Shown: piece after piece, positions 1 through 64,000 of the stretch
How the letters are laid out: each line of letters begins with the position of its first letter
Position numbering within the stretch: position 1 is the stretch's first letter
Assembly: GCF_037935975.1 (NCBI RefSeq)
Contig: NZ_CP149817.1
Location: 1,612,001-1,676,000 of the forward strand
Direction of reading: 5' to 3'
Source: Teredinibacter turnerae
GTDB taxonomy: Bacteria > Pseudomonadota > Gammaproteobacteria > Pseudomonadales > Cellvibrionaceae
Length of the DNA: 64,000 nucleotides
Notes under the pieces: generated by a model
Told to the model about the DNA's origin: nothing
The model's input: only the letters and a program-made list of their open reading frames with translations
The model's database searches: none
Translations under genes and position numbers: made by a program

Positions 1-120
1 AGAGCGTTGTATCCTTAACGGTTCTCCGCTACTATTTGCGCCCGCTTCGCCCCAGGGCGCGAAAAATTGCCTTGGGATTTTGAGGAATTGTTTTAAAACC
101 AACCAGTTAGGGAAGTCATC

Positions 121-861
121 ATGCGTCGTCCGATCGTAATTGGTAATTGGAAAATGAATGGCGACTATGCCGCCAATCGTGAGTTGCTCACTGGGCTTGT
201 TGAACAGTGGACAGGCGTACACCAGGCAGAAGTTGCTGTGTGCCCACCGTTTGTGTACCTGGCTCAGGCCGCTGAACTGTTGGAAAATACCAACATTGGT
301 TTTGGTTCTCAGGACATCAGCAAGCAGGCGTCCGGTGCTTACACTGGTGAAGTTTCCGGTCCTATGTTGTCCGACGTAGGTTGTCGCTACGCGTTGGTAG
401 GTCACTCCGAGCGTCGCGAATACCACGCTGAGACCTCTCAATTGGTAGCGGAAAAATTCCAGACTGCACTGGATAATGGTCTGATTCCCGTGCTGTGTGT
501 TGGCGAGTCTTTAGAAGATCGCGAAGCTGGTAAAACATTTGATGTGGTCGGTGCCCAGCTGTTAGCTGTTATCGAACACTGTGGTTTGGCCGGGGTTGCC
601 AAAGGCATTATTGCTTATGAGCCTATTTGGGCTATCGGCACAGGCAAAACAGCCACGCCGGAAATGGCGCAGGACGTTCATAGCTACATTCGTGAAGTTA
701 TGGGGCCAGAAGGCGATTCAGTGCGAATCTTGTACGGCGGTAGTGTGAAGCCTGATTCTGCTGAAGGTCTGTTTGGTCAAAAAGATATCGACGGTGCTTT
801 GGTAGGCGGTGCCTCCTTGAAAGCCGATGACTTTGTCGCTATTTGTCGAGCGGCAGAGTAA
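121..861 (+). CDS. tpiA: Triosephosphate isomerase
   Basis: This cytoplasmic glycolytic enzyme interconverts dihydroxyacetone phosphate and glyceraldehyde 3-phosphate. The 246-residue product has the family's normal length. Visible are the substrate lysine K11 in GNWKMN, the electrophilic histidine H95 in VGHSERR, the catalytic glutamate E167 in AYEPIWAIGTGK, and the phosphate-binding GGS motif near residue 207. The ATG start has an AGGGA ribosome site about 7 bases upstream. secG follows after 44 bases on the same strand, an arrangement common in gammaproteobacteria. Confidence 0.98.
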   Translation: MRRPIVIGNWKMNGDYAANRELLTGLVEQWTGVHQAEVAVCPPFVYLAQAAELLENTNIGFGSQDISKQASGAYTGEVSGPMLSDVGCRYALVGHSERREYHAETSQLVAEKFQTALDNGLIPVLCVGESLEDREAGKTFDVVGAQLLAVIEHCGLAGVAKGIIAYEPIWAIGTGKTATPEMAQDVHSYIREVMGPEGDSVRILYGGSVKPDSAEGLFGQKDIDGALVGGASLKADDFVAICRAAE

Positions 862-905
862 GAAACGCCGGGATACCCCGACGAGTGAAAATTAGAGAGT
901 AACAG

Positions 906-1352
906 ATGGAAAACATCCTATTATTAGTGCACCTATTGACGGCTCTCGCCATCATTGGTTTGATCTTGATGCAGCAAGGCAAGGGTGCAGAGATGGGTGC
1001 CTCGTTTGGTGCCGGAGCGTCGCAGACGTTATTCGGCTCCGGGGGATCTGGTAACTTTTTCTCCCGCTTAACTGCAATTGCAGCGACTGTTTTCTTTGTG
1101 ACCAGTTTCAGCCTTGCTGTGGTCGCGAAGCATCAGTCGAATGTGGGTGACGATGATCTGGCTTTGCCTGAACTCGAGCAGTTGGAAGACGCGTCTGTCA
1201 CAACAAATAGTGACGATTCTGACGTTCCAGCACTTGAAGTCGAAGGCGCAAATGTGGATACTGCCGCCGCTGATGAAGTGCCTGTGTTAGACGCAGAAGA
1301 AACAACATCAAGCGACGCTGAGGACGAAGTTCCAGCAGCTCCGACCGAGTAA
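906..1352 (+). CDS. secG: Preprotein translocase subunit SecG
   Basis: SecG is the small inner-membrane subunit of the SecYEG protein-conducting channel. The first 75 residues hold two hydrophobic segments (about 2-20 and 50-73) around a Gly/Ser-rich loop with the LMQQGKGAEMG-type motif typical of SecG. At 148 residues it is longer than E. coli SecG (110). The extra length is an acidic Ala/Asp/Glu/Pro tail from about residue 80 to the end. AGAGAG lies just before the ATG. It sits between tpiA and tRNA-Leu, the common gammaproteobacterial order. Confidence 0.96.
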   Translation: MENILLLVHLLTALAIIGLILMQQGKGAEMGASFGAGASQTLFGSGGSGNFFSRLTAIAATVFFVTSFSLAVVAKHQSNVGDDDLALPELEQLEDASVTTNSDDSDVPALEVEGANVDTAAADEVPVLDAEETTSSDAEDEVPAAPTE

Positions 1353-1360
1353 AAGTTTTA

Positions 1361-1445
1361 GCCCAAGTGGTGGAATTGGTAGACACGCTATCTTGAGGGG
1401 GTAGTGGCGCAAGCCGTTCCGGTTCAAGTCCGGACTTGGGCACCA
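1361..1445 (+). tRNA. leuU: tRNA-Leu, anticodon GAG
   Basis: The sequence folds as a class II tRNA with a 7-bp acceptor stem (GCCCAAG with CTTGGGC), a long variable arm, the GGTTCAAGTCC T arm and an encoded CCA end. The anticodon loop TTGAGGG gives anticodon GAG at 1395-1397. It starts 8 bases after the secG stop, so it is probably co-transcribed with secG, as leuU is in E. coli. Confidence 0.97.
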
Positions 1446-1447
1446 TC

Positions 1448-1480
1448 TAAAAAAGGCCAGCAAATGCTGGCCTTTTTTAT
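1448..1480 (+). terminator. Rho-independent terminator after leuU
   Basis: A perfect GC-rich hairpin (GGCCAGC / GCTGGCC, 1455-1472) is followed by six T residues. It directly follows the tRNA and would end the tpiA-secG-leuU transcript. A run of A residues on the left side could let it work on the other strand too. Confidence 0.9.
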
Positions 1481-1482
1481 TT

Positions 1483-1646
1483 CTATTAACTTGGCAAAGA
1501 AAATTGCGAAGTTAATAGGCGGTGTAGTGATGCACCGCCATTGCCCGAAGGGCAAGGTAAGCCTTTGAAGTATTAGAAAATTCACACATCTACGCCAGTA
1601 CTTCAAGGGCGCGCGATTAAATGGATAGGATCATCTATTTAATCGC
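1483..1646. repeat. Tandem series of five imperfect palindromes in non-coding DNA
   Basis: The 320-base stretch between leuU and the serine hydrolase contains five successive inverted repeats: 1483-1492 with 1509-1518 (perfect 10 bp), 1518-1524 with 1533-1539 (7 bp), 1541-1546 with 1550-1555 (6 bp, GAA loop), 1562-1572 with 1599-1609 (10 of 11) and 1613-1626 with 1633-1646 (13 of 14). I see no convincing gene. A weak rightward ORF beginning at 1621 runs antisense into the hydrolase gene and was discarded. Its role is unknown; it could be a structured RNA or a palindromic repeat remnant. Confidence 0.6.
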
Positions 1647-1765
1647 AGGGTTAATAGTTTGGCTTTTGTACGATTTCCAGCCTTTTGCAAGCCTACACCT
1701 TAGGCATCCGCCTTACATTCCACCATCGGGAATCACTGCCTGCCGCTCTGGAATCGAGGCATGGA

Positions 1766-3247
1766 TCATTGCGGCGTACCAAGCCGGTGAATTAATGCTC
1801 GGGTTACTTGGCGCAGCGGCGCTATGCCTGCGCTCTGGTTCGAGAGCAATACAACGATATACCCGTTCTTGGTGAAGATATCCAAATTTGCGCTTATACC
1901 GTCAAATCTGCCGCTGTGACCGACAATAGTGGTTTCGGTGGTATCCTCAACTTCGAAGCCAAAACCATAGCCGTGTGCGCCTAGATTGTCGTGAACTTTG
2001 AATAGCTCTTCTGTGTTGGCTTCGCTCAACAACTGGTTCGCTAGCAACGCCTGAGCGAACTGATGTAAATCGTCAACGGTGGCGTATCCCCCGCCAGCCG
2101 GACCGCCTTTTACCCCAACACGGTAGGTATTTTCCTTCCACTGGGTCTTGTCCATTGGGTTGGGAAAATAGCCGGTCGCTAAATTCGGGATTGGGTCATC
2201 GAGTTCGAAGCTGGCGGAATTTACCATCTGTGCTGGTGCGTAAACATGTTGTTGCACATAGTCGAAGTAGTTCTGTCCGCTAATTTTTTCGACCAGCACA
2301 CCTGCCAACAGCATGCCCGTGTTGCTGTAGTGAAACTTGGTTCCTGGATTAAACTTGAGGGTTTCACTGCGTACCAGCGGTTTGTAGTCCTCAATAGATC
2401 TGTAGTGATCTTTAGGGGAGTTTTCGTACGCCTCGTTAAAGTAGCTTCCCAGGCCGGAGGTGTGACTGAGCAAGTGCTTTACTTTGATATTTTGTGCGAT
2501 TTCGGGCGCTAGCCAGCTGCTATCGATAAACTTTTCGATGGTGTCGTCCAGGCTAATTTTCCCCTGTTCGATCAGTTGCATTAGTGCCACCGCGGTGAAC
2601 ATTTTATTCATCGAGCCAAGATTGTACTTCGTGGTCCTGGTATTTTTGATTTTGTAACGTTTGTTTGAGAAGCCCACCGAATCGACGAACAGGGCTTTAC
2701 TGCCGTTGGCGATTAGGATTGTGCCGGAGAATAACCCCTTGTCCTCAAGCCGTTTGGTGAGCGATCTTATTTCCCGTTTTAACTGGCGATTTGTATTGAT
2801 CTTTGTGCGGATTGGGACACTTTTAAAATCCGCATTTCTGACGCGTACGCCCGTGATCTGCGTGGGATGCTTATTGGCGAAGTACAAGGTTATTTCAATC
2901 CACAACTCAGTTTTGTCGGAGTGAACAACCGCAGATGCGTGAAAAACATTGTCGCTGAATTCAGGCTGGGAAAACGATGGCCGCTCCAGTTTGCCTTGTT
3001 CTGCAAATAATCGACTTAGCGTGGCGTAATGCATCTCAACGGGGTAAACCTCCAGAAATCCCGGGAGGTAGTGAGCGCGAATATAATCTTTTTGTGCCGC
3101 TGGATTGTTGGAGTTTACGGCATCGATAAAGCGGCTCAAACTCTCCTGTGAAGAGCGCTCGGCGTCGTTTTGAGCGAAGCACCCCAAAGAAAACGAGATA
3201 AAAAATACGCTGAGCGTTGTGGCGATAGTTTTTGCATTTCCGTACAT
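1766..3247 (-). CDS. Exported serine hydrolase, beta-lactamase/class C family
   Basis: This is a 493-residue exported serine hydrolase of the PF00144 beta-lactamase/penicillin-binding/esterase fold. An N-terminal hydrophobic segment (about 7-25) ends at C23, so it is either secreted or a lipoprotein. Residues 30-150 form an extra N-terminal region I do not recognise. The catalytic domain has S212-M-N-K215 (SxxK nucleophile motif), Y307-S-N309 and a late HSGRFDG motif. The start has AGGAG about 10 bases upstream. It lies downstream of the GH16 gene on the same strand, separated by a palindrome. The substrate cannot be inferred; family members include D-aminopeptidases, esterases and beta-lactamases. 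Confidence 0.85.
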   Translation of the reverse strand: MYGNAKTIATTLSVFFISFSLGCFAQNDAERSSQESLSRFIDAVNSNNPAAQKDYIRAHYLPGFLEVYPVEMHYATLSRLFAEQGKLERPSFSQPEFSDNVFHASAVVHSDKTELWIEITLYFANKHPTQITGVRVRNADFKSVPIRTKINTNRQLKREIRSLTKRLEDKGLFSGTILIANGSKALFVDSVGFSNKRYKIKNTRTTKYNLGSMNKMFTAVALMQLIEQGKISLDDTIEKFIDSSWLAPEIAQNIKVKHLLSHTSGLGSYFNEAYENSPKDHYRSIEDYKPLVRSETLKFNPGTKFHYSNTGMLLAGVLVEKISGQNYFDYVQQHVYAPAQMVNSASFELDDPIPNLATGYFPNPMDKTQWKENTYRVGVKGGPAGGGYATVDDLHQFAQALLANQLLSEANTEELFKVHDNLGAHGYGFGFEVEDTTETTIVGHSGRFDGISANLDIFTKNGYIVVLLSNQSAGIAPLRQVTRALIHRLGTPQ

Positions 3248-3440
3248 GCGGTGGCTGACTCCTGTCTTGGGTTTTGGCTACAACTATTTTGTTGTGTTGC
3301 AGAAACTCGAAACGGTCCCAGAGCAGAACGTTGTCCAGTGCCTGCTGGGGAAGGCTCAGTGCTCATCTAACTGGGACAATTACTGTTAGGTGGGCGAGCT
3401 GTGAAAAAACACGCCACCATTTGCTACGGGGCAGTGCAAG

Positions 3441-3475
3441 CCCATGAAATACACGAAATTCGTGCATTCCATGGG
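3441..3475. repeat. Large palindrome between GH16 and serine hydrolase genes
   Basis: Arms 3441-3455 and 3461-3475 match at 13 of 15 positions, with an AAATT loop; the remaining pairs can form as G-U in RNA. It lies 39 bases past the GH16 stop codon and could act as a transcript-end hairpin for that leftward gene, although no T run follows. Confidence 0.5.
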
Positions 3476-3513
3476 TGTAGAATCAAATAACCAGCTATGT
3501 AATCGACCGGTTA

Positions 3514-4863
3514 TTAGTTACAGCTTCTCAGAAATTGCCATGACGCATCGCTGCCGGGGATTGAATTGGTATACCAATTGGCCTGATATAGATTTCCACT
3601 ATACACCATTTGGTCGCCAGCGTTGGCGTGGTTGTAGGCTCCGCCTGCCCAGTCTTTCGCGGTCCAGTCTGGGTACTGATTGAATACCTCGCAGCTGCTC
3701 CCGCCGGACGACGATGAACTGGATGAGCTGCTGGATGAGGAGCTACTGGACGAGGAGCTTGTTGAGCTAGAACTGGTTGAACCATTTGAGCTGCTGGAGC
3801 TGGACGAAGATGAACAGCCCTGAGGGCCGCCATTGCCAGACTGATTGCCGCAAGTCGTTATGCCGATACAGCTAGCGCTGTTTTCCCACCCCCAGCCAAC
3901 AGTCTGGTTTACGCACATAGGGTAGGTGGAACCATACCAGTTACAGACGCAGGTGGTGCCGCCAGATGAGCTACTTGATGACGAGGAGCTAGAGGAGCTT
4001 GAGCTGCTTGAAGAGGAGTTGCTTGAACTAGAGCTACTCGAACTAGAGTTACTTGAACTAGAGCTACTGGAGCTGCTACTAGCCGGTGTATCTATCGGCG
4101 GCGTGCCAGTGTAGCCCTCGTTACCTTCTGTGCTCAGGGTAAGTACCAGATATCCATCGCGGGTGGTGACATTTAATGGGGTAAAATCTGCGCGATTCTC
4201 CGCGAATGTCCAGTCAGCGGTTTGCCAGCGCGCGGTGTTAAAAGAATCGAAGTCGTCCCGCCAGGTGAAATCAAAGCCGTCACCGTTCCAGCTGTAGTAC
4301 TCGATCCAGTTAACAAACATATGCAGCGGCAGAATGCTATCGTCGAACGCGCCAACCCAGCTTTCGCTCGTGGGTGGCCAGAAATTGAATCGGGCTTGCG
4401 CGGCGTTGGTGAGGTCATCAGCTTGATCGCCAACAGTCTGTCGAACCAGTTGGTCGTCTACAAGCCATCGAACCTGACCTGGGGTCCACTCGATGGTGAA
4501 TGTGTGGTAGCTGTCTGCAAATGATTCTGGCGCTGTGTGCACCTGCTCGGACGTGATTCTATCGCCCAGCCCAGTAATGATATTGCTCTGCCAGGACGTA
4601 GCGTTGTTTTTGCCAAATATTTCTATATCTACTTCCTCCCAAAACACATCGCTCAATTCCGAGCCGTCTTTCCATAAGAAGAAGTTGGAGATTACGCCGC
4701 TGCCTTTAGCTGCCTGTACACGAAAAACGTATTTACCGTAGAGTTCAGCATCCTCGGTAAATATTTCGGCGCTTTTATAGGGTTTAGCAATAGATACTTG
4801 CGCAAGTGTGCCTAGTACCGCCAGGCAAAACGCAAGCAGTATGGGGTGTATGATATTCTTCAC
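3514..4863 (-). CDS. Secreted GH16 beta-glucanase with CBM10 and CBM5/12-like modules
   Basis: This is a modular extracellular polysaccharidase of 449 residues. A signal peptide covers about residues 1-26. A GH16 catalytic domain (about 27-255) carries the retaining-enzyme signature E77-V-D79-I-E81. A poly-serine linker follows, then a Cys/Trp-rich module of CBM10 type (about 295-340, VCNWYG and GWGWEN motifs), a second poly-serine linker, and a C-terminal CBM5/12-type module (about 390-449, with W, Y and AWDA-like residues). The likely start is GTG at 4863, with GGAG six bases upstream. GH16 enzymes cut beta-1,3, beta-1,3-1,4 or related glucans; the exact substrate is uncertain. Poly-serine linkers are typical of Cellvibrionaceae enzymes. 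Confidence 0.9.
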
Positions 4864-5070
4864 AATTGTCTCCAAAATCAGCCGTTGAAGCTGGTTTGAT
4901 TTTTATGGTTAATAACAAGATTTGGGGCGTCTGCTCCCGTATTGTTATTTTTATTGGTTTTTCGCGAGGATAAAGCCGCAATTCCTGTTTTGAGCAGATT
5001 GATAAGTTCAAATAAAAGCAAGTAGTCTCGTGCTCGGAAAATTTCAATTGGCACTAAAAAATAACTCGTC

Positions 5071-6243
5071 CTACTTTGCTGAAGAAATATTAAAGGTACA
5101 TCCCCTGTCCGTTTTCTCATTACTTTTACGGTAGTCGCTGGGAGTAACCTGAACTAATTTCTTAAATAGCCTGTTGAAGGTTGCTGTGCTGTTGAATCCG
5201 GAGGCCGCACCAATTTCACTAATGCTCTGGTGCTTATGGGCGTCGTCACGCAGTTTTATTTTTGCAGCTTCTACGCGATAGGTATTAATAAATTCATGAA
5301 AGTTTTTCTCAAATTCCTGATTGATCACCGCAGAAATATCCCGGGTACTGAGATTGGTGTATTCGGCAAAACGCTCAAGGTTTAGCTGCGGGTTTAGATA
5401 GATTCGGTCTATGAGTACCGCTTTTTCAATGGCGGCTTTTTGAGTCGATTTGCTCGGGTCCTGATTTTTGATATTTGTGGCTTTAGTCGCATTAGCGCCG
5501 CTACTCAGATCCCTATCAAGTAAAAATATCAGCGCCAGAAAAAAGGTGAGGTAGTTACCAACTATCCCCATTAGGTCGGGAAAATCACTCGGAAAGTGGC
5601 GTCCAATAAAATGCGTGACTGCGCCCCAACTCCACAGAAACAGGAAGCCCGCGCATAACCGAATATAACGTTGTTGCTTTGCCGCACTACAGCCGGCCTT
5701 TTCGCAAAGGGTGTTTGTATTGTTTGACAGCCAGATAACAGCGGCAAGCGCATAGATCACTGGCAGCAGTTTGGTGAGGGATACAAATGTGAAGTAGTAA
5801 GTATTTACTTGTTGGTAAAGGTGTAGCTCAAGGAACAGAAAGCGCTGGGTGTCGCTATCAAACCGGAAGCATACGACATACAAATAGACGATTGATATGG
5901 CAAACGGGAGAAGGTGAGCAAAGTGTCGCCAGAGAAATCTACCCGCGTTGCTGGAGCTTTGGGTAAGGCTAAATAAAAGCGCTGGCCCGGTGAGCAGTGA
6001 GGTGGTGCCTAGCACACAGAACAAATAGGGTGCAGCATCGAAAGCCGGGCGGCGCAAAGCGTCTGACCAAAATAGTAGCGTGTATCCGGAGGCGAGAACA
6101 TTTAATGTCCAAAAGCCGAGCCATAATCGACGTGCTGGCTTGTTGTCGCTATTGTGTACTAACTGCCGGATCGCGATCAAACAGAACGCGCTTATACTAA
6201 GTATCAGAATCAAGTCATGGATATTAAACAGTAGCGATTTCAT
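5071..6243 (-). CDS. Membrane-anchored AraC-family transcriptional regulator
   Basis: The 390-residue protein has about seven hydrophobic segments in its first 240 residues, followed by a cytoplasmic linker and a C-terminal AraC-type double helix-turn-helix (about 285-380, with SISEIGAASGF and FNRLFKKLVQVTPSDYRKS signatures). The likely start is ATG at 6243, with AGGTG 5 bases before it. AraC proteins with a multi-pass N-terminal domain are common beside polysaccharide-utilisation genes and may sense a signal in the membrane. It lies upstream of the GH16 gene on the same strand, so regulation of the neighbouring glycosidases is a reasonable inference. Confidence 0.87.
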   Translation of the reverse strand: MKSLLFNIHDLILILSISAFCLIAIRQLVHNSDNKPARRLWLGFWTLNVLASGYTLLFWSDALRRPAFDAAPYLFCVLGTTSLLTGPALLFSLTQSSSNAGRFLWRHFAHLLPFAISIVYLYVVCFRFDSDTQRFLFLELHLYQQVNTYYFTFVSLTKLLPVIYALAAVIWLSNNTNTLCEKAGCSAAKQQRYIRLCAGFLFLWSWGAVTHFIGRHFPSDFPDLMGIVGNYLTFFLALIFLLDRDLSSGANATKATNIKNQDPSKSTQKAAIEKAVLIDRIYLNPQLNLERFAEYTNLSTRDISAVINQEFEKNFHEFINTYRVEAAKIKLRDDAHKHQSISEIGAASGFNSTATFNRLFKKLVQVTPSDYRKSNEKTDRGCTFNISSAK

Positions 6244-6537
6244 TTGCACACCTGTTTATTGCAAAAACGGACACGATTTTCGCTATTAATATCGATACTA
6301 TTGAGAAAGATAAAGTGTCCGTCGTTGGTCGGGTTGTGGTGGTTGAGCTTGCGAAGAAGCCATTAACAATTTGCCGGATCGGGTTAAGACTTCGTGTACA
6401 TGGTTAGCTTTTATTGTTTTGTCCACGCACATTATTATTATAACGATAGCGGTATTCCCGGGTGCTTGGCGTAGTTCACACGGTGCGGCTACTACCCCGC
6501 CAGAATTCACCCTTCTATTGTATTTGTTCTGCGTGGC

Positions 6538-8643
6538 TCACCGGGGGCCTCTTGTGCCATCAGAGTGAAGCCAGAGCACATTAGTCACTATCCGAGGGTA
6601 ATAGAGACTACCGATAGGCTCTCCAGAGCGAAATTGGTCGCAACAGGCGTAACGCGTCGCGCCCTTCTGCTGCCAGGCCACGTGTGCAGCGTCCGCAATT
6701 CGTCCTGCATCGCCAAAATCGAACTTCAGAATTTGGCTTGCCACAAATTGGCAAAGTGCAATTTTAGACGCCCAGGAATTGTCTGCAGTGGAAGACAGTT
6801 TCCAACCACCATCCGGATAAAGGCAGAGCCCGTTGCGCAATATGCTGCTGAGGTGTGTTTTCAAGGTATCAATATAGAAGCCGTAAGGTCCGCTGCTGGC
6901 GGTGGCACTTTGCAAACCCATTACGTATGGATACACCAGCGCCTCAATGGCGGGAATGATGGCGCTCTCATTGTTGCCTTCGAGGATTGCAGGAATATAA
7001 CCCAGATCGCTGCGAAACCCGTTACTGATGGTTTGCGCGGAAAGTAATGCCGCCGCAGCGCACTGCTCCGCCAGTGCGGTGTCCCCCAGGCTGGTCAGCA
7101 TGTATTCGAGCGCGAGGTAGCTCGCCCACATTTTACCACCGAGATAGATGTTATTTCTGGCCTGGCCCAAGGAGTGGTCCAGCGAGTCGTAGGTTGTGAT
7201 TTCACCACCACCCTGGGTACGGCTCGAATCGAACCCCATGATGCCGTTGCGGGCTGGTGGATAAGGGTTGTCGCGGTTTTGCAGGGATTGAAGGCAGCCG
7301 TGAATGATCGCTCGATGACGCTCGATAAACGCGGCATCTGCGGTTTGCGCGAAATAAACGCCAGCACAGAGCACCCAATTGGTGAGCTGTTCGCAAGTCA
7401 TATGGGAGAAACACTGCCTGTCCAGACCAGCAACTTCGTAAGCGCTCTGGCCTGCGGGGCTCCAGTGATTCATTACCCCCATATCGTGGGTAAAGGAGAT
7501 CCCGCCGGGAAGTGCGTGATTAGGGTCGGACGCATGAAAAACCGTGTCCTGAAAACTGTAGTTGTACACAAATTGCTCTAACACATTGCGCACTGTCCAA
7601 GGGTTCATACGCATTTCGTGAAACAGCATATCGACGGTGAGATCGAAGGTGTTCATCATTAAATACTCACCTTCGTTCACGACCCACACACTGGCTTGTC
7701 CGTCCCATAACCATTGAGTGGACCCATAGTAGCTGCGGGTTGCGTGAGCAATCATAAATTTGCGGTCGTCACTAAGAGGGCTATCTGCCAGCTCCCGGTT
7801 TCGTGCATCCGCTTCAGTCAGGTACGCCTGGCGATGTTCCATGGCGTAGCTCAGGACGTGAGCGAGCGAAGTAAAATGCCGGGTGTAGTAATAGTGCATT
7901 TCCCGGTTGTAGGTGGCCACGCCATTGACGAAAAAGCCTAGTACCACTGAAAGGGTGCGGGTCTCGCCAGCGGGCACCTCTATTTCCAGGCCTGCTGTTG
8001 GCCCGAGCAAGAACTCCGGCGACTGATGACGGCGGTTGATGGCTGAGACTGCATCGAAATCGATAAAGCATCGAGCGCCAGGTGTTTGGGACGCGAAACC
8101 GATGGTATCCCGGCTGGTGGCGCCAATCAGATTGCCCCCGGTTCGCGGGCCGAGGCTGCTCCACCGGTGATCAATCGTCAGGCCAAAAATGCCAGTGAGA
8201 GTACTGGCTGTAGTATTGTTAAATATCACGTCCAGATGGATACAGGGGCAGCAGGCAAAGGCCAGTTGCGCGGGTGTTGCGGTGGCCGGGTCCGGTATTG
8301 AAAAGAAGGGGCTGTGTATCTGCAGAGTGGTCGCTCCGCCGGTTATGCGATCGGTACACCAGAGGTAATCTCTGGTGATGTTCCGCTCAATAGCTACCCG
8401 ACCGCCGCCGCCTTCTTTGCCTTCAACATAGCGCTCGGCCTCGGAGTGATTGCAGTCGCTAAAAAGCGGCAACAGGTGAGCCACTTTGTTGGCGTCGACA
8501 ACACCGACCGTAATTTCTCCTGGATAGGGGCCGCTTAGTTCGATTCCCATGCCGCCCGTTGTGCCGTGCGCGCCGCAAGTAAAGCTTGCCATCGCACCCA
8601 TCGGGGAGTGGTGGGCATGGAAGGAGGGGGACTTTGGTCGCAT
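6538..8643 (-). CDS. Glycoside hydrolase family 52 beta-xylosidase
   Basis: The 701-residue protein matches the family typified by Geobacillus stearothermophilus XynB2 (705 residues): it starts with the FHAHHSPMGAMASFT-type GH52 signature and contains NEGEY and NTFDLTVD around the expected nucleophile (E324) and a YDSLDHSLGQARNN segment holding the acid/base aspartate (D486 or D489). It would release xylose from the non-reducing ends of xylo-oligosaccharides. No signal peptide is visible, so it probably acts in the cytoplasm. The start at 8643 has an excellent GGAGG five bases upstream. It lies 85 bases downstream of the prenyltransferase gene on the same strand, so read-through from the mevalonate operon is possible. 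GH52 is a small family best known from Bacillales. Confidence 0.88.
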   Translation of the reverse strand: MRPKSPSFHAHHSPMGAMASFTCGAHGTTGGMGIELSGPYPGEITVGVVDANKVAHLLPLFSDCNHSEAERYVEGKEGGGGRVAIERNITRDYLWCTDRITGGATTLQIHSPFFSIPDPATATPAQLAFACCPCIHLDVIFNNTTASTLTGIFGLTIDHRWSSLGPRTGGNLIGATSRDTIGFASQTPGARCFIDFDAVSAINRRHQSPEFLLGPTAGLEIEVPAGETRTLSVVLGFFVNGVATYNREMHYYYTRHFTSLAHVLSYAMEHRQAYLTEADARNRELADSPLSDDRKFMIAHATRSYYGSTQWLWDGQASVWVVNEGEYLMMNTFDLTVDMLFHEMRMNPWTVRNVLEQFVYNYSFQDTVFHASDPNHALPGGISFTHDMGVMNHWSPAGQSAYEVAGLDRQCFSHMTCEQLTNWVLCAGVYFAQTADAAFIERHRAIIHGCLQSLQNRDNPYPPARNGIMGFDSSRTQGGGEITTYDSLDHSLGQARNNIYLGGKMWASYLALEYMLTSLGDTALAEQCAAAALLSAQTISNGFRSDLGYIPAILEGNNESAIIPAIEALVYPYVMGLQSATASSGPYGFYIDTLKTHLSSILRNGLCLYPDGGWKLSSTADNSWASKIALCQFVASQILKFDFGDAGRIADAAHVAWQQKGATRYACCDQFRSGEPIGSLYYPRIVTNVLWLHSDGTRGPR

Positions 8644-8728
8644 AGGAGCCTCCACACAATTATTATTGTTTTGGCAACAATGCGCTTTTACAGGGCGGAA
8701 CGCAAGAAGTTCAGTTGAGGCCCAATTT

Positions 8729-9616
8729 CTAGTGGCTGCGGGTCACAATATAGTCAGCCACCCAGCGTAAAGGGTCGGCGCTGCTTGCGAACGTTTCGAG
8801 GCTGGACAAGGCTGTGGCGTGAAGATCACGGGCTTTTTCCCTTGCCTCGCGCAACCCAAGCAACGATACATAGGTCGCTTTCTCGTGCTCAAGGTCTGCT
8901 CCCTGGCGCTTGCCGAGTGTGGCGGTGTCAGAAATCACGTCGAGAATATCGTCTTGTACCTGGAAGGCTAAGCCTATCGCGTCGGCATAGCGGATCAGGT
9001 TTTGAGTCTGCTCCTGGCTGGCTTGGACCGATCTCGCTCCCATCAGCACTGCAGCGCGGATAAGCGCTCCGGTTTTATGACGGTGAATTTTTTCCAGATG
9101 GGCGATGCTAAACGCTTGCTGCATACCCTCGGATTCCATGTCGATCATTTGCCCGGCTACCATACCTTTGTCGCCGCTGGCCAGCGCGAGTGTGCGTATC
9201 ATGGCAACTGCGGTCGCTGGATCTTCGATAGTACTGAGTTTTTCGAACGCCAGTGTTTGCAGCCCGTCGCCCGCTAAGATGGCAGTGGCTTCGTCAAATG
9301 CGATATGGCAGGTGGGTTTGCCGCGGCGCAGGTCGTCGTTGTCCATTGCCGGCAGATCGTCGTGGATCAACGAATAAGCGTGGATACACTCTACCGCCCC
9401 AGCCCCCGCTAGAGTCGCCTCATTCGGTGCTGACACCGCTCGCGCTGCCGCATAGACCAGCGTAGGGCGAATGCGCTTGCCGCCATTCATCAGGCTGTAC
9501 CGCATTGCTTCGGTGACCCGGGGGGCAACCGCATCGGCAGGTTGGGTCCAGCCTTCCAGGCATCTATTTACCTGTAGACTGGTGTCGTTGATAAATTCCT
9601 GGAGGGCTGGATTCAT
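8729..9616 (-). CDS. ispA: Farnesyl diphosphate synthase (IspA-type polyprenyl synthetase)
   Basis: This trans-prenyltransferase condenses DMAPP and GPP with IPP to give FPP. The 295-residue length is typical of bacterial FPP synthases. The first aspartate-rich motif DDLPAMD is at 86-92, with YSLIH before it as in C15-type enzymes, and the second motif DDILD is at 222-226. GGKRIRP near 45-51 binds IPP. It is the last isoprenoid gene of the leftward operon, 21 bases after HMG-CoA synthase, and would feed squalene synthase. A GGPP-making specificity cannot be fully excluded. Confidence 0.93.
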   Translation of the reverse strand: MNPALQEFINDTSLQVNRCLEGWTQPADAVAPRVTEAMRYSLMNGGKRIRPTLVYAAARAVSAPNEATLAGAGAVECIHAYSLIHDDLPAMDNDDLRRGKPTCHIAFDEATAILAGDGLQTLAFEKLSTIEDPATAVAMIRTLALASGDKGMVAGQMIDMESEGMQQAFSIAHLEKIHRHKTGALIRAAVLMGARSVQASQEQTQNLIRYADAIGLAFQVQDDILDVISDTATLGKRQGADLEHEKATYVSLLGLREAREKARDLHATALSSLETFASSADPLRWVADYIVTRSH

Positions 9617-9637
9617 GAGCTGGTGTAGTCAGTAAGG

Positions 9638-11182
9638 TTAGACTTCGTTAGTGACCTGATTGAAAGAGTCTTTGTTTTTCTGAGGTTTATCAGATTTCTC
9701 GCCGGATTTTGTGTTGGCGGATGCACCGAACCCGTAGTACTCGATACCGTCTTCATCAAAATCTCCACCGCTGTTTTTGCCAATGCGACTGATGAAAAAC
9801 TCGCCCTCGGTGTCCATCGGCAGATCTACCGGCTGGCGACCACTGTGCAGTGCAATATACTGGTTTTCGCTGAGATCCACTGCGCCTTCAAACGCGGAAG
9901 CAAACTGAATTTTCTTGGCGTGTTCCTGCCAGCCTTCGACCACCTGCATCGGAATCGCCTCTGCGGCGTCGCCGCTGCCATAGCCCAAGGTTAAGATTTC
10001 CTGACCAGTGAGATCAACGCCTGACTGCTGTGCGTCCTCAAGACCTGCAGCGATCCAGGCGGGCAGCGCGGCCGAGTAGAGGTTGCCGACGTTTTTCATC
10101 AGCTCGGAGCCCAGCGCCATCTTTTCCTGAATCCGTTTGAATGACTCGAAGCGCGGGAGGACACGAATGGTCCGCATCGCTTTGGGAAACACGGGTGAAT
10201 TCATTTTGCCCTGTTCAACCAGGTCGAACAGGTTGCGGGCCGCGTTGAACTCTTCGATAACGTCGTGGAATTTAACGCGTGCTGCATCGCAGTACTCTTT
10301 GAGTTCCGCGTGATCCTCAGCTTTGCCGAGTGCCAGTGCGAACAAATAGCTGATTGCCAGGCCGGTTTCCGGCATCCGCGCGTAGGGACGGTGAAGAAAA
10401 ATCGCGCCCAATTGTTTCAGGTATTCGGCACGGTCTAACCCGCACTTGTTGAACATATTGTTGAGCGCAAGCAATACCGCGTCGATATAACAATTGGTGG
10501 AGTAATACCCGTTAAATACCGGAAAATCGCGCAGCTGTGTGTTGGTACTGGCGTTCTGCTGCGCAAATCTTACAAAAGGTTTGCGAAAATCCGGCCCGCG
10601 GTAGTCGGCGGATGAGCCTGACTTCTGCAGTTTAATCTCGAGCAACTTCGGTTTGGCCTCGAGCAGCATGGCGACAGCCCCGGCGCCCTGAGTGGGCTCC
10701 CCGGTGGAACCGCGTTCGTATTCCGCAATGTCTGCGGCTACCACGATTGCTTTGGATTGCGCACCGTCGCACGCTAAAAAACGTGCAGCACCTTTAAGTG
10801 CATAAACGCCGCCCAGACAGGCGTGTTTGTATTCGGGGACTTCACAGTTGCGCGACAGTGCCGGCAACCCCAGTTTTTTCAGCCCTTTATCGACGATACC
10901 TTTGACGATCACCGCACCGGCGGAGTTGTCTGTGCTGGATTCGGTACCGAAGGCAAAGAATCCGACAGTACGTGGGTCGATATTGTATTGCTTGATCAGT
11001 CTGAGAACGGCATTCGCCGCCATGGTGTAAACGTTCTGATGGTGGCCGCGCATGCGAAAGCTGTGGCCGACGACGTCCCGTAGTTTTTCCCAGCTTCCGT
11101 CTGTCCAGCCGCACCAGTCCTCGAGATTGGTGCGATAGGGTGGCAGATAGGCAGCCAGTCCACTAATACCTACTGAATTCAT
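9638..11182 (-). CDS. mvaS: Hydroxymethylglutaryl-CoA synthase
   Basis: This enzyme condenses acetyl-CoA with acetoacetyl-CoA to HMG-CoA, the first committed step of the mevalonate pathway. Visible are the catalytic glutamate E81 (TESSTDNSAG), the acetyl-accepting cysteine C122 (YKHACLGG) and the active-site histidine H264 (LHRPYARMP). At 514 residues it is well above the usual bacterial length of about 390-420, with a Lys/Ser/Asp-rich C-terminal tail. I prefer ATG at 11182 because GGAG lies six bases upstream; an in-frame ATG at 11251 would add 23 poorly motivated residues. It sits between hpnH and the FPP synthase gene. Confidence 0.92.
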   Translation of the reverse strand: MNSVGISGLAAYLPPYRTNLEDWCGWTDGSWEKLRDVVGHSFRMRGHHQNVYTMAANAVLRLIKQYNIDPRTVGFFAFGTESSTDNSAGAVIVKGIVDKGLKKLGLPALSRNCEVPEYKHACLGGVYALKGAARFLACDGAQSKAIVVAADIAEYERGSTGEPTQGAGAVAMLLEAKPKLLEIKLQKSGSSADYRGPDFRKPFVRFAQQNASTNTQLRDFPVFNGYYSTNCYIDAVLLALNNMFNKCGLDRAEYLKQLGAIFLHRPYARMPETGLAISYLFALALGKAEDHAELKEYCDAARVKFHDVIEEFNAARNLFDLVEQGKMNSPVFPKAMRTIRVLPRFESFKRIQEKMALGSELMKNVGNLYSAALPAWIAAGLEDAQQSGVDLTGQEILTLGYGSGDAAEAIPMQVVEGWQEHAKKIQFASAFEGAVDLSENQYIALHSGRQPVDLPMDTEGEFFISRIGKNSGGDFDEDGIEYYGFGASANTKSGEKSDKPQKNKDSFNQVTNEV

Positions 11183-11272
11183 CGTGTTCTCCATATTGTG
11201 CTCTAGGTACAACGCGGCCTTGCGAATGTTTTCGCTCCAGCTCATGTTCACTCACTGGAGCGATACTTACTG

Positions 11273-12391
11273 TCATACTTCGGTTACCGGTATCTTGTTG
11301 TTATCCCGTTTAGGGCCATTTTCGATGGCCAAGGGGCTAATAATATCAGGCTCGGGCGCCATTGGCCCTTCCAGTTTTATGCCTTTCCATAAAACCTTGA
11401 GTGCCGCTAAAGGCCGCGCCAGAGTGTCGTCTACCGCAGTGCCTTCGTAGCCGCAGTGCGCCATGCAGTTGTTGCATTTTGCATTGACGCCCACGCCGTA
11501 GTTTTCCCATGGGGTGGTTTCCATAAGTTCGGCAAAACTCGCGGCATAACCTTCATCACTCAACAAGTAGCAAGGTTTTTGCCAACCGAACACATTGTAC
11601 GTCACATTGCTCCACGGAGAGCACTGGTAGGATTGGTTTCCGGCCAGAAAATCCAGGAAATTGAGCGATTGGTTGAATTTCCAACGGGATTTACGCTGCC
11701 GGCCAAGGGAAAATATATCGCGAAACAGCTGCTTGGATCGCGACCGGCTTAAGAAGACATCCTGCCTTGGGGCCAGCTCGTAGCTGTACCCCGGCGACAG
11801 GGTGATGCCCTCAACATGCAGCTCGTTCATGGCGTAGTCAAAAAAATCGGCTACTTCGTCGGGGTTTTCACCGCTGAACAGGGTGCAGTTGATCGATACG
11901 CGAAACCCGCGGTCATGCAATAATTTAATCGCCCGTGTAGCCACATCGAATACACCTTCACGGCACACGGACTCGTCGTGTCGTTGCTTCAGCCCATCGA
12001 GGTGTATAGAAAAGGTGAGGTATGGGGAAGGGGTATATTTGTCGATATGTTTTTCGAGTAAAAGCGCGTTTGTGCAGAGGTACACGTATTTTTTTCTCGC
12101 GACTATGCCGGCGATCAGTTCTGGCATTTCACGATGTATTAACGGTTCGCCGCCGGGAATAGAAACGATGGGCGCACCGGCTGCATCTACGGCAGCAAGA
12201 GCATCGACGACGGACATACGCCGCCGCAAAATATCATCCGGATAGGCAATTTTGCCGCAACCTGCACACTCAAGATTGCACTGAAACAACGGCTCCAGCA
12301 TAAGTACCAGCGGGTAGCGTTTGCGCCCGAAAAGTTTTTGCCGAACCAAATAACTGCCAACTTTGACTTGCTGTTTAAGCGGTACACCCAT
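11273..12391 (-). CDS. hpnH: Hopanoid biosynthesis radical SAM protein HpnH (adenosylhopane synthase)
   Basis: HpnH joins a 5'-deoxyadenosyl group to diploptene, giving adenosylhopane, the first C35 hopanoid. The 372-residue protein has the radical SAM cluster motif C38-N-L-E-C42-A-G-C45, the GGEPL motif near 99-103, and the HpnH-like C-terminal Cys-rich region (CNNCMAHCGYEG near 315-326). GAGGTG lies just before the ATG. It is placed between idi and HMG-CoA synthase in the mevalonate operon, which ties C30 synthesis directly to side-chain addition. Confidence 0.95.
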   Translation of the reverse strand: MGVPLKQQVKVGSYLVRQKLFGRKRYPLVLMLEPLFQCNLECAGCGKIAYPDDILRRRMSVVDALAAVDAAGAPIVSIPGGEPLIHREMPELIAGIVARKKYVYLCTNALLLEKHIDKYTPSPYLTFSIHLDGLKQRHDESVCREGVFDVATRAIKLLHDRGFRVSINCTLFSGENPDEVADFFDYAMNELHVEGITLSPGYSYELAPRQDVFLSRSRSKQLFRDIFSLGRQRKSRWKFNQSLNFLDFLAGNQSYQCSPWSNVTYNVFGWQKPCYLLSDEGYAASFAELMETTPWENYGVGVNAKCNNCMAHCGYEGTAVDDTLARPLAALKVLWKGIKLEGPMAPEPDIISPLAIENGPKRDNNKIPVTEV

Positions 12392-12467
12392 ACTTCACCT
12401 CTAAACGTGGTAATCCTTGGTATGTGCTGGGCTGGCGATGCATCGCCTGGCGGCCCGCGTGGAGGGT

Positions 12468-13058
12468 TTAGCGCTTTGCGGTTAACACCTCGTTAAATGT
12501 GGCACCGTGCGTCCGATGGATTTCGTCCCACTCAAGCTTGAACCAGGGAGTAAAATTCTGCGGTTCGGTCTCCAGTTCATGATCGAGAGACGCTTTGCTG
12601 ACGTAACGCCACTCACTGATTTCATGGGCATTTGTCGAAGGGGGGTCGTCGCTCACGCCGATATACACCCAGCAGAGTTCGTGCTCCGCGCCTGCATCCC
12701 CGAAGATTGCCTGGTATTTGAATTTGTAAAGAAAGGTGAGTTCGGCGCGCAGGCCCAATTCTTCCCATAAACGGCGATGGCTGGCGTACTCCATCGTCTC
12801 GCCCTTGCGGGGATGGCTGCAACAGCTATTTGACCAGAAGTCGCCCCAAAGTCGCTTTTCCGCAGAACGCTTTTGCAATAGCAGCTCGCCATTGGAGTTA
12901 AAAATTAAGATTGAAAATGCCCGGTGAAGAACACCATCGTTATCGTGACAGGACGCCTTATCGGCAGCGCCAAGTTCTTCATCATCCTCGTTCACCAGAA
13001 TGAGCAGGTCTTCGTCTGAGGAAACTACCGCATGTGGGTCGTGTGCTAAGTCCTCCAA
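12468..13058 (-). CDS. idi: Isopentenyl-diphosphate delta-isomerase, type 1
   Basis: The enzyme interconverts IPP and DMAPP, which the mevalonate route needs because it makes only IPP. The Nudix-like fold shows the catalytic cysteine C80 (NSCCSHP) and glutamate E127 (HELCWVY). I favour a TTG start at 13058: AGGAG lies seven bases upstream and the product then has 196 residues, near the usual 180-200. A longer frame from 13154 would overlap the mevalonate kinase end and add 32 basic residues without family support. Confidence 0.93.
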   Translation of the reverse strand: MEDLAHDPHAVVSSDEDLLILVNEDDEELGAADKASCHDNDGVLHRAFSILIFNSNGELLLQKRSAEKRLWGDFWSNSCCSHPRKGETMEYASHRRLWEELGLRAELTFLYKFKYQAIFGDAGAEHELCWVYIGVSDDPPSTNAHEISEWRYVSKASLDHELETEPQNFTPWFKLEWDEIHRTHGATFNEVLTAKR

Positions 13059-13140
13059 ATCAAATCTCCTAATAGTTCTTGGTATTTGCTGGCATCGCCG
13101 CTTGGGGTGATGCGCATAGGTGTGTATCCGGCGGTGCGAA

Positions 13141-14100
13141 TCAAGGCTCATCACCCAGGGTTATGGTAAAGCACTGGACGCCAGCGTTCCGTAACGTCGC
13201 CAACACTTTTTCTTCCGACGTGCCTGGAGCAATTATAACTGCGCCACCGTCTCCGCTGCCGGTCAATTTTGCTCCCAGTGCTCCTTGCGACATCGCGAGG
13301 GAAATGACGTGTTCGATTTCATCACAGGAGACACCGAGTGCCCGCAAGTGCATCTGGTTCTCGGTCATCAGCTCGGCAACTTCGGTGAGTTCACCGTGTC
13401 GCAGGGCGTTGCCGGCCCGCGCAGTGATGTTGCCGATGGACTCAAATATAGCGTCGTATTTTTGTGGCTGTGCAGCCCGAGCTATAGCGACCCGTTCCAC
13501 TGTCGCTGCGGTAAATCCCTGCTTGCCGGAGAGCGCCACCACGAGTCGCAACGGTTTAGTTAACTGAAGCGCTGAGCACTGGGCTTGTTCACCAGTGCGC
13601 TGGTACAACTGTATGCCGCCATATGTGGCGAGAGTGTTATCCAGCCCGGACGGCGAGCCGTGGGCGATTTTTTCACACCCGAACGCGAGGGTGTTGATGT
13701 CCTCGTCGCTCAGTGGGCGCTCCGCATAGTCTGCCAGTGCGCGAATAGAGGCCACCGCGACAGCAGCAGAGGCGCCGAGGCCGCTCGCGTGCGTGATGGT
13801 GGGCTCTAGCTCAAGGCAAAAGCCTCGGCTGGACAACTGAAATTTATCCAGCAAAAACGCCAGGTAAGCTTCGAACAATTCTGTGCCGGGGCGATGCTCC
13901 CCCTGGCAGACATCGACCGACCATTTGGGGATGCTCACCCGAATCTCCTTCGGTGCGCTTGGTACCAGTCGTGCGCGCATAGCGTGCTGGATGCCGCCAG
14001 CAATTGCCGGTACGCCATAGACAACGGCGTGCTCGCCAAAGAGGATGACTTTACCGCAGGCGCTGTGCCAACGGGTGAGTGCTTTGTTGTTGTCGCTCAT
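13141..14100 (-). CDS. mvk: Mevalonate kinase
   Basis: This GHMP-family kinase phosphorylates mevalonate to 5-phosphomevalonate. The 319-residue protein begins with the SACGKVILFGEHAVVYG mevalonate kinase signature, has the Gly/Ser ATP-binding loop HASGLGASAAV (about 113-123), and a late GAKLTGSGDGGAVI motif. It overlaps the HMG-CoA reductase stop by four bases, which indicates translational coupling in the operon. Confidence 0.95.
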   Translation of the reverse strand: MSDNNKALTRWHSACGKVILFGEHAVVYGVPAIAGGIQHAMRARLVPSAPKEIRVSIPKWSVDVCQGEHRPGTELFEAYLAFLLDKFQLSSRGFCLELEPTITHASGLGASAAVAVASIRALADYAERPLSDEDINTLAFGCEKIAHGSPSGLDNTLATYGGIQLYQRTGEQAQCSALQLTKPLRLVVALSGKQGFTAATVERVAIARAAQPQKYDAIFESIGNITARAGNALRHGELTEVAELMTENQMHLRALGVSCDEIEHVISLAMSQGALGAKLTGSGDGGAVIIAPGTSEEKVLATLRNAGVQCFTITLGDEP

Positions 14101-15395
14101 GAACCAGTCTGTAATTGCTGAATAATCTGTTGCGCCGTTTCGATTTTTATATCACCGCTGGCAACCAACTGCTTTACCACTTCGTCGAAAATGTCACTGG
14201 GTGCGTTTGCGGCGAGTGCGACGCTGCGCGCGTGCAGCGTCATGTGCCCCTGCTGAATACCGTTACTCGCCAGTGCGCGCAACGCGGCAAAGTTCTGCGC
14301 CAAGCCCACGGCAGCCATAAGTGAGGCCAGTTCTTGCGCGCGGGAAATACCGAGTAACTTAAGATTAGCCAGCACAGCAGGATTCGTTTGCAGCGAACCA
14401 CCAACGGTGCCCACTTTAATTGGCATGGTCAGCTCGCCTTGTAAATCGCCGTTTTCAGTTTTGGTCCAGCGGCTCAAGGCGCGATACTGGCCGCTGCGCG
14501 CTGCAAAGGCGTGGGCCGCCGCTTCAATGCTGCGCCAGTCGTTGCCCGTTGCCAATGCCAGGGCGTCTACGCCGTTCATAATCCCTTTATTGTGGGTTGT
14601 CGCCCGGTAGGGGTCGGCCAATGCCAGGTCGCTGGCAAGAATAATGCGGTCGCGTACTTGCTCGCCACTCCAGCCCGGTGCCGCCAATAGGCTGCAGGGC
14701 AGCGTAACCTCAGACTGTGCCAGAGCTTCGTCCGCGAGATTCGATAGAATTTTAAGTACAGCTTCGCCGCCGCAAACCGCTTCCAACAGCGGCGCGACGG
14801 CTTCACAAACAGAGTTCACCATATTCGCACCCATAGCGTCCTGGGTATCGATGTGGAGGTGAACGACCAGCATCGCGCGGCCGCTGTGCTCCCCATCATG
14901 GTGATGAAAACTGATATCCCGCAGGCCGCCGCCCCGGGCAACCATATTGGGCATCGCCTGCTGAGCCGCCCTGGCGATGGACTCTTGTGCCGCGCGCAGC
15001 ATTTGCTCGGCGGCAAGAGGGTCGTCAAGCCCGGTGAGCTGCACCTGTCCGATCAGAATCGGTGAGCTGGCGGCGGCTGTAAAGCCACCATTTTTTTCAG
15101 CCAGGAGTGCGGCGAAAGATAACGCTGCCACTACGGAAGGCTCTTCAACAACTAAAGGGACCTGATAAATCTGGCCGTTGAGCGGGAAGTTCACGGCGAT
15201 GCCCTGCGGGAAGGCAAACCGGCCCACCACATTTTCGATCATCCGGTCCGCCGCGCTTTCCTGTAACACGGTGCCACCGTCCTGCCAGAATTGGTGTGTT
15301 TCGCGGTCGAAATACCCGGCGTCGAACAGCGCCTGCAATCGCTCTTGCACGCTGAGTTTACGAAATTTTCTGTGAAGCGTTTTGCGGTTACTCAT
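14097..15395 (-). CDS. mvaA: Hydroxymethylglutaryl-CoA reductase, class II
   Basis: The enzyme reduces HMG-CoA to mevalonate. The 432-residue protein fits the soluble class II form known from Pseudomonas mevalonii and Gram-positive bacteria: ENVVGRF (54-60), DAMGANMVN (186-194), THNKGI with the catalytic lysine K270, the catalytic aspartate D277, and GHMTLHAR with H384. There are no membrane segments, unlike eukaryotic class I enzymes. It overlaps pmk by eight bases and mvk by four. In this context it is biosynthetic rather than for growth on mevalonate; cofactor preference cannot be told from the sequence. Confidence 0.96.
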   Translation of the reverse strand: MSNRKTLHRKFRKLSVQERLQALFDAGYFDRETHQFWQDGGTVLQESAADRMIENVVGRFAFPQGIAVNFPLNGQIYQVPLVVEEPSVVAALSFAALLAEKNGGFTAAASSPILIGQVQLTGLDDPLAAEQMLRAAQESIARAAQQAMPNMVARGGGLRDISFHHHDGEHSGRAMLVVHLHIDTQDAMGANMVNSVCEAVAPLLEAVCGGEAVLKILSNLADEALAQSEVTLPCSLLAAPGWSGEQVRDRIILASDLALADPYRATTHNKGIMNGVDALALATGNDWRSIEAAAHAFAARSGQYRALSRWTKTENGDLQGELTMPIKVGTVGGSLQTNPAVLANLKLLGISRAQELASLMAAVGLAQNFAALRALASNGIQQGHMTLHARSVALAANAPSDIFDEVVKQLVASGDIKIETAQQIIQQLQTGS

Positions 15396-16431
15396 GTTGT
15401 TCTGTCGTTAAACCCGAATAGTCGATGGCCAGTGGTAGGGCGTGTACGCCATGCTTGCCGAGCTGGGCCAGGAAATCTGTAAGTTCAATTGTATCGCTAG
15501 CCAATGCAAGCCCCAGATCTCCGCCGCCCGCCCCGCAGGGTTTGTAAGTTAGGTGGCGGTATTTGCGGCCGGATAAGTAGAGCTGCTCGTGGCCATTGGC
15601 GAATATACCAAGCTGACTGTCGCCATCAAATTCGTGCAGCACTTCGGTAAATTGCCGGAAATTTGCGACCAGTTCGTTTGCAGTACGGGCCATTGCACTT
15701 GTTCTGGATTGCTCTTCCAGCAGGCCCATGTGCTGTGCAAAACTCGTCGGGTGGCGTTCGCGCCATTGACTCAGAGAGTGCAGGTATTTTGGGGTGGACG
15801 CGCTGGTACCGGTCCAAATAAAAGCCAGATGAGTTCCTTGGGGCAAGCGAAGTGGTTCCAACGTGCAGTGCAGCTGCTGCTGATTGCTAAATACGCAAGT
15901 GCCGCCGCACAGACTTGCAGCAACGTCGGCGCCGCTGCCTTGCTTGCCCTGAGCGATACTGTGGGCCTTGTGAATTATTGGCCAGGCTTGCTCGCGAGAT
16001 GGAACAGCGCCAGACAGCGTCCAAAGTACACCTGCCAGCGCAGTCGCCAGCGCACCACTGGAACCTAGCCCGAGCTTATGCTGTGTGTCGAACAACGCCC
16101 GGCTGTCTATTTCCAGCGCCCAGCCGTGGCTGCGCAAGATATCTGTGGCGCGCGGCATCTCTGCCAGCAAAGCATTAAACAGTTTCATCAGCAGCGTTAA
16201 AGATGGCTCTGTGCTGACTAACTCGGTAGCTTGCCAGTGCAGCTGGCTGGCCCCAGGGAGGAATCCTGGACAACACAGTGTGATTCCCGGTCTACTACTC
16301 GCCTGCGACTTCAGCTGAAGGTTAACGCGCCTGTCAATGCCAGCGACGAGGGCGGGTGCTCCCTGAAGTACGGCATATTCACCGCACAGAATCACTTTCC
16401 CTGGCGCCGACGCGTGTAAGGTCTTTGTCAT
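15388..16431 (-). CDS. Phosphomevalonate kinase
   Basis: This GHMP kinase converts 5-phosphomevalonate to 5-diphosphomevalonate. The 347-residue protein has the N-terminal APGKVILCGEYAVLQG motif, the ATP loop KLGLGSSGALA (about 119-129), the SGADVA motif after KQG, and the C-terminal PCGAGGGDLG loop typical of phosphomevalonate kinase. Its start codon shares a base with the mvaD stop codon, so the two genes are tightly coupled. Confidence 0.93.
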   Translation of the reverse strand: MTKTLHASAPGKVILCGEYAVLQGAPALVAGIDRRVNLQLKSQASSRPGITLCCPGFLPGASQLHWQATELVSTEPSLTLLMKLFNALLAEMPRATDILRSHGWALEIDSRALFDTQHKLGLGSSGALATALAGVLWTLSGAVPSREQAWPIIHKAHSIAQGKQGSGADVAASLCGGTCVFSNQQQLHCTLEPLRLPQGTHLAFIWTGTSASTPKYLHSLSQWRERHPTSFAQHMGLLEEQSRTSAMARTANELVANFRQFTEVLHEFDGDSQLGIFANGHEQLYLSGRKYRHLTYKPCGAGGGDLGLALASDTIELTDFLAQLGKHGVHALPLAIDYSGLTTEQHE

Positions 16432-17438
16432 CAGTCCAGCAGCCTTGCCCCTTGACCGAGCTTGCAGCGGATGACCCGTTTGATACCGGCAAGTTCGCTC
16501 AGGCGTTGAGCGACAAGCTCGCCATAGCCGGGCGCACAGATCGCCTTGATTTGCGGGCCGGCATCAATGGTAAAAAACACGGGGGTGCCTTCCGCGCGCC
16601 AGCGCTGGATCGCGCGCATCGCATCCATGGTGGCGCCACTCCAGTACAGTAGTGCAGGGCGGGAAGCAAGCGCAAGCGCGTGCATTTTGAGGCAGCTGAA
16701 TTCGCTGAGTTCGGCGAGTTTGTCAAAATCCCGCGCCTGTACTAGGGTCTCTGCGTTTATCACATCGGCATCGTTACCTGCGATCCACGCTGAATAATAG
16801 GGGCTAGTGAGACGGGAATTTTCCATCCCGGCGGTTGAGCCAATGGCTTTTTCTTCTTCAGAGACCACGCCCACACAGACTTCTAGCGGCCAGTGATCCG
16901 CAGGTGCGACCGCCTCGGCGTAGTTAGCGCCGAACGGCGCTGGTTCAATCTCCGCATGGGGAAGATAGATTTTGGCGAAGCCACCGAACAAAGAGCGTGC
17001 CGCGGAGCCGGACATGGCTCGGGCAAGCTTAGTTTGCTGCTGCAGGGAGAGGTTCAAATCCAATGCGTGATTGGCGGCAACTACCAGCGCCGCAAAACCG
17101 CTGGCGGATGAGGCCAGGCCCGCCCCGGTGGGGAAGTTATTGCTGGTGTCGATATGGCAAGGCGTTGTGATGCCTGCTAATTGTCGCATTGCGCTGAGGG
17201 CGGAAGAGATTCGTGGTAACTTGGCGGTGTCGTTGCTGCCGTTCAGGGTCAGTCGGTCGGTTTCGTAGGCGTTATCAAATGTGAGGGTGGTGCGAGTCGC
17301 CAACTCATCTAGTGTGATTGAGAGTGAGCTTACCGCAGGCTCGTTCGCTGTGGTGTTCTCCGCTTTGCCCCAGTATTTGATAAGCGCGATGTTGGGGTGA
17401 GCAATCGCTGTGGCTTGTCGTATGGCGTTGTCTGTCAC
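16431..17438 (-). CDS. mvaD: Diphosphomevalonate decarboxylase
   Basis: The enzyme performs ATP-dependent decarboxylation of 5-diphosphomevalonate to IPP, the last step of the classical mevalonate pathway. The 335-residue GHMP protein has the diagnostic ALIKYWGK motif near residue 20, the NNFPTGAGLASSASGFAAL loop near 103-121 and SGSAARSLFGGF near 146-157. The set hmgs-hmgr-mvk-pmk-mvaD is complete in this one operon; only acetoacetyl-CoA thiolase is not seen. There is an 86-base gap to hpnA upstream. Confidence 0.96.
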   Translation of the reverse strand: MTDNAIRQATAIAHPNIALIKYWGKAENTTANEPAVSSLSITLDELATRTTLTFDNAYETDRLTLNGSNDTAKLPRISSALSAMRQLAGITTPCHIDTSNNFPTGAGLASSASGFAALVVAANHALDLNLSLQQQTKLARAMSGSAARSLFGGFAKIYLPHAEIEPAPFGANYAEAVAPADHWPLEVCVGVVSEEEKAIGSTAGMENSRLTSPYYSAWIAGNDADVINAETLVQARDFDKLAELSEFSCLKMHALALASRPALLYWSGATMDAMRAIQRWRAEGTPVFFTIDAGPQIKAICAPGYGELVAQRLSELAGIKRVIRCKLGQGARLLD

Positions 17439-17524
17439 TGTTTATCCGGCGTTCAGGTTTACGCAGTTGCTTTTAACTTTTTGCACTGTAGAGCTTTTGT
17501 AAGTACTGAGCTTTGGTGCTGGTC

Positions 17525-18550
17525 TCATGGGCTTGAGAAAACCGCGGGGTCGAGTGGTGCCCTGCGGATGTAGCCTTGCCGATGAAACCAGACCAAGGCA
17601 TCAGCTATGGCCTCAATAGCAGGGCGTGGATGATACCCCAGTTGAGCCTGTGCTTTGGTATGGCTGAAGAACATTTTTTTTTCAGCCATGCGCACACCAT
17701 CCAGCGGAATCATCGGTGGTTGCCCGCTTATTCGGGCGATTGCTTCGTTGACGACCGCCAGCGGTTTGATCCAGTTTGGCGACAATTCGATCCGCGGCGC
17801 CCTGCGCCCGGTGAACTTCGCGATTATCGCCAGAATGTCTCTCAGCAACAAATTTTCGCCAGCAAGAATGTAGTTTTCGCCAGTCTTACCGTGTTCGTAG
17901 GCCAGCAGATGACCCTGCGCAACATCGTCAACATGGGCGATATTGAGCCCGGTGTCCAAATAAGCAGGCATTTTACCATTCGCGGCGTCGACCAGTATTT
18001 TGCCGGTGGGCGTTGGTTTGATGTCCCTGGGCCCGACAGGCGCGCTTGGGCTTACCAGCACAATCGGCGCGCCCTCTGCGCAGAGATTTTCTATTGCTTG
18101 TTGGGCGAGAAACTTGGAGCGCTTGTAGTGGCCCATCATGTGGTCGAGTTCGCCGCGATGGCTTTCATCGTGGATCTGGCCCTGTGCGGAGGCTTTAAGT
18201 GTGGCGACGCTGGAGGTGTACACCACGCGTTTCACACCGCAGGCAAGCGCCGCGCGCACCAGAGCTAAAGAACCGTCGACGTTGGCGGCGTACATGGCGG
18301 CAGGGTCACGCACCCACAAGCGATAGTCGGCTGCGATGTGAAAAAGCACGTCGCAGCCGGTGGCGGCCTGCGCCAGGGTAGACGGTTTGGTGAGGTCGCC
18401 AATGATCTGCTCTACCGCCATTCCTTCGAGGTTGGGGTTGTCGGCGTGTCGGCAAAGCACGCGCACCGCTGTGCCTTGTTGTAATAACGCGCGGGCGACG
18501 GCATTGCCGAGAAATCCACTGGCGCCAGTAACAAGCGCTTTGTTAATCAT
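17525..18550 (-). CDS. hpnA: Hopanoid-associated NAD(P)-dependent sugar epimerase/reductase HpnA
   Basis: HpnA is an extended short-chain dehydrogenase of the epimerase family found in hopanoid loci, thought to act on the ribose-derived side chain. The 341-residue protein has the Rossmann motif TGASGFLG (about 7-14) and a YxxxK active site, seen as HYKRSK near 154-159. The start overlaps the hpnG stop by four bases. It lies between hpnG and mvaD in the same operon. Its exact reaction is still unsettled in the literature I know. Confidence 0.9.
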   Translation of the reverse strand: MINKALVTGASGFLGNAVARALLQQGTAVRVLCRHADNPNLEGMAVEQIIGDLTKPSTLAQAATGCDVLFHIAADYRLWVRDPAAMYAANVDGSLALVRAALACGVKRVVYTSSVATLKASAQGQIHDESHRGELDHMMGHYKRSKFLAQQAIENLCAEGAPIVLVSPSAPVGPRDIKPTPTGKILVDAANGKMPAYLDTGLNIAHVDDVAQGHLLAYEHGKTGENYILAGENLLLRDILAIIAKFTGRRAPRIELSPNWIKPLAVVNEAIARISGQPPMIPLDGVRMAEKKMFFSHTKAQAQLGYHPRPAIEAIADALVWFHRQGYIRRAPLDPAVFSSP

Positions 18551-19218
18551 TGTTGATGCACATGCTCCGCAATCATTTTCGGTAATTCCGAACCCACTGC
18601 AGATAAGCTGCGTAGCGCTATTCGGTATTTTCGGTTGAGCATAAAAAGGTCTGTCAGCAGGGTGGGGCGTCTTACCACGCTCGCGAGTAAGGCAAACGGA
18701 TTAACCCCTGAATTTTCACCCAAAAGCGGTACAAGTTCAGCTGGTAAGTTATCCTCGGCTTGATCACAAACTACCCGCATACAGAAAAAAGGTTTGCGCG
18801 CATGCTGTGCTACCGCGGCGACAGCAGACGATTCCATATCGACAGTATGAGCGCTCCAGTTGGCTGCCAGTGCCAGTTTGTCCGCCGCGTGAATCACGGG
18901 GTTGCTTACGCAAAGCTGGGTTGCGGTTGGATAGTGGCTTGTCAGGCTGTTGCAGCTGTAGGTTATGTTATCGGAAACCTGGATAACCTGAACAATGCTC
19001 ATCACTTGTCCGCTGCACAGTGATGTGTCGAGCGCACCGGATATCCCAAAACTCAGCAAGGCATCCGCGCCTCCCGCGATAAGGGACTCAGCAGCGTTGG
19101 TTGCATTGCGAGCGCCTACGCCGCAGCAAATGGCTCGGTCGCGCAAGCTTGGAGGCAAGCATGAGTACTCAGTGGCCAGGGCCGTAATAATTCCAAACTT
19201 CACAAAAAATATCGGCAC
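18547..19218 (-). CDS. hpnG: Hopanoid-associated nucleoside phosphorylase HpnG
   Basis: HpnG releases adenine from adenosylhopane, giving a ribosyl(phospho)hopane side chain. The 223-residue protein looks like a purine nucleoside phosphorylase/MTA-SAH nucleosidase: it starts with FGIITALATEYS, has SFGISGALD near 55-63 and the substrate-binding region VDMESSAVAAVA near 125-136. The start is uncertain: GTG at 19218 or GTG at 19203, the latter leaving the usual K-F-G-I-I-T N-terminus. It overlaps hpnA by four bases and follows the squalene synthase gene by 26. Confidence 0.88.
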   Translation of the reverse strand: MPIFFVKFGIITALATEYSCLPPSLRDRAICCGVGARNATNAAESLIAGGADALLSFGISGALDTSLCSGQVMSIVQVIQVSDNITYSCNSLTSHYPTATQLCVSNPVIHAADKLALAANWSAHTVDMESSAVAAVAQHARKPFFCMRVVCDQAEDNLPAELVPLLGENSGVNPFALLASVVRRPTLLTDLFMLNRKYRIALRSLSAVGSELPKMIAEHVHQQ

Positions 19219-19244
19219 CTGATGGTCTGTGGGTATTGCGCATG

Positions 19245-20372
19245 TCAGTGCATGGTCGATTGCATTTTATGCATTGCTCGGGTGTGCTCGACACCAGAGA
19301 TTGGCGCGAATGGTAAACCCATACCCAGCATTTTGAAAATCACACGTTGCGCCGTATTGCTGCTGGCTGACGACGCGATGACCTGGGTAATTAACAGCAT
19401 GCGCGCGCGCGACATTTTGACTGTTTTACCATGGTAATAGGCGGAAGAGGTAAATACTTTTTGCAAGGTCGGTAACGCAAGGCCAACAGCCCAGAGACAA
19501 AATATCCGTATGCCCTTGTGTCTTGCCGGAATACACAGGCTATAGTCGAGTGCATTTTGCAGATGACCATGAGCGATGCTGATAAGTTGGCCCTGACAAC
19601 TGCGGAATAATGCAGTGTTGTGGTTAGGTGCAAGTTCGTCAAGATTAAAACCACCTGCACCATAAATGTCCCTCGGCAGCCAGCAAAATCCGCGTTCGAG
19701 ATCATCCCACACGTCTTTAATAATATTGGTCATTTGCAGGCCTTGGCCAAACGATGTGCTGAGTTTGTCCAGCCTATCGCGTTGTAATGCAATGTCTTCT
19801 GCAAAATCACAAAACAGACCGGTCAGCATTTCACCGACAACCCCGGCAACGAAGTAACAGTAGGCATCGAGTTCAGCTAACGACTCAAGACCTCGGTGAG
19901 CGCCGGGTTGATAATCCGGCATGCCTGCGCACATTTTTTTTACGCAGGTGGCGATGATATTTTGCGTTGTGTCGGGCAAGGCGAGAAAAATGCGAATGAC
20001 CTGGTCTGCATCGGCGACCAGATCACGCTCGACGGGGTCGGTTTGCAGCGATAACGCCGCGCTTGCCAAACGACAAAAAGTTGCAGGTGGAGCCTTGCCT
20101 TCCAATGCCGCAATAAAAAACCCGTATAAATCACGGGTGGCATCTGCGGAAATTTCTGGGTCGTCTTCTAATGTGTCTGCTATTCGACATAAAAGGTATG
20201 CATTGGTAACTGCGAGACATAAAAATTCTGGCAGTTGGGGAATTGTAAGTGCAAAGGAGCGTGAAACCTGGGGCAGCATTGTGTTTTGAAAATGCTGTTC
20301 GGACGCGAGTCGCGTTTTTACGTCATTCAACACATTGGCATGTGTATTCTCATTGCTGCGAACCGTTGCCAT
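19245..20372 (-). CDS. Squalene synthase (squalene/phytoene synthase family, single-enzyme type)
   Basis: Likely farnesyl-diphosphate farnesyltransferase, coupling two FPP into squalene. Numbered from the upstream ATG at 20381, the first aspartate-rich motif is DTLEDD (69-74), like squalene synthases, and the second is NIIKDVWDD (219-227), with the YCYFVAG segment (174-180) typical of these enzymes. At about 375 residues it is longer than HpnC or HpnD (about 280-300) and has the size of eukaryote-type squalene synthase. I prefer ATG at 20372 (GAAGGG nine bases upstream). It heads the leftward operon, divergent from shc. No hpnC, hpnD or hpnE homologue is present in this window, so it is inferred to do the whole conversion; dehydrosqualene or phytoene as product is less likely given Shc next door. 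Confidence 0.86.
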   Translation of the reverse strand: MATVRSNENTHANVLNDVKTRLASEQHFQNTMLPQVSRSFALTIPQLPEFLCLAVTNAYLLCRIADTLEDDPEISADATRDLYGFFIAALEGKAPPATFCRLASAALSLQTDPVERDLVADADQVIRIFLALPDTTQNIIATCVKKMCAGMPDYQPGAHRGLESLAELDAYCYFVAGVVGEMLTGLFCDFAEDIALQRDRLDKLSTSFGQGLQMTNIIKDVWDDLERGFCWLPRDIYGAGGFNLDELAPNHNTALFRSCQGQLISIAHGHLQNALDYSLCIPARHKGIRIFCLWAVGLALPTLQKVFTSSAYYHGKTVKMSRARMLLITQVIASSASSNTAQRVIFKMLGMGLPFAPISGVEHTRAMHKMQSTMH

Positions 20373-20536
20373 AATTGACATCCCTTCTGAATTTTGGCGT
20401 GATCTGTGCGTAATTCACGTCTAATCACAACCCACCGAAATATGAGCTAGCAATGCCAAACAGTATACATGAATCTGTATTCTCAATACTTTACACTGGG
20501 TTCACCTTTTAGCTTGGTGGAGCTCACGTAACGGTT
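20373..20536. promoter_or_regulatory. Divergent intergenic region between squalene synthase and shc
   Basis: These 164 bases must carry the promoters of the leftward mevalonate/hopanoid operon and of rightward shc. Candidate -10 hexamers are TATACT on the minus strand (20462-20467) and TACACT on the plus strand (20492-20497), but neither has a good -35 at the right distance, so the exact sites are weakly supported. A shared regulator binding here would control both transcripts. Confidence 0.35.
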
Positions 20537-22594
20537 ATGGAAATTCAGGATGAAGTCGATCTTCTAGAACCGCAGGAAAGTCTAACAGCCTCTGCTGATT
20601 CGACTGTTGACCGGGCGCTATCCTGGTTGTTGGATGCGCAGTACCAAGACGGTTATTGGGCGGGGATACTCGAGTCAAATGCCTGCATGGAAGCTGAATG
20701 GCTTTTGTGTTTTCATGTGCTGGGCATTGCTAACCATCCAATGAGTCGCGGGCTTGTGCAAGGTTTATTGCAGCGTCAGCGCGCCGACGGTTCGTGGGAT
20801 GTGTATTACGGCGCGCGCGCTGGCGACATTAACACCACTGTCGAGGTATACGCGGCTTTGCGGTGTCAGGGTTATGCCGCCGATCACCCGGATATCAAAC
20901 GCGCGCGCGATTGGATTCAATTGCAGGGTGGCGTTAAACAGGTACGGGTGTTTACGCGATTCTGGTTGGCGCTCATTGGCGAGTGGCCGTGGGAGGAAAC
21001 GCCCAATCTGCCGCCGGAAATTCTTTTTTTTCCGCGATGGTTTCCGTTCAATATCTATCATTTTGCTGCCTGGGCGCGGGCCACTCTGGTGCCCTTGTGT
21101 ATTCTTAGTGCGCGCCGCATGGTTGTGCCCTTAAATAAAAAATCCTGTTTGCAGGAATTGTTTCCAGAAGACCGGTCCGCGGTCGTTGCTCTGCGCAAAA
21201 AAAACGGCGCCTGGTCGACGTTTTTTTATCACGCAGATCGCGCGCTTAAAAAATATCAAAGAATGTTTAAACGACCACCTGGGCGTCAGCAGGCGATAAA
21301 AATGTGCCTCGAATGGATTCTTCGTCGCCAGGACGCTGATGGTGCCTGGGGGGGGATTCAGCCGCCTTGGATATATAGTCTGATGGCGTTAAAAGCCGAA
21401 GGTTATCCTGTTACTCATCCAGTCATGGCGAAAGGTCTTGCCGCACTCGATGCGCACTGGTCTTACGAGAGGCCGGGTGGTGCGCAGTTTGTTCAAGCCT
21501 GCGAAAGCCCGGTATGGGATACCTTGTTAAGTTCTTTCGCGTTATTGGATTGTGGGTTTAGCTGTACGTCCTCTTCTGCATTGCGTAGGGCCGTCGATTG
21601 GATTCTGGATCAACAGGTCCTCCTGCCTGGCGACTGGCAACAGAAGTTGCCGACGGTTTTGCCTGGTGGCTGGGCATTTGAGCGGGCGAACGTGCATTAT
21701 CCTGATGTGGACGATACGGCAGTTGCGCTAATCGTGCTCGCCAAAGTACGACCCGATTACCCCGATACCGCACGTGTTAATCTGGCGATTGAACGCGGGT
21801 TAAACTGGTTATTTGCGATGCAGTGTCGCAACGGCGGGTGGGGTGCCTTCGATAAAGACAACGATAAAGACCTTCTCACTAAAATACCGTTTAGCGATTT
21901 TGGTGAAACAATAGACCCTGCCAGTGTTGACGTTACTGCCCATGTGCTGGAGGCACTCGGGTTGCTAGGGTATCGGACAACCCACCCTGCCGTTGCGAAG
22001 GCGCTCGAATTCATTCGCAGCGAACAAGAGAGCGATGGCTGCTGGTTTGGCCGGTGGGGGGTGAATTATATCTACGGTACGGCAGCCGTGTTGCCCGCGC
22101 TGGCGTCGCTTAACATGAACATGAATCAGGAGTTTATTCGTCGCGCTGCCAATTGGATTGTAGGCAAACAAAACAACGATGGTGGTTGGGGTGAGTCCTG
22201 TGCATCCTACATGGATGATACTCAACGTGGGCGAGGGCCGAGTACTGCATCGCAAACGGCCTGGGCGATGATGAGTTTGCTCGCTGTCGATGGCGGTACG
22301 TACGCCGAGTCCCTGTTGCGCGCTGAAGCTTATCTGGAAACTACCCAAACCCCAGAGGGTACCTGGGACGAGCCCTATTACACAGGTACCGGCTTTCCAG
22401 GTTACGGCATTGGACGTCGAGAATTAAAACGCCAGCGGTCCTTGCAACAGCATGCGGAGCTGAGTCGCGGTTTTATGATTAACTACAACCTCTACCGTCA
22501 CTATTTTCCGATAATGGCGCTTGGCAGACTGGCTGCATTGAAAGGGACCAGAACCTGCCGAAGCCGTTGTTACGATTGTGGCCGTGGACGGTAG
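20537..22594 (+). CDS. shc: Squalene-hopene cyclase
   Basis: This monotopic membrane enzyme cyclises squalene to hopene/hopanol, the committed step of hopanoid synthesis. The 685-residue protein has several QW-type repeats (for example QYQDGYW, QRADGSW, QDADGAW, QCRNGGW, QNNDGGW) and the catalytic D390-V-D-D393 motif in YPDVDDTA. The length matches bacterial cyclases (about 630-690). A GGTGGAG sequence is 14 bases before the ATG, so the ribosome site is not ideal. The Cys/Arg-rich last 15 residues are unusual and overlap the convergent next gene by 25 bases. Confidence 0.96.
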   Translation: MEIQDEVDLLEPQESLTASADSTVDRALSWLLDAQYQDGYWAGILESNACMEAEWLLCFHVLGIANHPMSRGLVQGLLQRQRADGSWDVYYGARAGDINTTVEVYAALRCQGYAADHPDIKRARDWIQLQGGVKQVRVFTRFWLALIGEWPWEETPNLPPEILFFPRWFPFNIYHFAAWARATLVPLCILSARRMVVPLNKKSCLQELFPEDRSAVVALRKKNGAWSTFFYHADRALKKYQRMFKRPPGRQQAIKMCLEWILRRQDADGAWGGIQPPWIYSLMALKAEGYPVTHPVMAKGLAALDAHWSYERPGGAQFVQACESPVWDTLLSSFALLDCGFSCTSSSALRRAVDWILDQQVLLPGDWQQKLPTVLPGGWAFERANVHYPDVDDTAVALIVLAKVRPDYPDTARVNLAIERGLNWLFAMQCRNGGWGAFDKDNDKDLLTKIPFSDFGETIDPASVDVTAHVLEALGLLGYRTTHPAVAKALEFIRSEQESDGCWFGRWGVNYIYGTAAVLPALASLNMNMNQEFIRRAANWIVGKQNNDGGWGESCASYMDDTQRGRGPSTASQTAWAMMSLLAVDGGTYAESLLRAEAYLETTQTPEGTWDEPYYTGTGFPGYGIGRRELKRQRSLQQHAELSRGFMINYNLYRHYFPIMALGRLAALKGTRTCRSRCYDCGRGR

Positions 22595-23154
22595 TGGTGC
22601 GCGATAAACGTTTGCCTGTCGGCCCAAAACTCGACACGGTTCATTGTGAACGGATTTTTGTCACCAACGCCATCGGGGTTAAAAGCCCAGATAATTAACC
22701 AGGTGTATAAGTTCTCCCAAAAACGGTGCCATGGATTGGTGTACTGCGGTACGCACAAATTAAAGCCAAGTCTGCGCCAAATTTTTTCACCGCTGCCGTG
22801 CTGGCCGGATAAAACCAAGGGAGTTGAGCCTCCGATAAATTCCACGTGATTAAAACGCGGGTCGTTCACGAGTTGAAAGGCAAGCTCCTGAAATGAATCG
22901 CGTAGCATGGTTGCGCTTTTCGCCGCCCATGCGATAGGGGTTTTTGCCAATTTTTGCGATGGGACATGCTCGTTCCAAAAGTGGATTTCCAGAAGGCGTG
23001 AACCCGGGCGAATTGTGTTTTTATTTATCGGAATAGGTTGCTTGTTGGTAGTGAAGCCCACCCGGATCAAAGCGTTGGGGTGCACCCAAAACTCAAAGAT
23101 TCCCTGTTTTTCTCGCAAGTGCTTGTCGATGTTTTTTATCAGCTTTCGCAGCAC
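22570..23154 (-). CDS. YkoP-like hypothetical protein
   Basis: This 194-residue protein has no signal peptide. It resembles, by eye, the YkoP-type domain often found near polysaccharide deacetylases and lipid-modifying genes (basic N-terminus, then an LEIHFWNEHVP motif near 55-65), but the assignment is tentative and no catalytic residues can be named. It converges on shc (25-base overlap) and is divergent from hpnK, 134 bases away. Its place inside the hopanoid locus suggests a related accessory role. Confidence 0.7.
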   Translation of the reverse strand: MLRKLIKNIDKHLREKQGIFEFWVHPNALIRVGFTTNKQPIPINKNTIRPGSRLLEIHFWNEHVPSQKLAKTPIAWAAKSATMLRDSFQELAFQLVNDPRFNHVEFIGGSTPLVLSGQHGSGEKIWRRLGFNLCVPQYTNPWHRFWENLYTWLIIWAFNPDGVGDKNPFTMNRVEFWADRQTFIAHHYRPRPQS

Positions 23155-23288
23155 GCTTATTCCTCTAGAATCGATTTGTTGGCACTATAGGAACCTGTTC
23201 ATTTCTCAGTAAATGACAGCACCTAAAAAACAACAACTAAAAAACAACTGCAAAAAGTAACCACACCAAGAAGCGATGATAACAAGTG

Positions 23289-24071
23289 ATGACTAGTTCA
23301 ACGGTAAGTCTGGAGTTTCACTTTATTGCTGACGATTTTGGCAGAGATGAAGCGACAAATCAGGCCATGATTCACTGTCATCAAAACGGCATCCTCTCCG
23401 GCGTCGCACTGATGATGGGGCAATCAGCCAGCGCGGCCGCCATTGCTATGGCCAGAGAAAACCCACACCTGGATATAGGGTGGCATTTTCATATTGTCGA
23501 TAGCCAGCCTTTAACTCAAACGCAGTGGCCCTGGCGGACACCTGCCCAGGCCGGATTCGCTATAGGCTTTTCGTCCGCTGCCCGAGCACTTGTCCGGCGT
23601 GAAATTGCCGCCCAATGGCAGGCATTTAACGCCACCGGATTACACTGTGCTTTTATTAACGCCCACCACCATATGTTAATACATCCGTTTATTCGCCGAG
23701 CGTTACTCGATCACGTGGGAGCGGAGTTTGGCGGCTGGTTGCGCTGGGGACAGCCAAAGTTCTTCTCTGCACCAAATCGGGCTTATATCTTGTTGGATCG
23801 ACTGCTTCAGCGGCCACAGGCTAAAGTGATGCCTTGCCAAATCAGTCGCTCGCTGTGGGGGATTGATCGCACATTTAAGATGCAATCCGATGAAGTTAGC
23901 GAGCAAATCCAACACTTAATCGATAGCGGTGAAACCGGCCTGCACGAATTTATGTTTCACCCGCGCCAGTCAAACGATATGGATACCGAGTGTCTGCTTG
24001 AACTGGCAAAAATACTTCCCCACAAACACCCGGATTATTTTGCCTTGCCCAGTGGTTCGGTCACCGTGTAG
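23289..24071 (+). CDS. hpnK: Hopanoid-associated deacetylase HpnK (ChbG/YdjC family)
   Basis: HpnK removes the acetyl group from N-acetylglucosaminyl bacteriohopanetetrol made by HpnI, giving the glucosamine head group. The 260-residue YdjC-fold protein has the metal-binding aspartates in IADDFGRDEA near residue 14, a DIGWHFH motif (about 65) and NAHHHMLIHP (about 121-130), all as expected for carbohydrate deacetylases. GTG at 23286 is an alternative start. Its end overlaps the convergent LolA-like gene by 37 bases. HpnI is encoded about 4 kb away. Confidence 0.88.
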   Translation: MTSSTVSLEFHFIADDFGRDEATNQAMIHCHQNGILSGVALMMGQSASAAAIAMARENPHLDIGWHFHIVDSQPLTQTQWPWRTPAQAGFAIGFSSAARALVRREIAAQWQAFNATGLHCAFINAHHHMLIHPFIRRALLDHVGAEFGGWLRWGQPKFFSAPNRAYILLDRLLQRPQAKVMPCQISRSLWGIDRTFKMQSDEVSEQIQHLIDSGETGLHEFMFHPRQSNDMDTECLLELAKILPHKHPDYFALPSGSVTV

Positions 24072-24727
24072 CCACTAAGATCTATGTCGAGTTTTTCTTC
24101 AGGGAAGGGCACGTTGTACTGTGCATTGTGAAATTCATTCGTTAGCATCGATCCATCGGCAAAGTAAAGATGGGTCGCTTTAAGCTGCATGCTGGAAGTG
24201 TCCACCTCCAGGCTGACTTTATCTAACAGCTTTCTCGCTAACACCGCCGCAGGCTGCAATTGAAATTCGATTACGGGCTTGTCCGCGACAGGGGTTAGTG
24301 GTTCGCTGTTTAGCAGCGTGTACTGTTGGCGAAACTGCTTGGGATCGCTGGGAAATCCCACCTCTAACAACAGCAATATTTGTCGCATCGCCGGGTCGGT
24401 AATAGTCGCGAACGGGTATTTTTCTGCCTGTTTTAATTTGGGATATGCGATCACCAGCTGTTGTGCGTTTCGCACTGCAAGCGTTCGCACCGGCGTGCCC
24501 AGTTGCCAGCGAAACCGGTTCGGCTTGATAAACCATAGCTCGCCTTCCTGGCGCAGTGGCCTTGTGAGATTTTTTATATGCCGGATTTGTACAACCTCTG
24601 CATGCCAATGTTCTATTTTTGCCTGGTGAGCAAGCCATTTATCCAACAGGCCTGGCGAGGACTCGCTGGTCTGGCAGATCGACAGCATAAGGCATATAAA
24701 AATTTTGGCGGGCAGGTACCGTACCAT
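24035..24727 (-). CDS. LolA-like periplasmic lipoprotein/lipid carrier
   Basis: The 230-residue protein has a signal peptide (about 1-23) and LolA-family features, notably GELWFIKPNRFRWQLG near residues 61-76, so it should adopt the LolA/LolB half-barrel that carries acyl chains across the periplasm. It follows the MMPL exporter gene by 123 bases on the same strand. LolA-like proteins paired with MMPL exporters occur in lipid-export clusters (for example aryl polyene loci). Here hopanoid transfer is the inferred cargo; general lipoprotein transport is less likely given the context. Confidence 0.82.
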   Translation of the reverse strand: MVRYLPAKIFICLMLSICQTSESSPGLLDKWLAHQAKIEHWHAEVVQIRHIKNLTRPLRQEGELWFIKPNRFRWQLGTPVRTLAVRNAQQLVIAYPKLKQAEKYPFATITDPAMRQILLLLEVGFPSDPKQFRQQYTLLNSEPLTPVADKPVIEFQLQPAAVLARKLLDKVSLEVDTSSMQLKATHLYFADGSMLTNEFHNAQYNVPFPEEKLDIDLSGYTVTEPLGKAK

Positions 24728-24850
24728 GGTGTTTCCTTTTTACGACAGGGTTCGTTGCTGGTTGAAGGCGATTGTTAGGTAAGGCAATTGTTGAGTGCAG
24801 CTGCGGCTGGCGACGTCTTTTTCTCGCATATTAAAGATTTCCGGTGTCTG

Positions 24851-27217
24851 TCATTGTGATCTGCCATTCACTCTGTGCAGGGTTATCCACCAGGCGGGCA
24901 ATAGAAAAACGGCGCATGCGGCGAGAATCACGATACCTAGCGCGGTAACTTTGCCGAGACTGGCGATTCCTGCGTTAGTTCCCAGGCCGAGGCTGGCAAA
25001 TGCCACTGCGGTTGAGCCTGCACAGAGTAAAATCGCGCGGCCAACGGATTGGAACACCCGCGAGAGGTTTCCTCTCTCGCGCTTCAGTGCCAGTTGAATG
25101 TGAATGCTGTAGTCGACTCCTGCACCCAGCAGCAAGGGGAGTGCGGTGAGATTCATGATATTCCAGGACCAATCCAGCAGCGCCATGCATGCACTCAGGA
25201 TTAAGCCGCCCAGCAGAAAACAGAAAAGGCTGAGGACCACGTCCAGCCAGTGGCGAAAGGCCAATGCGAGCAAGCACAACAAAACGACTATCATCGGTAA
25301 CAGCACGTTGAGCGCATCCTGGATCATGGTGGCGGTGAGTTCGTCAGCCAGCAGAGCCCACCCCGCTACCGCCACCCCGGGTATCTGTTGTAACTGCTTC
25401 ACCAGTGAGGATTGTGTTGCCTTGTCGAGCGCTGTAGCGCTGGACAATTGCGCCATGGCGAACCAACTCTCGTCAGTATGGCTCGCGAATTGTGAAAACA
25501 GCCACTGATTTGCCGGGTGTGCGGGCCACAGTGGATGGCTCGCGGTGGGGGCTGCCGCGTCAGCGTAGCTTTGCCAGCGGTGCATGACTTCTGCTGTAAG
25601 TAACAGGGAATCGGCATTAAAACCGGCATCGACCGCAGCCAGTTGGAACTCGGTCAGGCGTTTGGCCAAGTCCGCGAGAGACTGGCGATTAGCCTTCTGG
25701 TGCGCGGGGTCCGGCCAAAGAGCGGTGGGAAGATTCGCGTTGATTGCGGGGAAGGCGTCGTCCAGTTGCCGTTGGGTTCGGTCCAGAGCGTGAGCAATTT
25801 GTTGTGCGTCTGGCGCCGCGAATATCAGCCACTGTTCGCTCGCTGAGGCAGCCAGTCGCTGCTGAATATGGTCGTGTGTCGCCTGTGCGGCGTTGTTGGC
25901 AAACTGCAATTTATCGACCTGGGTCTCCAGTGTCGGGGGGCGCATAAAGGTTGTGAGTAAGCTGCCTAAAAGCAAAGTGGCTGAGGTGGCGATAGCGATT
26001 TTGGTGGGCAGCGTGGGTGTGGCAGGCGCTGATACTGGACGCGCAGGCGTGCGTACCACCGCAGGAAGAAAACCGTAGAGCACCGTGGTTGCGGCTATCA
26101 GAATACCCAATGCGACTAACAGGCCGAGCTGAGCCAGTCCTGGGAGGTTACTGCGGGTCAGCAGAAAAAAAGCGCAGGCCGTGGTAAACGCGGCCCAGAA
26201 GATACTCGGTTGCAGTTTGCGTCGCAGTTCGCTTGCCGATAAGCGGCTCTCAGCCTGAAAGTGCTGGTACACGAGCAAACCATAATCAACGGCAAGGCCC
26301 ATAAGCAACGCAGCAAACCCGAGACTGACCGCGTGAATCTCTCCCAGCAATGCGGCTCCCAGGAGCAGTGTCACCGCCAGACTGAGTCCAAGCGTCAGGG
26401 CGAGCCATAGCAGCGGCTGAACGCGCCGATACGCCAGCCAGAAAAGTCCGAGAACAACTATCAAGGTACCAGCGGCGGCAAGGCTCAAGTCCCGCACCAG
26501 TTGAGAGCCAAACTCCACGATATAGACGGGATTTCCCGTCATTGAAATTGTCGTGGAAACGGGAAGCTCACCCGCGTCTCGGAGCCGGGATATTTCGCTA
26601 TTGATGCCATCCAACCAGCTTTTATAGCCCCAAAAGTCGCCTTCGGTGTGCGGGTAATCGAGATACATCACACGCAGGCGGCCATCCACGGATGCGAACG
26701 GGTTATAGGCACGGCTCTGCAGTTGGGTGGCGACTTGGGTTAGCCCGAGTGGGTCATTGGCCAGGCGCGCCACGTCAGCGGCATTGAATGAGGAGGCGAG
26801 CTGTTCAAGGGTATTGTTGAGCTGTGTATTAACGGCTGCTGGGCGCAACCGCTCTGCCAGTTTGTTCACCGCCTCGGGTGGCTGACTGAGCCAGATCAGC
26901 GCGAGAATTTCGGCGTAGGCCTCGGGCGAATCCTGCAACGGGTTTTGCCAAACCGGGGCGCGGCTTAACCTTGCGCGCTGCAGTGACCTGGCCAACTCAG
27001 GCATGGCGGCGTCGAGGGTATCTGGGTTCTCATCCTCAATGGCAAGTATTACCGCCTCGCTCGCGCCGAAATTCTGTTGGTAACGCTGCAATGCCGTTAC
27101 CGTACTAGAGTCCTTGGGCAGCAGGGAGAATATGTCCGCATTAAGAGCGACGGGCGTCGTTAGCAGTAGTACCGCCAGCACGCCGACCATTGCCAACCAG
27201 AATCGCCATCCCGCCAC
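24851..27217 (-). CDS. hpnN: MMPL/RND-family exporter, HpnN-like
   Basis: This 788-residue inner-membrane protein belongs to the RND superfamily MMPL group. It has one N-terminal membrane helix, a periplasmic domain, a block of about five helices (about 240-410), a second periplasmic domain and a second helix block (about 640-780). In Rhodopseudomonas palustris HpnN of this family moves hopanoids to the outer membrane. I choose GTG at 27217, with GGAG seven bases upstream and two bases from the preceding stop; a frame from 27310 would overlap that gene by 91 bases. It lies between a lipoprotein and a LolA-like gene, an apparent export unit. Confidence 0.87.
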   Translation of the reverse strand: MAGWRFWLAMVGVLAVLLLTTPVALNADIFSLLPKDSSTVTALQRYQQNFGASEAVILAIEDENPDTLDAAMPELARSLQRARLSRAPVWQNPLQDSPEAYAEILALIWLSQPPEAVNKLAERLRPAAVNTQLNNTLEQLASSFNAADVARLANDPLGLTQVATQLQSRAYNPFASVDGRLRVMYLDYPHTEGDFWGYKSWLDGINSEISRLRDAGELPVSTTISMTGNPVYIVEFGSQLVRDLSLAAAGTLIVVLGLFWLAYRRVQPLLWLALTLGLSLAVTLLLGAALLGEIHAVSLGFAALLMGLAVDYGLLVYQHFQAESRLSASELRRKLQPSIFWAAFTTACAFFLLTRSNLPGLAQLGLLVALGILIAATTVLYGFLPAVVRTPARPVSAPATPTLPTKIAIATSATLLLGSLLTTFMRPPTLETQVDKLQFANNAAQATHDHIQQRLAASASEQWLIFAAPDAQQIAHALDRTQRQLDDAFPAINANLPTALWPDPAHQKANRQSLADLAKRLTEFQLAAVDAGFNADSLLLTAEVMHRWQSYADAAAPTASHPLWPAHPANQWLFSQFASHTDESWFAMAQLSSATALDKATQSSLVKQLQQIPGVAVAGWALLADELTATMIQDALNVLLPMIVVLLCLLALAFRHWLDVVLSLFCFLLGGLILSACMALLDWSWNIMNLTALPLLLGAGVDYSIHIQLALKRERGNLSRVFQSVGRAILLCAGSTAVAFASLGLGTNAGIASLGKVTALGIVILAACAVFLLPAWWITLHRVNGRSQ

Positions 27218-27219
27218 GA

Positions 27220-27696
27220 TTACACTCCATCCAAAAACAGCTGTACCCGTTCGCCTGTTAAGGGGTTTTCTATGCTGATTTCGCCGGCGCCGGTGGTATT
27301 TACACGCCATGCTGTGCTTTCAGACGTTGCCCCGTTGGCGACAATGTCCGGCATTGCAAACCAGATTACCTGGGTAGGTGGATTGCCTGTTCCCTGGTGT
27401 TGACCGCCATCGAGGCTGTGCAACCACCAGCGTACTTGGTTGCCATTCCTGGTTGTTTGTACGTGAATCACGACGATAGGCGGCTTGCTTAATTCTGCGT
27501 AAACTTCTCCGGTATCAGAGCGGGCGAGCAATACATCGCCCGCTATCTCGGTGCCAGCTGTCGTCTTCCACAGGGCCTGACCCTGCCAGCTCTGCCATTG
27601 GCTCTTGGCCAGATCGATGACCGGGGCGGGAGTGGTGCTGCACCCGGTGAGCATGGCGATGCCGATAAAAATCCTAAAAAAATATTGCGTACTCAC
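27220..27696 (-). CDS. Small lipoprotein in hopanoid export operon
   Basis: The 158-residue product has a lipoprotein signal with lipobox LTGC (C19) and a Ser at +2, compatible with outer-membrane sorting. The mature part has Trp-rich stretches (SQWQSWQGQALWK) resembling, weakly, the N-terminal part of LolB. I cannot assign a family with confidence. It overlaps hpnI by four bases and ends two bases before the MMPL gene, so the three genes are surely co-transcribed. A role as outer-membrane receptor for the LolA-like carrier is a guess. Confidence 0.8.
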   Translation of the reverse strand: MSTQYFFRIFIGIAMLTGCSTTPAPVIDLAKSQWQSWQGQALWKTTAGTEIAGDVLLARSDTGEVYAELSKPPIVVIHVQTTRNGNQVRWWLHSLDGGQHQGTGNPPTQVIWFAMPDIVANGATSESTAWRVNTTGAGEISIENPLTGERVQLFLDGV

Positions 27697-28823
27697 GCGT
27701 GATCATCCTTTAACGGTCGAGACCAGTACTCGCCCCGCCAGACCGCTGGCAGTGGTAGCCAGCATGCGAGAAAAGTGAGCGGCCTCAGCAGGCTCCAGAG
27801 AGGAATGGCAACTACCGCTTTGCGCGCTAAGCGTGTGCGGTGTAGCTTACACAGGGTTAAAGCGGCGATGGAATCCACGCTGAGGGTGCATAGCAGGCCT
27901 AGCCAAACAATAAGGTTGCCTGGTTGGTGAATTGCCGCGGCGAGCCAGCCTAGAAGAGGCATTACTATCGCCTGTGCGGCAAACCCGCCGGGGCGGTTCC
28001 AGCGAATTGTTTTTTGCCAGCGAAAATAGTGTTGCAGTGCAGGTCGCCAGTTATCGATATCGACCGTCGTTGACAAACATACGCTGGACAGGTGCACAGG
28101 CTGCAGTTGTTGACCAAGCTGGTAGTCGTCCGCCAGGTGTTGTCCGAGCGCATTCAGGTTTACACGCTGCTCGAAGTCGTCACGCCGAAACAGCATTCCC
28201 GCGCCAAAGCCAAATTCAATGGCTTTGGTACGCGCCATTAGTTTTGCGCCCGGATAAAACTCCAGATTGACAAATAGGGTGTCCAATATTGCCGCAGGTG
28301 ATCGCGTTTCCGCCACGCGATAGGCGCAGGTAAGCAGCGCGCATTCGTTGTCCAGCAGCTCATTCCGCATGGTTGCCAGCGCAGTCGCCGGCGCGAATAC
28401 ATCGACGTCACTCCACAGCCAGAGCGGGTTTTGCGCATATTCCACCAGCGTTTTCATCCATGCAATTTTGGGATTGGGCGCTGAGAGATGTGGGGAAGGA
28501 TGGGAAATAACACGCACCACGGCGGACGGATATTGGTTGTGACAACGCTGGGAAAAATGGTGCCAAAAGGGAGCGTCTGCTTCGTAGCAGCCGATAAGCA
28601 TTTCGTCATTTGGCTGCATCTGGCGGATCCAGCTGCACAAATTCTCCTCAGTTGTTATCTGCTGTTGCAAGGCTTGCTTGGGCAGCGGTTTGAACAGCGT
28701 TACGGGCAGCCTATTGCCAGTTTGCGCGCTTCGGGGTTTTGCCGGGAAGGGCGTTTTAACCAGCCACCAAGCGGCAATCCACCACACCAGAGACAGGGTG
28801 CTCCAGATAATCAGTAAACTCAC
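27693..28823 (-). CDS. hpnI: Hopanoid-associated glycosyltransferase HpnI
   Basis: HpnI transfers N-acetylglucosamine to bacteriohopanetetrol. The 376-residue protein has one N-terminal membrane helix, a GT2/GT21-type catalytic domain with the D139-V-D141 metal motif (SDVDVFAP), a later ADDYQLG motif and QKTIRW as the QxxRW motif, then C-terminal hydrophobic segments, the topology of ceramide-glucosyltransferase-like enzymes. It overlaps the VTT gene and the lipoprotein gene by four bases each. With HpnK nearby the predicted head group is glucosamine. Confidence 0.82.
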   Translation of the reverse strand: MSLLIIWSTLSLVWWIAAWWLVKTPFPAKPRSAQTGNRLPVTLFKPLPKQALQQQITTEENLCSWIRQMQPNDEMLIGCYEADAPFWHHFSQRCHNQYPSAVVRVISHPSPHLSAPNPKIAWMKTLVEYAQNPLWLWSDVDVFAPATALATMRNELLDNECALLTCAYRVAETRSPAAILDTLFVNLEFYPGAKLMARTKAIEFGFGAGMLFRRDDFEQRVNLNALGQHLADDYQLGQQLQPVHLSSVCLSTTVDIDNWRPALQHYFRWQKTIRWNRPGGFAAQAIVMPLLGWLAAAIHQPGNLIVWLGLLCTLSVDSIAALTLCKLHRTRLARKAVVAIPLWSLLRPLTFLACWLPLPAVWRGEYWSRPLKDDHA

Positions 28824-29578
28824 GATAGGGGACCCGTCGCAGGCATTTGGGCACGGCGATCGCGCATAGCGCGTAGCTCACGGTAACGCACGCGCCGTCG
28901 CCACCGGTTGTGCAACCAAGGCCCGCCTACGACGATATTCAGTACCACAAATGCGGCCAGATATCCTGCACCGATTTGACTGCGTGCCAGATTGGAATCA
29001 GCGTGCAGTAACCAACCGATGCACAAGGTGTGGACCGCTGTAGAGGGCAGCAACCCCACCAGCGATGCAAATAGGTACCGTTTAAGTGGCATTCCGCTGA
29101 GCGCCGCAGTTACGTTCAGTACGGTGTCTGGAATCGGCAAAAAGCGCGCTTGGACAAGAGGCCAAAACCCAAAGCGGTTAATAAAACGACGGGTCTTGTA
29201 ATAGCGGGAGCCTGCCGTTTGCAACACGAAACGCAGGCCTAGCACTCTTGCCAGGGTGAATCCTGCCGCTGCGCCAAGCAACAGTCCCGTTAAATTGTAT
29301 AAAGTCCCCATGACGGGCCCAAATACTGCGCCGACAACAAATAACGGGGGCGCTGGTATTCCGGCGAGGCCGAAGAGGGTGTAACCGAGCAGCAGAAGCA
29401 ATGGCGTCCACCAAAAACGCTTAACTTGTTCAGTGGCCTCGCTGAGAGATGACTGCTCCAATAGGCCTGTGAGCGGAGAATAGGAAACCAGCAGCCAGCC
29501 TGCGATAATTAGCAATAGCAGCACACTGAACTTGATGACAGGAGTGAGCGATCTTGTGGGGACTTGGCTGGGCTTCAC
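28820..29578 (-). CDS. VTT/DedA-like (TVP38/TMEM64-type) membrane protein
   Basis: The 252-residue protein has a long N-terminal hydrophobic segment and the VTT domain motif region (GIPAPPLFVVGAVFGPVMG, then GAAAGFTLAR and FGFWPLVQARFLPIPDTVLN), seen in the SNARE-associated Golgi/TVP38 family. Some members act as lipid scramblases or flippases. GTG at 29578 with AGGG nine bases upstream is the likely start; an earlier ATG would add 53 residues of low-complexity sequence. It is the first gene of the operon leading into hpnI and the exporter, so a role in moving hopanoid or undecaprenyl-type lipids is plausible but unproven. Confidence 0.82.
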   Translation of the reverse strand: MKPSQVPTRSLTPVIKFSVLLLLIIAGWLLVSYSPLTGLLEQSSLSEATEQVKRFWWTPLLLLLGYTLFGLAGIPAPPLFVVGAVFGPVMGTLYNLTGLLLGAAAGFTLARVLGLRFVLQTAGSRYYKTRRFINRFGFWPLVQARFLPIPDTVLNVTAALSGMPLKRYLFASLVGLLPSTAVHTLCIGWLLHADSNLARSQIGAGYLAAFVVLNIVVGGPWLHNRWRRRVRYRELRAMRDRRAQMPATGPLS

Positions 29579-29882
29579 ACGACGATTCCCTGATGTGCGT
29601 AAGTATGTGCGTCTGGGCTGCCTGAATGCCTGAAGTGGCAAAGGTGCGCATACATAAATCCGAGGCGGCAGCGGTTTTGGTTCGCAAGCATAAGCTAACA
29701 TAGAGCACGTTAATCTGTCGTCGGTCGTTTTGATCAATTCGGCTCTGCTCGAAGGCGCGTGGTTTCGTTGGATGTGCGCGTGCTAGTATCAACAGGTCCT
29801 AATATCAACAGGCCCTGGCATCAATTGGCGACTGCTTACTTGTTGCGCTGTAACTGTATTTTTCTATTGTGGAGTTTTACCT
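29579..29882. other. Divergent intergenic region
   Basis: About 300 bases separate the VTT gene start from the adenine deaminase start. They should hold the promoters of both the leftward export operon and the rightward deaminase gene. A tandem near-repeat, CAACAGG(T/C)CCT, appears twice at about 29789-29814. I see no gene or clear hairpin. Confidence 0.4.
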
Positions 29883-30887
29883 ATGTCTTCCATCGCTGCC
29901 CCGGACTGGATCACCTCATTGCCTAAAGCTGAATTACATATTCACCTGGATGGAAGCCTGGAGGCTGGCAGAATGCTGCAGCTGGCTCAGAAAAATGGTG
30001 TAGAGCTGCCTTATAAATCGGTGGAAGAAGTGGCACAGGCCTATAACTTCACTGATTTGCAAAGCTTTCTCGATCTGTATTACATGGGCGCATCAGTACT
30101 CTGTGACGAGGAGGACTTTTACCATCTGATGATGGATTATCTACTCCAGTGCAAAGCCAATAACATCGTGCACACAGAAATCATGATCGAGCCGCAAACG
30201 TATTTGCCGCGCGGCATCGGTTTTGAGGTATTTATGTCGGGCTTTCGTCGCGCGATTCGCGATGCAGAGGACCAATGGGGGCAGAGTGTTCTGCTTATTC
30301 TAAGTCTGCTAAAACACACCTCTGAAGAGGAATGTATCCAGGTCCTTGAAATGGCGGATGCCTGGCGGGACGATTTTGTGGCATTGGGTATGGCGAGTAC
30401 GGAACTGGGTAATCCGCCAGAAAAATTCGCCCGCTTATTCGAACTGGGTAAACAAAGGGGCTATGAGCTAACAACCCACGCGGGTGAGGAAGGGCCACCC
30501 GCCTTTATCTGGGGAAGTTTGCAGGTAATGAACGTGACGAGGATCGATCACGGTGTCCGCTGCCTTGAAGATCCAACCTTGGTTGATTATTTGCGCGAAC
30601 ACCAGATCGCGCTGACGGTCTGCCCGCTCTCCAATATTCGCTTGTGTGTGTTCAATACCATGGCAGACCACAATATCGTCGAGCTTATGCAGCAGGGCTT
30701 AAAGGTCACGATTAACTCGGACGACCCCGCGTATTTTGGTGGCTATTTAAACGATAATTTTTGTGCGGTGGCAGAGCAATTTAATTTGTCGCAGGCGGAT
30801 GTGCTCACCCTGATAAAAAACGGGTTTGAAGCGAGCTATCTACGCGATGAGAGAAAAGCGTATTTTTTGGAACAACTTTCCGCTTAA
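29883..30887 (+). CDS. Adenine deaminase (adenosine deaminase superfamily)
   Basis: The 334-residue protein is a metal-dependent deaminase with the HxH zinc motif (ELHIHLDGS), THAGEEGPP, RIDHGVR, and SDDPAYFGGY near the C-terminus. The sequence style (LDLYYMGASVL, CKANNIVHTE) matches the Pseudomonas PA0148-type adenine deaminases rather than true adenosine deaminases. It converts adenine to hypoxanthine plus ammonia. It is divergent from the hopanoid export operon. HpnG releases adenine, so the neighbour may recycle that by-product; this link is inference. The start is clear, with a GTGGAG site upstream. Confidence 0.88.
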   Translation: MSSIAAPDWITSLPKAELHIHLDGSLEAGRMLQLAQKNGVELPYKSVEEVAQAYNFTDLQSFLDLYYMGASVLCDEEDFYHLMMDYLLQCKANNIVHTEIMIEPQTYLPRGIGFEVFMSGFRRAIRDAEDQWGQSVLLILSLLKHTSEEECIQVLEMADAWRDDFVALGMASTELGNPPEKFARLFELGKQRGYELTTHAGEEGPPAFIWGSLQVMNVTRIDHGVRCLEDPTLVDYLREHQIALTVCPLSNIRLCVFNTMADHNIVELMQQGLKVTINSDDPAYFGGYLNDNFCAVAEQFNLSQADVLTLIKNGFEASYLRDERKAYFLEQLSA

Positions 30888-31377
30888 CCTTGGTGTTGTT
30901 CCGCTCTGGTTGTGATTGTCTAGGGTGAATTTCGTTGCGCGTAAGCTGCTTTAATTGGCAACGAAAAAGGATGTTATTGATGGCCGGCCACACCTCAATT
31001 GCTTTAATCAATCGGGCTGTGGGCGGGCGCTTTTAGAATTTAAAATAATAAAAAGAGTGCTTAATGATCTTTGGTGTGCATGTCGAGTCGACGCACTTAA
31101 CAGCCTGATACAAGCGAAAAAGCGCGCTTTAGGCACCGTGCATTGTCCTGCTCGAGCCGCGTCTTTATGCCCGTTGGTGCTACGGGGCTTGCAGGTATTA
31201 CCAGGTTAGTCAGAGGTTCCTAAAAACAGTACTCACGCATTGCAATTTAAACTTAGATCATTAAGAATCCATATTCCGCGAATGATGTAGTATCGTACAA
31301 ACATAAATAATAACTATATCGATGGCGCCTGCCATCGTTGCATATGGGAAGGCGTGAGATTCCAGGAGGAACATGCC
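30888..31377. other. Non-coding gap before TonB2 operon
   Basis: The 490 bases contain a partial copy of a repeat (31156-31220, listed separately) and an AT-rich stretch at 31220-31330 probably holding the promoter of the TonB2 operon. No coding frame with family-like sequence was found. Confidence 0.5.
31156..31220 (-). repeat. Partial copy (B) of the inverted-repeat element
   Basis: Bases 31156-31194 match the reverse complement of 37181-37219 in the full element with only about three mismatches, including the CCCGT/ACGGG hairpin, and 31200-31219 resemble that element's terminal repeat (CAGGTTAGTCAGAGG against TAGGTTAATCAGAGG). The copy lacks the central arms and one terminus, so it looks truncated or rearranged. 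Confidence 0.75.
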
Positions 31378-32145
31378 ATGCGCGGTTGTCTTTTTAGTCT
31401 AATTTTTGTTTCTCTAGCGGGTTTTGCTGCCCCTTCGATTGAAAGAACCGACAGCTTGATGGCGCAGTGGTTGTCTTTGGAGCGCCAACGGGGGAGTCTG
31501 GAACGGAACTGGCAGCAGCGCAAAGCCCAGCTCGAACAAAAGCAGGCCCTCTTCGCAGACGAAATTCAATCGTTAGAAAAAATTATCGAGTCCGCGGCAA
31601 GCATCACCGATGATGTGAGCCAGCGTCGATTGGCGCTTTCCTCAGAGCAAGACACGCTCGAACAGGAGCAATCCCGAATTGCGCGAGTCATCGAGCAATC
31701 CAGCTACCAACTTGAAAAGGTCGCGACGCAATTGCCTCCCCCGATTGCGCGGCACTGGCAGGAGAAAATGACCCTGCTATCTCAGTCCGATGTCAGCAAC
31801 AGTGAAAAGCTAGAGCGCTTGTTCAGTCTGCTTGATCAGGCAGAAGAATTTAACCAGCGAATCGCAGTTAATGAAGCGTCTATGGCGCTGGAAGCTGGTG
31901 GACAGGTTCATACAGTCCTGGTTACGCAAATCTTTCTCGGCATATCACAAGGCTGGTATGTGAGTGCTGATGGAGCCCATTACGGCTTTGGTCGCTCGAC
32001 GTCATCTGGATGGCGATGGTGGCACGGCGATGCCGCTGACGCTGAACTTGGGCGCCCGTTGCGATCCGAGGTTTTGCTGCAACTCAAAGCCATGTTGGCG
32101 AACCCTACCACCGCAGACTACTTGAGTCTGCCAGTTAAACTGTGA
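31378..32145 (+). CDS. DUF3450 periplasmic protein of TonB2 operon
   Basis: This 255-residue protein has a signal peptide (about 1-16) followed by a long coiled coil rich in Gln/Glu/Arg (about 22-140) and a C-terminal globular part (SQGWYVSADGAHYGFGRS and WWHGDAA), as in DUF3450 proteins that accompany TtpC-ExbB-ExbD-TonB2 clusters in Vibrio and relatives. An ideal GGAGG lies seven bases before the ATG at 31378. It is the first gene of the operon. Its molecular role is not established. Confidence 0.87.
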   Translation: MRGCLFSLIFVSLAGFAAPSIERTDSLMAQWLSLERQRGSLERNWQQRKAQLEQKQALFADEIQSLEKIIESAASITDDVSQRRLALSSEQDTLEQEQSRIARVIEQSSYQLEKVATQLPPPIARHWQEKMTLLSQSDVSNSEKLERLFSLLDQAEEFNQRIAVNEASMALEAGGQVHTVLVTQIFLGISQGWYVSADGAHYGFGRSTSSGWRWWHGDAADAELGRPLRSEVLLQLKAMLANPTTADYLSLPVKL

Positions 32146-32158
32146 GCCCTGGTCGTCA

Positions 32159-33469
32159 ATGAAACATTTTTTAATTTGTCTATGCTGCCTTATTTGTTCA
32201 ACCGTTCTATACGCCCAGCCTGGGGATAGCGCAAGCCTTGACGAGGAACTCCTGCAACGTATTAGCGCTGCGAAACAAGCGCTGGAAAATACGCAGCGGC
32301 AGCTCGCCAGGGAAGGGCAGGCGCTAAATACAAAGCTGTCTGCACAGCAGCGTAAAGTGCAAACTTTGCGGGAAAAAGCTGCGGGTGTGCAGCGCCTCGC
32401 AGAGGAGAAAACACTTGGTCTTGATGCGTTGCAAACGCGCGTTAGCCAATGGCGTGCTCAGAGTCAGTACCAACAACATCTTATTACTGCCTATGTTGAA
32501 AAACATCATCTAGGGGGAGGCGCATCAGCAAATACTGCGGGCAATGATACGCGGGTGCGTGATGCTGTCGCACGGGTACGAAAGCTTCTCGTTCCGCAAT
32601 GGCAGGATACTGACATCGTACTGGAAGGGGGCGAAGTGGTCGGTGTACCTATGCTCGCGGTGGGGCCTGTGAAGGTTGCGTTCAATCCCTCCTCCGGGGA
32701 GGGGGGGCTGGTTACCGGAAATTACTCGGATATTCCCCACATTCAATATACGTATAATAAACAAAATGCGCTGGAGGTTGCGGATCTGCACCGCTCAGGT
32801 AATGGCCTTCTGGCTTTTGATCCCACGCTAGGCAATGCGCACCAACTCCATTTGAGCCAGGGCACGGTAGTTTCACACCTGGAAAAAGGCGGCGTATGGG
32901 CGTTGCCAATTTTGTTCTTCGGCGCATTGGCTCTGGTGATTGCTTTAGTCAAAGCCGTTCAGCTGTTGCGCTTGCCAAAAGTCAGTGATAGCGCTGTTAC
33001 GCGTTTTCAAATGGCGGGTGCCGACGCGCAAAAAACAACGGAAACGCTCGAAAAAATGTCTGCAAACACCACTGGTGCACAGAGCGACCTTCTTGACATT
33101 GTACTGAAAAATCCGGCCTCCGGGTTGCGGGATGACCTTTTAGTTGCGTGCCTGCGAGAGCACCGCTTTCGCATTGAGCGATTTATGGGGGTGGTTGCCA
33201 CCAGTGCGGCAGTGGCACCCTTACTGGGGCTGCTAGGTACTGTCTCGGGGATGATTACTACTTTTAAAATGATGACGATTTTCGGCGCGGGTGATGCAGC
33301 GACAGTTTCGGGCGGCATCAGTGAGGCTCTGGTAACCACAGAGTTGGGGTTAATTGTCGCTATACCATCGTTAGTAGTAAGCGCGTTACTCACCAGAAAA
33401 GCGCAGAGCTACAACAACCAGTTGGAAACGCTGGCGATTAAACTGAGTAAACTGGATTTGCGATCGTGA
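32159..33469 (+). CDS. TtpC-type MotA/TolQ/ExbB proton channel protein
   Basis: The 436-residue protein has a signal peptide (1-19), a periplasmic coiled coil (about 25-110), a globular periplasmic domain, then a MotA/TolQ/ExbB domain with three membrane helices (about 240-420, AAVAPLLGLLGTVSGMITTF signature). This arrangement is that of TtpC, the extra component of TonB2 systems. It lies 13 bases after the DUF3450 gene and overlaps exbB by four bases. Confidence 0.9.
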   Translation: MKHFLICLCCLICSTVLYAQPGDSASLDEELLQRISAAKQALENTQRQLAREGQALNTKLSAQQRKVQTLREKAAGVQRLAEEKTLGLDALQTRVSQWRAQSQYQQHLITAYVEKHHLGGGASANTAGNDTRVRDAVARVRKLLVPQWQDTDIVLEGGEVVGVPMLAVGPVKVAFNPSSGEGGLVTGNYSDIPHIQYTYNKQNALEVADLHRSGNGLLAFDPTLGNAHQLHLSQGTVVSHLEKGGVWALPILFFGALALVIALVKAVQLLRLPKVSDSAVTRFQMAGADAQKTTETLEKMSANTTGAQSDLLDIVLKNPASGLRDDLLVACLREHRFRIERFMGVVATSAAVAPLLGLLGTVSGMITTFKMMTIFGAGDAATVSGGISEALVTTELGLIVAIPSLVVSALLTRKAQSYNNQLETLAIKLSKLDLRS

Positions 33470-33888
33470 TTAATGATTGGTTGTTTTTGTTCGACAGCCC
33501 CGTTATATGGTCAATTTTGTTGCTCGCTTTTATCGTTTATGGGCTGTTGCTACAGCTTATCTTTAGTTGTCGGGAGAGCGCGCAATGGCTCGCGCAACAT
33601 CGCGCTTGGGCGCCGAATTTACGCGTGCTGTTATCCGCACTGCCGTTGCTGGGTTTGCTGGGCACGATCACTGGCTTGCTGAAAACCTTTTTTCGCATGG
33701 GTCTGGAGAACGGGCTGGCGATACAGGAGATTATCAGCGGCGGTATTGCGGAGGCGCTATTCACCACTCAGTTGGGGTTGTTGATGGTCGTACCCGGCCT
33801 TTTGCTCCTTGCCTATTTAAACCGTTTAAGTAATGAGATGTTAGTGAATGGACTCATCAATAGAACAAAAAATAGAGCAGGCGAATAA
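33466..33888 (+). CDS. exbB: ExbB-like proton channel subunit
   Basis: The 140-residue short ExbB2-type protein has three hydrophobic segments (about 12-32, 58-80, 95-125) and the LPLLGLLGTITGLLKTFF and TTQLGLLMVVPGLL motifs of the MotA/TolQ/ExbB family. It would form the proton channel with ExbD. It overlaps ttpC by four bases and exbD by 41. Confidence 0.92.
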   Translation: MINDWLFLFDSPVIWSILLLAFIVYGLLLQLIFSCRESAQWLAQHRAWAPNLRVLLSALPLLGLLGTITGLLKTFFRMGLENGLAIQEIISGGIAEALFTTQLGLLMVVPGLLLLAYLNRLSNEMLVNGLINRTKNRAGE

Positions 33889-34255
33889 GCAGGATATCGA
33901 CCTGGCTCCGTTGCTGGATGTCGTTTTTATCCTCCTTATCTTTTTTATCGTTACTACGGTTTTTGTTCGCGAGACCGGGGTTGATGTCGATAAACCTACC
34001 GCAATTTCGTCGCAAGACCTGCAAAAGTCCGTATTGCTACTGGCGATTACCAGGCAGCAAGAGGTGATTTATGGGGGCACAAATATCGGCCTGTCGGGGG
34101 TGCGTGCGACTTTGATGCAGGCAACGCGCAATGAGATGCGGCCGTTGATTATACAGTCCGATAGGCAAGTCACCACGGAGCTGCTGGTAAAAGTGATAGA
34201 CCAGGCAAAGCTCGCGGGAATCGAGAATGTCAGCATTGCAACGGTGAGTGAGTAA
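33848..34255 (+). CDS. exbD: ExbD-like biopolymer transport protein
   Basis: The 135-residue protein has one membrane helix (about 22-42) carrying the essential proton-carrying aspartate D24 (APLLDVVFILLIFF) and a periplasmic ExbD/TolR domain. Its start lies 41 bases inside exbB, a larger overlap than elsewhere in this operon, but the conserved DLAPLLD region begins only at residue 18, so the start cannot be moved far. Confidence 0.92.
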   Translation: MDSSIEQKIEQANKQDIDLAPLLDVVFILLIFFIVTTVFVRETGVDVDKPTAISSQDLQKSVLLLAITRQQEVIYGGTNIGLSGVRATLMQATRNEMRPLIIQSDRQVTTELLVKVIDQAKLAGIENVSIATVSE

Positions 34256-34257
34256 GC

Positions 34258-34923
34258 GTGCGTAGGTTTGCTGGTTCAAGCTCAGCGGTGCGGGTTTTTC
34301 TGCCTTGGTTTTTGGCGTTTAGCTTGGTATCGGCTTTGTTTCTCGCGATGACGCTGCTTAAGCGAAGTGAATTTCACAAAGAGCCAGAGTTGACCGTACG
34401 TAAAATTGACGTGGCTTTGCCTCCCCCGCCTCCGCCCCCCCCGCCGATTGAAGTAAAAGCACCAGCCAGTGCTGAGTCTGCAATCGATATTGGCGCGATC
34501 AGTGACGGCCCTGAAGTCGCTTTTTCGACATCCCCGAAGATGGGTTTAACGTCCCTCCAAAAAGTGGAAAAACCGGAATTTGATTTCGAGAAAATGGATT
34601 TACGCGATGCGATGAGTTTCGACATTCCAACTATGGATGTAAAAAACCTGGATTCCATTCCCAAAGCAATTTCGTATAAATCGGTGAAATACCCCCGTGA
34701 TCTTGTTAATCGGGGGATTAAGCGCGTCGATACCAAGGTGGAAATTATTATTGACCAACGGGGGAAGGCGTACGTTAAAAAGATCGTTGATCCGGTTTAC
34801 CCTGAGATGATTCCGGTCATCAGAGACTGGGTTGCCGGGGTCAAATTTTCCGTGCCGAGAAAAAACGGCAAACCTGTACAGGCAATTTATCTGTACACCA
34901 TCCAGTTTATTTACAGGGTTTGA
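34258..34923 (+). CDS. tonB: TonB family protein (TonB2-like)
   Basis: This 221-residue energy transducer has an N-terminal membrane helix (about 14-33), a Pro run (about 55-62), and a C-terminal TonB domain (about 135-221) with SVKYPRDLVNRGIKR and VKFSVPRKNGKPVQA. The start is GTG, two bases after exbD stops. It would connect the ExbBD motor to outer-membrane TonB-dependent receptors, which are not in this window. Confidence 0.92.
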   Translation: MRRFAGSSSAVRVFLPWFLAFSLVSALFLAMTLLKRSEFHKEPELTVRKIDVALPPPPPPPPPIEVKAPASAESAIDIGAISDGPEVAFSTSPKMGLTSLQKVEKPEFDFEKMDLRDAMSFDIPTMDVKNLDSIPKAISYKSVKYPRDLVNRGIKRVDTKVEIIIDQRGKAYVKKIVDPVYPEMIPVIRDWVAGVKFSVPRKNGKPVQAIYLYTIQFIYRV

Positions 34924-34927
34924 GCTG

Positions 34928-36301
34928 ATGCTGAACAAGCAAAAAATCTTAGCGCTACTGTGGGTTATTTTATTCAGCCTTCCGTGTGTGGCACGACAGG
35001 AAGCATTTCAACTCAATATTGAATTGGATGAGCCAACATTCGTGTTACCGCAATTTTCTGGCCCCTATATGGAAAGAGAGGCGAGTATTGCACCGGAAGA
35101 ATACGAGATGGCTGAAACTTTACAAACACTGCTGCAAGAGAAAAACAAAGAGCAGGTGCTCACGACACTGGATGAGTTCTATAGCATCGAATTGAGCCCT
35201 GCGATGCTGGCTCTGAAGGGGCAAGTTTACTTTGCGCTTAAAATGTTCGACGAGGCCGAATATACCTATTTACAGGTGTTGAAACGCAAACCGCAATTGA
35301 TGCGGGTCCATGTCGATCTCGGGCAGCTATACCTTGTGCTGGGCAGGAGCGAAGAGGCGCGCAAGTATCTCGCACGTGCGGTTTCTCTCGGGTCCAATGA
35401 TGCGACTGTTCACGGTCAACTGGCGTACCTGAATTTGACCACGTTCAGCCCCTTTTCTGCGATCAGTGAGTATCAGCAAGCTATGGCGCTTGAGCCAGAG
35501 AATACCCAGTGGCAGCAGGGGCTGCTCGCCGCGCTCACACAGGCGCGTATGTTTGAAGCAACCAATGCGCTTGTTATGGAGATGCTGGAACGGCAGCCGC
35601 TCGAAAAATCGCTCTGGCTGGCGCAGGCGGCAGTTGCGCTTGAACTTGAAGATAAGCAACGCGCACTGCAGAGCCTTGAAATGGCGATATTATTAGGGGA
35701 GTCGTCCCCACAAAATTTTAAAACTGCGGCTAAGCTGCATTTACAACAGCACAGTTATGCCCGCGCATTCGAACTCATCGCTTTAAGTCTTCAGGATGGT
35801 TCCCCGGAAATGAGGGTTGTAGGAGAGTATCTCGCCTGGCTGGAGGCTACTGAAATGTATGATCAGCAGCGAAAATTACTGCAGCAGATTGAACCAACTA
35901 TTGCGGCATATTCGTTAGAGGATCGTGGTATTTTCTACTTTCACGAGGCGCGTTTGGCCCACCGGATGGGGGACGCCTCAGGAGCCGAAACATGGTACAA
36001 GCGCTCTTTGGATGCGAATGGTGCTGATGTGGAGACTCTACTTGCTTATGGGGCATTAAAAAAGGAGTCGCGAAAGTTCGTAGAGGCGGAATTGCTATTT
36101 GTTCGTGCCATGTCAGTTGATGGCGGCGAAAAAAAAGGCTTGCTAGCCTTGGCGCAACTGTTTGTGGAAACCAAAGATTACAAAGCCGCACTTGCGAACC
36201 TAAAAGCAGCCTACCTGAAATACCCAGAGCTTACCGACGTTCGAGATAATATAGACATTCTCGAGCGAATACTTAAAAACGAAGGTGGCACTCAAATCTA
36301 A
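34928..36301 (+). CDS. TPR-repeat protein of TonB2 operon
   Basis: The 457-residue protein has a signal peptide (about 1-20) and several tetratricopeptide repeats (from about 60 to the end; for example the segments around MFDEAEYTYLQVLKRKP and GRSEEARKYLARAVSLG). TPR proteins ending TtpC-type operons are described in other gammaproteobacteria. The preferred ATG at 34928 lies five bases after tonB; a frame from 34832 would overlap tonB. Confidence 0.88.
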   Translation: MLNKQKILALLWVILFSLPCVARQEAFQLNIELDEPTFVLPQFSGPYMEREASIAPEEYEMAETLQTLLQEKNKEQVLTTLDEFYSIELSPAMLALKGQVYFALKMFDEAEYTYLQVLKRKPQLMRVHVDLGQLYLVLGRSEEARKYLARAVSLGSNDATVHGQLAYLNLTTFSPFSAISEYQQAMALEPENTQWQQGLLAALTQARMFEATNALVMEMLERQPLEKSLWLAQAAVALELEDKQRALQSLEMAILLGESSPQNFKTAAKLHLQQHSYARAFELIALSLQDGSPEMRVVGEYLAWLEATEMYDQQRKLLQQIEPTIAAYSLEDRGIFYFHEARLAHRMGDASGAETWYKRSLDANGADVETLLAYGALKKESRKFVEAELLFVRAMSVDGGEKKGLLALAQLFVETKDYKAALANLKAAYLKYPELTDVRDNIDILERILKNEGGTQI

Positions 36302-36317
36302 AAAGAGAGGGATAAAT

Positions 36318-36788
36318 ATGCGATGGTATTTTGCGATGAGTTTAGTGATTCTGTTTACAGCCTGTGGTGGTAACACCAAGCAGGATCTGACATGCAGCGG
36401 TGAAGACGCACGTAAACAATGGTATCAAAGGGGGTATGATACCGCTATGGCTGGCGATAATATCCGCACTTTTGAGAAGTTGAAGGAACAGTGCGGCGAT
36501 CCGATGGTCCGGGAAACCCGCACTGCATTCATCGATGGGTATACTCAGGGTGCGCTCGAGTTTTGCACTTATGACAAAGGGTATTCACTAGGGTATGAGA
36601 ACTTTGACATGCCGTCAGTTTGTCCGTTCGAGATTCGTGCCGACTTTGTAAAAGGCTATAGAGACGGGAGTCTTGCTTACATGGATCAGATCAAGCGATT
36701 TGAAAAAGCGCAGGACGATTTTACTGATGAGGCCGAGCGAGCTAAACGCATTAATGATGCGAATCGTGCGAGGCAGTCGGCTAGGTAA
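36318..36788 (+). CDS. DUF2799-type lipoprotein
   Basis: The 156-residue lipoprotein has the lipobox LFTAC (C16), then a region rich in spaced Gly, Tyr, Cys and Trp (WYQRGYDTAMAGD, DGYTQGALEFC, KGYRDGSLAY) as in DUF2799 proteins, and a basic coiled C-terminus. A strong AGAGGG ribosome site precedes the ATG. It follows the TPR gene by 16 bases, so it is probably in the same transcript. Its function is unknown. Confidence 0.8.
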   Translation: MRWYFAMSLVILFTACGGNTKQDLTCSGEDARKQWYQRGYDTAMAGDNIRTFEKLKEQCGDPMVRETRTAFIDGYTQGALEFCTYDKGYSLGYENFDMPSVCPFEIRADFVKGYRDGSLAYMDQIKRFEKAQDDFTDEAERAKRINDANRARQSAR

Positions 36789-37606
36789 TTGATTTCAAAC
36801 AGTGTGATCGATGTCCGACTTGACGTGTTGGCGCGGTGGATAGTTAACTCCCAGAAGGTTTTACCCGGAGTGGGTTCCGCTATCTATGTTGGATAGCAAT
36901 ATACATGTGATCTATTAGTACGAAAGACCTGAAAAAGAGAGGCATTATTAATATTTGTGCAGCCCTGGTCTATGCTATAGGTCAGGCGGAAGCCTATATT
37001 GTGCCAAACACGTATAAGAACCTCTGATTAACCTAGTGATTTCTTCGGCTTCCAGGAGTTTAACCTGAGTAGGCGCGGGAGCGAGGCGTGCTGGTTGCCT
37101 GCATGGACGTAGTTAAGTAGCGTGAGCAGGAGCGGAAGCTTTGCACGGCGCGCGAACGCAACACCCTTAGGTTAAATTCCTGGAAGCCCCGTAGCACCCA
37201 CGGGCATAAAGGCGCGGCCTGCGGCGAGCATTTGTGGCGTTGCCTTTCTTATTAAGGACTAAGGCCATTAATTGCGAGCGCTTAACAACAAGCCGCCGCA
37301 GGTCATGCAGTGACGTTACTAGGTTAATCAGAGGTTTCTATAAATAAATGCCACCAACGTGGAATGGATTACGCTAGGTATGCGCTTGGTTTAATACCAG
37401 TTTAGCGGGGAATGCTTAAGCGTAGTCAAAACTACACATAGTTTTGAGCAGTCTACATCTCGCCCCTTCCAGCAGCAGGTTGATGAAGTTATGCTTTACC
37501 AAACCTACGCAAGTGTCTATTGCGTTACTCATCCGGCGCACGTAGCGCAAGAGCGCTTAGGCGCAGAGTTTTTATTATTATCGGCTATGACGATTGGTTC
37601 GTTGTG
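36789..37606. other. Long non-coding stretch holding the repeat element
   Basis: These 818 bases carry the inverted-repeat element (37019-37336) and flanking AT-rich DNA, including a small hairpin at 36879-36897 (GCTATC / GATAGC). No protein-like frame was found. The part after 37340 should contain the promoter of the binding-protein-like gene. Confidence 0.55.
37019..37336. repeat. 318-bp element with perfect terminal and nested inverted repeats (copy A)
   Basis: The ends are a perfect 19-bp inverted repeat (37019-37037 with 37318-37336). Inside lies a second one, 37047-37069 with 37166-37188, matching at 21 of 23 positions. A hairpin (CCCGT 37188-37192 with ACGGG 37200-37204) and a further GC-rich pairing (CCTGCGGCG near 37218 with CGCCGCAGG near 37293) follow. 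No open frame encodes a transposase. The motif TATA occurs close to both ends (37013-37016, 37339-37342), possibly a target duplication. A partial copy is at 31156-31220. It looks like a non-autonomous mobile or structured RNA-coding repeat. Confidence 0.85.
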
Positions 37607-38521
37607 ATGCCTGGCCTCAAAATAGTCACTTTCTATGTGCTTTGCATTATTGCAATTGCATTGAGCGTCCAGGAAAAAGCCACAGCATCAGAAAAGACGC
37701 TCAGAATTTCCTATCCCTATGTGCAGACTGACCCTGTTTACAAGGACATTTCTGATTATATTCACGATCTGCTAAAACTACTCCTCAGTAAATCTGGTAA
37801 TCCGTACGTGGTAGAACCGGTTTACGTGCCGCCTGTGCCAATGAGTCGGACTGTAATGTATTTGAATTCAGGCAAATTTAATGTTGCCTGGGCACACTAC
37901 GATTCGCATTTAGACGAGTTATTACTACCAATCCCTGTGCCAATTTTTCGTGGTTTGGGCGGCTGGCGATTATTCTTTGTCCGTGCCGACGATACGCGAA
38001 TGGCAGAAGTGAAAGACTTGGCGGCACTAAAACGCTTTCAATTGGGGCAGGGGCATGACTGGCCAGATACGACTATTCTGCGATCCGCGGGTTTTGAGGT
38101 GCGTACGGGTGTCGCCAGGGATAACCTATTTCAGTTGCTTAAACATCAGCGTATCGATGCATTTCCACGCAGTGTCATGGAAATATGGAGTGAAGCTAAA
38201 CTGCCCCAGGCATCGGGCCTGAGAGTCGAAGAGCATGTGGTATTGCATTATCCAACGGCATTTTATCTTGTGTTAAAACGCTCTGATCGAGAACTGAGTG
38301 AAATTCTACAGACGAGCTTCGACAAGGCGATAGCAGATGGATCTTTTCAACAGCTGTTTCGCGCCTGGAAGGGAGATATTTTTGAGCTGTCTCGCTTGAA
38401 TCAACGGCAGGTCATTTCCGTCGATAACCCTATTTTGGGCGCAAACGCTCGGTTGGACCGTCACGAACTGTGGTTTACCCCTGCCGATCTAACAAGAGCG
38501 GAAAGCGATGTACCGCGTTGA
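37607..38521 (+). CDS. Periplasmic solute-binding-like protein
   Basis: The 304-residue protein has a signal peptide (about 1-27) and a domain that looks like family-3 solute-binding proteins (TLRISYPYVQTDPVYKD, DLAALKRFQLGQGHDWPDT and a repeated LKRSDRELSEILQTSFDKAIADGSFQQLF helix). No transporter genes are near. Such solitary binding proteins often act as sensors upstream of signalling enzymes, and a diguanylate cyclase gene follows 57 bases later. The start is uncertain: ATG at 37607 is preferred, since a frame from 37520 lacks a signal peptide. Confidence 0.75.
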   Translation: MPGLKIVTFYVLCIIAIALSVQEKATASEKTLRISYPYVQTDPVYKDISDYIHDLLKLLLSKSGNPYVVEPVYVPPVPMSRTVMYLNSGKFNVAWAHYDSHLDELLLPIPVPIFRGLGGWRLFFVRADDTRMAEVKDLAALKRFQLGQGHDWPDTTILRSAGFEVRTGVARDNLFQLLKHQRIDAFPRSVMEIWSEAKLPQASGLRVEEHVVLHYPTAFYLVLKRSDRELSEILQTSFDKAIADGSFQQLFRAWKGDIFELSRLNQRQVISVDNPILGANARLDRHELWFTPADLTRAESDVPR

Positions 38522-38578
38522 TCCAGTATACTTTTTGGTTGCGTTGGCGTCACAGCCTGGCGACCTTAGAGCGGATAC

Positions 38579-39616
38579 ATGAAAGCCTTGTTAGCCGGAG
38601 TGACACCTGTCGTCGGCTATGCATTGCAGTCTGTTCTTGTCGGTGAATTGGGTGTCGACAAAGTTGTTCATTGTGCCAACGAGGAGACGCTGTCGCGTGC
38701 GCTCGAAACCGATCCAGAGATGAATATACTGATCGTTGGGGATGTGCACGAGGCTGTGGGTGAGGCGTTTCTAGTGGAAACAAAAAGACGTCACTCGGGT
38801 TTACGGGTCATCGGTTTTGGTGATTTCGACCACGGGACAAAACTGGCTCATTTCGATGGACTATTGGCTCAGGAGGCCAATCTGGTTCAAATCACAACTG
38901 TATTGAGAAGTGCGTTGATGATGGCACCTGAGGGCATCTCGGGCAACTTGGCTTCGGCGACTGGCATTCTGGCGGGATCTCGGGGCAGTGAGCACATCAC
39001 TCAGTCCCAGTTTTGCGCGCTAGCTGACCTTAGCACAGCAACTTCTGACTCTATCACAGGTGATAACTCTGTTATCAGAACCCTGATTGCGGAGCTGGCT
39101 GGTAAACCGTCTTCGCTTCAAATCACAAATTTTTCCGATCCACTGACTGGCGTCGCGAATCGCAGACTCTTTGTCGAGCGCGCAGAATCGGCCCTTAAGC
39201 ATTCGCGTAGAATGCGGCAGCTGTTGGCGTTGGTATATATCGATTTGCGTCAATTAAACAAAATTAACGAACGCTTGGGATATGACTCCGGCGACAAAGC
39301 CTTGATAGAAATCGGTCGACGTCTAACCAAAATCGTTCGAGAGATCGACACAGTTGCGAGATTAGGCAGTGACGAGTTTGCATTGGTGCTTGTCGATATT
39401 GAAACACGCGCCGGCGTGGGCGAGGCGGCCGAACGTGTGCAGCGCGAAATGGCTTTGCCGGTGAATCTGCCGCATGGGAATATCTGGGAACCAGATTTCA
39501 GTATGGGGGTCGCTGTTTCAGATGGAAATGAAACGCTGCGTGAGCTGATAGCGCGTGTGGATTCGCTGATGGCGCGGGTAAAGCGCACTCGCGCCAAGCA
39601 ATTCATTATTGACTGA
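38579..39616 (+). CDS. Diguanylate cyclase with receiver-like N-terminus and GSDEF motif
   Basis: The 345-residue cytoplasmic protein has an N-terminal receiver-like domain (about 1-120) in which a phosphoacceptor Asp is not clearly placed, then a GGDEF domain (about 185-345). The signature is G263-S-D-E-F267, a tolerated variant of GGDEF, with an RxxD inhibitory site (REID) five residues before. It should make cyclic di-GMP and be subject to product inhibition. It may be co-transcribed with the preceding binding-protein-like gene. Confidence 0.87.
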   Translation: MKALLAGVTPVVGYALQSVLVGELGVDKVVHCANEETLSRALETDPEMNILIVGDVHEAVGEAFLVETKRRHSGLRVIGFGDFDHGTKLAHFDGLLAQEANLVQITTVLRSALMMAPEGISGNLASATGILAGSRGSEHITQSQFCALADLSTATSDSITGDNSVIRTLIAELAGKPSSLQITNFSDPLTGVANRRLFVERAESALKHSRRMRQLLALVYIDLRQLNKINERLGYDSGDKALIEIGRRLTKIVREIDTVARLGSDEFALVLVDIETRAGVGEAAERVQREMALPVNLPHGNIWEPDFSMGVAVSDGNETLRELIARVDSLMARVKRTRAKQFIID

Positions 39617-39763
39617 TTTACCCGTATTGCCGCAGTGGTGCTGCGCTTGTATATCAACGGCTTGTTGAGTAAACCTACAAAGGGTTAGTTGGCATGCAAA
39701 AGAACGGCTGCGCTCTATGGGTACGCTTAAGCAGCAAGATCTGAGAACACTAAAGGTCGATAT

Positions 39764-39801
39764 CTTAAACGATCATATGTCGACGAGCTTAAACGATCAT
39801 A
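39764..39801. repeat. Two 14-bp direct repeats, 24-base period
   Basis: CTTAAACGATCATA occurs at 39764-39777 and again, identical, at 39788-39801. The 24-base spacing is close to two DNA turns and the pair sits about 100 bases upstream of a strong promoter, so a protein-binding site is possible. Confidence 0.6.
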
Positions 39802-39903
39802 AACTGTTCCTCTGTGCTTTCATTCGATCACCCGCCGAGTTCTTTCGAACCGCGTGCTGTTTACATGACCGAAATAAAATTGCGATTGAATGCAAAGATG
39901 GTC

Positions 39904-39932
39904 TTGACGCCACAAAATCACCCCCCTATAAT
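39904..39932 (+). promoter_or_regulatory. Sigma70 promoter of metY-rimP-nusA operon
   Basis: A near-consensus promoter: TTGACG (39904-39909), a 17-base spacer and a perfect TATAAT (39927-39932). The following GC-rich discriminator (GCGCCCCC) is typical of stable RNA promoters under stringent control. Confidence 0.85.
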
Positions 39933-40141
39933 GCGCCCCCTCTGATGCACAGGGCGTAACGCAAAGCGCATCAGTTATCAGCTCAAGCTAAAGCCTTGGC
40001 TCGAAGGTTTTGAGTTGGTCGCGAGACTGGTTCGATGTGGTTTTCAAAATCCTAATCGAAATACCAGGCTACTGTATGAGGTTGTTAGTGGCCATTTTAC
40101 AGTAGGGCTCCGGTGGAGAATCGCATAACACTGGCATTCTG

Positions 40142-40218
<77 letters not shown>

Positions 40219-40587
40219 AACTTACAAAGTGGGCCTTTAATTAAGTAGGCCCGAGCGTCGGGCTCAACTCTCTGTTGGGCGCAGCCGCTGAAGGTAGAGG
40301 CAAACAACTTTTTACCAGCTTATATACGGGTGTCTGATAGTCGGATTCCATGGTCTGCTCAAATGTCAGGTAGATCTAAAAAGTATTTGCGTATAGTTGC
40401 GTGGATACGTATCTCTTCTTACAGTTGTATTTGTTTAAAGCGGCTGTTGTTCGGGGAGGCATTGCAACTTTAGAAGTTGCCTATGCTAACCGGTAGATAC
40501 TGAATTAGATTAAATGTTGGGTTTAGTCGGTATTTGGTATTAACCCAGACAGATGGTGGTACAATACAACGGTACCACCCATTCGAG

Positions 40588-40608
40588 AGGCCCCGTTTGG
40601 GGTTTTTT
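40588..40608 (+). terminator. Terminator-like hairpin in metY-rimP leader
   Basis: CCCC-GTTT-GGGG (40591-40602) is followed by TTTTTT. It would end the tRNA transcript or act as an attenuator before rimP-nusA. A second hairpin just upstream (40555-40579) could influence it. Confidence 0.7.
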
Positions 40609-40688
40609 CGTATCTGGGTACTGGAGTTTCGCAATTTAAACGTTGCAATAATCTCGTCGGGGCGTTGGCAGCGCACTGATAGTCGTAG

Positions 40689-40712
40689 AAATGGGCTTTA
40701 GGCCCATTTTTT
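40689..40712 (+). terminator. Second terminator-like hairpin before rimP
   Basis: ATGGGC (40691-40696) pairs with GCCCAT (40702-40707), followed by a T-rich run. It is only about 40 bases before the rimP start, so it is more likely an attenuation site than a final terminator. Confidence 0.65.
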
Positions 40713-40748
40713 GTTTTCAGAATCCAGCTTTTTTGAGGTTTGCGGCAC

Positions 40749-41207
40749 TTGGCAGGCAAGCATACACAATTGGAAGAACTTATCGCGCCGGTTGTCGAGT
40801 CTTTGGAGTGTGAACTCTGGGGCTTGGAATATTCCGTCCAGGGGCGGCGCTCGATGCTTCGCATATTTATCGATAAACAGCCAGATGGCGTGTTGGTTGA
40901 AGACTGTGAAAAAGTCAGTCGCCAGGTTAGTAGTGTCCTTGACGTAGAGGACCCAATCTCTGGCGAATACACCCTGGAAGTCTCATCTCCCGGTATGGAT
41001 CGCCCCCTGTTTAAACTCGCGCACTTTGAAAAGTATGTTGGGCATCGCGTCGCGTTGCGACTGCGTGTGGCTTTCGAAGGGCGACGTAAGTTTCAGGGGT
41101 TACTGAAAGGTATTGAAGACGGAGAAATTGTCTTGGAAGCAGGGGAGGAAGAGTATCTACTCCCTTTCGAACTTATTGATAAAGCGAATGTGGTTCCTCA
41201 GTTTTAG
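40749..41207 (+). CDS. rimP: Ribosome maturation factor RimP
   Basis: RimP is needed for maturation of the 30S subunit. The product (152 residues from TTG at 40749) has the typical QLEELIAPVVESLECELWGLEY start, the VEDPISGEYTLEVSSPGMDRPLF signature and a C-terminal SH3-like domain. TTG at 40749 is ten bases after GAGG and gives the normal length; an earlier TTG at 40740 is too near the ribosome site. It is the first protein gene of the nusA operon. Confidence 0.94.
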   Translation: MAGKHTQLEELIAPVVESLECELWGLEYSVQGRRSMLRIFIDKQPDGVLVEDCEKVSRQVSSVLDVEDPISGEYTLEVSSPGMDRPLFKLAHFEKYVGHRVALRLRVAFEGRRKFQGLLKGIEDGEIVLEAGEEEYLLPFELIDKANVVPQF

Positions 41208-41277
41208 AGCCCACTTACACTTTGGATATTCTGGTAATACGCGGTAATCCGGTACAGAAGGAATCAGAGGCAACTCG

Positions 41278-42768
41278 ATGAAAAAAGAAATTTTGTTGGT
41301 CGCAGACGCAGTATCGAATGAAAAAGGCGTTGACCGCGATGTAATATTTCAAGCCATTGAATTGGCATTGGCGACGGCGACCAAGAAGCGCTACGACGAA
41401 GACTCCGACATTGAAGTCTTGATCGATCGTAAAACCGGTGACTATGTCACCAAGCGCCGCTGGCTTGTTGTTGACGATGATACTCTGGCGGAGCTGGGCA
41501 CTCAGTTCACTCTGGAAGAGGCGCACGAGAAAGATACCGCGCTGGTCGCTGGCGATGTATATGAAGAAGTTGTCGAGAACGTTGAATTTGGACGAATTGC
41601 GGCGCAGACCGCCAAACAGGTAATCGTACAGAAAGTTCGCGAAGCAGAGCGCGCTCAGATTGTAGACCAATACCGAAGTCGGGTCGGCGAACTGGTTTCT
41701 GGTAGTGTAAAGAAAGTAACGCGCGACAATATTATTGTCGATTTAGGTAACAACGCAGAGGGCTTGTTGCCGCGTGAAGAACTGGTCGGGCGCGAAGTTT
41801 TTCGTATGAACGACCGCGTGCGTGCGCTGTTGATGGACGTGCGTCCGGAAGCGCGTGGCCCACAGTTGTACCTCAGCCGCGCCTGTCCAGAAATGTTGGT
41901 CGAGCTGTTTAAAATAGAAGTCCCGGAAATTGCAGAGGAAGTTATTGCTCTCAAAGGCGCAGCGCGCGACCCGGGCTCTCGTGCAAAAATTGCTGTTTCC
42001 ACAAACGATGGTCGTATCGATCCGGTGGGCGCGTGCGTTGGAATGCGCGGTTCGCGTGTTCAGGCGGTGTCCAATGAATTGGGCAATGAGAGAATCGATA
42101 TTGTGTTGTGGGACGACAACCCGGCCCAGTTCGTTATTAATGCGATGGCACCTGCTGAAATTGAATCCATTGTATTGGATGAAGAAACTCACGCGATGGA
42201 TCTCGCGGTTGACGAAGATAATCTGGCCCAGGCAATTGGTCGTGGTGGGCAAAATGTCCGCTTGGCCTCTGAACTGACCGGCTGGGAAATCAACGTTATG
42301 AGCGTTGAACAATGGAACGAAAAACAAGCCCAGGAAGCGGGTAGCTCAAAAGAAGTCTTTATGGAAGCATTGGACGTGGATGAAGACGTTGCCGATGTAT
42401 TGGTCGATGAAGGCTTTACCACTCTGGAAGAAGTTGCCTATGTGCCGCTTGAAGAGTTTTTGGCGATTGAAGGTTTTGATGAAGATATCGCCAATGAATT
42501 GCGTAGTCGTGCGAAGGATGCCTTGTTGACCCAGGCATTAGCGACTGAAGAGCAGACGGTTGGTCAGGAACCTGCCGAAGACTTGCTCACTATGGAAGGA
42601 ATGGATAACGAACTTGCTTTTGTGCTCGCGTCACGGGGTGTGACCTGCATGGAAGACCTCGCCGAGCAATCGGTGGACGAACTGATGGAAATTGATGGCA
42701 TGGATGAAGAGCGCGCTGCGGCACTTATTATGAAAGCGCGCGAACCCTGGTTCGCCGGCGGCGAATAG
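41278..42768 (+). CDS. nusA: Transcription termination/antitermination factor NusA
   Basis: NusA binds RNA polymerase and RNA and modulates pausing, termination and antitermination. The 496-residue protein has an N-terminal RNAP-binding domain (about 1-130), an S1 domain (about 135-200, [14 protein letters not shown]), two KH domains (about 205-345, with [14 protein letters not shown] and [13 protein letters not shown]), and two acidic C-terminal repeats (about 360-425 and 435-490) as in gammaproteobacteria. GAGG is upstream of the ATG. Confidence 0.98.
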
Positions 42769-42825
42769 CCGTAAGTGCAGTAATTATTTGAAAGAAGAAA
42801 TTAATATAGGATCTGAGACGAATTT

Positions 42826-45645
42826 ATGGCTGAAGTAACGGTAAGTGAACTCGCCAAATCTGTGGGCGCTTCGGTTGATCGCATTCTGGCGCAAATGAAG
42901 CAAGCGGGCCTATCCCATCAGACACCAGAAGACACTGTGTCCGATGAAGAGAAGCAAACATTGTTGAGCTTTTTGAAGTCGAGTCACGGCGAGAGTGCGG
43001 CAGCGCCCAAAAAGATCACGTTGAAACGCAAAACCACAACAACCCTGAAAACGGGGAGCGGTTCTGGCCGTAAAACGGTTAACGTCGAAGTGCGGAAAAA
43101 GCGTACTTACGTGAAGCGCGAGCTCACAGCAGAAGATGCTGGGGAAATCGTGGAAGACGAAGCGCTGACTCCGGAACAGCAGGAGCAGTTGGAGGTCGCC
43201 TCGGTTGCAGACGCGCCTGAACCCGCCAGCTCTGATACCGCTGTAGAAGAGATCGTAGCTGATGCAGACGTGGAGCCTGAAGAGGAAGCTGCTAGCCCAG
43301 AGCCCGAGCCCGAGGTTGAAATAACGCCAGAGCCCGAAGAAGAGGATGTGGTCGCCGAAGAGGCTGAACCTGCCGCTGAGGAACCTGAACCTGCGCCTGT
43401 TATTGAACAGCGCTCCAGTTTTGTTGACGATGCGGAAATATTGCGTCAACGGGCTGCAGTGAGGAAAAAAGCTGAAGAAGAGGCTGAAGTCGCACGCCGT
43501 AAAGCTGACGCCGAAAAAGCCGAAGCTGCTGCGAAGCAAAAAGCTGAGAAAGCGGCTGAACAGAAGAGTTCTGCTGCAAAACCTGCTGCGGATAAAGACG
43601 AGAGCAAACATCACAAGAAGCCCAAGCCCAAGTCTGAAACCGAAGAGTTTGACGAAGAAGCCAAAGCCAAGCACAACAAAAAAGCGGGTAAAGCCGTTAA
43701 GAAAGTTGCTGGACCGAAAAAAGTGGCTTCAGCTCTGGATTATGTTGAGGACAAAGAGGAGATCGATGAAGTTATTCATTCCGCTCCCAAGTCTAAAAAA
43801 GGCGGCCAGAACAACAGCGGTAATTCTGGTTCGCGCCCACTCATAAAAGTTGCTAATCGTCACGGCTTCAAAAAACCGACGGGTAAAATTACGTATAAAG
43901 TGGAAATCCCAGAAGAAATCGTTGTTTCTGATCTCGCTCAGCGCATGAACGTGAAAGCCGGGGAGGTGGTTAAGCACCTTTTCAAACTCGGCACTATGGT
44001 GACCATTAACCAAGCAATTGACCAGGAAACTGCGCAGTTGGTAGTAGAAGAAATGGGCCATGAAGCGGTACTGGTTAGTGGTGATGCGGTCGAGCAAAAA
44101 CTGCGCGAGCAAGTGGTAGAAGTTGAAGACGCAGAGTTGGTTGCGCGTGCGCCGGTGGTGACGGTTATGGGCCACGTTGACCATGGTAAAACGTCTTTGC
44201 TGGACTATATCCGAAAAACGCGCGTAGCCTCTGGAGAGGCCGGTGGTATTACCCAGCACATTGGTGCTTACCGGGTGAACACCAGCCACGGCGAGCTGGC
44301 ATTTTTGGATACACCAGGACACGCCGCCTTTACCGCGATGCGTGCCCGCGGTGCGCAGTGTACAGACGTGGTCATTCTGGTGGTTGCAGCGGACGACGGT
44401 GTAATGCCGCAAACCGAAGAAGCCGTGCAGCACGCTCGCGCGGCGGGTGTGCCGTTGGTGGTGGCTGTCAACAAAATCGATAAGGAAGCTGCAGACCCCG
44501 ATCGTGTTAAAAACGAGCTGTCTGCGAAAGACGTTATTCCTGAAGACTGGGGTGGCGATACCCAGTTCATCAATGTATCCGCGCACACCGGTGAAGGTGT
44601 GGAAGAACTGCTGGAAGCGGTAGCGCTGCAGGCAGAGCTGTTGGAGCTGAGTGCAGCGGTAAATGTACCGGCACGTGGTGTGGTCATTGAGTCGCGTATG
44701 GATAAAGGTCGTGGGGTAGTCGCGACCGTCCTGGTGCAAGGCGGTGAGCTCAAGCGTGGTGACATTATGCTTGCCGGTCAGAGCTTTGGCCGAGTGCGTG
44801 CTATGGTAAATGAATACGGTGATAACATCGATTCTGCGCCGCCCTCAACTCCAGTAGAAATTCTGGGGCTGGACACGCCGCCAGAAGCGGGTGACGAATT
44901 CCTCGTAGTACCAGACGAGCGCAAAGCCCGCGAAGTTTCCGAGTTCCGTGCAGAAAAAGAACGCACCGAACGTATGCAGCGTCAGCAAGCGGCTAAGCTC
45001 GAAAATATGTTCGCCGGAATGGGCAGCGACGAGAAGAAAATTCTGCCTATCGTGTTGAAAACTGACGTACGCGGCTCGCTGGAAGCTATTCAGGCTGCAT
45101 TGCTGGATGTTGGTAACGACGAAGTGCAGGTAAATTTTGTTGGTGGTGGCGTCGGCGGTATTACCGAGAACGACGTCAACCTGGCGCTGACGTCCGGTGC
45201 AGTTATTGTCGGTTTTAACGTCCGTGCTGATAATTCGGCTCGCAAACTGGCTGAGTCTGAATCTGCGGAAATTCGTTACTACAGCATCATCTATCAGCTG
45301 ATTGATGAGGTGAAATCCGCTCTCGCAGGCATGCTCGACCCCGAGCGCGTGGAAGAGATTGTCGGTATTGCCGAAGTGCGTGATGTATTCCGCTCACCGA
45401 AGTTTGGACAAGTCGCCGGTTGTATGGTGGTCGAAGGCAATGTGTACCGCAACAAGCCCATTCGTGTATTGCGCGATAATGTCGTGATTTTTGAAGGGGA
45501 GCTGGAATCTTTGCGCCGCTTTAAAGACGACGTCAACGAAGTCCGTAACGGGATGGAGTGCGGTATTGGCGTTAAGAACTATGATGTAAAAGTTGGCGAC
45601 CAGATCGAAGTCTTTGACGTCAAAGAAGTGGCGCGCGAACTGTAA
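42826..45645 (+). CDS. infB: Translation initiation factor IF-2
   Basis: IF-2 is the GTPase that places initiator tRNA on the ribosome. The 939-residue protein has an IF2 N-terminal domain (about 1-55), a long charged Glu/Ala/Lys linker (about 60-330), a second N-domain (about 360-410), the G domain with GHVDHGKT (from 449) plus DTPGH and NKID motifs, and the beta-barrel and C2 fMet-tRNA-binding domains. Placed directly after nusA as in other gammaproteobacteria. Confidence 0.98.
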
Positions 45646-45682
45646 GAGTGAGGATAGCCTCCTCAGGAGATATTAAGGCACT

Positions 45683-46081
45683 ATGCCTAAAGAGTTTAAT
45701 CGATCAGACCGGGTTGCGGATGCGATGCAGCGCAGCCTGGCAAATGCTATTCGGATGGAAATTCAGGACCCCAGGGTGGGCATGGTCAACATCAACTCCG
45801 TTGAGGTGTCGCGAGACCTGGCGCTAGCGAAGGTGTTTGTGACCTTTATTGGTGTTGATGATGAACGTGCCATTGAAACGTCCGTGAGTATCTTAAATAA
45901 AGCCGCAGGATTTTTGCGAAATGTGGTATCTCGGGATCTCACAATTCGCTCAACCCCGCGAATTCACTTTTATTACGACAAGACGGCTGTGCGCGGCCAG
46001 GTGCTCTCTAGCCTGATTGATCGTGCGATTGCAGAAGACAAATCACATCATCAGGATGATGCCGGGCAGGAAGAGGATTAG
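45683..46081 (+). CDS. rbfA: Ribosome-binding factor A
   Basis: RbfA is a late 30S assembly factor that binds 16S rRNA. The 132-residue KH-like protein has RVADAMQRSLANAIRMEIQDPRVG and the C-terminal RSTPRIHFYYDKTAVRGQVLSSLIDRAI region. It follows infB by 37 bases and precedes truB by three. Confidence 0.97.
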   Translation: MPKEFNRSDRVADAMQRSLANAIRMEIQDPRVGMVNINSVEVSRDLALAKVFVTFIGVDDERAIETSVSILNKAAGFLRNVVSRDLTIRSTPRIHFYYDKTAVRGQVLSSLIDRAIAEDKSHHQDDAGQEED

Positions 46082-46084
46082 CGT

Positions 46085-47026
46085 TTGGGGCGTCGACGTA
46101 AGTTTGGCCGTCCCTTGCACGGCGTTGTGGTAATAGATAAACCCGCTGGTATGACTTCGAACGATGTTGTGCAAAAAGCGAAGCGTTTGTTTTTTGCCAA
46201 CAAGACCGGTCATACCGGAGCGCTCGATCCGCTCGCGACAGGCGTTCTCCCTCTGTGTTTTGGCGAGGCGACTAAATTTTCTCAGTATCTGCTGGACTCG
46301 GATAAAGCGTATAAAAGTACCTTCCACTTAGGTGTGAGTACCGATACTGCGGATGCGGATGGCCAGACTCTTAGTACAAGAGATGCCTCAGCGCTGACAG
46401 TAGTTCAGGTTCGGCAAGCGATGACGGCGTATTTGGGTGATATTGAGCAGGTTCCACCCATGTATTCTGCACTGAAAAAAGATGGCCAACCGCTTTACAA
46501 ACTGGCGCGAGAAGGCATCGAAGTGGAGCGTGAGGCTCGGCCAGTGACTATTCTTGAATACGAACTGCTGCAGTTTCGGCCAGGGGTGGTCGCCGAGGTT
46601 GACGTGTATATCGCCTGTACCAAAGGCACCTACGTTCGCACCTTGGCGGAAGATCTTGGCCGCGATTTGCAGGTTGGTGCGCATGTAGCAAAATTGCGAC
46701 GTGTGCAAGCGGGGCCATTTAGCGAAGCGCAGGCGTTGGATTTAGGGGCGCTCGAGCAAGAGCGGGGCGAGGATCGCGCTGAAGCACTGGACCATCACTT
46801 GCTTCCTGTCGATGCTCCGGTGGCAGAATTACCGAGGCTGGATCTGGACGAACATTCGGCGTTTTACTTTTCCCGGGGGCAGGCGGTTATTAATAACCAA
46901 GTCTATCGCTTGGGGGATGAAGGTGATAAAGTGCGCGTCTTTGACGCTAATGAACAATTTTTAGGCGTTGCGGAGATCACAGACGACGGTCGCGTGGCAC
47001 CTAAACGCTTGGTTCAATACGGCTGA
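46085..47026 (+). CDS. truB: tRNA pseudouridine(55) synthase TruB
   Basis: TruB makes pseudouridine 55 in the T loop of tRNAs. The 313-residue protein has the catalytic aspartate D48 in TGHTGALDPLATG, the RxTxxG and YMGPP-like segments (VPPMYSALKKDG), and a C-terminal PUA-like domain. The start is TTG at 46085, three bases after rbfA. Confidence 0.96.
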   Translation: MGRRRKFGRPLHGVVVIDKPAGMTSNDVVQKAKRLFFANKTGHTGALDPLATGVLPLCFGEATKFSQYLLDSDKAYKSTFHLGVSTDTADADGQTLSTRDASALTVVQVRQAMTAYLGDIEQVPPMYSALKKDGQPLYKLAREGIEVEREARPVTILEYELLQFRPGVVAEVDVYIACTKGTYVRTLAEDLGRDLQVGAHVAKLRRVQAGPFSEAQALDLGALEQERGEDRAEALDHHLLPVDAPVAELPRLDLDEHSAFYFSRGQAVINNQVYRLGDEGDKVRVFDANEQFLGVAEITDDGRVAPKRLVQYG

Positions 47027-47168
47027 GTTAGCCGGTTACTATACTTCCAAGCAAAGAATCGCAGGGCGCTCCTGCGACCGACCTGGCTGTAAATATGCAC
47101 GGGCAGGCCGGATTCATGGCAGCTGGTTTCAGTTGTAGAAGCATATTCTCGAAAGTTGAGGAAATACC

Positions 47169-47438
47169 ATGGCACTGAGTGCACAAGAAAAAGACGCAAT
47201 CGTAAAAGAACATCAAACTTCCGAAACCGATACGGGTTCACCTGAAGTTCAAATCGCATTGCTGACGGCTAACATCAACAAGCTGCAAGGTCACTTCGCG
47301 GATCACAAGCAGGATCACCACTCTCGTCGTGGCCTGATCCGTATGGTAAACCAGCGTCGTAAGTTGCTGGACTACCTGAAAGGAAAAGATGTTAACCGTT
47401 ATGCAGCTCTGATCCAAAAACTGGGTCTGCGCCGCTAA
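47169..47438 (+). CDS. rpsO: 30S ribosomal protein S15
   Basis: The 89-residue protein has the full S15 signature ([14 protein letters not shown]-like segment, [21 protein letters not shown] and LIQKLGLRR end). It binds the central domain of 16S rRNA. The 142-base gap after truB likely contains its own promoter or an autoregulatory leader. A terminator follows it. Confidence 0.98.
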
Positions 47439-47443
47439 GTTGC

Positions 47444-47477
47444 AAAGTGCCCGCCTCGAGCGGGCACTTTTGCTTTT
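47444..47477 (+). terminator. Terminator after rpsO
   Basis: A perfect 8-bp hairpin AGTGCCCG / CGGGCACT (47446-47453 with 47461-47468) is followed by a T-rich run. It separates rpsO from pnp. Confidence 0.88.
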
Positions 47478-47638
47478 GAAGTACCGTTTTCTCTTTCTTC
47501 CCACTGGATAATCGTGCAAACCGAGGTTGTCGGGTGGTGGAAAACCCGCTGTACATGCATTTTGAATGGCAGCGTTTTATATGCAAAGAAATGAAAAATT
47601 AAAGTGCAATGGGGCACTTACTGTACGAAGGATAAGCA

Positions 47639-49756
47639 ATGAATCCCGTAATTAAAAAATTCCAATACGGAAACGAAACAATCACCCTGGAAACTGGCCG
47701 TATCGCTCGTCAAGCGAGTGGTGCTGTATTGGCTTCCATGGGCAAAACCAGCGTTCTATGCACCGTAGTTGGCGCAAAGGAAGCCTCTCCTGGCCAGGAC
47801 TTCTTCCCTCTGTCTGTACACTACCAGGAGAAGGCGTACGCAGCTGGTAAAATTCCTGGCGGCTTTTTCAAGCGAGAAGGCCGACCTTCTGAGAAAGAAA
47901 CACTGACCTCGCGCCTGATTGACCGACCTATTCGCCCTCTTTTCCCAGACGGTTTTGTCAATGAAGTACAAGTGGTGTGTACCGTTGTCGCAGCGGAAAA
48001 GGATGTCGATCCCGATATTTGCGCCATGATCGGTACTTCCGCCGCGCTGGCGATCTCCGGAATTCCTTTCAATGGGCCAATTGGCGCAGCGCGCGTCGGT
48101 TACACCCAAGCGGATGGCTACCTGTTGAATCCAACGTACCAGGCACTGGCAAGCTCAGAGTTGGACATGGTGGTTGCGGGTACGCAAGACGCCGTGCTGA
48201 TGGTGGAATCTGAAGCCAATGAATTGCCAGAAGATATCATGCTGGGTGCGGTACTTTACGCGCACCAGGAAATGCAAGCTGTCGTTCAAGCGGTCAACGA
48301 ACTGGCCAAAGATGCTGGTAAGCCCACGTGGGACTGGCAGCCTGAAGCGGTAAATCAGGCTCTGGTTGATGCAATCAAGGCAGACTTTGAAGAGTCAATC
48401 GGCGTTGCCTACCGCATCACCGACAAGCAGAAGCGTTACGACCGTCTTTCCGAACTGCGCAGCCAGGCTGTTGCTCAGCTGGCCACTGAAGATTCTGACG
48501 TTGTGCAAGATGACGTTAAAAAAGTTTTCGGCAAGCTTGAGAAAAATATTGTACGTTCGCGTGTTGTTGCCGGTGAGCCGCGTATTGACGGTCGCGACAG
48601 CAAAACCGTTCGCCCGCTGCAAATCGAAGTCGGTGTACTGCCAAAAGTACACGGTTCCGCGCTGTTTACTCGTGGCGAAACCCAGGCGCTGGTGGTTGCG
48701 ACCCTGGGCTCTGCTCGCGATGCGCAAATAATTGACGCGCTCGAAGGTGAGCGCCGCGATAACTTTATGCTGCACTACAACTTTCCACCGTATTCTGTTG
48801 GCGAGTGTGGTCGTATGGGCGCAACAGGTCGCCGCGAAGTCGGTCATGGTCGTTTGGCGCGCCGTGGCGTTGCAGCGATGTTGCCGAAAGAGGACCAGTT
48901 CCCCTACACCATGCGTGTGGTGAGTGAAATTACCGAGTCGAACGGCTCCAGTTCTATGGCGTCTGTATGTGGTTCCAGCCTGGCGTTGATGGATGCGGGT
49001 GTGCCACTGAAAGCCCCAGTCGCGGGTATCGCGATGGGCCTGGTGAAAGAAGAAAACGGCTTTGCCGTACTGACCGATATCCTGGGTGATGAAGACCACC
49101 TGGGTGATATGGACTTTAAAGTCGCCGGTACTGCCAATGGTGTTACTGCGCTGCAGATGGACATTAAAATCGAAGGCATCACCGAAGAAATCATGGAGAC
49201 TGCGCTCGAACAAGCGCTTCATGCACGCTTGCATATTCTGAGCGAAATGAACGCGGTTATTGCACAGCCTCGCGAGAGCCTGTCTGACAACGCGCCGCAA
49301 TTCCACACCATGAAAGTTGATCCGGAAAAGATTCGCGACATCATCGGTAAAGGCGGTGCGACTATCCGCTCCATTACCGAAGAAACCGGCGCATCTATCG
49401 ATATCGATGACGACGGTACCGTGAAAATTTACGGTGATGATGGCGATAGCCTGCAAGGTGCAATCAATCGTATCGAAGAAATCACTGCTGAAGCTGAAAT
49501 CGGTGAAGTCTATAAAGGTAAGGTTGTTCGCATTGTAGACTTCGGTGCATTTGTAAACTTCCTGCCTGGCAAAGATGGCTTGGTACACATTTCCCAAATC
49601 GCTCACGAGCGAGTCCAGAATGTGACTGACTATTTAAAAGAAGGCCAGGAAGTGGACGTGAAATGCATGGATATCGACCAGCGTGGTCGAATCAAGCTGT
49701 CCATCAAAGAGTTGCTGCCTCAGCCTGAAGAAACGGGCGGAAGCGACGCGGAATAA
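47639..49756 (+). CDS. pnp: Polyribonucleotide nucleotidyltransferase (PNPase)
   Basis: PNPase is the phosphorolytic 3'-5' exoribonuclease of the degradosome. The 705-residue protein has two RNase PH domains (about 1-210 and 310-540), an alpha-helical region between them, a KH domain (about 555-615, [15 protein letters not shown]) and an S1 domain (about 620-690, [13 protein letters not shown]). An AAGGAT site precedes the ATG. The 200-base gap to rpsO may hold a 5' leader for self-regulation, as in E. coli. Confidence 0.98.
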
Positions 49757-49778
49757 TTCTGCGCGCAGCAAATTTCAG

Positions 49779-49806
49779 GAGCCCGCTTTACGCGGGCTTT
49801 TCTTTG
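49779..49806 (+). terminator. Terminator after pnp
   Basis: GCCCGC-TTTAC-GCGGGC (49781-49797) is followed by TTTTCTTT, a clear intrinsic terminator for the pnp transcript. Confidence 0.88.
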
Positions 49807-49881
49807 CCCGGAATTTACGTGAGACCTTGGCCTGTCAATGTCCAACGGCCATGGTAGGATATTGTCGATTGATAGGATTAA

Positions 49882-50709
49882 GTGAGTTTTGTTGCTGTGT
49901 TAAAAAAAGGTTTGCTGCTTGTACTACTGTGTTGCGCCACCGCTGTTTATAGCGAGCCGCTTCCTAAACTTGAATTGGGCGTAGGTGCCGCGGTACAGCA
50001 CCTGGGGGATTATCGAGGTTCTAGCGAAGAGCAGACGCAGGGTTTGCCTTTTCCGTTTCTGATTTATCGCGGAGAGCGGTTGCGCGCGGACCGGGACGGT
50101 ATTCGCGGTCGCTTATTTCATAGCCGATCAGTAGAGTTGAATGTCAGTGGAGAAACTGCGCTCAATGGTGATAGCGAGGACAATAAAAAGCGCGAGGGCA
50201 TGCCCGAACTGGATTCCGCGCTGGAATTTGGCCCTTCTTTGAATATCAACCTGAGCGGTTACGATTTTCATGAAGGCTGGTCGCTACGAATGCCTGTACG
50301 GGCTGTTTTTACAGTGAGCACGTCGGGTTTTGAGCCTATTGGCTACAATTTCAATCCGAAATTAACCTACCGCTGGCGCGAGACAAGCTCCGGCTGGAAA
50401 GCCAAGTTCGACTTGGGCGCACTCTGGGCGACAGAAAAATACCACGCCTATTATTACGACGTTGCAGAGCAATTCGCTACGGAAGGACGGCCAGTGTATA
50501 GCGCAGACGGTGGGTTCAGCGGAACCTACTTTAAATTGAGTCTAAAAAAGCGCAGCGGTCGTTTTTGGTATGCCTGGGCGCTCAGGTACGACAACATAGG
50601 TGATACAGTCTTTGCGGATAGCCCGTTAGTGGAAACAGATCACTATTACTCTACGTCCATCGCAGTGGGCTGGATGTTCTGGCGCTCTGAGACTGCGGGC
50701 CGCCGCTAG
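49882..50709 (+). CDS. MipA/OmpV family outer-membrane protein
   Basis: The 275-residue protein has a signal peptide (about 1-24), then the MipA/OmpV start region (LELGVGAAVQHLGDYRGS, GLPFPFLIYRGERLRAD) and a beta-rich body ending in a GWMFWRS-type strand. MipA was first described as a scaffold for murein synthesis, while many relatives are pores or stress proteins, so the specific role is unknown. The GTG start at 49882 is 126 bases after pnp, past its terminator. Confidence 0.88.
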   Translation: MSFVAVLKKGLLLVLLCCATAVYSEPLPKLELGVGAAVQHLGDYRGSSEEQTQGLPFPFLIYRGERLRADRDGIRGRLFHSRSVELNVSGETALNGDSEDNKKREGMPELDSALEFGPSLNINLSGYDFHEGWSLRMPVRAVFTVSTSGFEPIGYNFNPKLTYRWRETSSGWKAKFDLGALWATEKYHAYYYDVAEQFATEGRPVYSADGGFSGTYFKLSLKKRSGRFWYAWALRYDNIGDTVFADSPLVETDHYYSTSIAVGWMFWRSETAGRR

Positions 50710-50749
50710 GAATTGAACTCAACGGTTTCCAGTGCGCTTTTCTGTGCCC

Positions 50750-51037
50750 TTATTCGCTGAAGTGTTGCTGTAAAAAATCGATGATATCCAGCGATTCGTA
50801 CATCCACACATAGTCACCATTAGGCTGGCGAATGCGCAGCGCAGGGACCTGGTTCTTACCGCCGCCTTTATAAAGGTCAGTGCGCGCCTGGCTGTTTTGC
50901 CAGATATCTTCCTTGGGAATATCCAGGTTCATATCTTTAAGTGCGTACATCACGCGAGAGCAAAATCCGCAGGCAGGACGATGGTAAAGGGTTACATCCG
51001 CTGTGGTGAGGTTTGCAAATTGATTAGTGGCCATCAC
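50750..51037 (-). CDS. Glutaredoxin-like thioredoxin-fold protein
   Basis: The 95-residue protein has a glutaredoxin/GST-N fold with a CGFC-type redox site (YHRPACGFCSRVMYAL near residues 18-33), a cis-Pro segment (QVPALRIRQPNG) and a C-terminal ESLDIIDFLQQHF helix typical of this family. It would reduce disulfides or glutathione adducts in the cytoplasm. It is on the opposite strand to its neighbours. Confidence 0.87.
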   Translation of the reverse strand: MMATNQFANLTTADVTLYHRPACGFCSRVMYALKDMNLDIPKEDIWQNSQARTDLYKGGGKNQVPALRIRQPNGDYVWMYESLDIIDFLQQHFSE

Positions 51038-51243
51038 AACATTTCAAGTTAAATTGGGGGAGAGCATTATAGGTTCTCGGGCAAATCGTGTTCAACCCAT
51101 GCCGAAAGCGGTGCACACAGGCTATTGCCTAGCCTAACCTGTTTACCTGTATAGTAGTTACAGCAAGTGTTGTGAAGGCGGTTGGGCGCCAAAGATAACA
51201 GATAACAATAATGTCAGTAAGCTGAAACAAGGAGATCTTAGCC

Positions 51244-53430
51244 GTGGGCGCTGATTTGCAAGACGCACTATATAAAAACCCCGAAGCTCCAATGACTGAT
51301 CGCGTAGACGATTTATTAGCGAGAATGTCGCTTGAGGAAAAGTTGGGTCAGATGATGCAGCTTCCCGCTATTGATGAAGGCTATGAGACGTATATAGAAA
51401 AATATCACCTGGGGTCGTACCTGCACGCCCTCGGTGACACCATTGTGCAGCTGCGACGCCGCAACGCGGAAAAGTCGCGCCTCGGCATTCCTTTAATATT
51501 TGGTATTGATGCTATCCACGGCCACTGTTTTGAAGACGGCTCTACCGTCTTCCCAACACAACTGGCGACCGCTTGCACCTGGAATACCCAGTTGCTTGGC
51601 CGCATCGGGGAGATAACCGCGCAAGAGGCGTATGGCGCTGGGCTCGATTGGACATTTTCACCCGTGCTATGTATGGCACGTGATCCCCGTTGGGGGCGAA
51701 CCGGGGAAACCTTTGGCGAGGACAGTTTTCTCATTGGTGAGTATGCCAGCGCGTTAGCGGCGGGCTACGAGGGTGCAGGGGTGCCCTTTGCCGCGTGTGC
51801 CAAGCATTTCGCCGCCTATGGAGAAGCTGAGGGGGGGCGCGACAGCACCGATGTTCATGTTTCTGAGCGCAATATGCGCACCGTTTTTTTGCCGCCGTTT
51901 AAAAAAGTGCTCGATGCAGGCTGCAAAACCTTGATGGTGGGGTACCAATCGCTTAACGGGGTCCCTTGCTCTGCCAATACCTGGTTATTGAATGACCTGT
52001 TGCGGGATGAATGGCGCTATCAAGGGGTTGTGGTCACGGATTGGAATAATTGCGGGCAACTGGTAAGTCTGCAGGGTGCAGCATCGGATATTGAACAGGC
52101 CGTCGAGCTATGCCTCGAGGCCAGTAACGATATTTTTATGACCACACCAGAATTTTTCGATTGTGCGGTGGCGCTTGTGCGCAGCGGTAAAGTCACCGAG
52201 GAACGGATTAACCAAAGTGTGCGCCGCGTTCTCCACTTAAAATTTTCCCTGGGATTGTTCGAAGCTGAGCTGCAGCGAGACAAAGCCGAGCACTGGCAAC
52301 CAGAACGCTGGCAGGTGTCTGAGGAAGCCTCTCGCCAATCTATCACCTTGGTCAAAAACGACGGTACTTTGCCCCTGGTCGCAAATCGTCTGAACAAAGT
52401 GCTGATTGTTGGTGACAACGCTAAAAATCTGGTCAACCAATTGGGCGACTGGTCGTTTCTTGTCAATAAGGTCAATGATGTCGACCATCGCACGGTAGTG
52501 GTCACTCTCGAACAGGCAATGCGCGAGCGTAGCGTCAGGGGCGGATATCGTTTGGACTACCTCGGTGCTGATTACTGTGGCCCCTTGAATAACGAGGCAC
52601 CCAATCGCTTTGCCATCGAGGAAGCGGCGAGAGATGTCGATGCTATCGTGTTTTGCGCTGGCGACGACCTCACTCAATACGGTGAGTATCACGATCGAGC
52701 CGACTTAGCCCTGCCGGGTAATCAAGCGGCGGTATTTGATCTCCTGGTGGAGACGGGCAAGCCGGTTGTCACCGTTATGATAATGAGCAAACCGCACACG
52801 ATTGGCTGGGTGCTAGAAAAATCAGCGGCCGTTATGATTGCGTTTAACCCAGGTCCCTTTGGTGGAAGTGCCATCGCTGATTGCTTGTTTGGCGATGTGA
52901 ACCCTGCGGGACGGTTGCCGATAAGTTTTCCAGTAACGGTAGGCCAGTTGCCGGTATTTTATAATCAGGCGCCTGGCTGGCACGCTCAACTATCGCCAAA
53001 GTATGACAAAACTGATCACTATGTCGACGCTCCCCCAGAATCCCTATTAGCTTTTGGCGAAGGAATGAGTTACAGCTCAATCGCCTATGGTGACGCGCAA
53101 ATAATGGCGTCAAAAGCATCCCGTGCATGTACATTGAAAGTGAACATTAAAAATACAAGCGCCAGAGCTGCAGTGGAAGTCGTTCAGTTGTATGCGCGCT
53201 GGTGTATCCCGGGCGTCACTAGTCCGGTGAAAAATCTGATCGCCTTTAAGCGTATCGAGCTGCCGGCCGATACTGGGTTAGATGTGGAGTTTGAGCTGAA
53301 TGCCAGCGATTTTGTGGTTTTGGATAGGCGTCTGCACTGGCAGCAATATAAAGGCGTGTTAGTTTTACTTTTAGGCCCAAGTAGCCGTGACCGCGATTTG
53401 CAGGCGTTAGAATGGCAGTTCTCGGAGTGA
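51244..53430 (+). CDS. GH3 family beta-glucosidase/beta-xylosidase-like glycosidase
   Basis: The 728-residue protein has a GH3 N-terminal barrel with the nucleophile in the VVVTD266-W motif, the GH3 C-terminal sandwich (about 380-590) and a fibronectin-like C-terminal domain (about 630-728). There is no signal peptide, so it works on oligosaccharides in the cytoplasm or periplasm by unknown export. The GTG start has AAGGAG nine bases upstream. Substrate preference (cello- versus xylo- or laminari-oligosaccharides) cannot be set. Confidence 0.92.
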   Translation: MGADLQDALYKNPEAPMTDRVDDLLARMSLEEKLGQMMQLPAIDEGYETYIEKYHLGSYLHALGDTIVQLRRRNAEKSRLGIPLIFGIDAIHGHCFEDGSTVFPTQLATACTWNTQLLGRIGEITAQEAYGAGLDWTFSPVLCMARDPRWGRTGETFGEDSFLIGEYASALAAGYEGAGVPFAACAKHFAAYGEAEGGRDSTDVHVSERNMRTVFLPPFKKVLDAGCKTLMVGYQSLNGVPCSANTWLLNDLLRDEWRYQGVVVTDWNNCGQLVSLQGAASDIEQAVELCLEASNDIFMTTPEFFDCAVALVRSGKVTEERINQSVRRVLHLKFSLGLFEAELQRDKAEHWQPERWQVSEEASRQSITLVKNDGTLPLVANRLNKVLIVGDNAKNLVNQLGDWSFLVNKVNDVDHRTVVVTLEQAMRERSVRGGYRLDYLGADYCGPLNNEAPNRFAIEEAARDVDAIVFCAGDDLTQYGEYHDRADLALPGNQAAVFDLLVETGKPVVTVMIMSKPHTIGWVLEKSAAVMIAFNPGPFGGSAIADCLFGDVNPAGRLPISFPVTVGQLPVFYNQAPGWHAQLSPKYDKTDHYVDAPPESLLAFGEGMSYSSIAYGDAQIMASKASRACTLKVNIKNTSARAAVEVVQLYARWCIPGVTSPVKNLIAFKRIELPADTGLDVEFELNASDFVVLDRRLHWQQYKGVLVLLLGPSSRDRDLQALEWQFSE

Positions 53431-53681
53431 TGAGGATCGCTTTTTTACCTGCAACTTGTCGCTAGAGTTTGCAATGTGAACCTGGTTAGCACATTTTGTT
53501 TTAGAAGCAAGTGTTGAGCTGCTTGTTCGTGTTATTCAGCTATAGTTAAGGTTGGGATTAAAAAAGTACGCGAAATGGATGCCGCACTGGCGACCACTCA
53601 AAAATGCTTCAGCTGCAGGAAAAAGTCCACCAGATGGAACAGCCATTCATTAATGGGCGATCTAATCGTTAAGGGTAGAGT

Positions 53682-55295
53682 GTGTCAAATCAATCTCCAG
53701 CGATAAAGGGTGTAGACGTTCAGGACCAAGATGGTGGTTTGCGCCCTTCTAAACGAAAAGCCAGCCTTCAAACCTTTCTTGTGATCGTGGTTTTCCTCTC
53801 GATTGCGACCCCCGCAGTGATTACGGGCGGCCTTCTTATACGAGAGAACTATCAGCGAACCATCGCCCAGGATAGCCAGGCAGCGGCCGGCAGTTACGCC
53901 GATTTACTGCAGGCAGGTATGACGATGCCGCTATGGAATGTGGCTCCCTCCCTCGGAGAACCCTTGCTGGACACCGTAAAAATTGATCCCTCAGTGCTGA
54001 GTGTGATTGTGCAAGGTGCCGATGGCGAAACATTTTTACTCTATGAAAAAGAAAACCTGGAACCACGCGAAGAAAGTATCGAGATGGTTCGCCAAATATC
54101 TTTCGAGGGCGAAAAACTGGGCTCTGTCGCGTTGCGTTACAGTCTAAAGTCGGCCCGCCAGCGGGCGGCTGCAGATTCACAACTTCTGCTCACTATTATT
54201 ATTTTTCAGCTGATCTTTTCGCTGGGCGTTGTGAGTTATTTTTTGCGACAGCGGGTGATAAAACCTCTGGTCGCGCTGGAGCGCGCTGCGGTTGGAATCG
54301 CCGGCGGCGACTTGAAAACAGCGATTCCGCAGCTTCAAGCGGACGAGTTCGGTGGTCTGTCCCGGCAATTGGAGATTATGCGCGGTTCTCTCGAGCAATC
54401 CTTTACCACGTTGGAAGACCGAGTCAACGAGCGCACTGCGGAGCTGGTAGAGCTGAATGGTGAGTTGCAAGGTACGCTGGATAAATTACAGCAGGCGCAA
54501 GGTAACCTTGTCCAGTCGGAAAAACTCGCTGCGCTTGGAGCCCTGGTAGCGGGTGTGGCTCACGAGCTTAACACCCCTCTGGGTAATGGGCTGACGGTAG
54601 CATCGTCGCTTTATGATGCCACTCGAAATTTTACCCGGGAAATGCAGGCCGGGATTACCCGTGCAGCACTCGACCAGTATATCGCCGACATGGAAGAGGG
54701 GACTCACCTGGTGGTAGCCAGTCTCGAGCGTGCCTCGGAGTTAGTCAGTGGCTTTAAGCAGGTGGCCGTAGATAGAACCAGTGCGCAGCAGAGAGAATTT
54801 AATCTCGCGGAAATGCTCAACGAAACCCGTATGACACTGTCGCCTATGTTCAAGCACACGCCCTATCAAGTGCGTATTGATGTGCCGGAACGGGTGGTAC
54901 TAAACAGTTTTCCTGGACCATTGGGGCAAGTAGTAACCAATTTATTGAACAACGCGTTAATCCATGGTTTTGATGGCCGCGATCAGGGTGAAATCTGGAT
55001 TAGTGCTGAACAGGTTAATATCCTCGCTGAGCCCGGGGTTAGGATAGTTATAAGTGACGACGGTAATGGCATTCCTCCAGAGAATCTTGGCCGTATTTTT
55101 GATCCTTTCTTCACAACTAAATTAGGTGAGGGAGGGAATGGTCTGGGTATGCATATTGTCCACAATATTGTTACCGGAGTTTTGGGGGGAACTATTCAAG
55201 TGAACTCCGCATTAGGCGAGGGCACCGAGTTTCTACTGACGATTCCCCTACTAGCGCCCGTGTCGCCCATTGAAGAAGAAGGTAAAGGTGATTAG
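53682..55295 (+). CDS. Sensor histidine kinase (HAMP-HisKA-HATPase)
   Basis: The 537-residue membrane kinase has two membrane helices (about 28-50 and 168-188) flanking a periplasmic sensor, a HAMP segment (about 190-245), a coiled coil, the H-box with H294 (GVAHELNTPLGNG) and an ATPase domain with NNALIHG and GNGIPPENLGRIFDPFFTTK. This HELNTPLG pattern is typical of kinases paired with complex regulators. Start GTG at 53682. The next gene begins four bases after its stop. Confidence 0.93.
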   Translation: MSNQSPAIKGVDVQDQDGGLRPSKRKASLQTFLVIVVFLSIATPAVITGGLLIRENYQRTIAQDSQAAAGSYADLLQAGMTMPLWNVAPSLGEPLLDTVKIDPSVLSVIVQGADGETFLLYEKENLEPREESIEMVRQISFEGEKLGSVALRYSLKSARQRAAADSQLLLTIIIFQLIFSLGVVSYFLRQRVIKPLVALERAAVGIAGGDLKTAIPQLQADEFGGLSRQLEIMRGSLEQSFTTLEDRVNERTAELVELNGELQGTLDKLQQAQGNLVQSEKLAALGALVAGVAHELNTPLGNGLTVASSLYDATRNFTREMQAGITRAALDQYIADMEEGTHLVVASLERASELVSGFKQVAVDRTSAQQREFNLAEMLNETRMTLSPMFKHTPYQVRIDVPERVVLNSFPGPLGQVVTNLLNNALIHGFDGRDQGEIWISAEQVNILAEPGVRIVISDDGNGIPPENLGRIFDPFFTTKLGEGGNGLGMHIVHNIVTGVLGGTIQVNSALGEGTEFLLTIPLLAPVSPIEEEGKGD

Positions 55296-55299
55296 CCGT

Positions 55300-57534
55300 A
55301 TGGCAGACGATAGGAAAGACGAAGAACTGATGCAGTTTTTAGACGAGGCTCCTGCCAGCAAAGCCGCGTTATATACACCTGGCGGCAACAGTGTCTGGCG
55401 AATTTTGATTACAGATGATGAAAAAGATGTGCATACCGCCACGACGTTTGCGCTGCGCAATACGCGTATATTAGGGCGACCCATTGAATTTTTGCATGCA
55501 AATTCTGCTCGTGAAACGATCGAGATTTTAAAATCGCAGAAGGATATTGCAGTAATCATGTTAGACGTGGTGATGGAGACGCCCAATGCGGGGCTAGACC
55601 TGGTTGCTGTTATTCGTGAAGAACTCAAAGTAACCGATTCACGAATTATTTTGCGCACTGGCCAACCAAATCAGGCGCCTGAAATCGAAGTTATTCGCGA
55701 CTATGATATCAATGATTACAAGCTAAAATCTGAGCTGACCCAGAGCAAACTCTATGCAGCACTCACCACGGCGGTGCGTTCATACAAACAAATCCGAATG
55801 ATCGAGGCTGGTAAAAAGGGTTTGGATCTGATTGTTCGCTCGAGTGCGGAGCTGATGAGTAAAAACGGGCTGAACGCGTTTGCCCAGGGTGTGATTGTGC
55901 ACTTGTCCGGTCTGCTCAGTGTCCCACCCGAAGGCCTGATTTGTGTGCGCCGAACGGATTTTCGGAACGATGGGCAGCCTGAGATTATTGCCGCAGCGGG
56001 ACAGTATTGCGCTCTTATTGATAAACCGCTATCGGACCTTAGCGAAGAGACTCCGCGATCGCTTATTACCCGCTGTCTGGATTCAAAGCAAAACGTTTTT
56101 GATGTAAGCGGTTTGGCACTATATCTTGGTAGCAGTGCACGCGGAGATATGAGCTGTTTTGTTTCCAGCGACACACAGGTAGACGAAGTCGATCAAGCGT
56201 TACTCGAACTGTTTTGTACCAATATTTCGATCAGCGCTGACAATCTGGCACTTGTGGAGCAACTGCGCAATTACGCGTATGTCGACGAACAAGTTGGGCT
56301 GCCTAACCGAAATGCTTTAATTCAGGCAATTGATGAAGAAATTGCGCAGGGTCGACGCGATCAGTCTGTTCTCGCACTTGTGAATATCGACAATTTTGCC
56401 GAGATGAATGCTTCACTCAGCCAGCGATATGGCGACCAGTTATTAAAAGCGGTCGGCGACCACCTGCGGTCAAGTTTCTCAGCACCCAGTATCGTTGCGC
56501 GTATCGGCGGAGATACCTTCGCGATTTTTGGCCACGAATTTGTCGTGACGACTGAATCGGTAGCTGCAGCATTTAACACCGCTTTCACTGTAGAAGGCGA
56601 TGCACAACTTATTTCTGTGACCTCGGGCTGTGTACCTTTACGCGAAGCTGAGGGGAATGCAATTAGCGTTATCAAAGATGCGAATATCGTCCTTAAAGCG
56701 GCAAAAATATCCAATCGCGGCGGTGTATTGCAGTTCGACCGTTACTCCCTGGAGCAGGCGAAGGGTCGTTTGGACCTGTTGAAAAATCTTCGCGTAGCAT
56801 TCGACCAAGAGCAGCTCTTTTTGATGTATCAACCTAAAATTGATATCCAAACGGGCAATACCATTGGCGTTGAGGCGCTGGTTCGCTGGCCCCTCCCCAA
56901 TGGCGACCTGGTATCCCCCGGTGTGTTTATTCCGTTGGCGGAACAATCCGGGTTGATAATTCGGTTGGGCGAGTGGATTCTGCGCACGGCATTAACCGAG
57001 TTGCGCAACTTGAATGAGAATGGTTGGCCTGGGTTGGAAATGGGTGTGAACCTGTCGGTTGCGCAGCTTCAGCATCCCGCGTTGATGGACATGCTGAAGA
57101 CGGTATTGTCCGATACCGGCGTCGATCCCAGTTCCGTGGATCTCGAAATCACGGAGAGTATTGCCATGCGCGATATGGCGCATAAAAGCCAGCTTATAAG
57201 CGAGATAAAAGCGTTGGGTTTCAAGGTGTCGGTGGACGATTTCGGAACAGGTTTCTCTTCCTTGAATTACTTGCAAAAGATGCCGGTTGACTGCTTGAAA
57301 ATAGACCAGACTTTTGTACATGCGGTGAATGAGGGGAATGGCCGGGATATCGTCGAGCTGATTGTCACCCTCGGGCGCAAGCTAAATATGCGTGTTATCG
57401 CCGAAGGCGTGGAGACTGAAGCGCAGGCAAATACCGTCTCTGAACTTGGCTGCGATGAGGTACAAGGTTATTTCTTCGCACACCCGCTGACCCGCGAGCA
57501 ACTGCACGATTGGTTGGCGAAGCGCAGCCACTAA
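55300..57534 (+). CDS. Response regulator with DUF3369, degenerate GGDEF and EAL domains
   Basis: The 744-residue protein combines a receiver (about 32-155, phosphoacceptor D89), a DUF3369 domain (about 175-325), a GGDEF domain with the altered motif G403-G-D-T-F407 and an EAL phosphodiesterase domain (about 490-740) with E525-A-L and DDFGTGFSSL and ITESIA. The glutamate of GGDEF is lost, so cyclase activity is doubtful, while the EAL residues look complete: a probable cyclic di-GMP phosphodiesterase controlled by the kinase upstream. An earlier GTG at 55288 is possible. Confidence 0.93.
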   Translation: MADDRKDEELMQFLDEAPASKAALYTPGGNSVWRILITDDEKDVHTATTFALRNTRILGRPIEFLHANSARETIEILKSQKDIAVIMLDVVMETPNAGLDLVAVIREELKVTDSRIILRTGQPNQAPEIEVIRDYDINDYKLKSELTQSKLYAALTTAVRSYKQIRMIEAGKKGLDLIVRSSAELMSKNGLNAFAQGVIVHLSGLLSVPPEGLICVRRTDFRNDGQPEIIAAAGQYCALIDKPLSDLSEETPRSLITRCLDSKQNVFDVSGLALYLGSSARGDMSCFVSSDTQVDEVDQALLELFCTNISISADNLALVEQLRNYAYVDEQVGLPNRNALIQAIDEEIAQGRRDQSVLALVNIDNFAEMNASLSQRYGDQLLKAVGDHLRSSFSAPSIVARIGGDTFAIFGHEFVVTTESVAAAFNTAFTVEGDAQLISVTSGCVPLREAEGNAISVIKDANIVLKAAKISNRGGVLQFDRYSLEQAKGRLDLLKNLRVAFDQEQLFLMYQPKIDIQTGNTIGVEALVRWPLPNGDLVSPGVFIPLAEQSGLIIRLGEWILRTALTELRNLNENGWPGLEMGVNLSVAQLQHPALMDMLKTVLSDTGVDPSSVDLEITESIAMRDMAHKSQLISEIKALGFKVSVDDFGTGFSSLNYLQKMPVDCLKIDQTFVHAVNEGNGRDIVELIVTLGRKLNMRVIAEGVETEAQANTVSELGCDEVQGYFFAHPLTREQLHDWLAKRSH

Positions 57535-57615
57535 GTTTTTTTAAGACTAAGTTTACGACTAATTTTACGTGACTGGGCTCGCAGGGTGCCCGTTGAAACT
57601 TGCCGGTCAAGCGAA

Positions 57616-58482
57616 TTAATCCAAGTCAAGCCAGCAAAAAGAAACCTTTTGCCCAGGCCGGCGTTGCGTCAGCCGGCTGCAAGCGCTCGCTGCCACACAG
57701 CCGATTTTTGGGTAACCGCCAATCGTCTGCCTGTCGTTGAGTAACACAATGGGTTGACCATCCGGCGGTATCTGTACCGCGCCGAGCGCAATACCCTCCG
57801 ACTCGATGCCTGCGGCTGGCCAATGGACTGCTGGTCCCTGCAAGCGATACCCCATGCGATTACTTTGTGGGCTGATAGTGTAGTACCCGTCGACCAGGGC
57901 TTGGCGCTGATCCTCTGGAAACCGAAGGAATTGGTAGCTGGGGCGTACGGGTAAGCACAACGCCGAATCATCGTCGGGAATTTGAGTCCAGGGCGTCATT
58001 GTATTGAGTTTAAGCTGTTTTAGCGCTGAAAAATGGATGTATTCTCCGGGCGCAAGAGGTTCTGCGCTGCCGTTGTCATTAACTCGCTGACAGCTGTCGA
58101 ACAGCGTATTGACATTCCATATTCCACCCACGCCTAAATAGCTTCGCACGCCAGATTGCGCGTATCCCAGCTGCAGTGTATCTCCGGGTTTAACCGAAAA
58201 ACTGCTCCAGTTGTGCACAGGTTTGCCATTGAGTTTTGCGTTATGCTCAGCGCCACAGAGTGCCGCGTGCCCCTCAAAACGGAACTCGGCTGCGAATGGC
58301 CCTGCGGCGATTTCCAGCGCTGGGGTGTTGGTCGGATTGCCGAGTAGCCGATTGCACCACTCGTAGCTGTGGATATCGGCCGCGCCACCGGCCGCCAGAC
58401 CAAAATGCTGGCAGCGCCGTCGCCCGCGATCCACTAATAAGGTATAGGGGCCGGGTTTGATTATTCGCAGCGCGTCATTCAC
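57616..58482 (-). CDS. pxpC: 5-oxoprolinase subunit C (biotin-dependent carboxyltransferase family)
   Basis: The 288-residue subunit of the PxpABC 5-oxoprolinase (urea amidolyase-like carboxyltransferase family) matches the KipA/DUR1,2 fold (KPGPYTLLVDRGRRRCQHFGLAAGGAADIHSY start, SNRMGYRLQGP motif). The enzyme opens 5-oxoproline to glutamate with ATP. GTG at 58482 is preceded by GGAGG eight bases upstream; a longer frame would overlap pxpB by 41 bases. It is the last gene of pxpA-B-C. Confidence 0.92.
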   Translation of the reverse strand: MNDALRIIKPGPYTLLVDRGRRRCQHFGLAAGGAADIHSYEWCNRLLGNPTNTPALEIAAGPFAAEFRFEGHAALCGAEHNAKLNGKPVHNWSSFSVKPGDTLQLGYAQSGVRSYLGVGGIWNVNTLFDSCQRVNDNGSAEPLAPGEYIHFSALKQLKLNTMTPWTQIPDDDSALCLPVRPSYQFLRFPEDQRQALVDGYYTISPQSNRMGYRLQGPAVHWPAAGIESEGIALGAVQIPPDGQPIVLLNDRQTIGGYPKIGCVAASACSRLTQRRPGQKVSFCWLDLD

Positions 58483-59170
58483 AGCGTCGACCTCCGAGCG
58501 CCGCATAATCTGCACCGGTTATTGCGCGAAATTTTACTTGATCTCCCACCGCGAAGCGGTTGGGGCTTTCTCCGGGCTTCAGGTCGGTAAACGGAAAAAC
58601 CAGTGGTACAGGAACGCGACCGAGTAAATGCCAACCGCCTGGCGATGCTTGCGGGTAAACACCACTGTACTCCTCTGCGATAGCCAGGCTGCCCTGGGGT
58701 ACGCGCGCTCGCGGGGTGATTTGACGAGGTAACCGAAGCGACTTATGCAAGCCGCTCAAATAAGCGAACCCGGGTAAAAAGCCAACTGCGACGACGGTGT
58801 AAACAGGCCCAGAGTGCAGCTCGATTATTTCGTTCACTGAAAGCCCGGTTTGTTGGGCGACAGGGTACAGGTCTTCACCATCGTAAAGCACGGGGACTTC
58901 GTGTAAGCGCGACACAGTATCGGGTGTTTCATCCGCATGGTCGAGAAAATGAGAAATTGCCGCATTCAGTGCCTGTAAGCGGCAATGTTGTGGCGAGTCG
59001 AATTGCAGCAACAGCGAGCGGTTAGCGGGTACATAGTCTGTGAGCTGATCGGCGAAGGTGCGGTCTAAATGGGCTGCCAGGCGCTGAATAACACCGGTTG
59101 CGGTGATTGGATCTGGGCTGGTGATATACACAATGGCACTGTTCGCAGCGATAGGTTCGAGTTTATACAC
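58475..59170 (-). CDS. pxpB: 5-oxoprolinase subunit B
   Basis: This 231-residue KipI-like subunit has the EVPVLYDGEDLYPVAQQTGLSVNEIIELHSG core and GFLPGFAYLSGL and PRARVPQGSLAIAEEYSGVYP motifs of the family. It works with PxpA and PxpC in 5-oxoproline hydrolysis. The start is GTG at 59170, eight bases inside the pxpA end. Confidence 0.93.
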   Translation of the reverse strand: MYKLEPIAANSAIVYITSPDPITATGVIQRLAAHLDRTFADQLTDYVPANRSLLLQFDSPQHCRLQALNAAISHFLDHADETPDTVSRLHEVPVLYDGEDLYPVAQQTGLSVNEIIELHSGPVYTVVAVGFLPGFAYLSGLHKSLRLPRQITPRARVPQGSLAIAEEYSGVYPQASPGGWHLLGRVPVPLVFPFTDLKPGESPNRFAVGDQVKFRAITGADYAALGGRRCE

Positions 59171-59906
59171 GCGGCCCCTCGCTATGGGTGTCCAGATAAT
59201 GGTGTAGTTGTTTCACGGCGGTGAGGGCGTTCTGGGTATCGCTGTGAACGCACAGCGTATCGACCTCGATCTGGAGCCAGTTGCCGTTGGTTGCACGCAC
59301 CCGTCCGTTTTCGGTCAGCTCACGCGCCTGTTTAACGATAATGCCAATGTCTGTGTGCACGGCGCCCGGTTTGGAGCGCGCTTCCAGGCGGCCACTGGGA
59401 GAATAAGCTCGATCAGCGAAGCCTTCAAACCATAAGGTTTGACCCAACTGCGCCGCGATGTGCAAGTGTTCCTGATTGGAGGGCATCGCCTGGATGAGTA
59501 CTGGTATGCCCGGGCAGTGGCTGGCAAGAATGTTCATTACGCGGGCGAACAGATGCAGATCGCACATCATGTCGTTGTACAAGGCTCCGTGCGGCTTGAT
59601 ATACGCCATGGTGGTCGCAGTTTCGTGGCAGAGATTCTGGAATAGCGTCAACTGCGACAACAGAGTGTCCGTTAATGCAGACTCGCTAAGCGCAAGCGAT
59701 CGGCGGCCCATAGTGTCGCGGTCGGGGTAGCCCGGGTGGGCTCCGCAGGTAACAGCGTGGGCTTTGGCAAGTTCAAGGCTCTTCTTGAGGCGCTGAGGGT
59801 CTCCTGCGTGCGCGCCGCAGGCAATGTTCGCCATTTGCAAAAAGGGCATGACCTGCGCATCTAGCGCGTCCAGTCCTTCGCCCAGATCACAGTTCAGTTT
59901 TACCAT
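59163..59906 (-). CDS. pxpA: 5-oxoprolinase subunit A (LamB/YcsF family)
   Basis: The product (247 residues from ATG at 59906) has the family start MVKLNCDLGEGLD, then IACGAHAGDP and CGAHPGYPDRDTMGRRSL, YIKPHGALYNDM and a long TIM-barrel-like body. I prefer 59906 because the family begins with the LNCDLGEG strand; ATG at 59918 would add four residues. First gene of the pxpA-B-C set, which recycles 5-oxoproline. Confidence 0.94.
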   Translation of the reverse strand: MVKLNCDLGEGLDALDAQVMPFLQMANIACGAHAGDPQRLKKSLELAKAHAVTCGAHPGYPDRDTMGRRSLALSESALTDTLLSQLTLFQNLCHETATTMAYIKPHGALYNDMMCDLHLFARVMNILASHCPGIPVLIQAMPSNQEHLHIAAQLGQTLWFEGFADRAYSPSGRLEARSKPGAVHTDIGIIVKQARELTENGRVRATNGNWLQIEVDTLCVHSDTQNALTAVKQLHHYLDTHSEGPRV

Positions 59907-59935
59907 CTCCCTCTCCATTGGCGATTGTATGTGGT

Positions 59936-60373
59936 TCAGCTTTCGAGCAGGAAAGTCACCGGCCCATCGTTGAGCAGGCGTACTTTCATATCTGCACCGA
60001 AGCGGCCAGTTTCAACCTTCGGATGCTGGACCTTCAGAGCAGCGACAAACTCATCGAACAGTGAACGAGCAAGGTCTGGTGGTGCTGAGGACGAAAAGCT
60101 AGGTCGCAAACCCTTGCGGGTATCCGCCGCCAGGGTGAATTGTGAGATAACCAGCAAGCCACCACCGGTATCGGTCAGGCTCAGGTTCATTTTGCCTTCG
60201 CTGTCAGGGAATATCCGGTATTTCAGTAGTTTTTGTACCATGCGGCCCAGTGTTTCGCGATTGTCCTGTTTCTCCACACCGACCAGCGCGAGGATACCGG
60301 CATCGATTTGCCCGATGGTAACTGAATCCACGTCAACGGCAGCATGGGTGACTCGTTGAATTAAAACTTTCAT
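59936..60373 (-). CDS. dtd: D-aminoacyl-tRNA deacylase
   Basis: Dtd removes D-amino acids (and glycine mischarged on tRNA-Ala) from tRNA. The 145-residue protein has the MKVLIQRVTHAAVDVD start, the LVISQFTLAADTRKG motif with the SQxxL site and a FGADMKVRLLNDGPVTF end with the cross-subunit NxGP motif. It is 30 bases upstream of pxpA on the same strand. Confidence 0.96.
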   Translation of the reverse strand: MKVLIQRVTHAAVDVDSVTIGQIDAGILALVGVEKQDNRETLGRMVQKLLKYRIFPDSEGKMNLSLTDTGGGLLVISQFTLAADTRKGLRPSFSSSAPPDLARSLFDEFVAALKVQHPKVETGRFGADMKVRLLNDGPVTFLLES

Positions 60374-60448
60374 GCGAATGCTGAAATTGAGAAATTAGGC
60401 TGAAGCGACAAATTGTAGAGAGGCTGGGGGAGCAATACCAGAGAAGAG

Positions 60449-60482
60449 ATAAAAAAGCCGGAGCTCGACTGAACTCCGGCAA
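60449..60482 (-). terminator. Leftward intrinsic terminator with no known gene upstream
   Basis: Read leftward, GCCGGAG / CTCCGGC (60457-60480 with an unpaired loop) is followed by six T (60451-60456). A second hairpin (60485-60499) lies just before it. Because the protein gene to its right runs the other way, it should terminate an unannotated leftward transcript or serve as a read-through block for the transcript of dtd. Confidence 0.8.
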
Positions 60483-60509
60483 CACCTCTCTAACAGAGGG
60501 CGTGACTAC

Positions 60510-60653
60510 TTACGAATCTAACGAATCATTGATGCGAAAGCCGTTGCGAAGTTCATACTGGGCCTTCCGATGGCGCGTACCACGCTTTAGGTAGACGTGG
60601 CTGGTATCCCTCCTGGATAACGCAGGCGTATTTTGACCTGAGCGCGCACGCAT
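60510..60653 (-). CDS. Possible small basic protein (47 codons) or small RNA gene
   Basis: A leftward frame of 47 codons begins at ATG 60653 and stops at 60510, 28 bases before the orphan terminator. The product is basic and rich in Arg, with a cluster TSHVYLKRGTRHRKAQYELRNG. No ribosome site precedes the ATG, and the -10-like TACACT (60655-60660) would start RNA inside the start codon, so a non-coding RNA of about 200 bases ending at 60450 is equally possible. I do not recognise a family. The 380-base gap between dtd and the MipA gene otherwise holds nothing clear. Confidence 0.3.
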   Translation of the reverse strand: MRARSGQNTPALSRRDTSHVYLKRGTRHRKAQYELRNGFRINDSLDS

Positions 60654-60754
60654 TAGTGTAAAAAATTGTAAATCGGTGCGGCTTGTGCCTGCCTGCTTGC
60701 TGACATTCTCGCGATTAACAACTGCGGTTAGTTAAGTGCCTGAGTTACAATTCG

Positions 60755-61804
60755 TTGCATTACCCATCCGATGCTGTCGTTAAAATGCGCAGTTGTTTTG
60801 ATAATCACCTTATTTATATCCGGGGATTTTGTTCGTTGCCTAGATCAACCTTCTTTGAATGTCCGCGCCGCTTCCTGTCGTGGTTTTTTCTTTGCGTTCG
60901 GAGTGTTATAGCGCTCTTACTTGTGGTGTTAAGTGCAAGTGGTTACGCACAGGAACCGGCGCCTGGCGCAGATGATGATTATTGCACCGACTCAGATCCG
61001 GGGTGTGTGCCGCTCGGAGAATGGATGATTACGCTAGGTGCTGGTATTGGCTTGCGTACCAACCCGATTATTAACAGCGAAGATATCCCCTTATTTATTG
61101 TTCCCGAAGTCCGCTACTACGGTGAGCGATTCTTCTTCGATACCGATACTGCCGGTTTAACGCTGATGTACCGGCAGAGCCATATGTTAAATGCGGTGGC
61201 CACGATCGGTTTCGATCAAATCTATTTTAAAACCCGAAGTATTGGCAATTATTTTTTCGAAACCGGGGCTTTTGGCAGTTCTGGCAATAACGCGTTTGCC
61301 GACACCGCGTCGGAAGATGAAGGAACCGCGCCCCAGCAAACCGTCGACCTCGATGAATTACACAGTCGCGAAACGGCGGGTTTAGCGGGGCTGGAGTACG
61401 CTTACTACAACCAATATTGGGATCTCCGTTTACAGTTACTGCAGGACGTAACCGGAATTCACGAAGGGCAGGAAATCCGTGCAGGGCTGGCACATTTGTT
61501 CTCGCTGGCGGGAGAACATTTTGAAGCCGCAGCAGGGTTTTCGTGGCAGAGTGAAAAGCTTTTACAGTATTACTACGGCATTAATCCCGGCGAATTAGAA
61601 CCCCGTTACGATTACCTTATTTACAAAGCCAACGATGGAGTCTCGCCCTTTTTTCGGCTCGACTGGCGGCGTCCGATTTCTAATCGCTGGTCGTGGCAGG
61701 CGACTTTTCACTATCGCTGGTTGTCGCGGGAAATCAGCAACAGTCCACTGGTAGACGAAACGTCGGTAGTCACTTTCCACCTGGGAGGAGTCTACCATTT
61801 TTAG
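60755..61804 (+). CDS. MipA/OmpV family outer-membrane protein (second copy)
   Basis: The frame encodes up to 349 residues; a signal peptide ends near SASGYAQ (about 60-67), so the true start is probably later than 60755, for example TTG at 60836 with GGGGA nine bases upstream. The mature part has MipA/OmpV features (WMITLGAGIGLRTNPI, EVRYYGERFFFDTDTAGLTLM, C-terminal VTFHLGGVYHF beta strand). It is followed two bases later by a DUF3019 gene and a two-component system, an order also known in other gammaproteobacteria, and is likely the outer-membrane target of that system. Confidence 0.82.
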   Translation: MHYPSDAVVKMRSCFDNHLIYIRGFCSLPRSTFFECPRRFLSWFFLCVRSVIALLLVVLSASGYAQEPAPGADDDYCTDSDPGCVPLGEWMITLGAGIGLRTNPIINSEDIPLFIVPEVRYYGERFFFDTDTAGLTLMYRQSHMLNAVATIGFDQIYFKTRSIGNYFFETGAFGSSGNNAFADTASEDEGTAPQQTVDLDELHSRETAGLAGLEYAYYNQYWDLRLQLLQDVTGIHEGQEIRAGLAHLFSLAGEHFEAAAGFSWQSEKLLQYYYGINPGELEPRYDYLIYKANDGVSPFFRLDWRRPISNRWSWQATFHYRWLSREISNSPLVDETSVVTFHLGGVYHF

Positions 61805-61805
61805 A

Positions 61806-62228
61806 GTGGTTCCCAAGAGGCGAGGGCAACGGAGTGCGCTGATCTTTCTGGCCTGCTTGTGTTGCCTGCACAGTACTCTGTCGCTATCGCAGATACTCGA
61901 TTCGGTCACTGAGCTTAGTGTGGCGCCGCGCCTGTGCCTGCTTTCTGAGAAATCACCGGAATGCCACGAGCAGGTGCGTGTGTCCTGGGAATCGGCCGAT
62001 GCGCGCTCGGTTTGCCTTTTTCAGTCCGGGCGCGAAGTGCCTATCGCCTGTTGGGAGCAAACCACCAACGGCGGCGTTACCCTGCAACTTGCAGCCGCAG
62101 ACACCATAACATTTGAGCTGCGGGACTTCGCCGATACATCGATAAATCTGGCGACGGCGGAATTTAAGGTTATGCACGACAAGAAAAAATACCGCCGGAG
62201 CCGGCGCAATCCATGGAGCTTTTTCTGA
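61806..62228 (+). CDS. DUF3019 exported protein
   Basis: The 140-residue protein has a signal peptide (about 8-29) and a mature part of DUF3019 type (LSVAPRLCLLSEKSPECHEQVRVSWES and CLFQSGREVPIACW, with four Cys that could make disulfides). Its GTG start is one base after the MipA gene. DUF3019 proteins are found with MipA/OmpV genes and two-component systems; their function is unknown. Confidence 0.85.
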   Translation: MVPKRRGQRSALIFLACLCCLHSTLSLSQILDSVTELSVAPRLCLLSEKSPECHEQVRVSWESADARSVCLFQSGREVPIACWEQTTNGGVTLQLAAADTITFELRDFADTSINLATAEFKVMHDKKKYRRSRRNPWSFF

Positions 62229-62917
62229 TGAGTTTAGTATTACTGGCGGAAGATGACCGCAGACTGGCCGAGCTGGTGAAAGACTACCTCGAAAGCCACG
62301 GTTTTCAAGTGGTGGTGGAAGAGGTCGGGCATACCGTACCTCGCGCGGTGCAGTCCCTCGACCCTGATATTGTAATTTTGGATGTGATGCTGCCGGGCAA
62401 AGACGGATTGACCATTTGCAAGGAGATTCGGCCGCGGTATAACGGTCCTATTCTGATGTTAACTGCACGGGATTCCGATGCGGATCAGGTATCCGGCCTG
62501 GAGTATGGTGCGGACGATTATGTTATCAAACCTGCGGAGCCGCGCGTGCTTCTGGCTCGTATTCGTGCGCTTTTACGCCGTTATCAGCAGGGCGAAGATA
62601 AGGAACAGTCCGAATTACATTTTGGCGATTTAAGTATTTTCGTCTCGTCTCGAGAAGTGAAACTGGGCGGGGAAATTATTTCGTTGTCCAGTCACGAGTT
62701 CGACATGCTGGTGACCTTTGCCAAGCAGCCGGGCAAAGTATTAAGCCGGGAATATTTGTTTAACGTGATTTACGGCCGCCCTTACGATGGCATGGACCGA
62801 ACCATTGATGTGCGTATTTCCCAGTTACGCAAAAAGCTCGGCGACCACTCAGATGATCCAAACCGCATTAAAACTGTGTGGGGGCGAGGGTATTTGTTTG
62901 TTGCTGAAGCCTGGTAG
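62228..62917 (+). CDS. OmpR/PhoB-type response regulator
   Basis: The 229-residue regulator has a receiver (about 1-118; acidic EDD at 8-10, phosphoacceptor in VILDVMLPGKDG near 50, KPAEPR conserved Lys) and a winged-helix DNA-binding domain (about 130-229, GREYLFNVIYGRPYDGMDRTIDVRISQLRKKLGD). ATG at 62228 overlaps the DUF3019 stop (TGATG), and GGAG is nine bases upstream. The kinase gene follows by 12 bases. Confidence 0.95.
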   Translation: MSLVLLAEDDRRLAELVKDYLESHGFQVVVEEVGHTVPRAVQSLDPDIVILDVMLPGKDGLTICKEIRPRYNGPILMLTARDSDADQVSGLEYGADDYVIKPAEPRVLLARIRALLRRYQQGEDKEQSELHFGDLSIFVSSREVKLGGEIISLSSHEFDMLVTFAKQPGKVLSREYLFNVIYGRPYDGMDRTIDVRISQLRKKLGDHSDDPNRIKTVWGRGYLFVAEAW

Positions 62918-62929
62918 CTTGCGCTTGTT

Positions 62930-64000
62930 ATGAATCGTGCGTTTGCTTCACTGTATTTACTGATTGTGTTCTCTATCGTCGGGCTCGGGTGGGGGGCGGA
63001 CAAATTATGGCAGGTTTACCATTCTGAACCAGAGGTAAATCGCTACGTTGAAAGCCTGTTTCTCGCCATTGAGCTCGCACTGGATAATGTCGAGAGCGCG
63101 CAGGATGAGCTCGCAACAGAAAAATTAAGCGCGCAGTTGCAGCTGGACCTGGAACTGTACGATGTGTCCGAATTCGCCGACACCGGGCTCGGCCAACGCA
63201 TCTTGTCAGGGGATGTGGTGACCATCAGCGAGGACTCGCATACGCTCATAAGCTACAAGCGCATACCTAAGCTCAATAAAATCATCAGTCTTAATCATTC
63301 GCCGGACGGCTCCCAAGGTAATTATTTTTACCAGGCGTTGCTGGTCTTCTTTTACCTGAGTATTGCGCTGATCGTCTATTTCTGGGTATGGCCTCTTTCG
63401 CGTGATCTTAAAGTCCTCGAGCAGCAAACCCGCACATTAGGCAAAGACGGCGTTCCGCTACCCGTGAACATTGGCCCTCGTTCCGCGATCTACATATTGG
63501 CGCAGTCGTTTAACCGGATGTCTGAGCGGATCCGCGAACTGGTGAGCACCCATAAAGAAATGACCTATGCGGTTTCTCACGAATTGCGTACTCCCCTGGC
63601 GCGAATGAAATTCGCGCTGGAAATGGCCGCCGACATTGAAGATCGCCAGCTGCAGGCGCGCAAACTGGGTAGCGTGCGTGAAGATGTTGCCGAGATGGAA
63701 GGTTTGATCAATGAGCTGCTCACCTACGCCGGGTTTGAACAGGGGGTGAGCAAGCTGAATTTACAGCCAGGCGATCTGGGTGCATTGGTGCGCGAACTGA
63801 TCAAAAACAGTCGCAGCGAAATGGTGAGCCTTAAGTACCGCGTCATTGACCGAATTGCCGACCAGAAGGTTCACTGCGAATGGTATTTGATGGAGCGGGC
63901 GATTCACAACATTCTGCAAAATGCGCAACGTTACGCGAGTAATCAAATCATGGTCACCCTCGAGATTGACCAGACTCATTACACAGTGGCTGTGGAAGAC
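62930..64000 (+). CDS. Sensor histidine kinase, cut by window end
   Basis: The open frame from ATG 62930 runs to the end of the window (357 codons, no stop). It has an N-terminal membrane helix (about 4-22), a periplasmic region, a second helix (about 138-160), a HAMP-like segment and an H-box (YAVSHELRTPLARMKFALEMA, about 215-235) and the start of the ATPase region (QNAQRYASN). It pairs with the OmpR-type regulator just upstream and probably controls the MipA-DUF3019 genes. Confidence 0.93.
   Translation, partial: MNRAFASLYLLIVFSIVGLGWGADKLWQVYHSEPEVNRYVESLFLAIELALDNVESAQDELATEKLSAQLQLDLELYDVSEFADTGLGQRILSGDVVTISEDSHTLISYKRIPKLNKIISLNHSPDGSQGNYFYQALLVFFYLSIALIVYFWVWPLSRDLKVLEQQTRTLGKDGVPLPVNIGPRSAIYILAQSFNRMSERIRELVSTHKEMTYAVSHELRTPLARMKFALEMAADIEDRQLQARKLGSVREDVAEMEGLINELLTYAGFEQGVSKLNLQPGDLGALVRELIKNSRSEMVSLKYRVIDRIADQKVHCEWYLMERAIHNILQNAQRYASNQIMVTLEIDQTHYTVAVED

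Follow-up and report, generated by a model that had tools for sequence, protein, structure and literature searches.

A tight leftward set of five genes, encoding a VTT-domain protein, an HpnI-like glycosyltransferase, a lipoprotein, an MMPL protein and a LolA-like protein, lies within a mevalonate-to-hopanoid cluster at positions 8729-29737 of the window, the 64,000-nucleotide stretch of Teredinibacter turnerae DNA analysed here. In this study, we found that the last three genes (the trio) encode a lipoprotein with a predicted LolB fold, an MMPL/RND exporter of its own clade, and a carrier with a predicted LolA fold. The trio probably forms a dedicated Lol-like chain for the hopanoid of the cluster, replacing HpnN. 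To our knowledge, the step by which hopanoids cross the periplasm has not been defined.

Gene content and arrangement of the cluster

Three proteins each scored above the family cut-off and identify a hopanoid biosynthesis cluster: squalene-hopene cyclase (20537..22594, plus strand; TIGR01507, 681 bits), the adenosyl-hopene transferase HpnH (11273..12391, minus; TIGR03470, 508.7 bits), and the sugar epimerase HpnA (17525..18550, minus; TIGR03466, 462.9 bits). Profile matches also placed HMG-CoA synthase-like and farnesyl diphosphate synthase genes at 8729..11251 and the mevalonate pathway genes (MVD, PMK-like, HMG-CoA reductase, MVK, and IPP isomerase) at 12468..17438, all on the minus strand. 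Squalene synthase (19245..20381, minus) matched PF00494 with 167 bits, and its best NCBIfam match, TIGR01559, was under the cut-off. An HpnG-like phosphorylase (18547..19218, minus) scored 123.6 bits with TIGR03468, under the cut-off of 187. A YkoP-domain protein (22570..23154, minus; PF22790, 34.6 bits) is a recurrent companion with relatives in the loci L129, L130, and L145. An HpnK-like YdjC deacetylase gene (23286..24071, plus; TIGR03473, 118.5 bits, under the cut-off of 232.6) converges on the LolA-like gene, and also adjoins the trio in L129 and L130.

The five leftward ORFs are all present on the minus strand. The VTT-domain (DedA/UptA-like) membrane protein (28820..29578; PF09335, 75 bits) has relatives of 39-40% identity in L129 and L145. 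Its ORF was listed to 29737 (TTG), and the alternative GTG at 29578, where the preliminary description also placed its limit, is the likelier start, giving 252 aa, like the relative in L036. The HpnI-like family 21 glycosyltransferase (GT21; 27693..28823) matched PF13506 with 126 bits and has a 40% relative in L129. It scored 141.7 bits with TIGR03472 against a cut-off of 310, below HpnI membership. Next come the lipoprotein gene (27220..27696), the MMPL gene (24851..27217, ORF listed to 27310), and the LolA-like gene (24035..24727). The VTT and HpnI-like genes overlap by 4 bp, as do the HpnI-like and lipoprotein genes. The MMPL protein probably starts at GTG 27217, two bases past the lipoprotein stop, and not at the listed 27310. 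A gap of 123 bp separates the MMPL and LolA-like genes. A promoter and terminator scan gave zero promoter-like sites and a single terminator-like site, a lower number than shuffled sequences gave.

The same five-gene order was found in the genomes G003 (85-96% identity) and G005 (32-52%), and was partly repeated in L129, L130, and L145. This recurrence indicates that the gene set is more than a chance arrangement. The preliminary description had proposed one leftward VTT-HpnI-lipoprotein-MMPL-LolA set; the arrangement was borne out, but the names HpnI and HpnN lie below their family cut-offs.

Predicted folds of the carrier and the lipoprotein

The carrier scored 48.4 bits with PF03548 against a cut-off of 23.6, and its predicted fold was that of LolA (Foldseek E 2.9e-13; Z 19.9, rmsd 2.8, 183 residues aligned to 8v1k), which places it in the LolA superfamily as had been suggested beforehand. 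It is not LolA proper, with 39.2 bits for TIGR00547 against the equivalog cut-off of 112. The carrier clade had support of 100/99 in the LolA tree, which carries long-branch warnings.

The lipoprotein had no match at E<=1 in Pfam and NCBIfam, and its profile had none at E<=1 among PDB sequences. Its lipobox is LTGC, with the codon of Cys19 at 27642-27640 and serine at +2. The lipobox Cys was invariant in all 12 alignment rows. Serine at +2 fits outer-membrane sorting of lipoproteins. The predicted fold matched LolB best (Foldseek E 2.8e-4; Z 11.7, rmsd 3.6, 121 aligned to 3wjv), in agreement with the earlier remark that the protein weakly resembles LolB. Both proteins thus passed the fold check set in the preliminary description. 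The top six rows of the fold ranking were LolB entries, one of them chain B of a LolA-LolB complex, followed by LolA at 7.8. The AlphaFold model was built on 12 sequences, leaving aside the relatives in L137 and L143 (trimmed starts unclear), and pLDDT exceeded 80 in two of the five models only. Lipobox and predicted fold together define a LolB-fold lipoprotein. The protein had no match at E<=1 to ApeN/DUF3261 (PF11659); all five ApeN-like control proteins were listed with this profile, three of them above the cut-off. A match of 63% to an ApeN-type profile included the signal peptide. Lipoprotein and carrier showed no relation to each other in hhalign (0.2%).

The MMPL protein differs from HpnN

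The MMPL protein matched PF03176 with 97 bits and has Asp-Tyr pairs in both halves, D342-Y343 (26287-26282) and D733-Y734 (25114-25109), counted from the ATG at 27310. This assigns it to the MMPL/RND superfamily. A sequence search against the PDB gave two matches, both HpnN. The protein itself was rejected as HpnN, since it scored 142.4 bits with TIGR03480 against a cut-off of 751.85 and formed a separate clade in trees. HpnN rows formed a single group that excluded the trio MMPL, both in an unrooted three-group tree with 19 HpnN rows and in a quick tree without bootstrap with eight. The 19-row tree and the later MMPL tree, like the LolA tree, carry long-branch warnings. The trio MMPL clade had an SH-aLRT of 100, and a single hopanoid-linked clade was weakly supported (68 in the MMPL tree and 93/41 in the LolA tree). 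As judged from sequence, the MMPL protein thus belongs to the HpnN superfamily, as the description "HpnN-like" had implied, but to a clade of its own shared with this carrier.

A previous report credited HpnN with hopanoid movement to the outer membrane and left the role of HpnM unsettled (PMC12583986). The same source reports HpnN in every alphaproteobacterial genome that one study predicted to produce hopanoid polyols. In our comparison, an HpnN above the TIGR03480 cut-off was found in none of six trio genomes versus six of six controls. Such a protein was absent from G000, G003, G005, and G911; an HpnN-like protein broken by contig ends, with pieces adding up to 592 and 573 bits, is probably retained in G909 and G910 too. 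The hopanoid cluster contains no MlaC/HpnM-like gene, and the single MlaC of the G000 genome is distant from it. In other clusters, the ORFs that lie between HpnG and HpnN and encode about 250 aa were considered as HpnM and rejected, the four tested being PhyH. A phmmer search with a single MlaC query, which is insensitive, matched seven ORFs, in 7 of 55 cyclase loci.

Distribution of the trio

Cyclase, cluster and trio coincide in the same three of eight genomes of the genus. At 55 other gammaproteobacterial cyclase loci, we found no carrier, no lipoprotein, and 20 HpnN. These loci were taken from 59 non-own places, leaving out the four lowest-ranked (G171:C186, G322:C10, G316:C22, and G391:C1:4462734), and several end at contig edges. 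A first contig profile scan with the whole MMPL alignment had returned no relative.

Beyond the genus, the trio was found inside the hopanoid cluster of a distant lineage, the Olavius-associated 'Delta 3' bacterium. There, in L145 and L157, relatives were present of VTT, YkoP, the trio, FPPS, SQS, HpnH, HpnG, HpnK, HpnA, and the cyclase (62%). L129 and L130 contain parts of the trio with HpnK and YkoP, and L129 additionally HpnI and VTT. In the three Verrucomicrobiota loci examined, the trio adjoins acyl-lipid genes (Lip_A acyltransferase, FabA-like, AMP-binding). The figure of 13 of 15 for the cyclase in Verrucomicrobiota is not taken here as evidence for hopanoid cargo in that group. In the gammaproteobacterium G168, the trio lies beside a TonB receptor in a genome without squalene-hopene cyclase. 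The well-supported MMPL and LolA clades indicate that the trio genes are co-inherited. Their presence beside acyl-lipid genes and in a genome without cyclase indicates that the module in itself is not specific to hopanoids. The earlier reading of a hopanoid module therefore stands for the linkage, which recurs in L145 and L157, but not as a general property of the trio.

Discussion

Gene linkage points to hopanoid as the cargo of the trio, perhaps an amino-sugar hopanoid modified by HpnI and HpnK. As suggested by its family and conserved Asp-Tyr pairs, a proton-driven MMPL pump would take hopanoid out of the membrane leaflet and pass it to the soluble carrier of predicted LolA fold, whose putative hydrophobic cavity would shield it across the periplasm. 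The carrier would then hand it to the lipoprotein of predicted LolB fold, presumably at the outer membrane, and the lipoprotein would release it there. A role for the VTT protein in this chain is a guess.

It is unlikely that the trio exports another lipid, of acyl or aryl-polyene type, and lies in the hopanoid cluster incidentally. The Verrucomicrobiota loci and G168 fit such a reading, as do the related profiles of carrier and ApeL (hhalign 97.7%) and an aryl-polyene-type cluster of the same genome (L053), whose pump and carrier genes lie about 43 kb off with no lipoprotein ORF beside the pump. However, L053 already contains an MMPL gene and a LolA-like gene of its own, and trio and cyclase share the same genomes of the genus. 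In L145 and L157 the trio sits within a hopanoid cluster, and the pump is the only one of 11 aryl-polyene cluster proteins with a relative at these loci. Even less probable is a second Lol pathway in which carrier and lipoprotein serve a subset of lipoproteins and the MMPL protein acts alone on hopanoid, as HpnN does. The predicted LolA and LolB folds would suit lipoprotein sorting, and the available part of PMC12583986 names no Lol partner for HpnN in hopanoid transfer. This reading is countered by the inheritance of the carrier with the MMPL protein, by the lack of any recognised LolCDE gene among 20 proteins scanned around the carrier, and by the canonical, main LolA of the genome being located elsewhere (C1:3223645). 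In addition, the position of Arg43, an important residue of E. coli LolA, is Lys in the window carrier and Ala in the family consensus.

A possible but doubtful variant is that the chain carries glycosylated hopanoid only, with simpler hopanoids reaching the outer membrane otherwise. The HpnI-like gene directly upstream of the trio and the HpnK-like gene beside it favour this, and no HpnJ was found in G000, G003, and G005 at E<=1e-40. Against it, L145 combines the trio with a sulfotransferase, and blastp gave no relative of HpnI in that stretch; the head group may therefore vary. We consider a dedicated chain for the hopanoid of the cluster the probable reading.

A Lol-like chain has already been proposed for ApeL/ApeM/ApeN of E. 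coli aryl polyene clusters (LolA-like, RND, and DUF3261 LolB-like; PMC8253772). Like the trio, it joins an RND/MMPL pump, a LolA-like carrier and a LolB-like lipoprotein beside lipid synthesis genes. In contrast, the trio pump and carrier belong to other clades, the lipoprotein lacks a DUF3261 match, and the presumed cargo is hopanoid instead of polyene. The order here is lipoprotein-MMPL-LolA, whereas the polyene-type loci compared read LolA-MMPL, with the lipoprotein either next in line or separated by one or more genes. A LolA-like gene was present in 15 of 16 polyene-type loci; L046, L047, and L052 alone were compared gene by gene with L053, and L038-L045 and L048-L051 are polyene-type by gene context and may include other acyl-lipid clusters. 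HpnN (TIGR03480; PDB 5khn, 6wu0; with HpnM) shares superfamily and hopanoid cluster setting with the trio pump but lies in a separate clade, and the partners here have predicted LolA and LolB folds, with no MlaC/HpnM-like gene in the cluster. The sterol transporters BstA/BstB/BstC of Methylococcus capsulatus likewise take a polycyclic lipid through three compartments and include an RND component in the inner membrane; BstB is bilobed and BstC all-helical, unlike the trio, and no LolA/LolB part is named in the portion available (PMC10942540). The Lol pathway (LolCDE-LolA-LolB) resembles the trio in the predicted carrier and receptor folds, but no LolCDE gene was recognised beside the trio, which has an MMPL pump instead, and the substrate is presumably a free lipid.

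A shipworm-symbiont cluster has been credited with the genes to 'make and export hopanoids' (PMC7329324). This gene cluster family, GCF_5, which combines the cyclase with aryl-polyene genes and occurs in every T. turnerae strain, is probably this very cluster; the accessible part of that paper neither names the export genes nor proposes a Lol-like mechanism. Searches of one open-licence library gave no published description of a Lol-like chain for hopanoids. The novelty claimed earlier is narrowed by the ApeL/M/N precedent and the reported hopanoid export.

We lean slightly towards the wider view that this is a full, HpnN-independent hopanoid delivery chain on the Lol plan, a cassette passed between phyla and fitted to various polycyclic and acyl lipids. 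The cluster names a candidate soluble carrier and receptor for the periplasmic step of hopanoids, in a host that looks like a cultivable shipworm symbiont. The cross-phylum spread suggests that sets of MMPL, LolA, and LolB-fold proteins are a reusable lipid delivery unit. On the wider view above, MMPL pumps would have here a candidate general path for bringing lipids to the outer membrane of Gram-negative bacteria.

The putative export module within the hopanoid gene cluster

The window lies entirely within one contig of 5.35 Mb, and Pfam and NCBIfam profile matches show that a hopanoid route is encoded at window 8729-29737. The genes are ordered as farnesyl diphosphate synthase, HMG-CoA synthase-like, HpnH, IPP isomerase, mevalonate kinase, HMG-CoA reductase, phosphomevalonate kinase-like, MVD, HpnA, HpnG-like, squalene synthase, squalene-hopene cyclase, a YkoP-domain protein and HpnK-like, followed by the five leftward module genes. 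Cyclase, HpnH and HpnA passed curated cut-offs; the HpnG, HpnI and HpnK matches were below them. A glycoside hydrolase family 52 gene (window 6538-8655) borders the cluster, with synteny kept in G003 and G005, two genomes of the same genus. After the cluster, window 31354-34255 holds what appears by eye to be a DUF3450-ExbB-ExbB-ExbD-like (TonB energising) set.

In the direction of transcription, the module encodes a VTT protein, an HpnI-like protein, a lipoprotein, an MMPL pump and a LolA-like carrier, the last three being termed the trio. The HpnI-like gene overlaps each of its neighbours, the VTT gene and the lipoprotein gene, by 4 bp. A GTG two bases past the lipoprotein stop opens the MMPL frame, in register with the G005 relative. 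A gap of 123 bp separates the MMPL and LolA-like genes, and the 3' end of the latter runs into the HpnK-like gene, which converges on it. G003 differs from the window in having, between its MMPL and LolA-like genes, an element of about 349 bp (L034:11513-11861) bounded by terminal inverted repeats.

Predicted folds of the carrier and the lipoprotein

The carrier model (17 sequences, pLDDT 90.7) had a predicted LolA fold in all matches (Foldseek E 2.9e-13; Z 19.9, rmsd 2.8, 183 aligned against a LolA structure). Arg43 of E. coli LolA is important for lipoprotein transfer. In the LolA alignment, the window carrier has Lys at this position, where the family consensus has Ala.

The lipoprotein carries a lipobox, with Ser at +2, and all 12 rows that went into the fold model share its Cys. 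No match was found by Pfam, NCBIfam or PDB-sequence searches. Its model (12 sequences, pLDDT 87.5, pTM 0.81; pLDDT above 80 in only two of five models) had a predicted fold best matched by LolB (Foldseek E 2.8e-4; Z 11.7, rmsd 3.6, 121 aligned). The top six rows of structural matches were LolB entries, one of them chain B of a LolA-LolB complex; the next was LolA, at Z 7.8.

Distribution of the trio

Within the genus, the cyclase was present in three of eight genomes, and clear MMPL orthologues occurred in those same three; the whole cluster is syntenic in G003 and G005. At E<=1e-30, the MMPL matched 2 of 390 genomes sampled within the order (its own and G003) and 6 of 369 from the class, its own included. 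G005 was not among the matches shown for the order sample, and so was evidently not drawn. The gammaproteobacterium G168, the sole genome of 85 in its order with a match at E<=1e-40, has the trio genes arranged as in the window (lipoprotein 32%, MMPL 37% and LolA 33% identity). A search of its genome found no squalene-hopene cyclase. The G168 trio adjoins a TonB receptor.

Genome contigs were also scanned with the C-terminal MMPL segment, giving 18 loci. Of these, 13 had the complete trio, and the rest were cut or unmatched. Locus L129 has relatives of VTT, HpnI, the trio, HpnK and YkoP; L130, whose sequence starts within the MMPL gene, holds LolA, HpnK and YkoP relatives. Both genomes have a cyclase on other contigs. 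In L145, from the Olavius algarvensis-associated 'Delta 3', relatives of VTT, YkoP, the trio, farnesyl diphosphate synthase, squalene synthase, HpnH and HpnG were found, and the contig runs on into cyclase (62%), HpnK and HpnA. The YkoP-domain protein (window 22570-23154) accompanies the hopanoid-linked trio at L129, L130 and L145 alike. At L129:4801-6117 and L145:6188-7339, a sulfotransferase gene (PF13469) separates the trio from VTT or YkoP; the hopanoid head group at these two loci may be sulfated.

The MMPL pump and the search for HpnN

The pump was compared with HpnN, the MMPL-superfamily hopanoid transporter, and with polyene-type pumps. HpnN structures were its sole PDB sequence matches at E<=0.1, and it scored 142 bits against the HpnN profile, whose cut-off is 752. 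The unrooted pump tree had three groups, of 19 HpnN, 16 polyene-type and 3 module rows. In a wider tree, 21 trio-type rows (14 Verrucomicrobiota-type, 5 hopanoid-linked, G168 and the genome G255) formed one clade with SH-aLRT 100. The trees place the pump in neither the HpnN nor the polyene-type group. No LolA-like gene was found in the fetched stretches of G255.

The window pump has Asp-Tyr pairs in both membrane halves, which we take to be the proton path, as in MmpL3 work. In the alignment, the first Asp is kept in 20 of the 21 trio-type rows (Gly in G168), with Asp-Phe in one row, and the second pair is kept in all 21. The LolA tree echoes that of the MMPL pump, in keeping with co-inheritance: one side of a branch (support 100/99) holds all 20 trio carriers, hopanoid-linked rows group with G168 (98/98), and the six hopanoid-linked rows group alone (93/41).

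HpnN over cut-off was found in all six canonical control genomes, in none of G003, G005, G909, G910, G911 and G168, and not in the window's own genome (best 90.9 bits). Contig-broken HpnN-like pieces in G909 (324 and 268 bits) and G910 (483 and 89.5 bits) count against a clean replacement. HpnM, the MlaC-like partner of HpnN, is absent from the cluster, since the only MlaC of the genome is about 0.7 Mb away. Among 55 cyclase loci of other gammaproteobacteria, HpnN was present at 20 and a trio carrier or lipoprotein at none. One of the 20, L056, has a cyclase 60% identical to that of the window and sits with HpnN, not the trio.

Comparison with known systems and proposed mechanism

In its proposed mode of working, the nearest likeness is to ApeL, ApeM and ApeN, the LolA-like, RND and LolB-like (DUF3261) proteins of E. 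coli aryl polyene clusters; Lol is also alike, but more distant. The transport plan is therefore already known. By profile and tree tests, the module proteins are not members of HpnN, DUF3261 or LolA proper. Profiles of the trio carrier and ApeL-type proteins were clearly related (97.7%, E 2e-12); those of the lipoprotein and ApeN-type proteins were weakly related (63%), partly via the signal peptide. In contrast to the cyclase loci, 15 of 16 polyene-type loci had a LolA-like gene. DUF3261 was listed for all five downstream lipoproteins tested there, over cut-off in three. The window's own genome also holds an aryl-polyene-type cluster (L053, G000:C1 about 1587000-1600000) equipped with a separate LolA-like gene and MMPL pump, with no lipoprotein ORF adjoining the pump.

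The open-licence literature searched yielded no description of a Lol-like plan for hopanoids in place of HpnN. A 2020 shipworm paper (PMC7329324) describes terpene cyclase and aryl-polyene genes as joined in one cluster in all T. turnerae strains, which suits an origin of the window in T. turnerae or a near relation, and a single sentence there already credits such a cluster with the ability to make and export hopanoids.

The analysis shows the gene order, the predicted folds, the lipobox, the conserved Asp-Tyr pairs, the repeated occurrence within hopanoid clusters and the lack of any HpnN over cut-off. From these we infer the cargo, direction, proton coupling, partners and location of the proposed export chain, in which the VTT protein would be a flippase-like helper. 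HpnJ had no match at E<=1e-40 in the window's own genome, G003 or G005. Three of four HpnJ controls were over cut-off and the fourth was negative; G909, G910 and G911 had matches below cut-off only. Because HpnJ is missing, these results suggest a hopanoid of glucosamine type rather than cyclitol type, if the HpnI- and HpnK-like enzymes act as their relatives do.

Acyltransferase genes in other trio loci

The other 15 of the 18 loci, 13 of them Verrucomicrobiota-type, were annotated in part only. A cyclase was found elsewhere in 13 of those 15 genomes, and the 13 stretches fetched around those cyclases, some of them short, had no match to HpnA, HpnG or HpnH. In L131, L139 and L142, the MMPL and LolA genes are separated by a Lip_A acyltransferase gene, with FabA-like and AMP-binding genes next in L139. 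At L142:8000-11440, the MMPL pump and a Lip_A-type acyltransferase share a single frame (by Pfam, in L142 only), and long MMPL frames likewise occur in L132, L136, L137, L140, L141 and L144. Such an MMPL/Lip_A fusion frame would tether lipid acylation to export.
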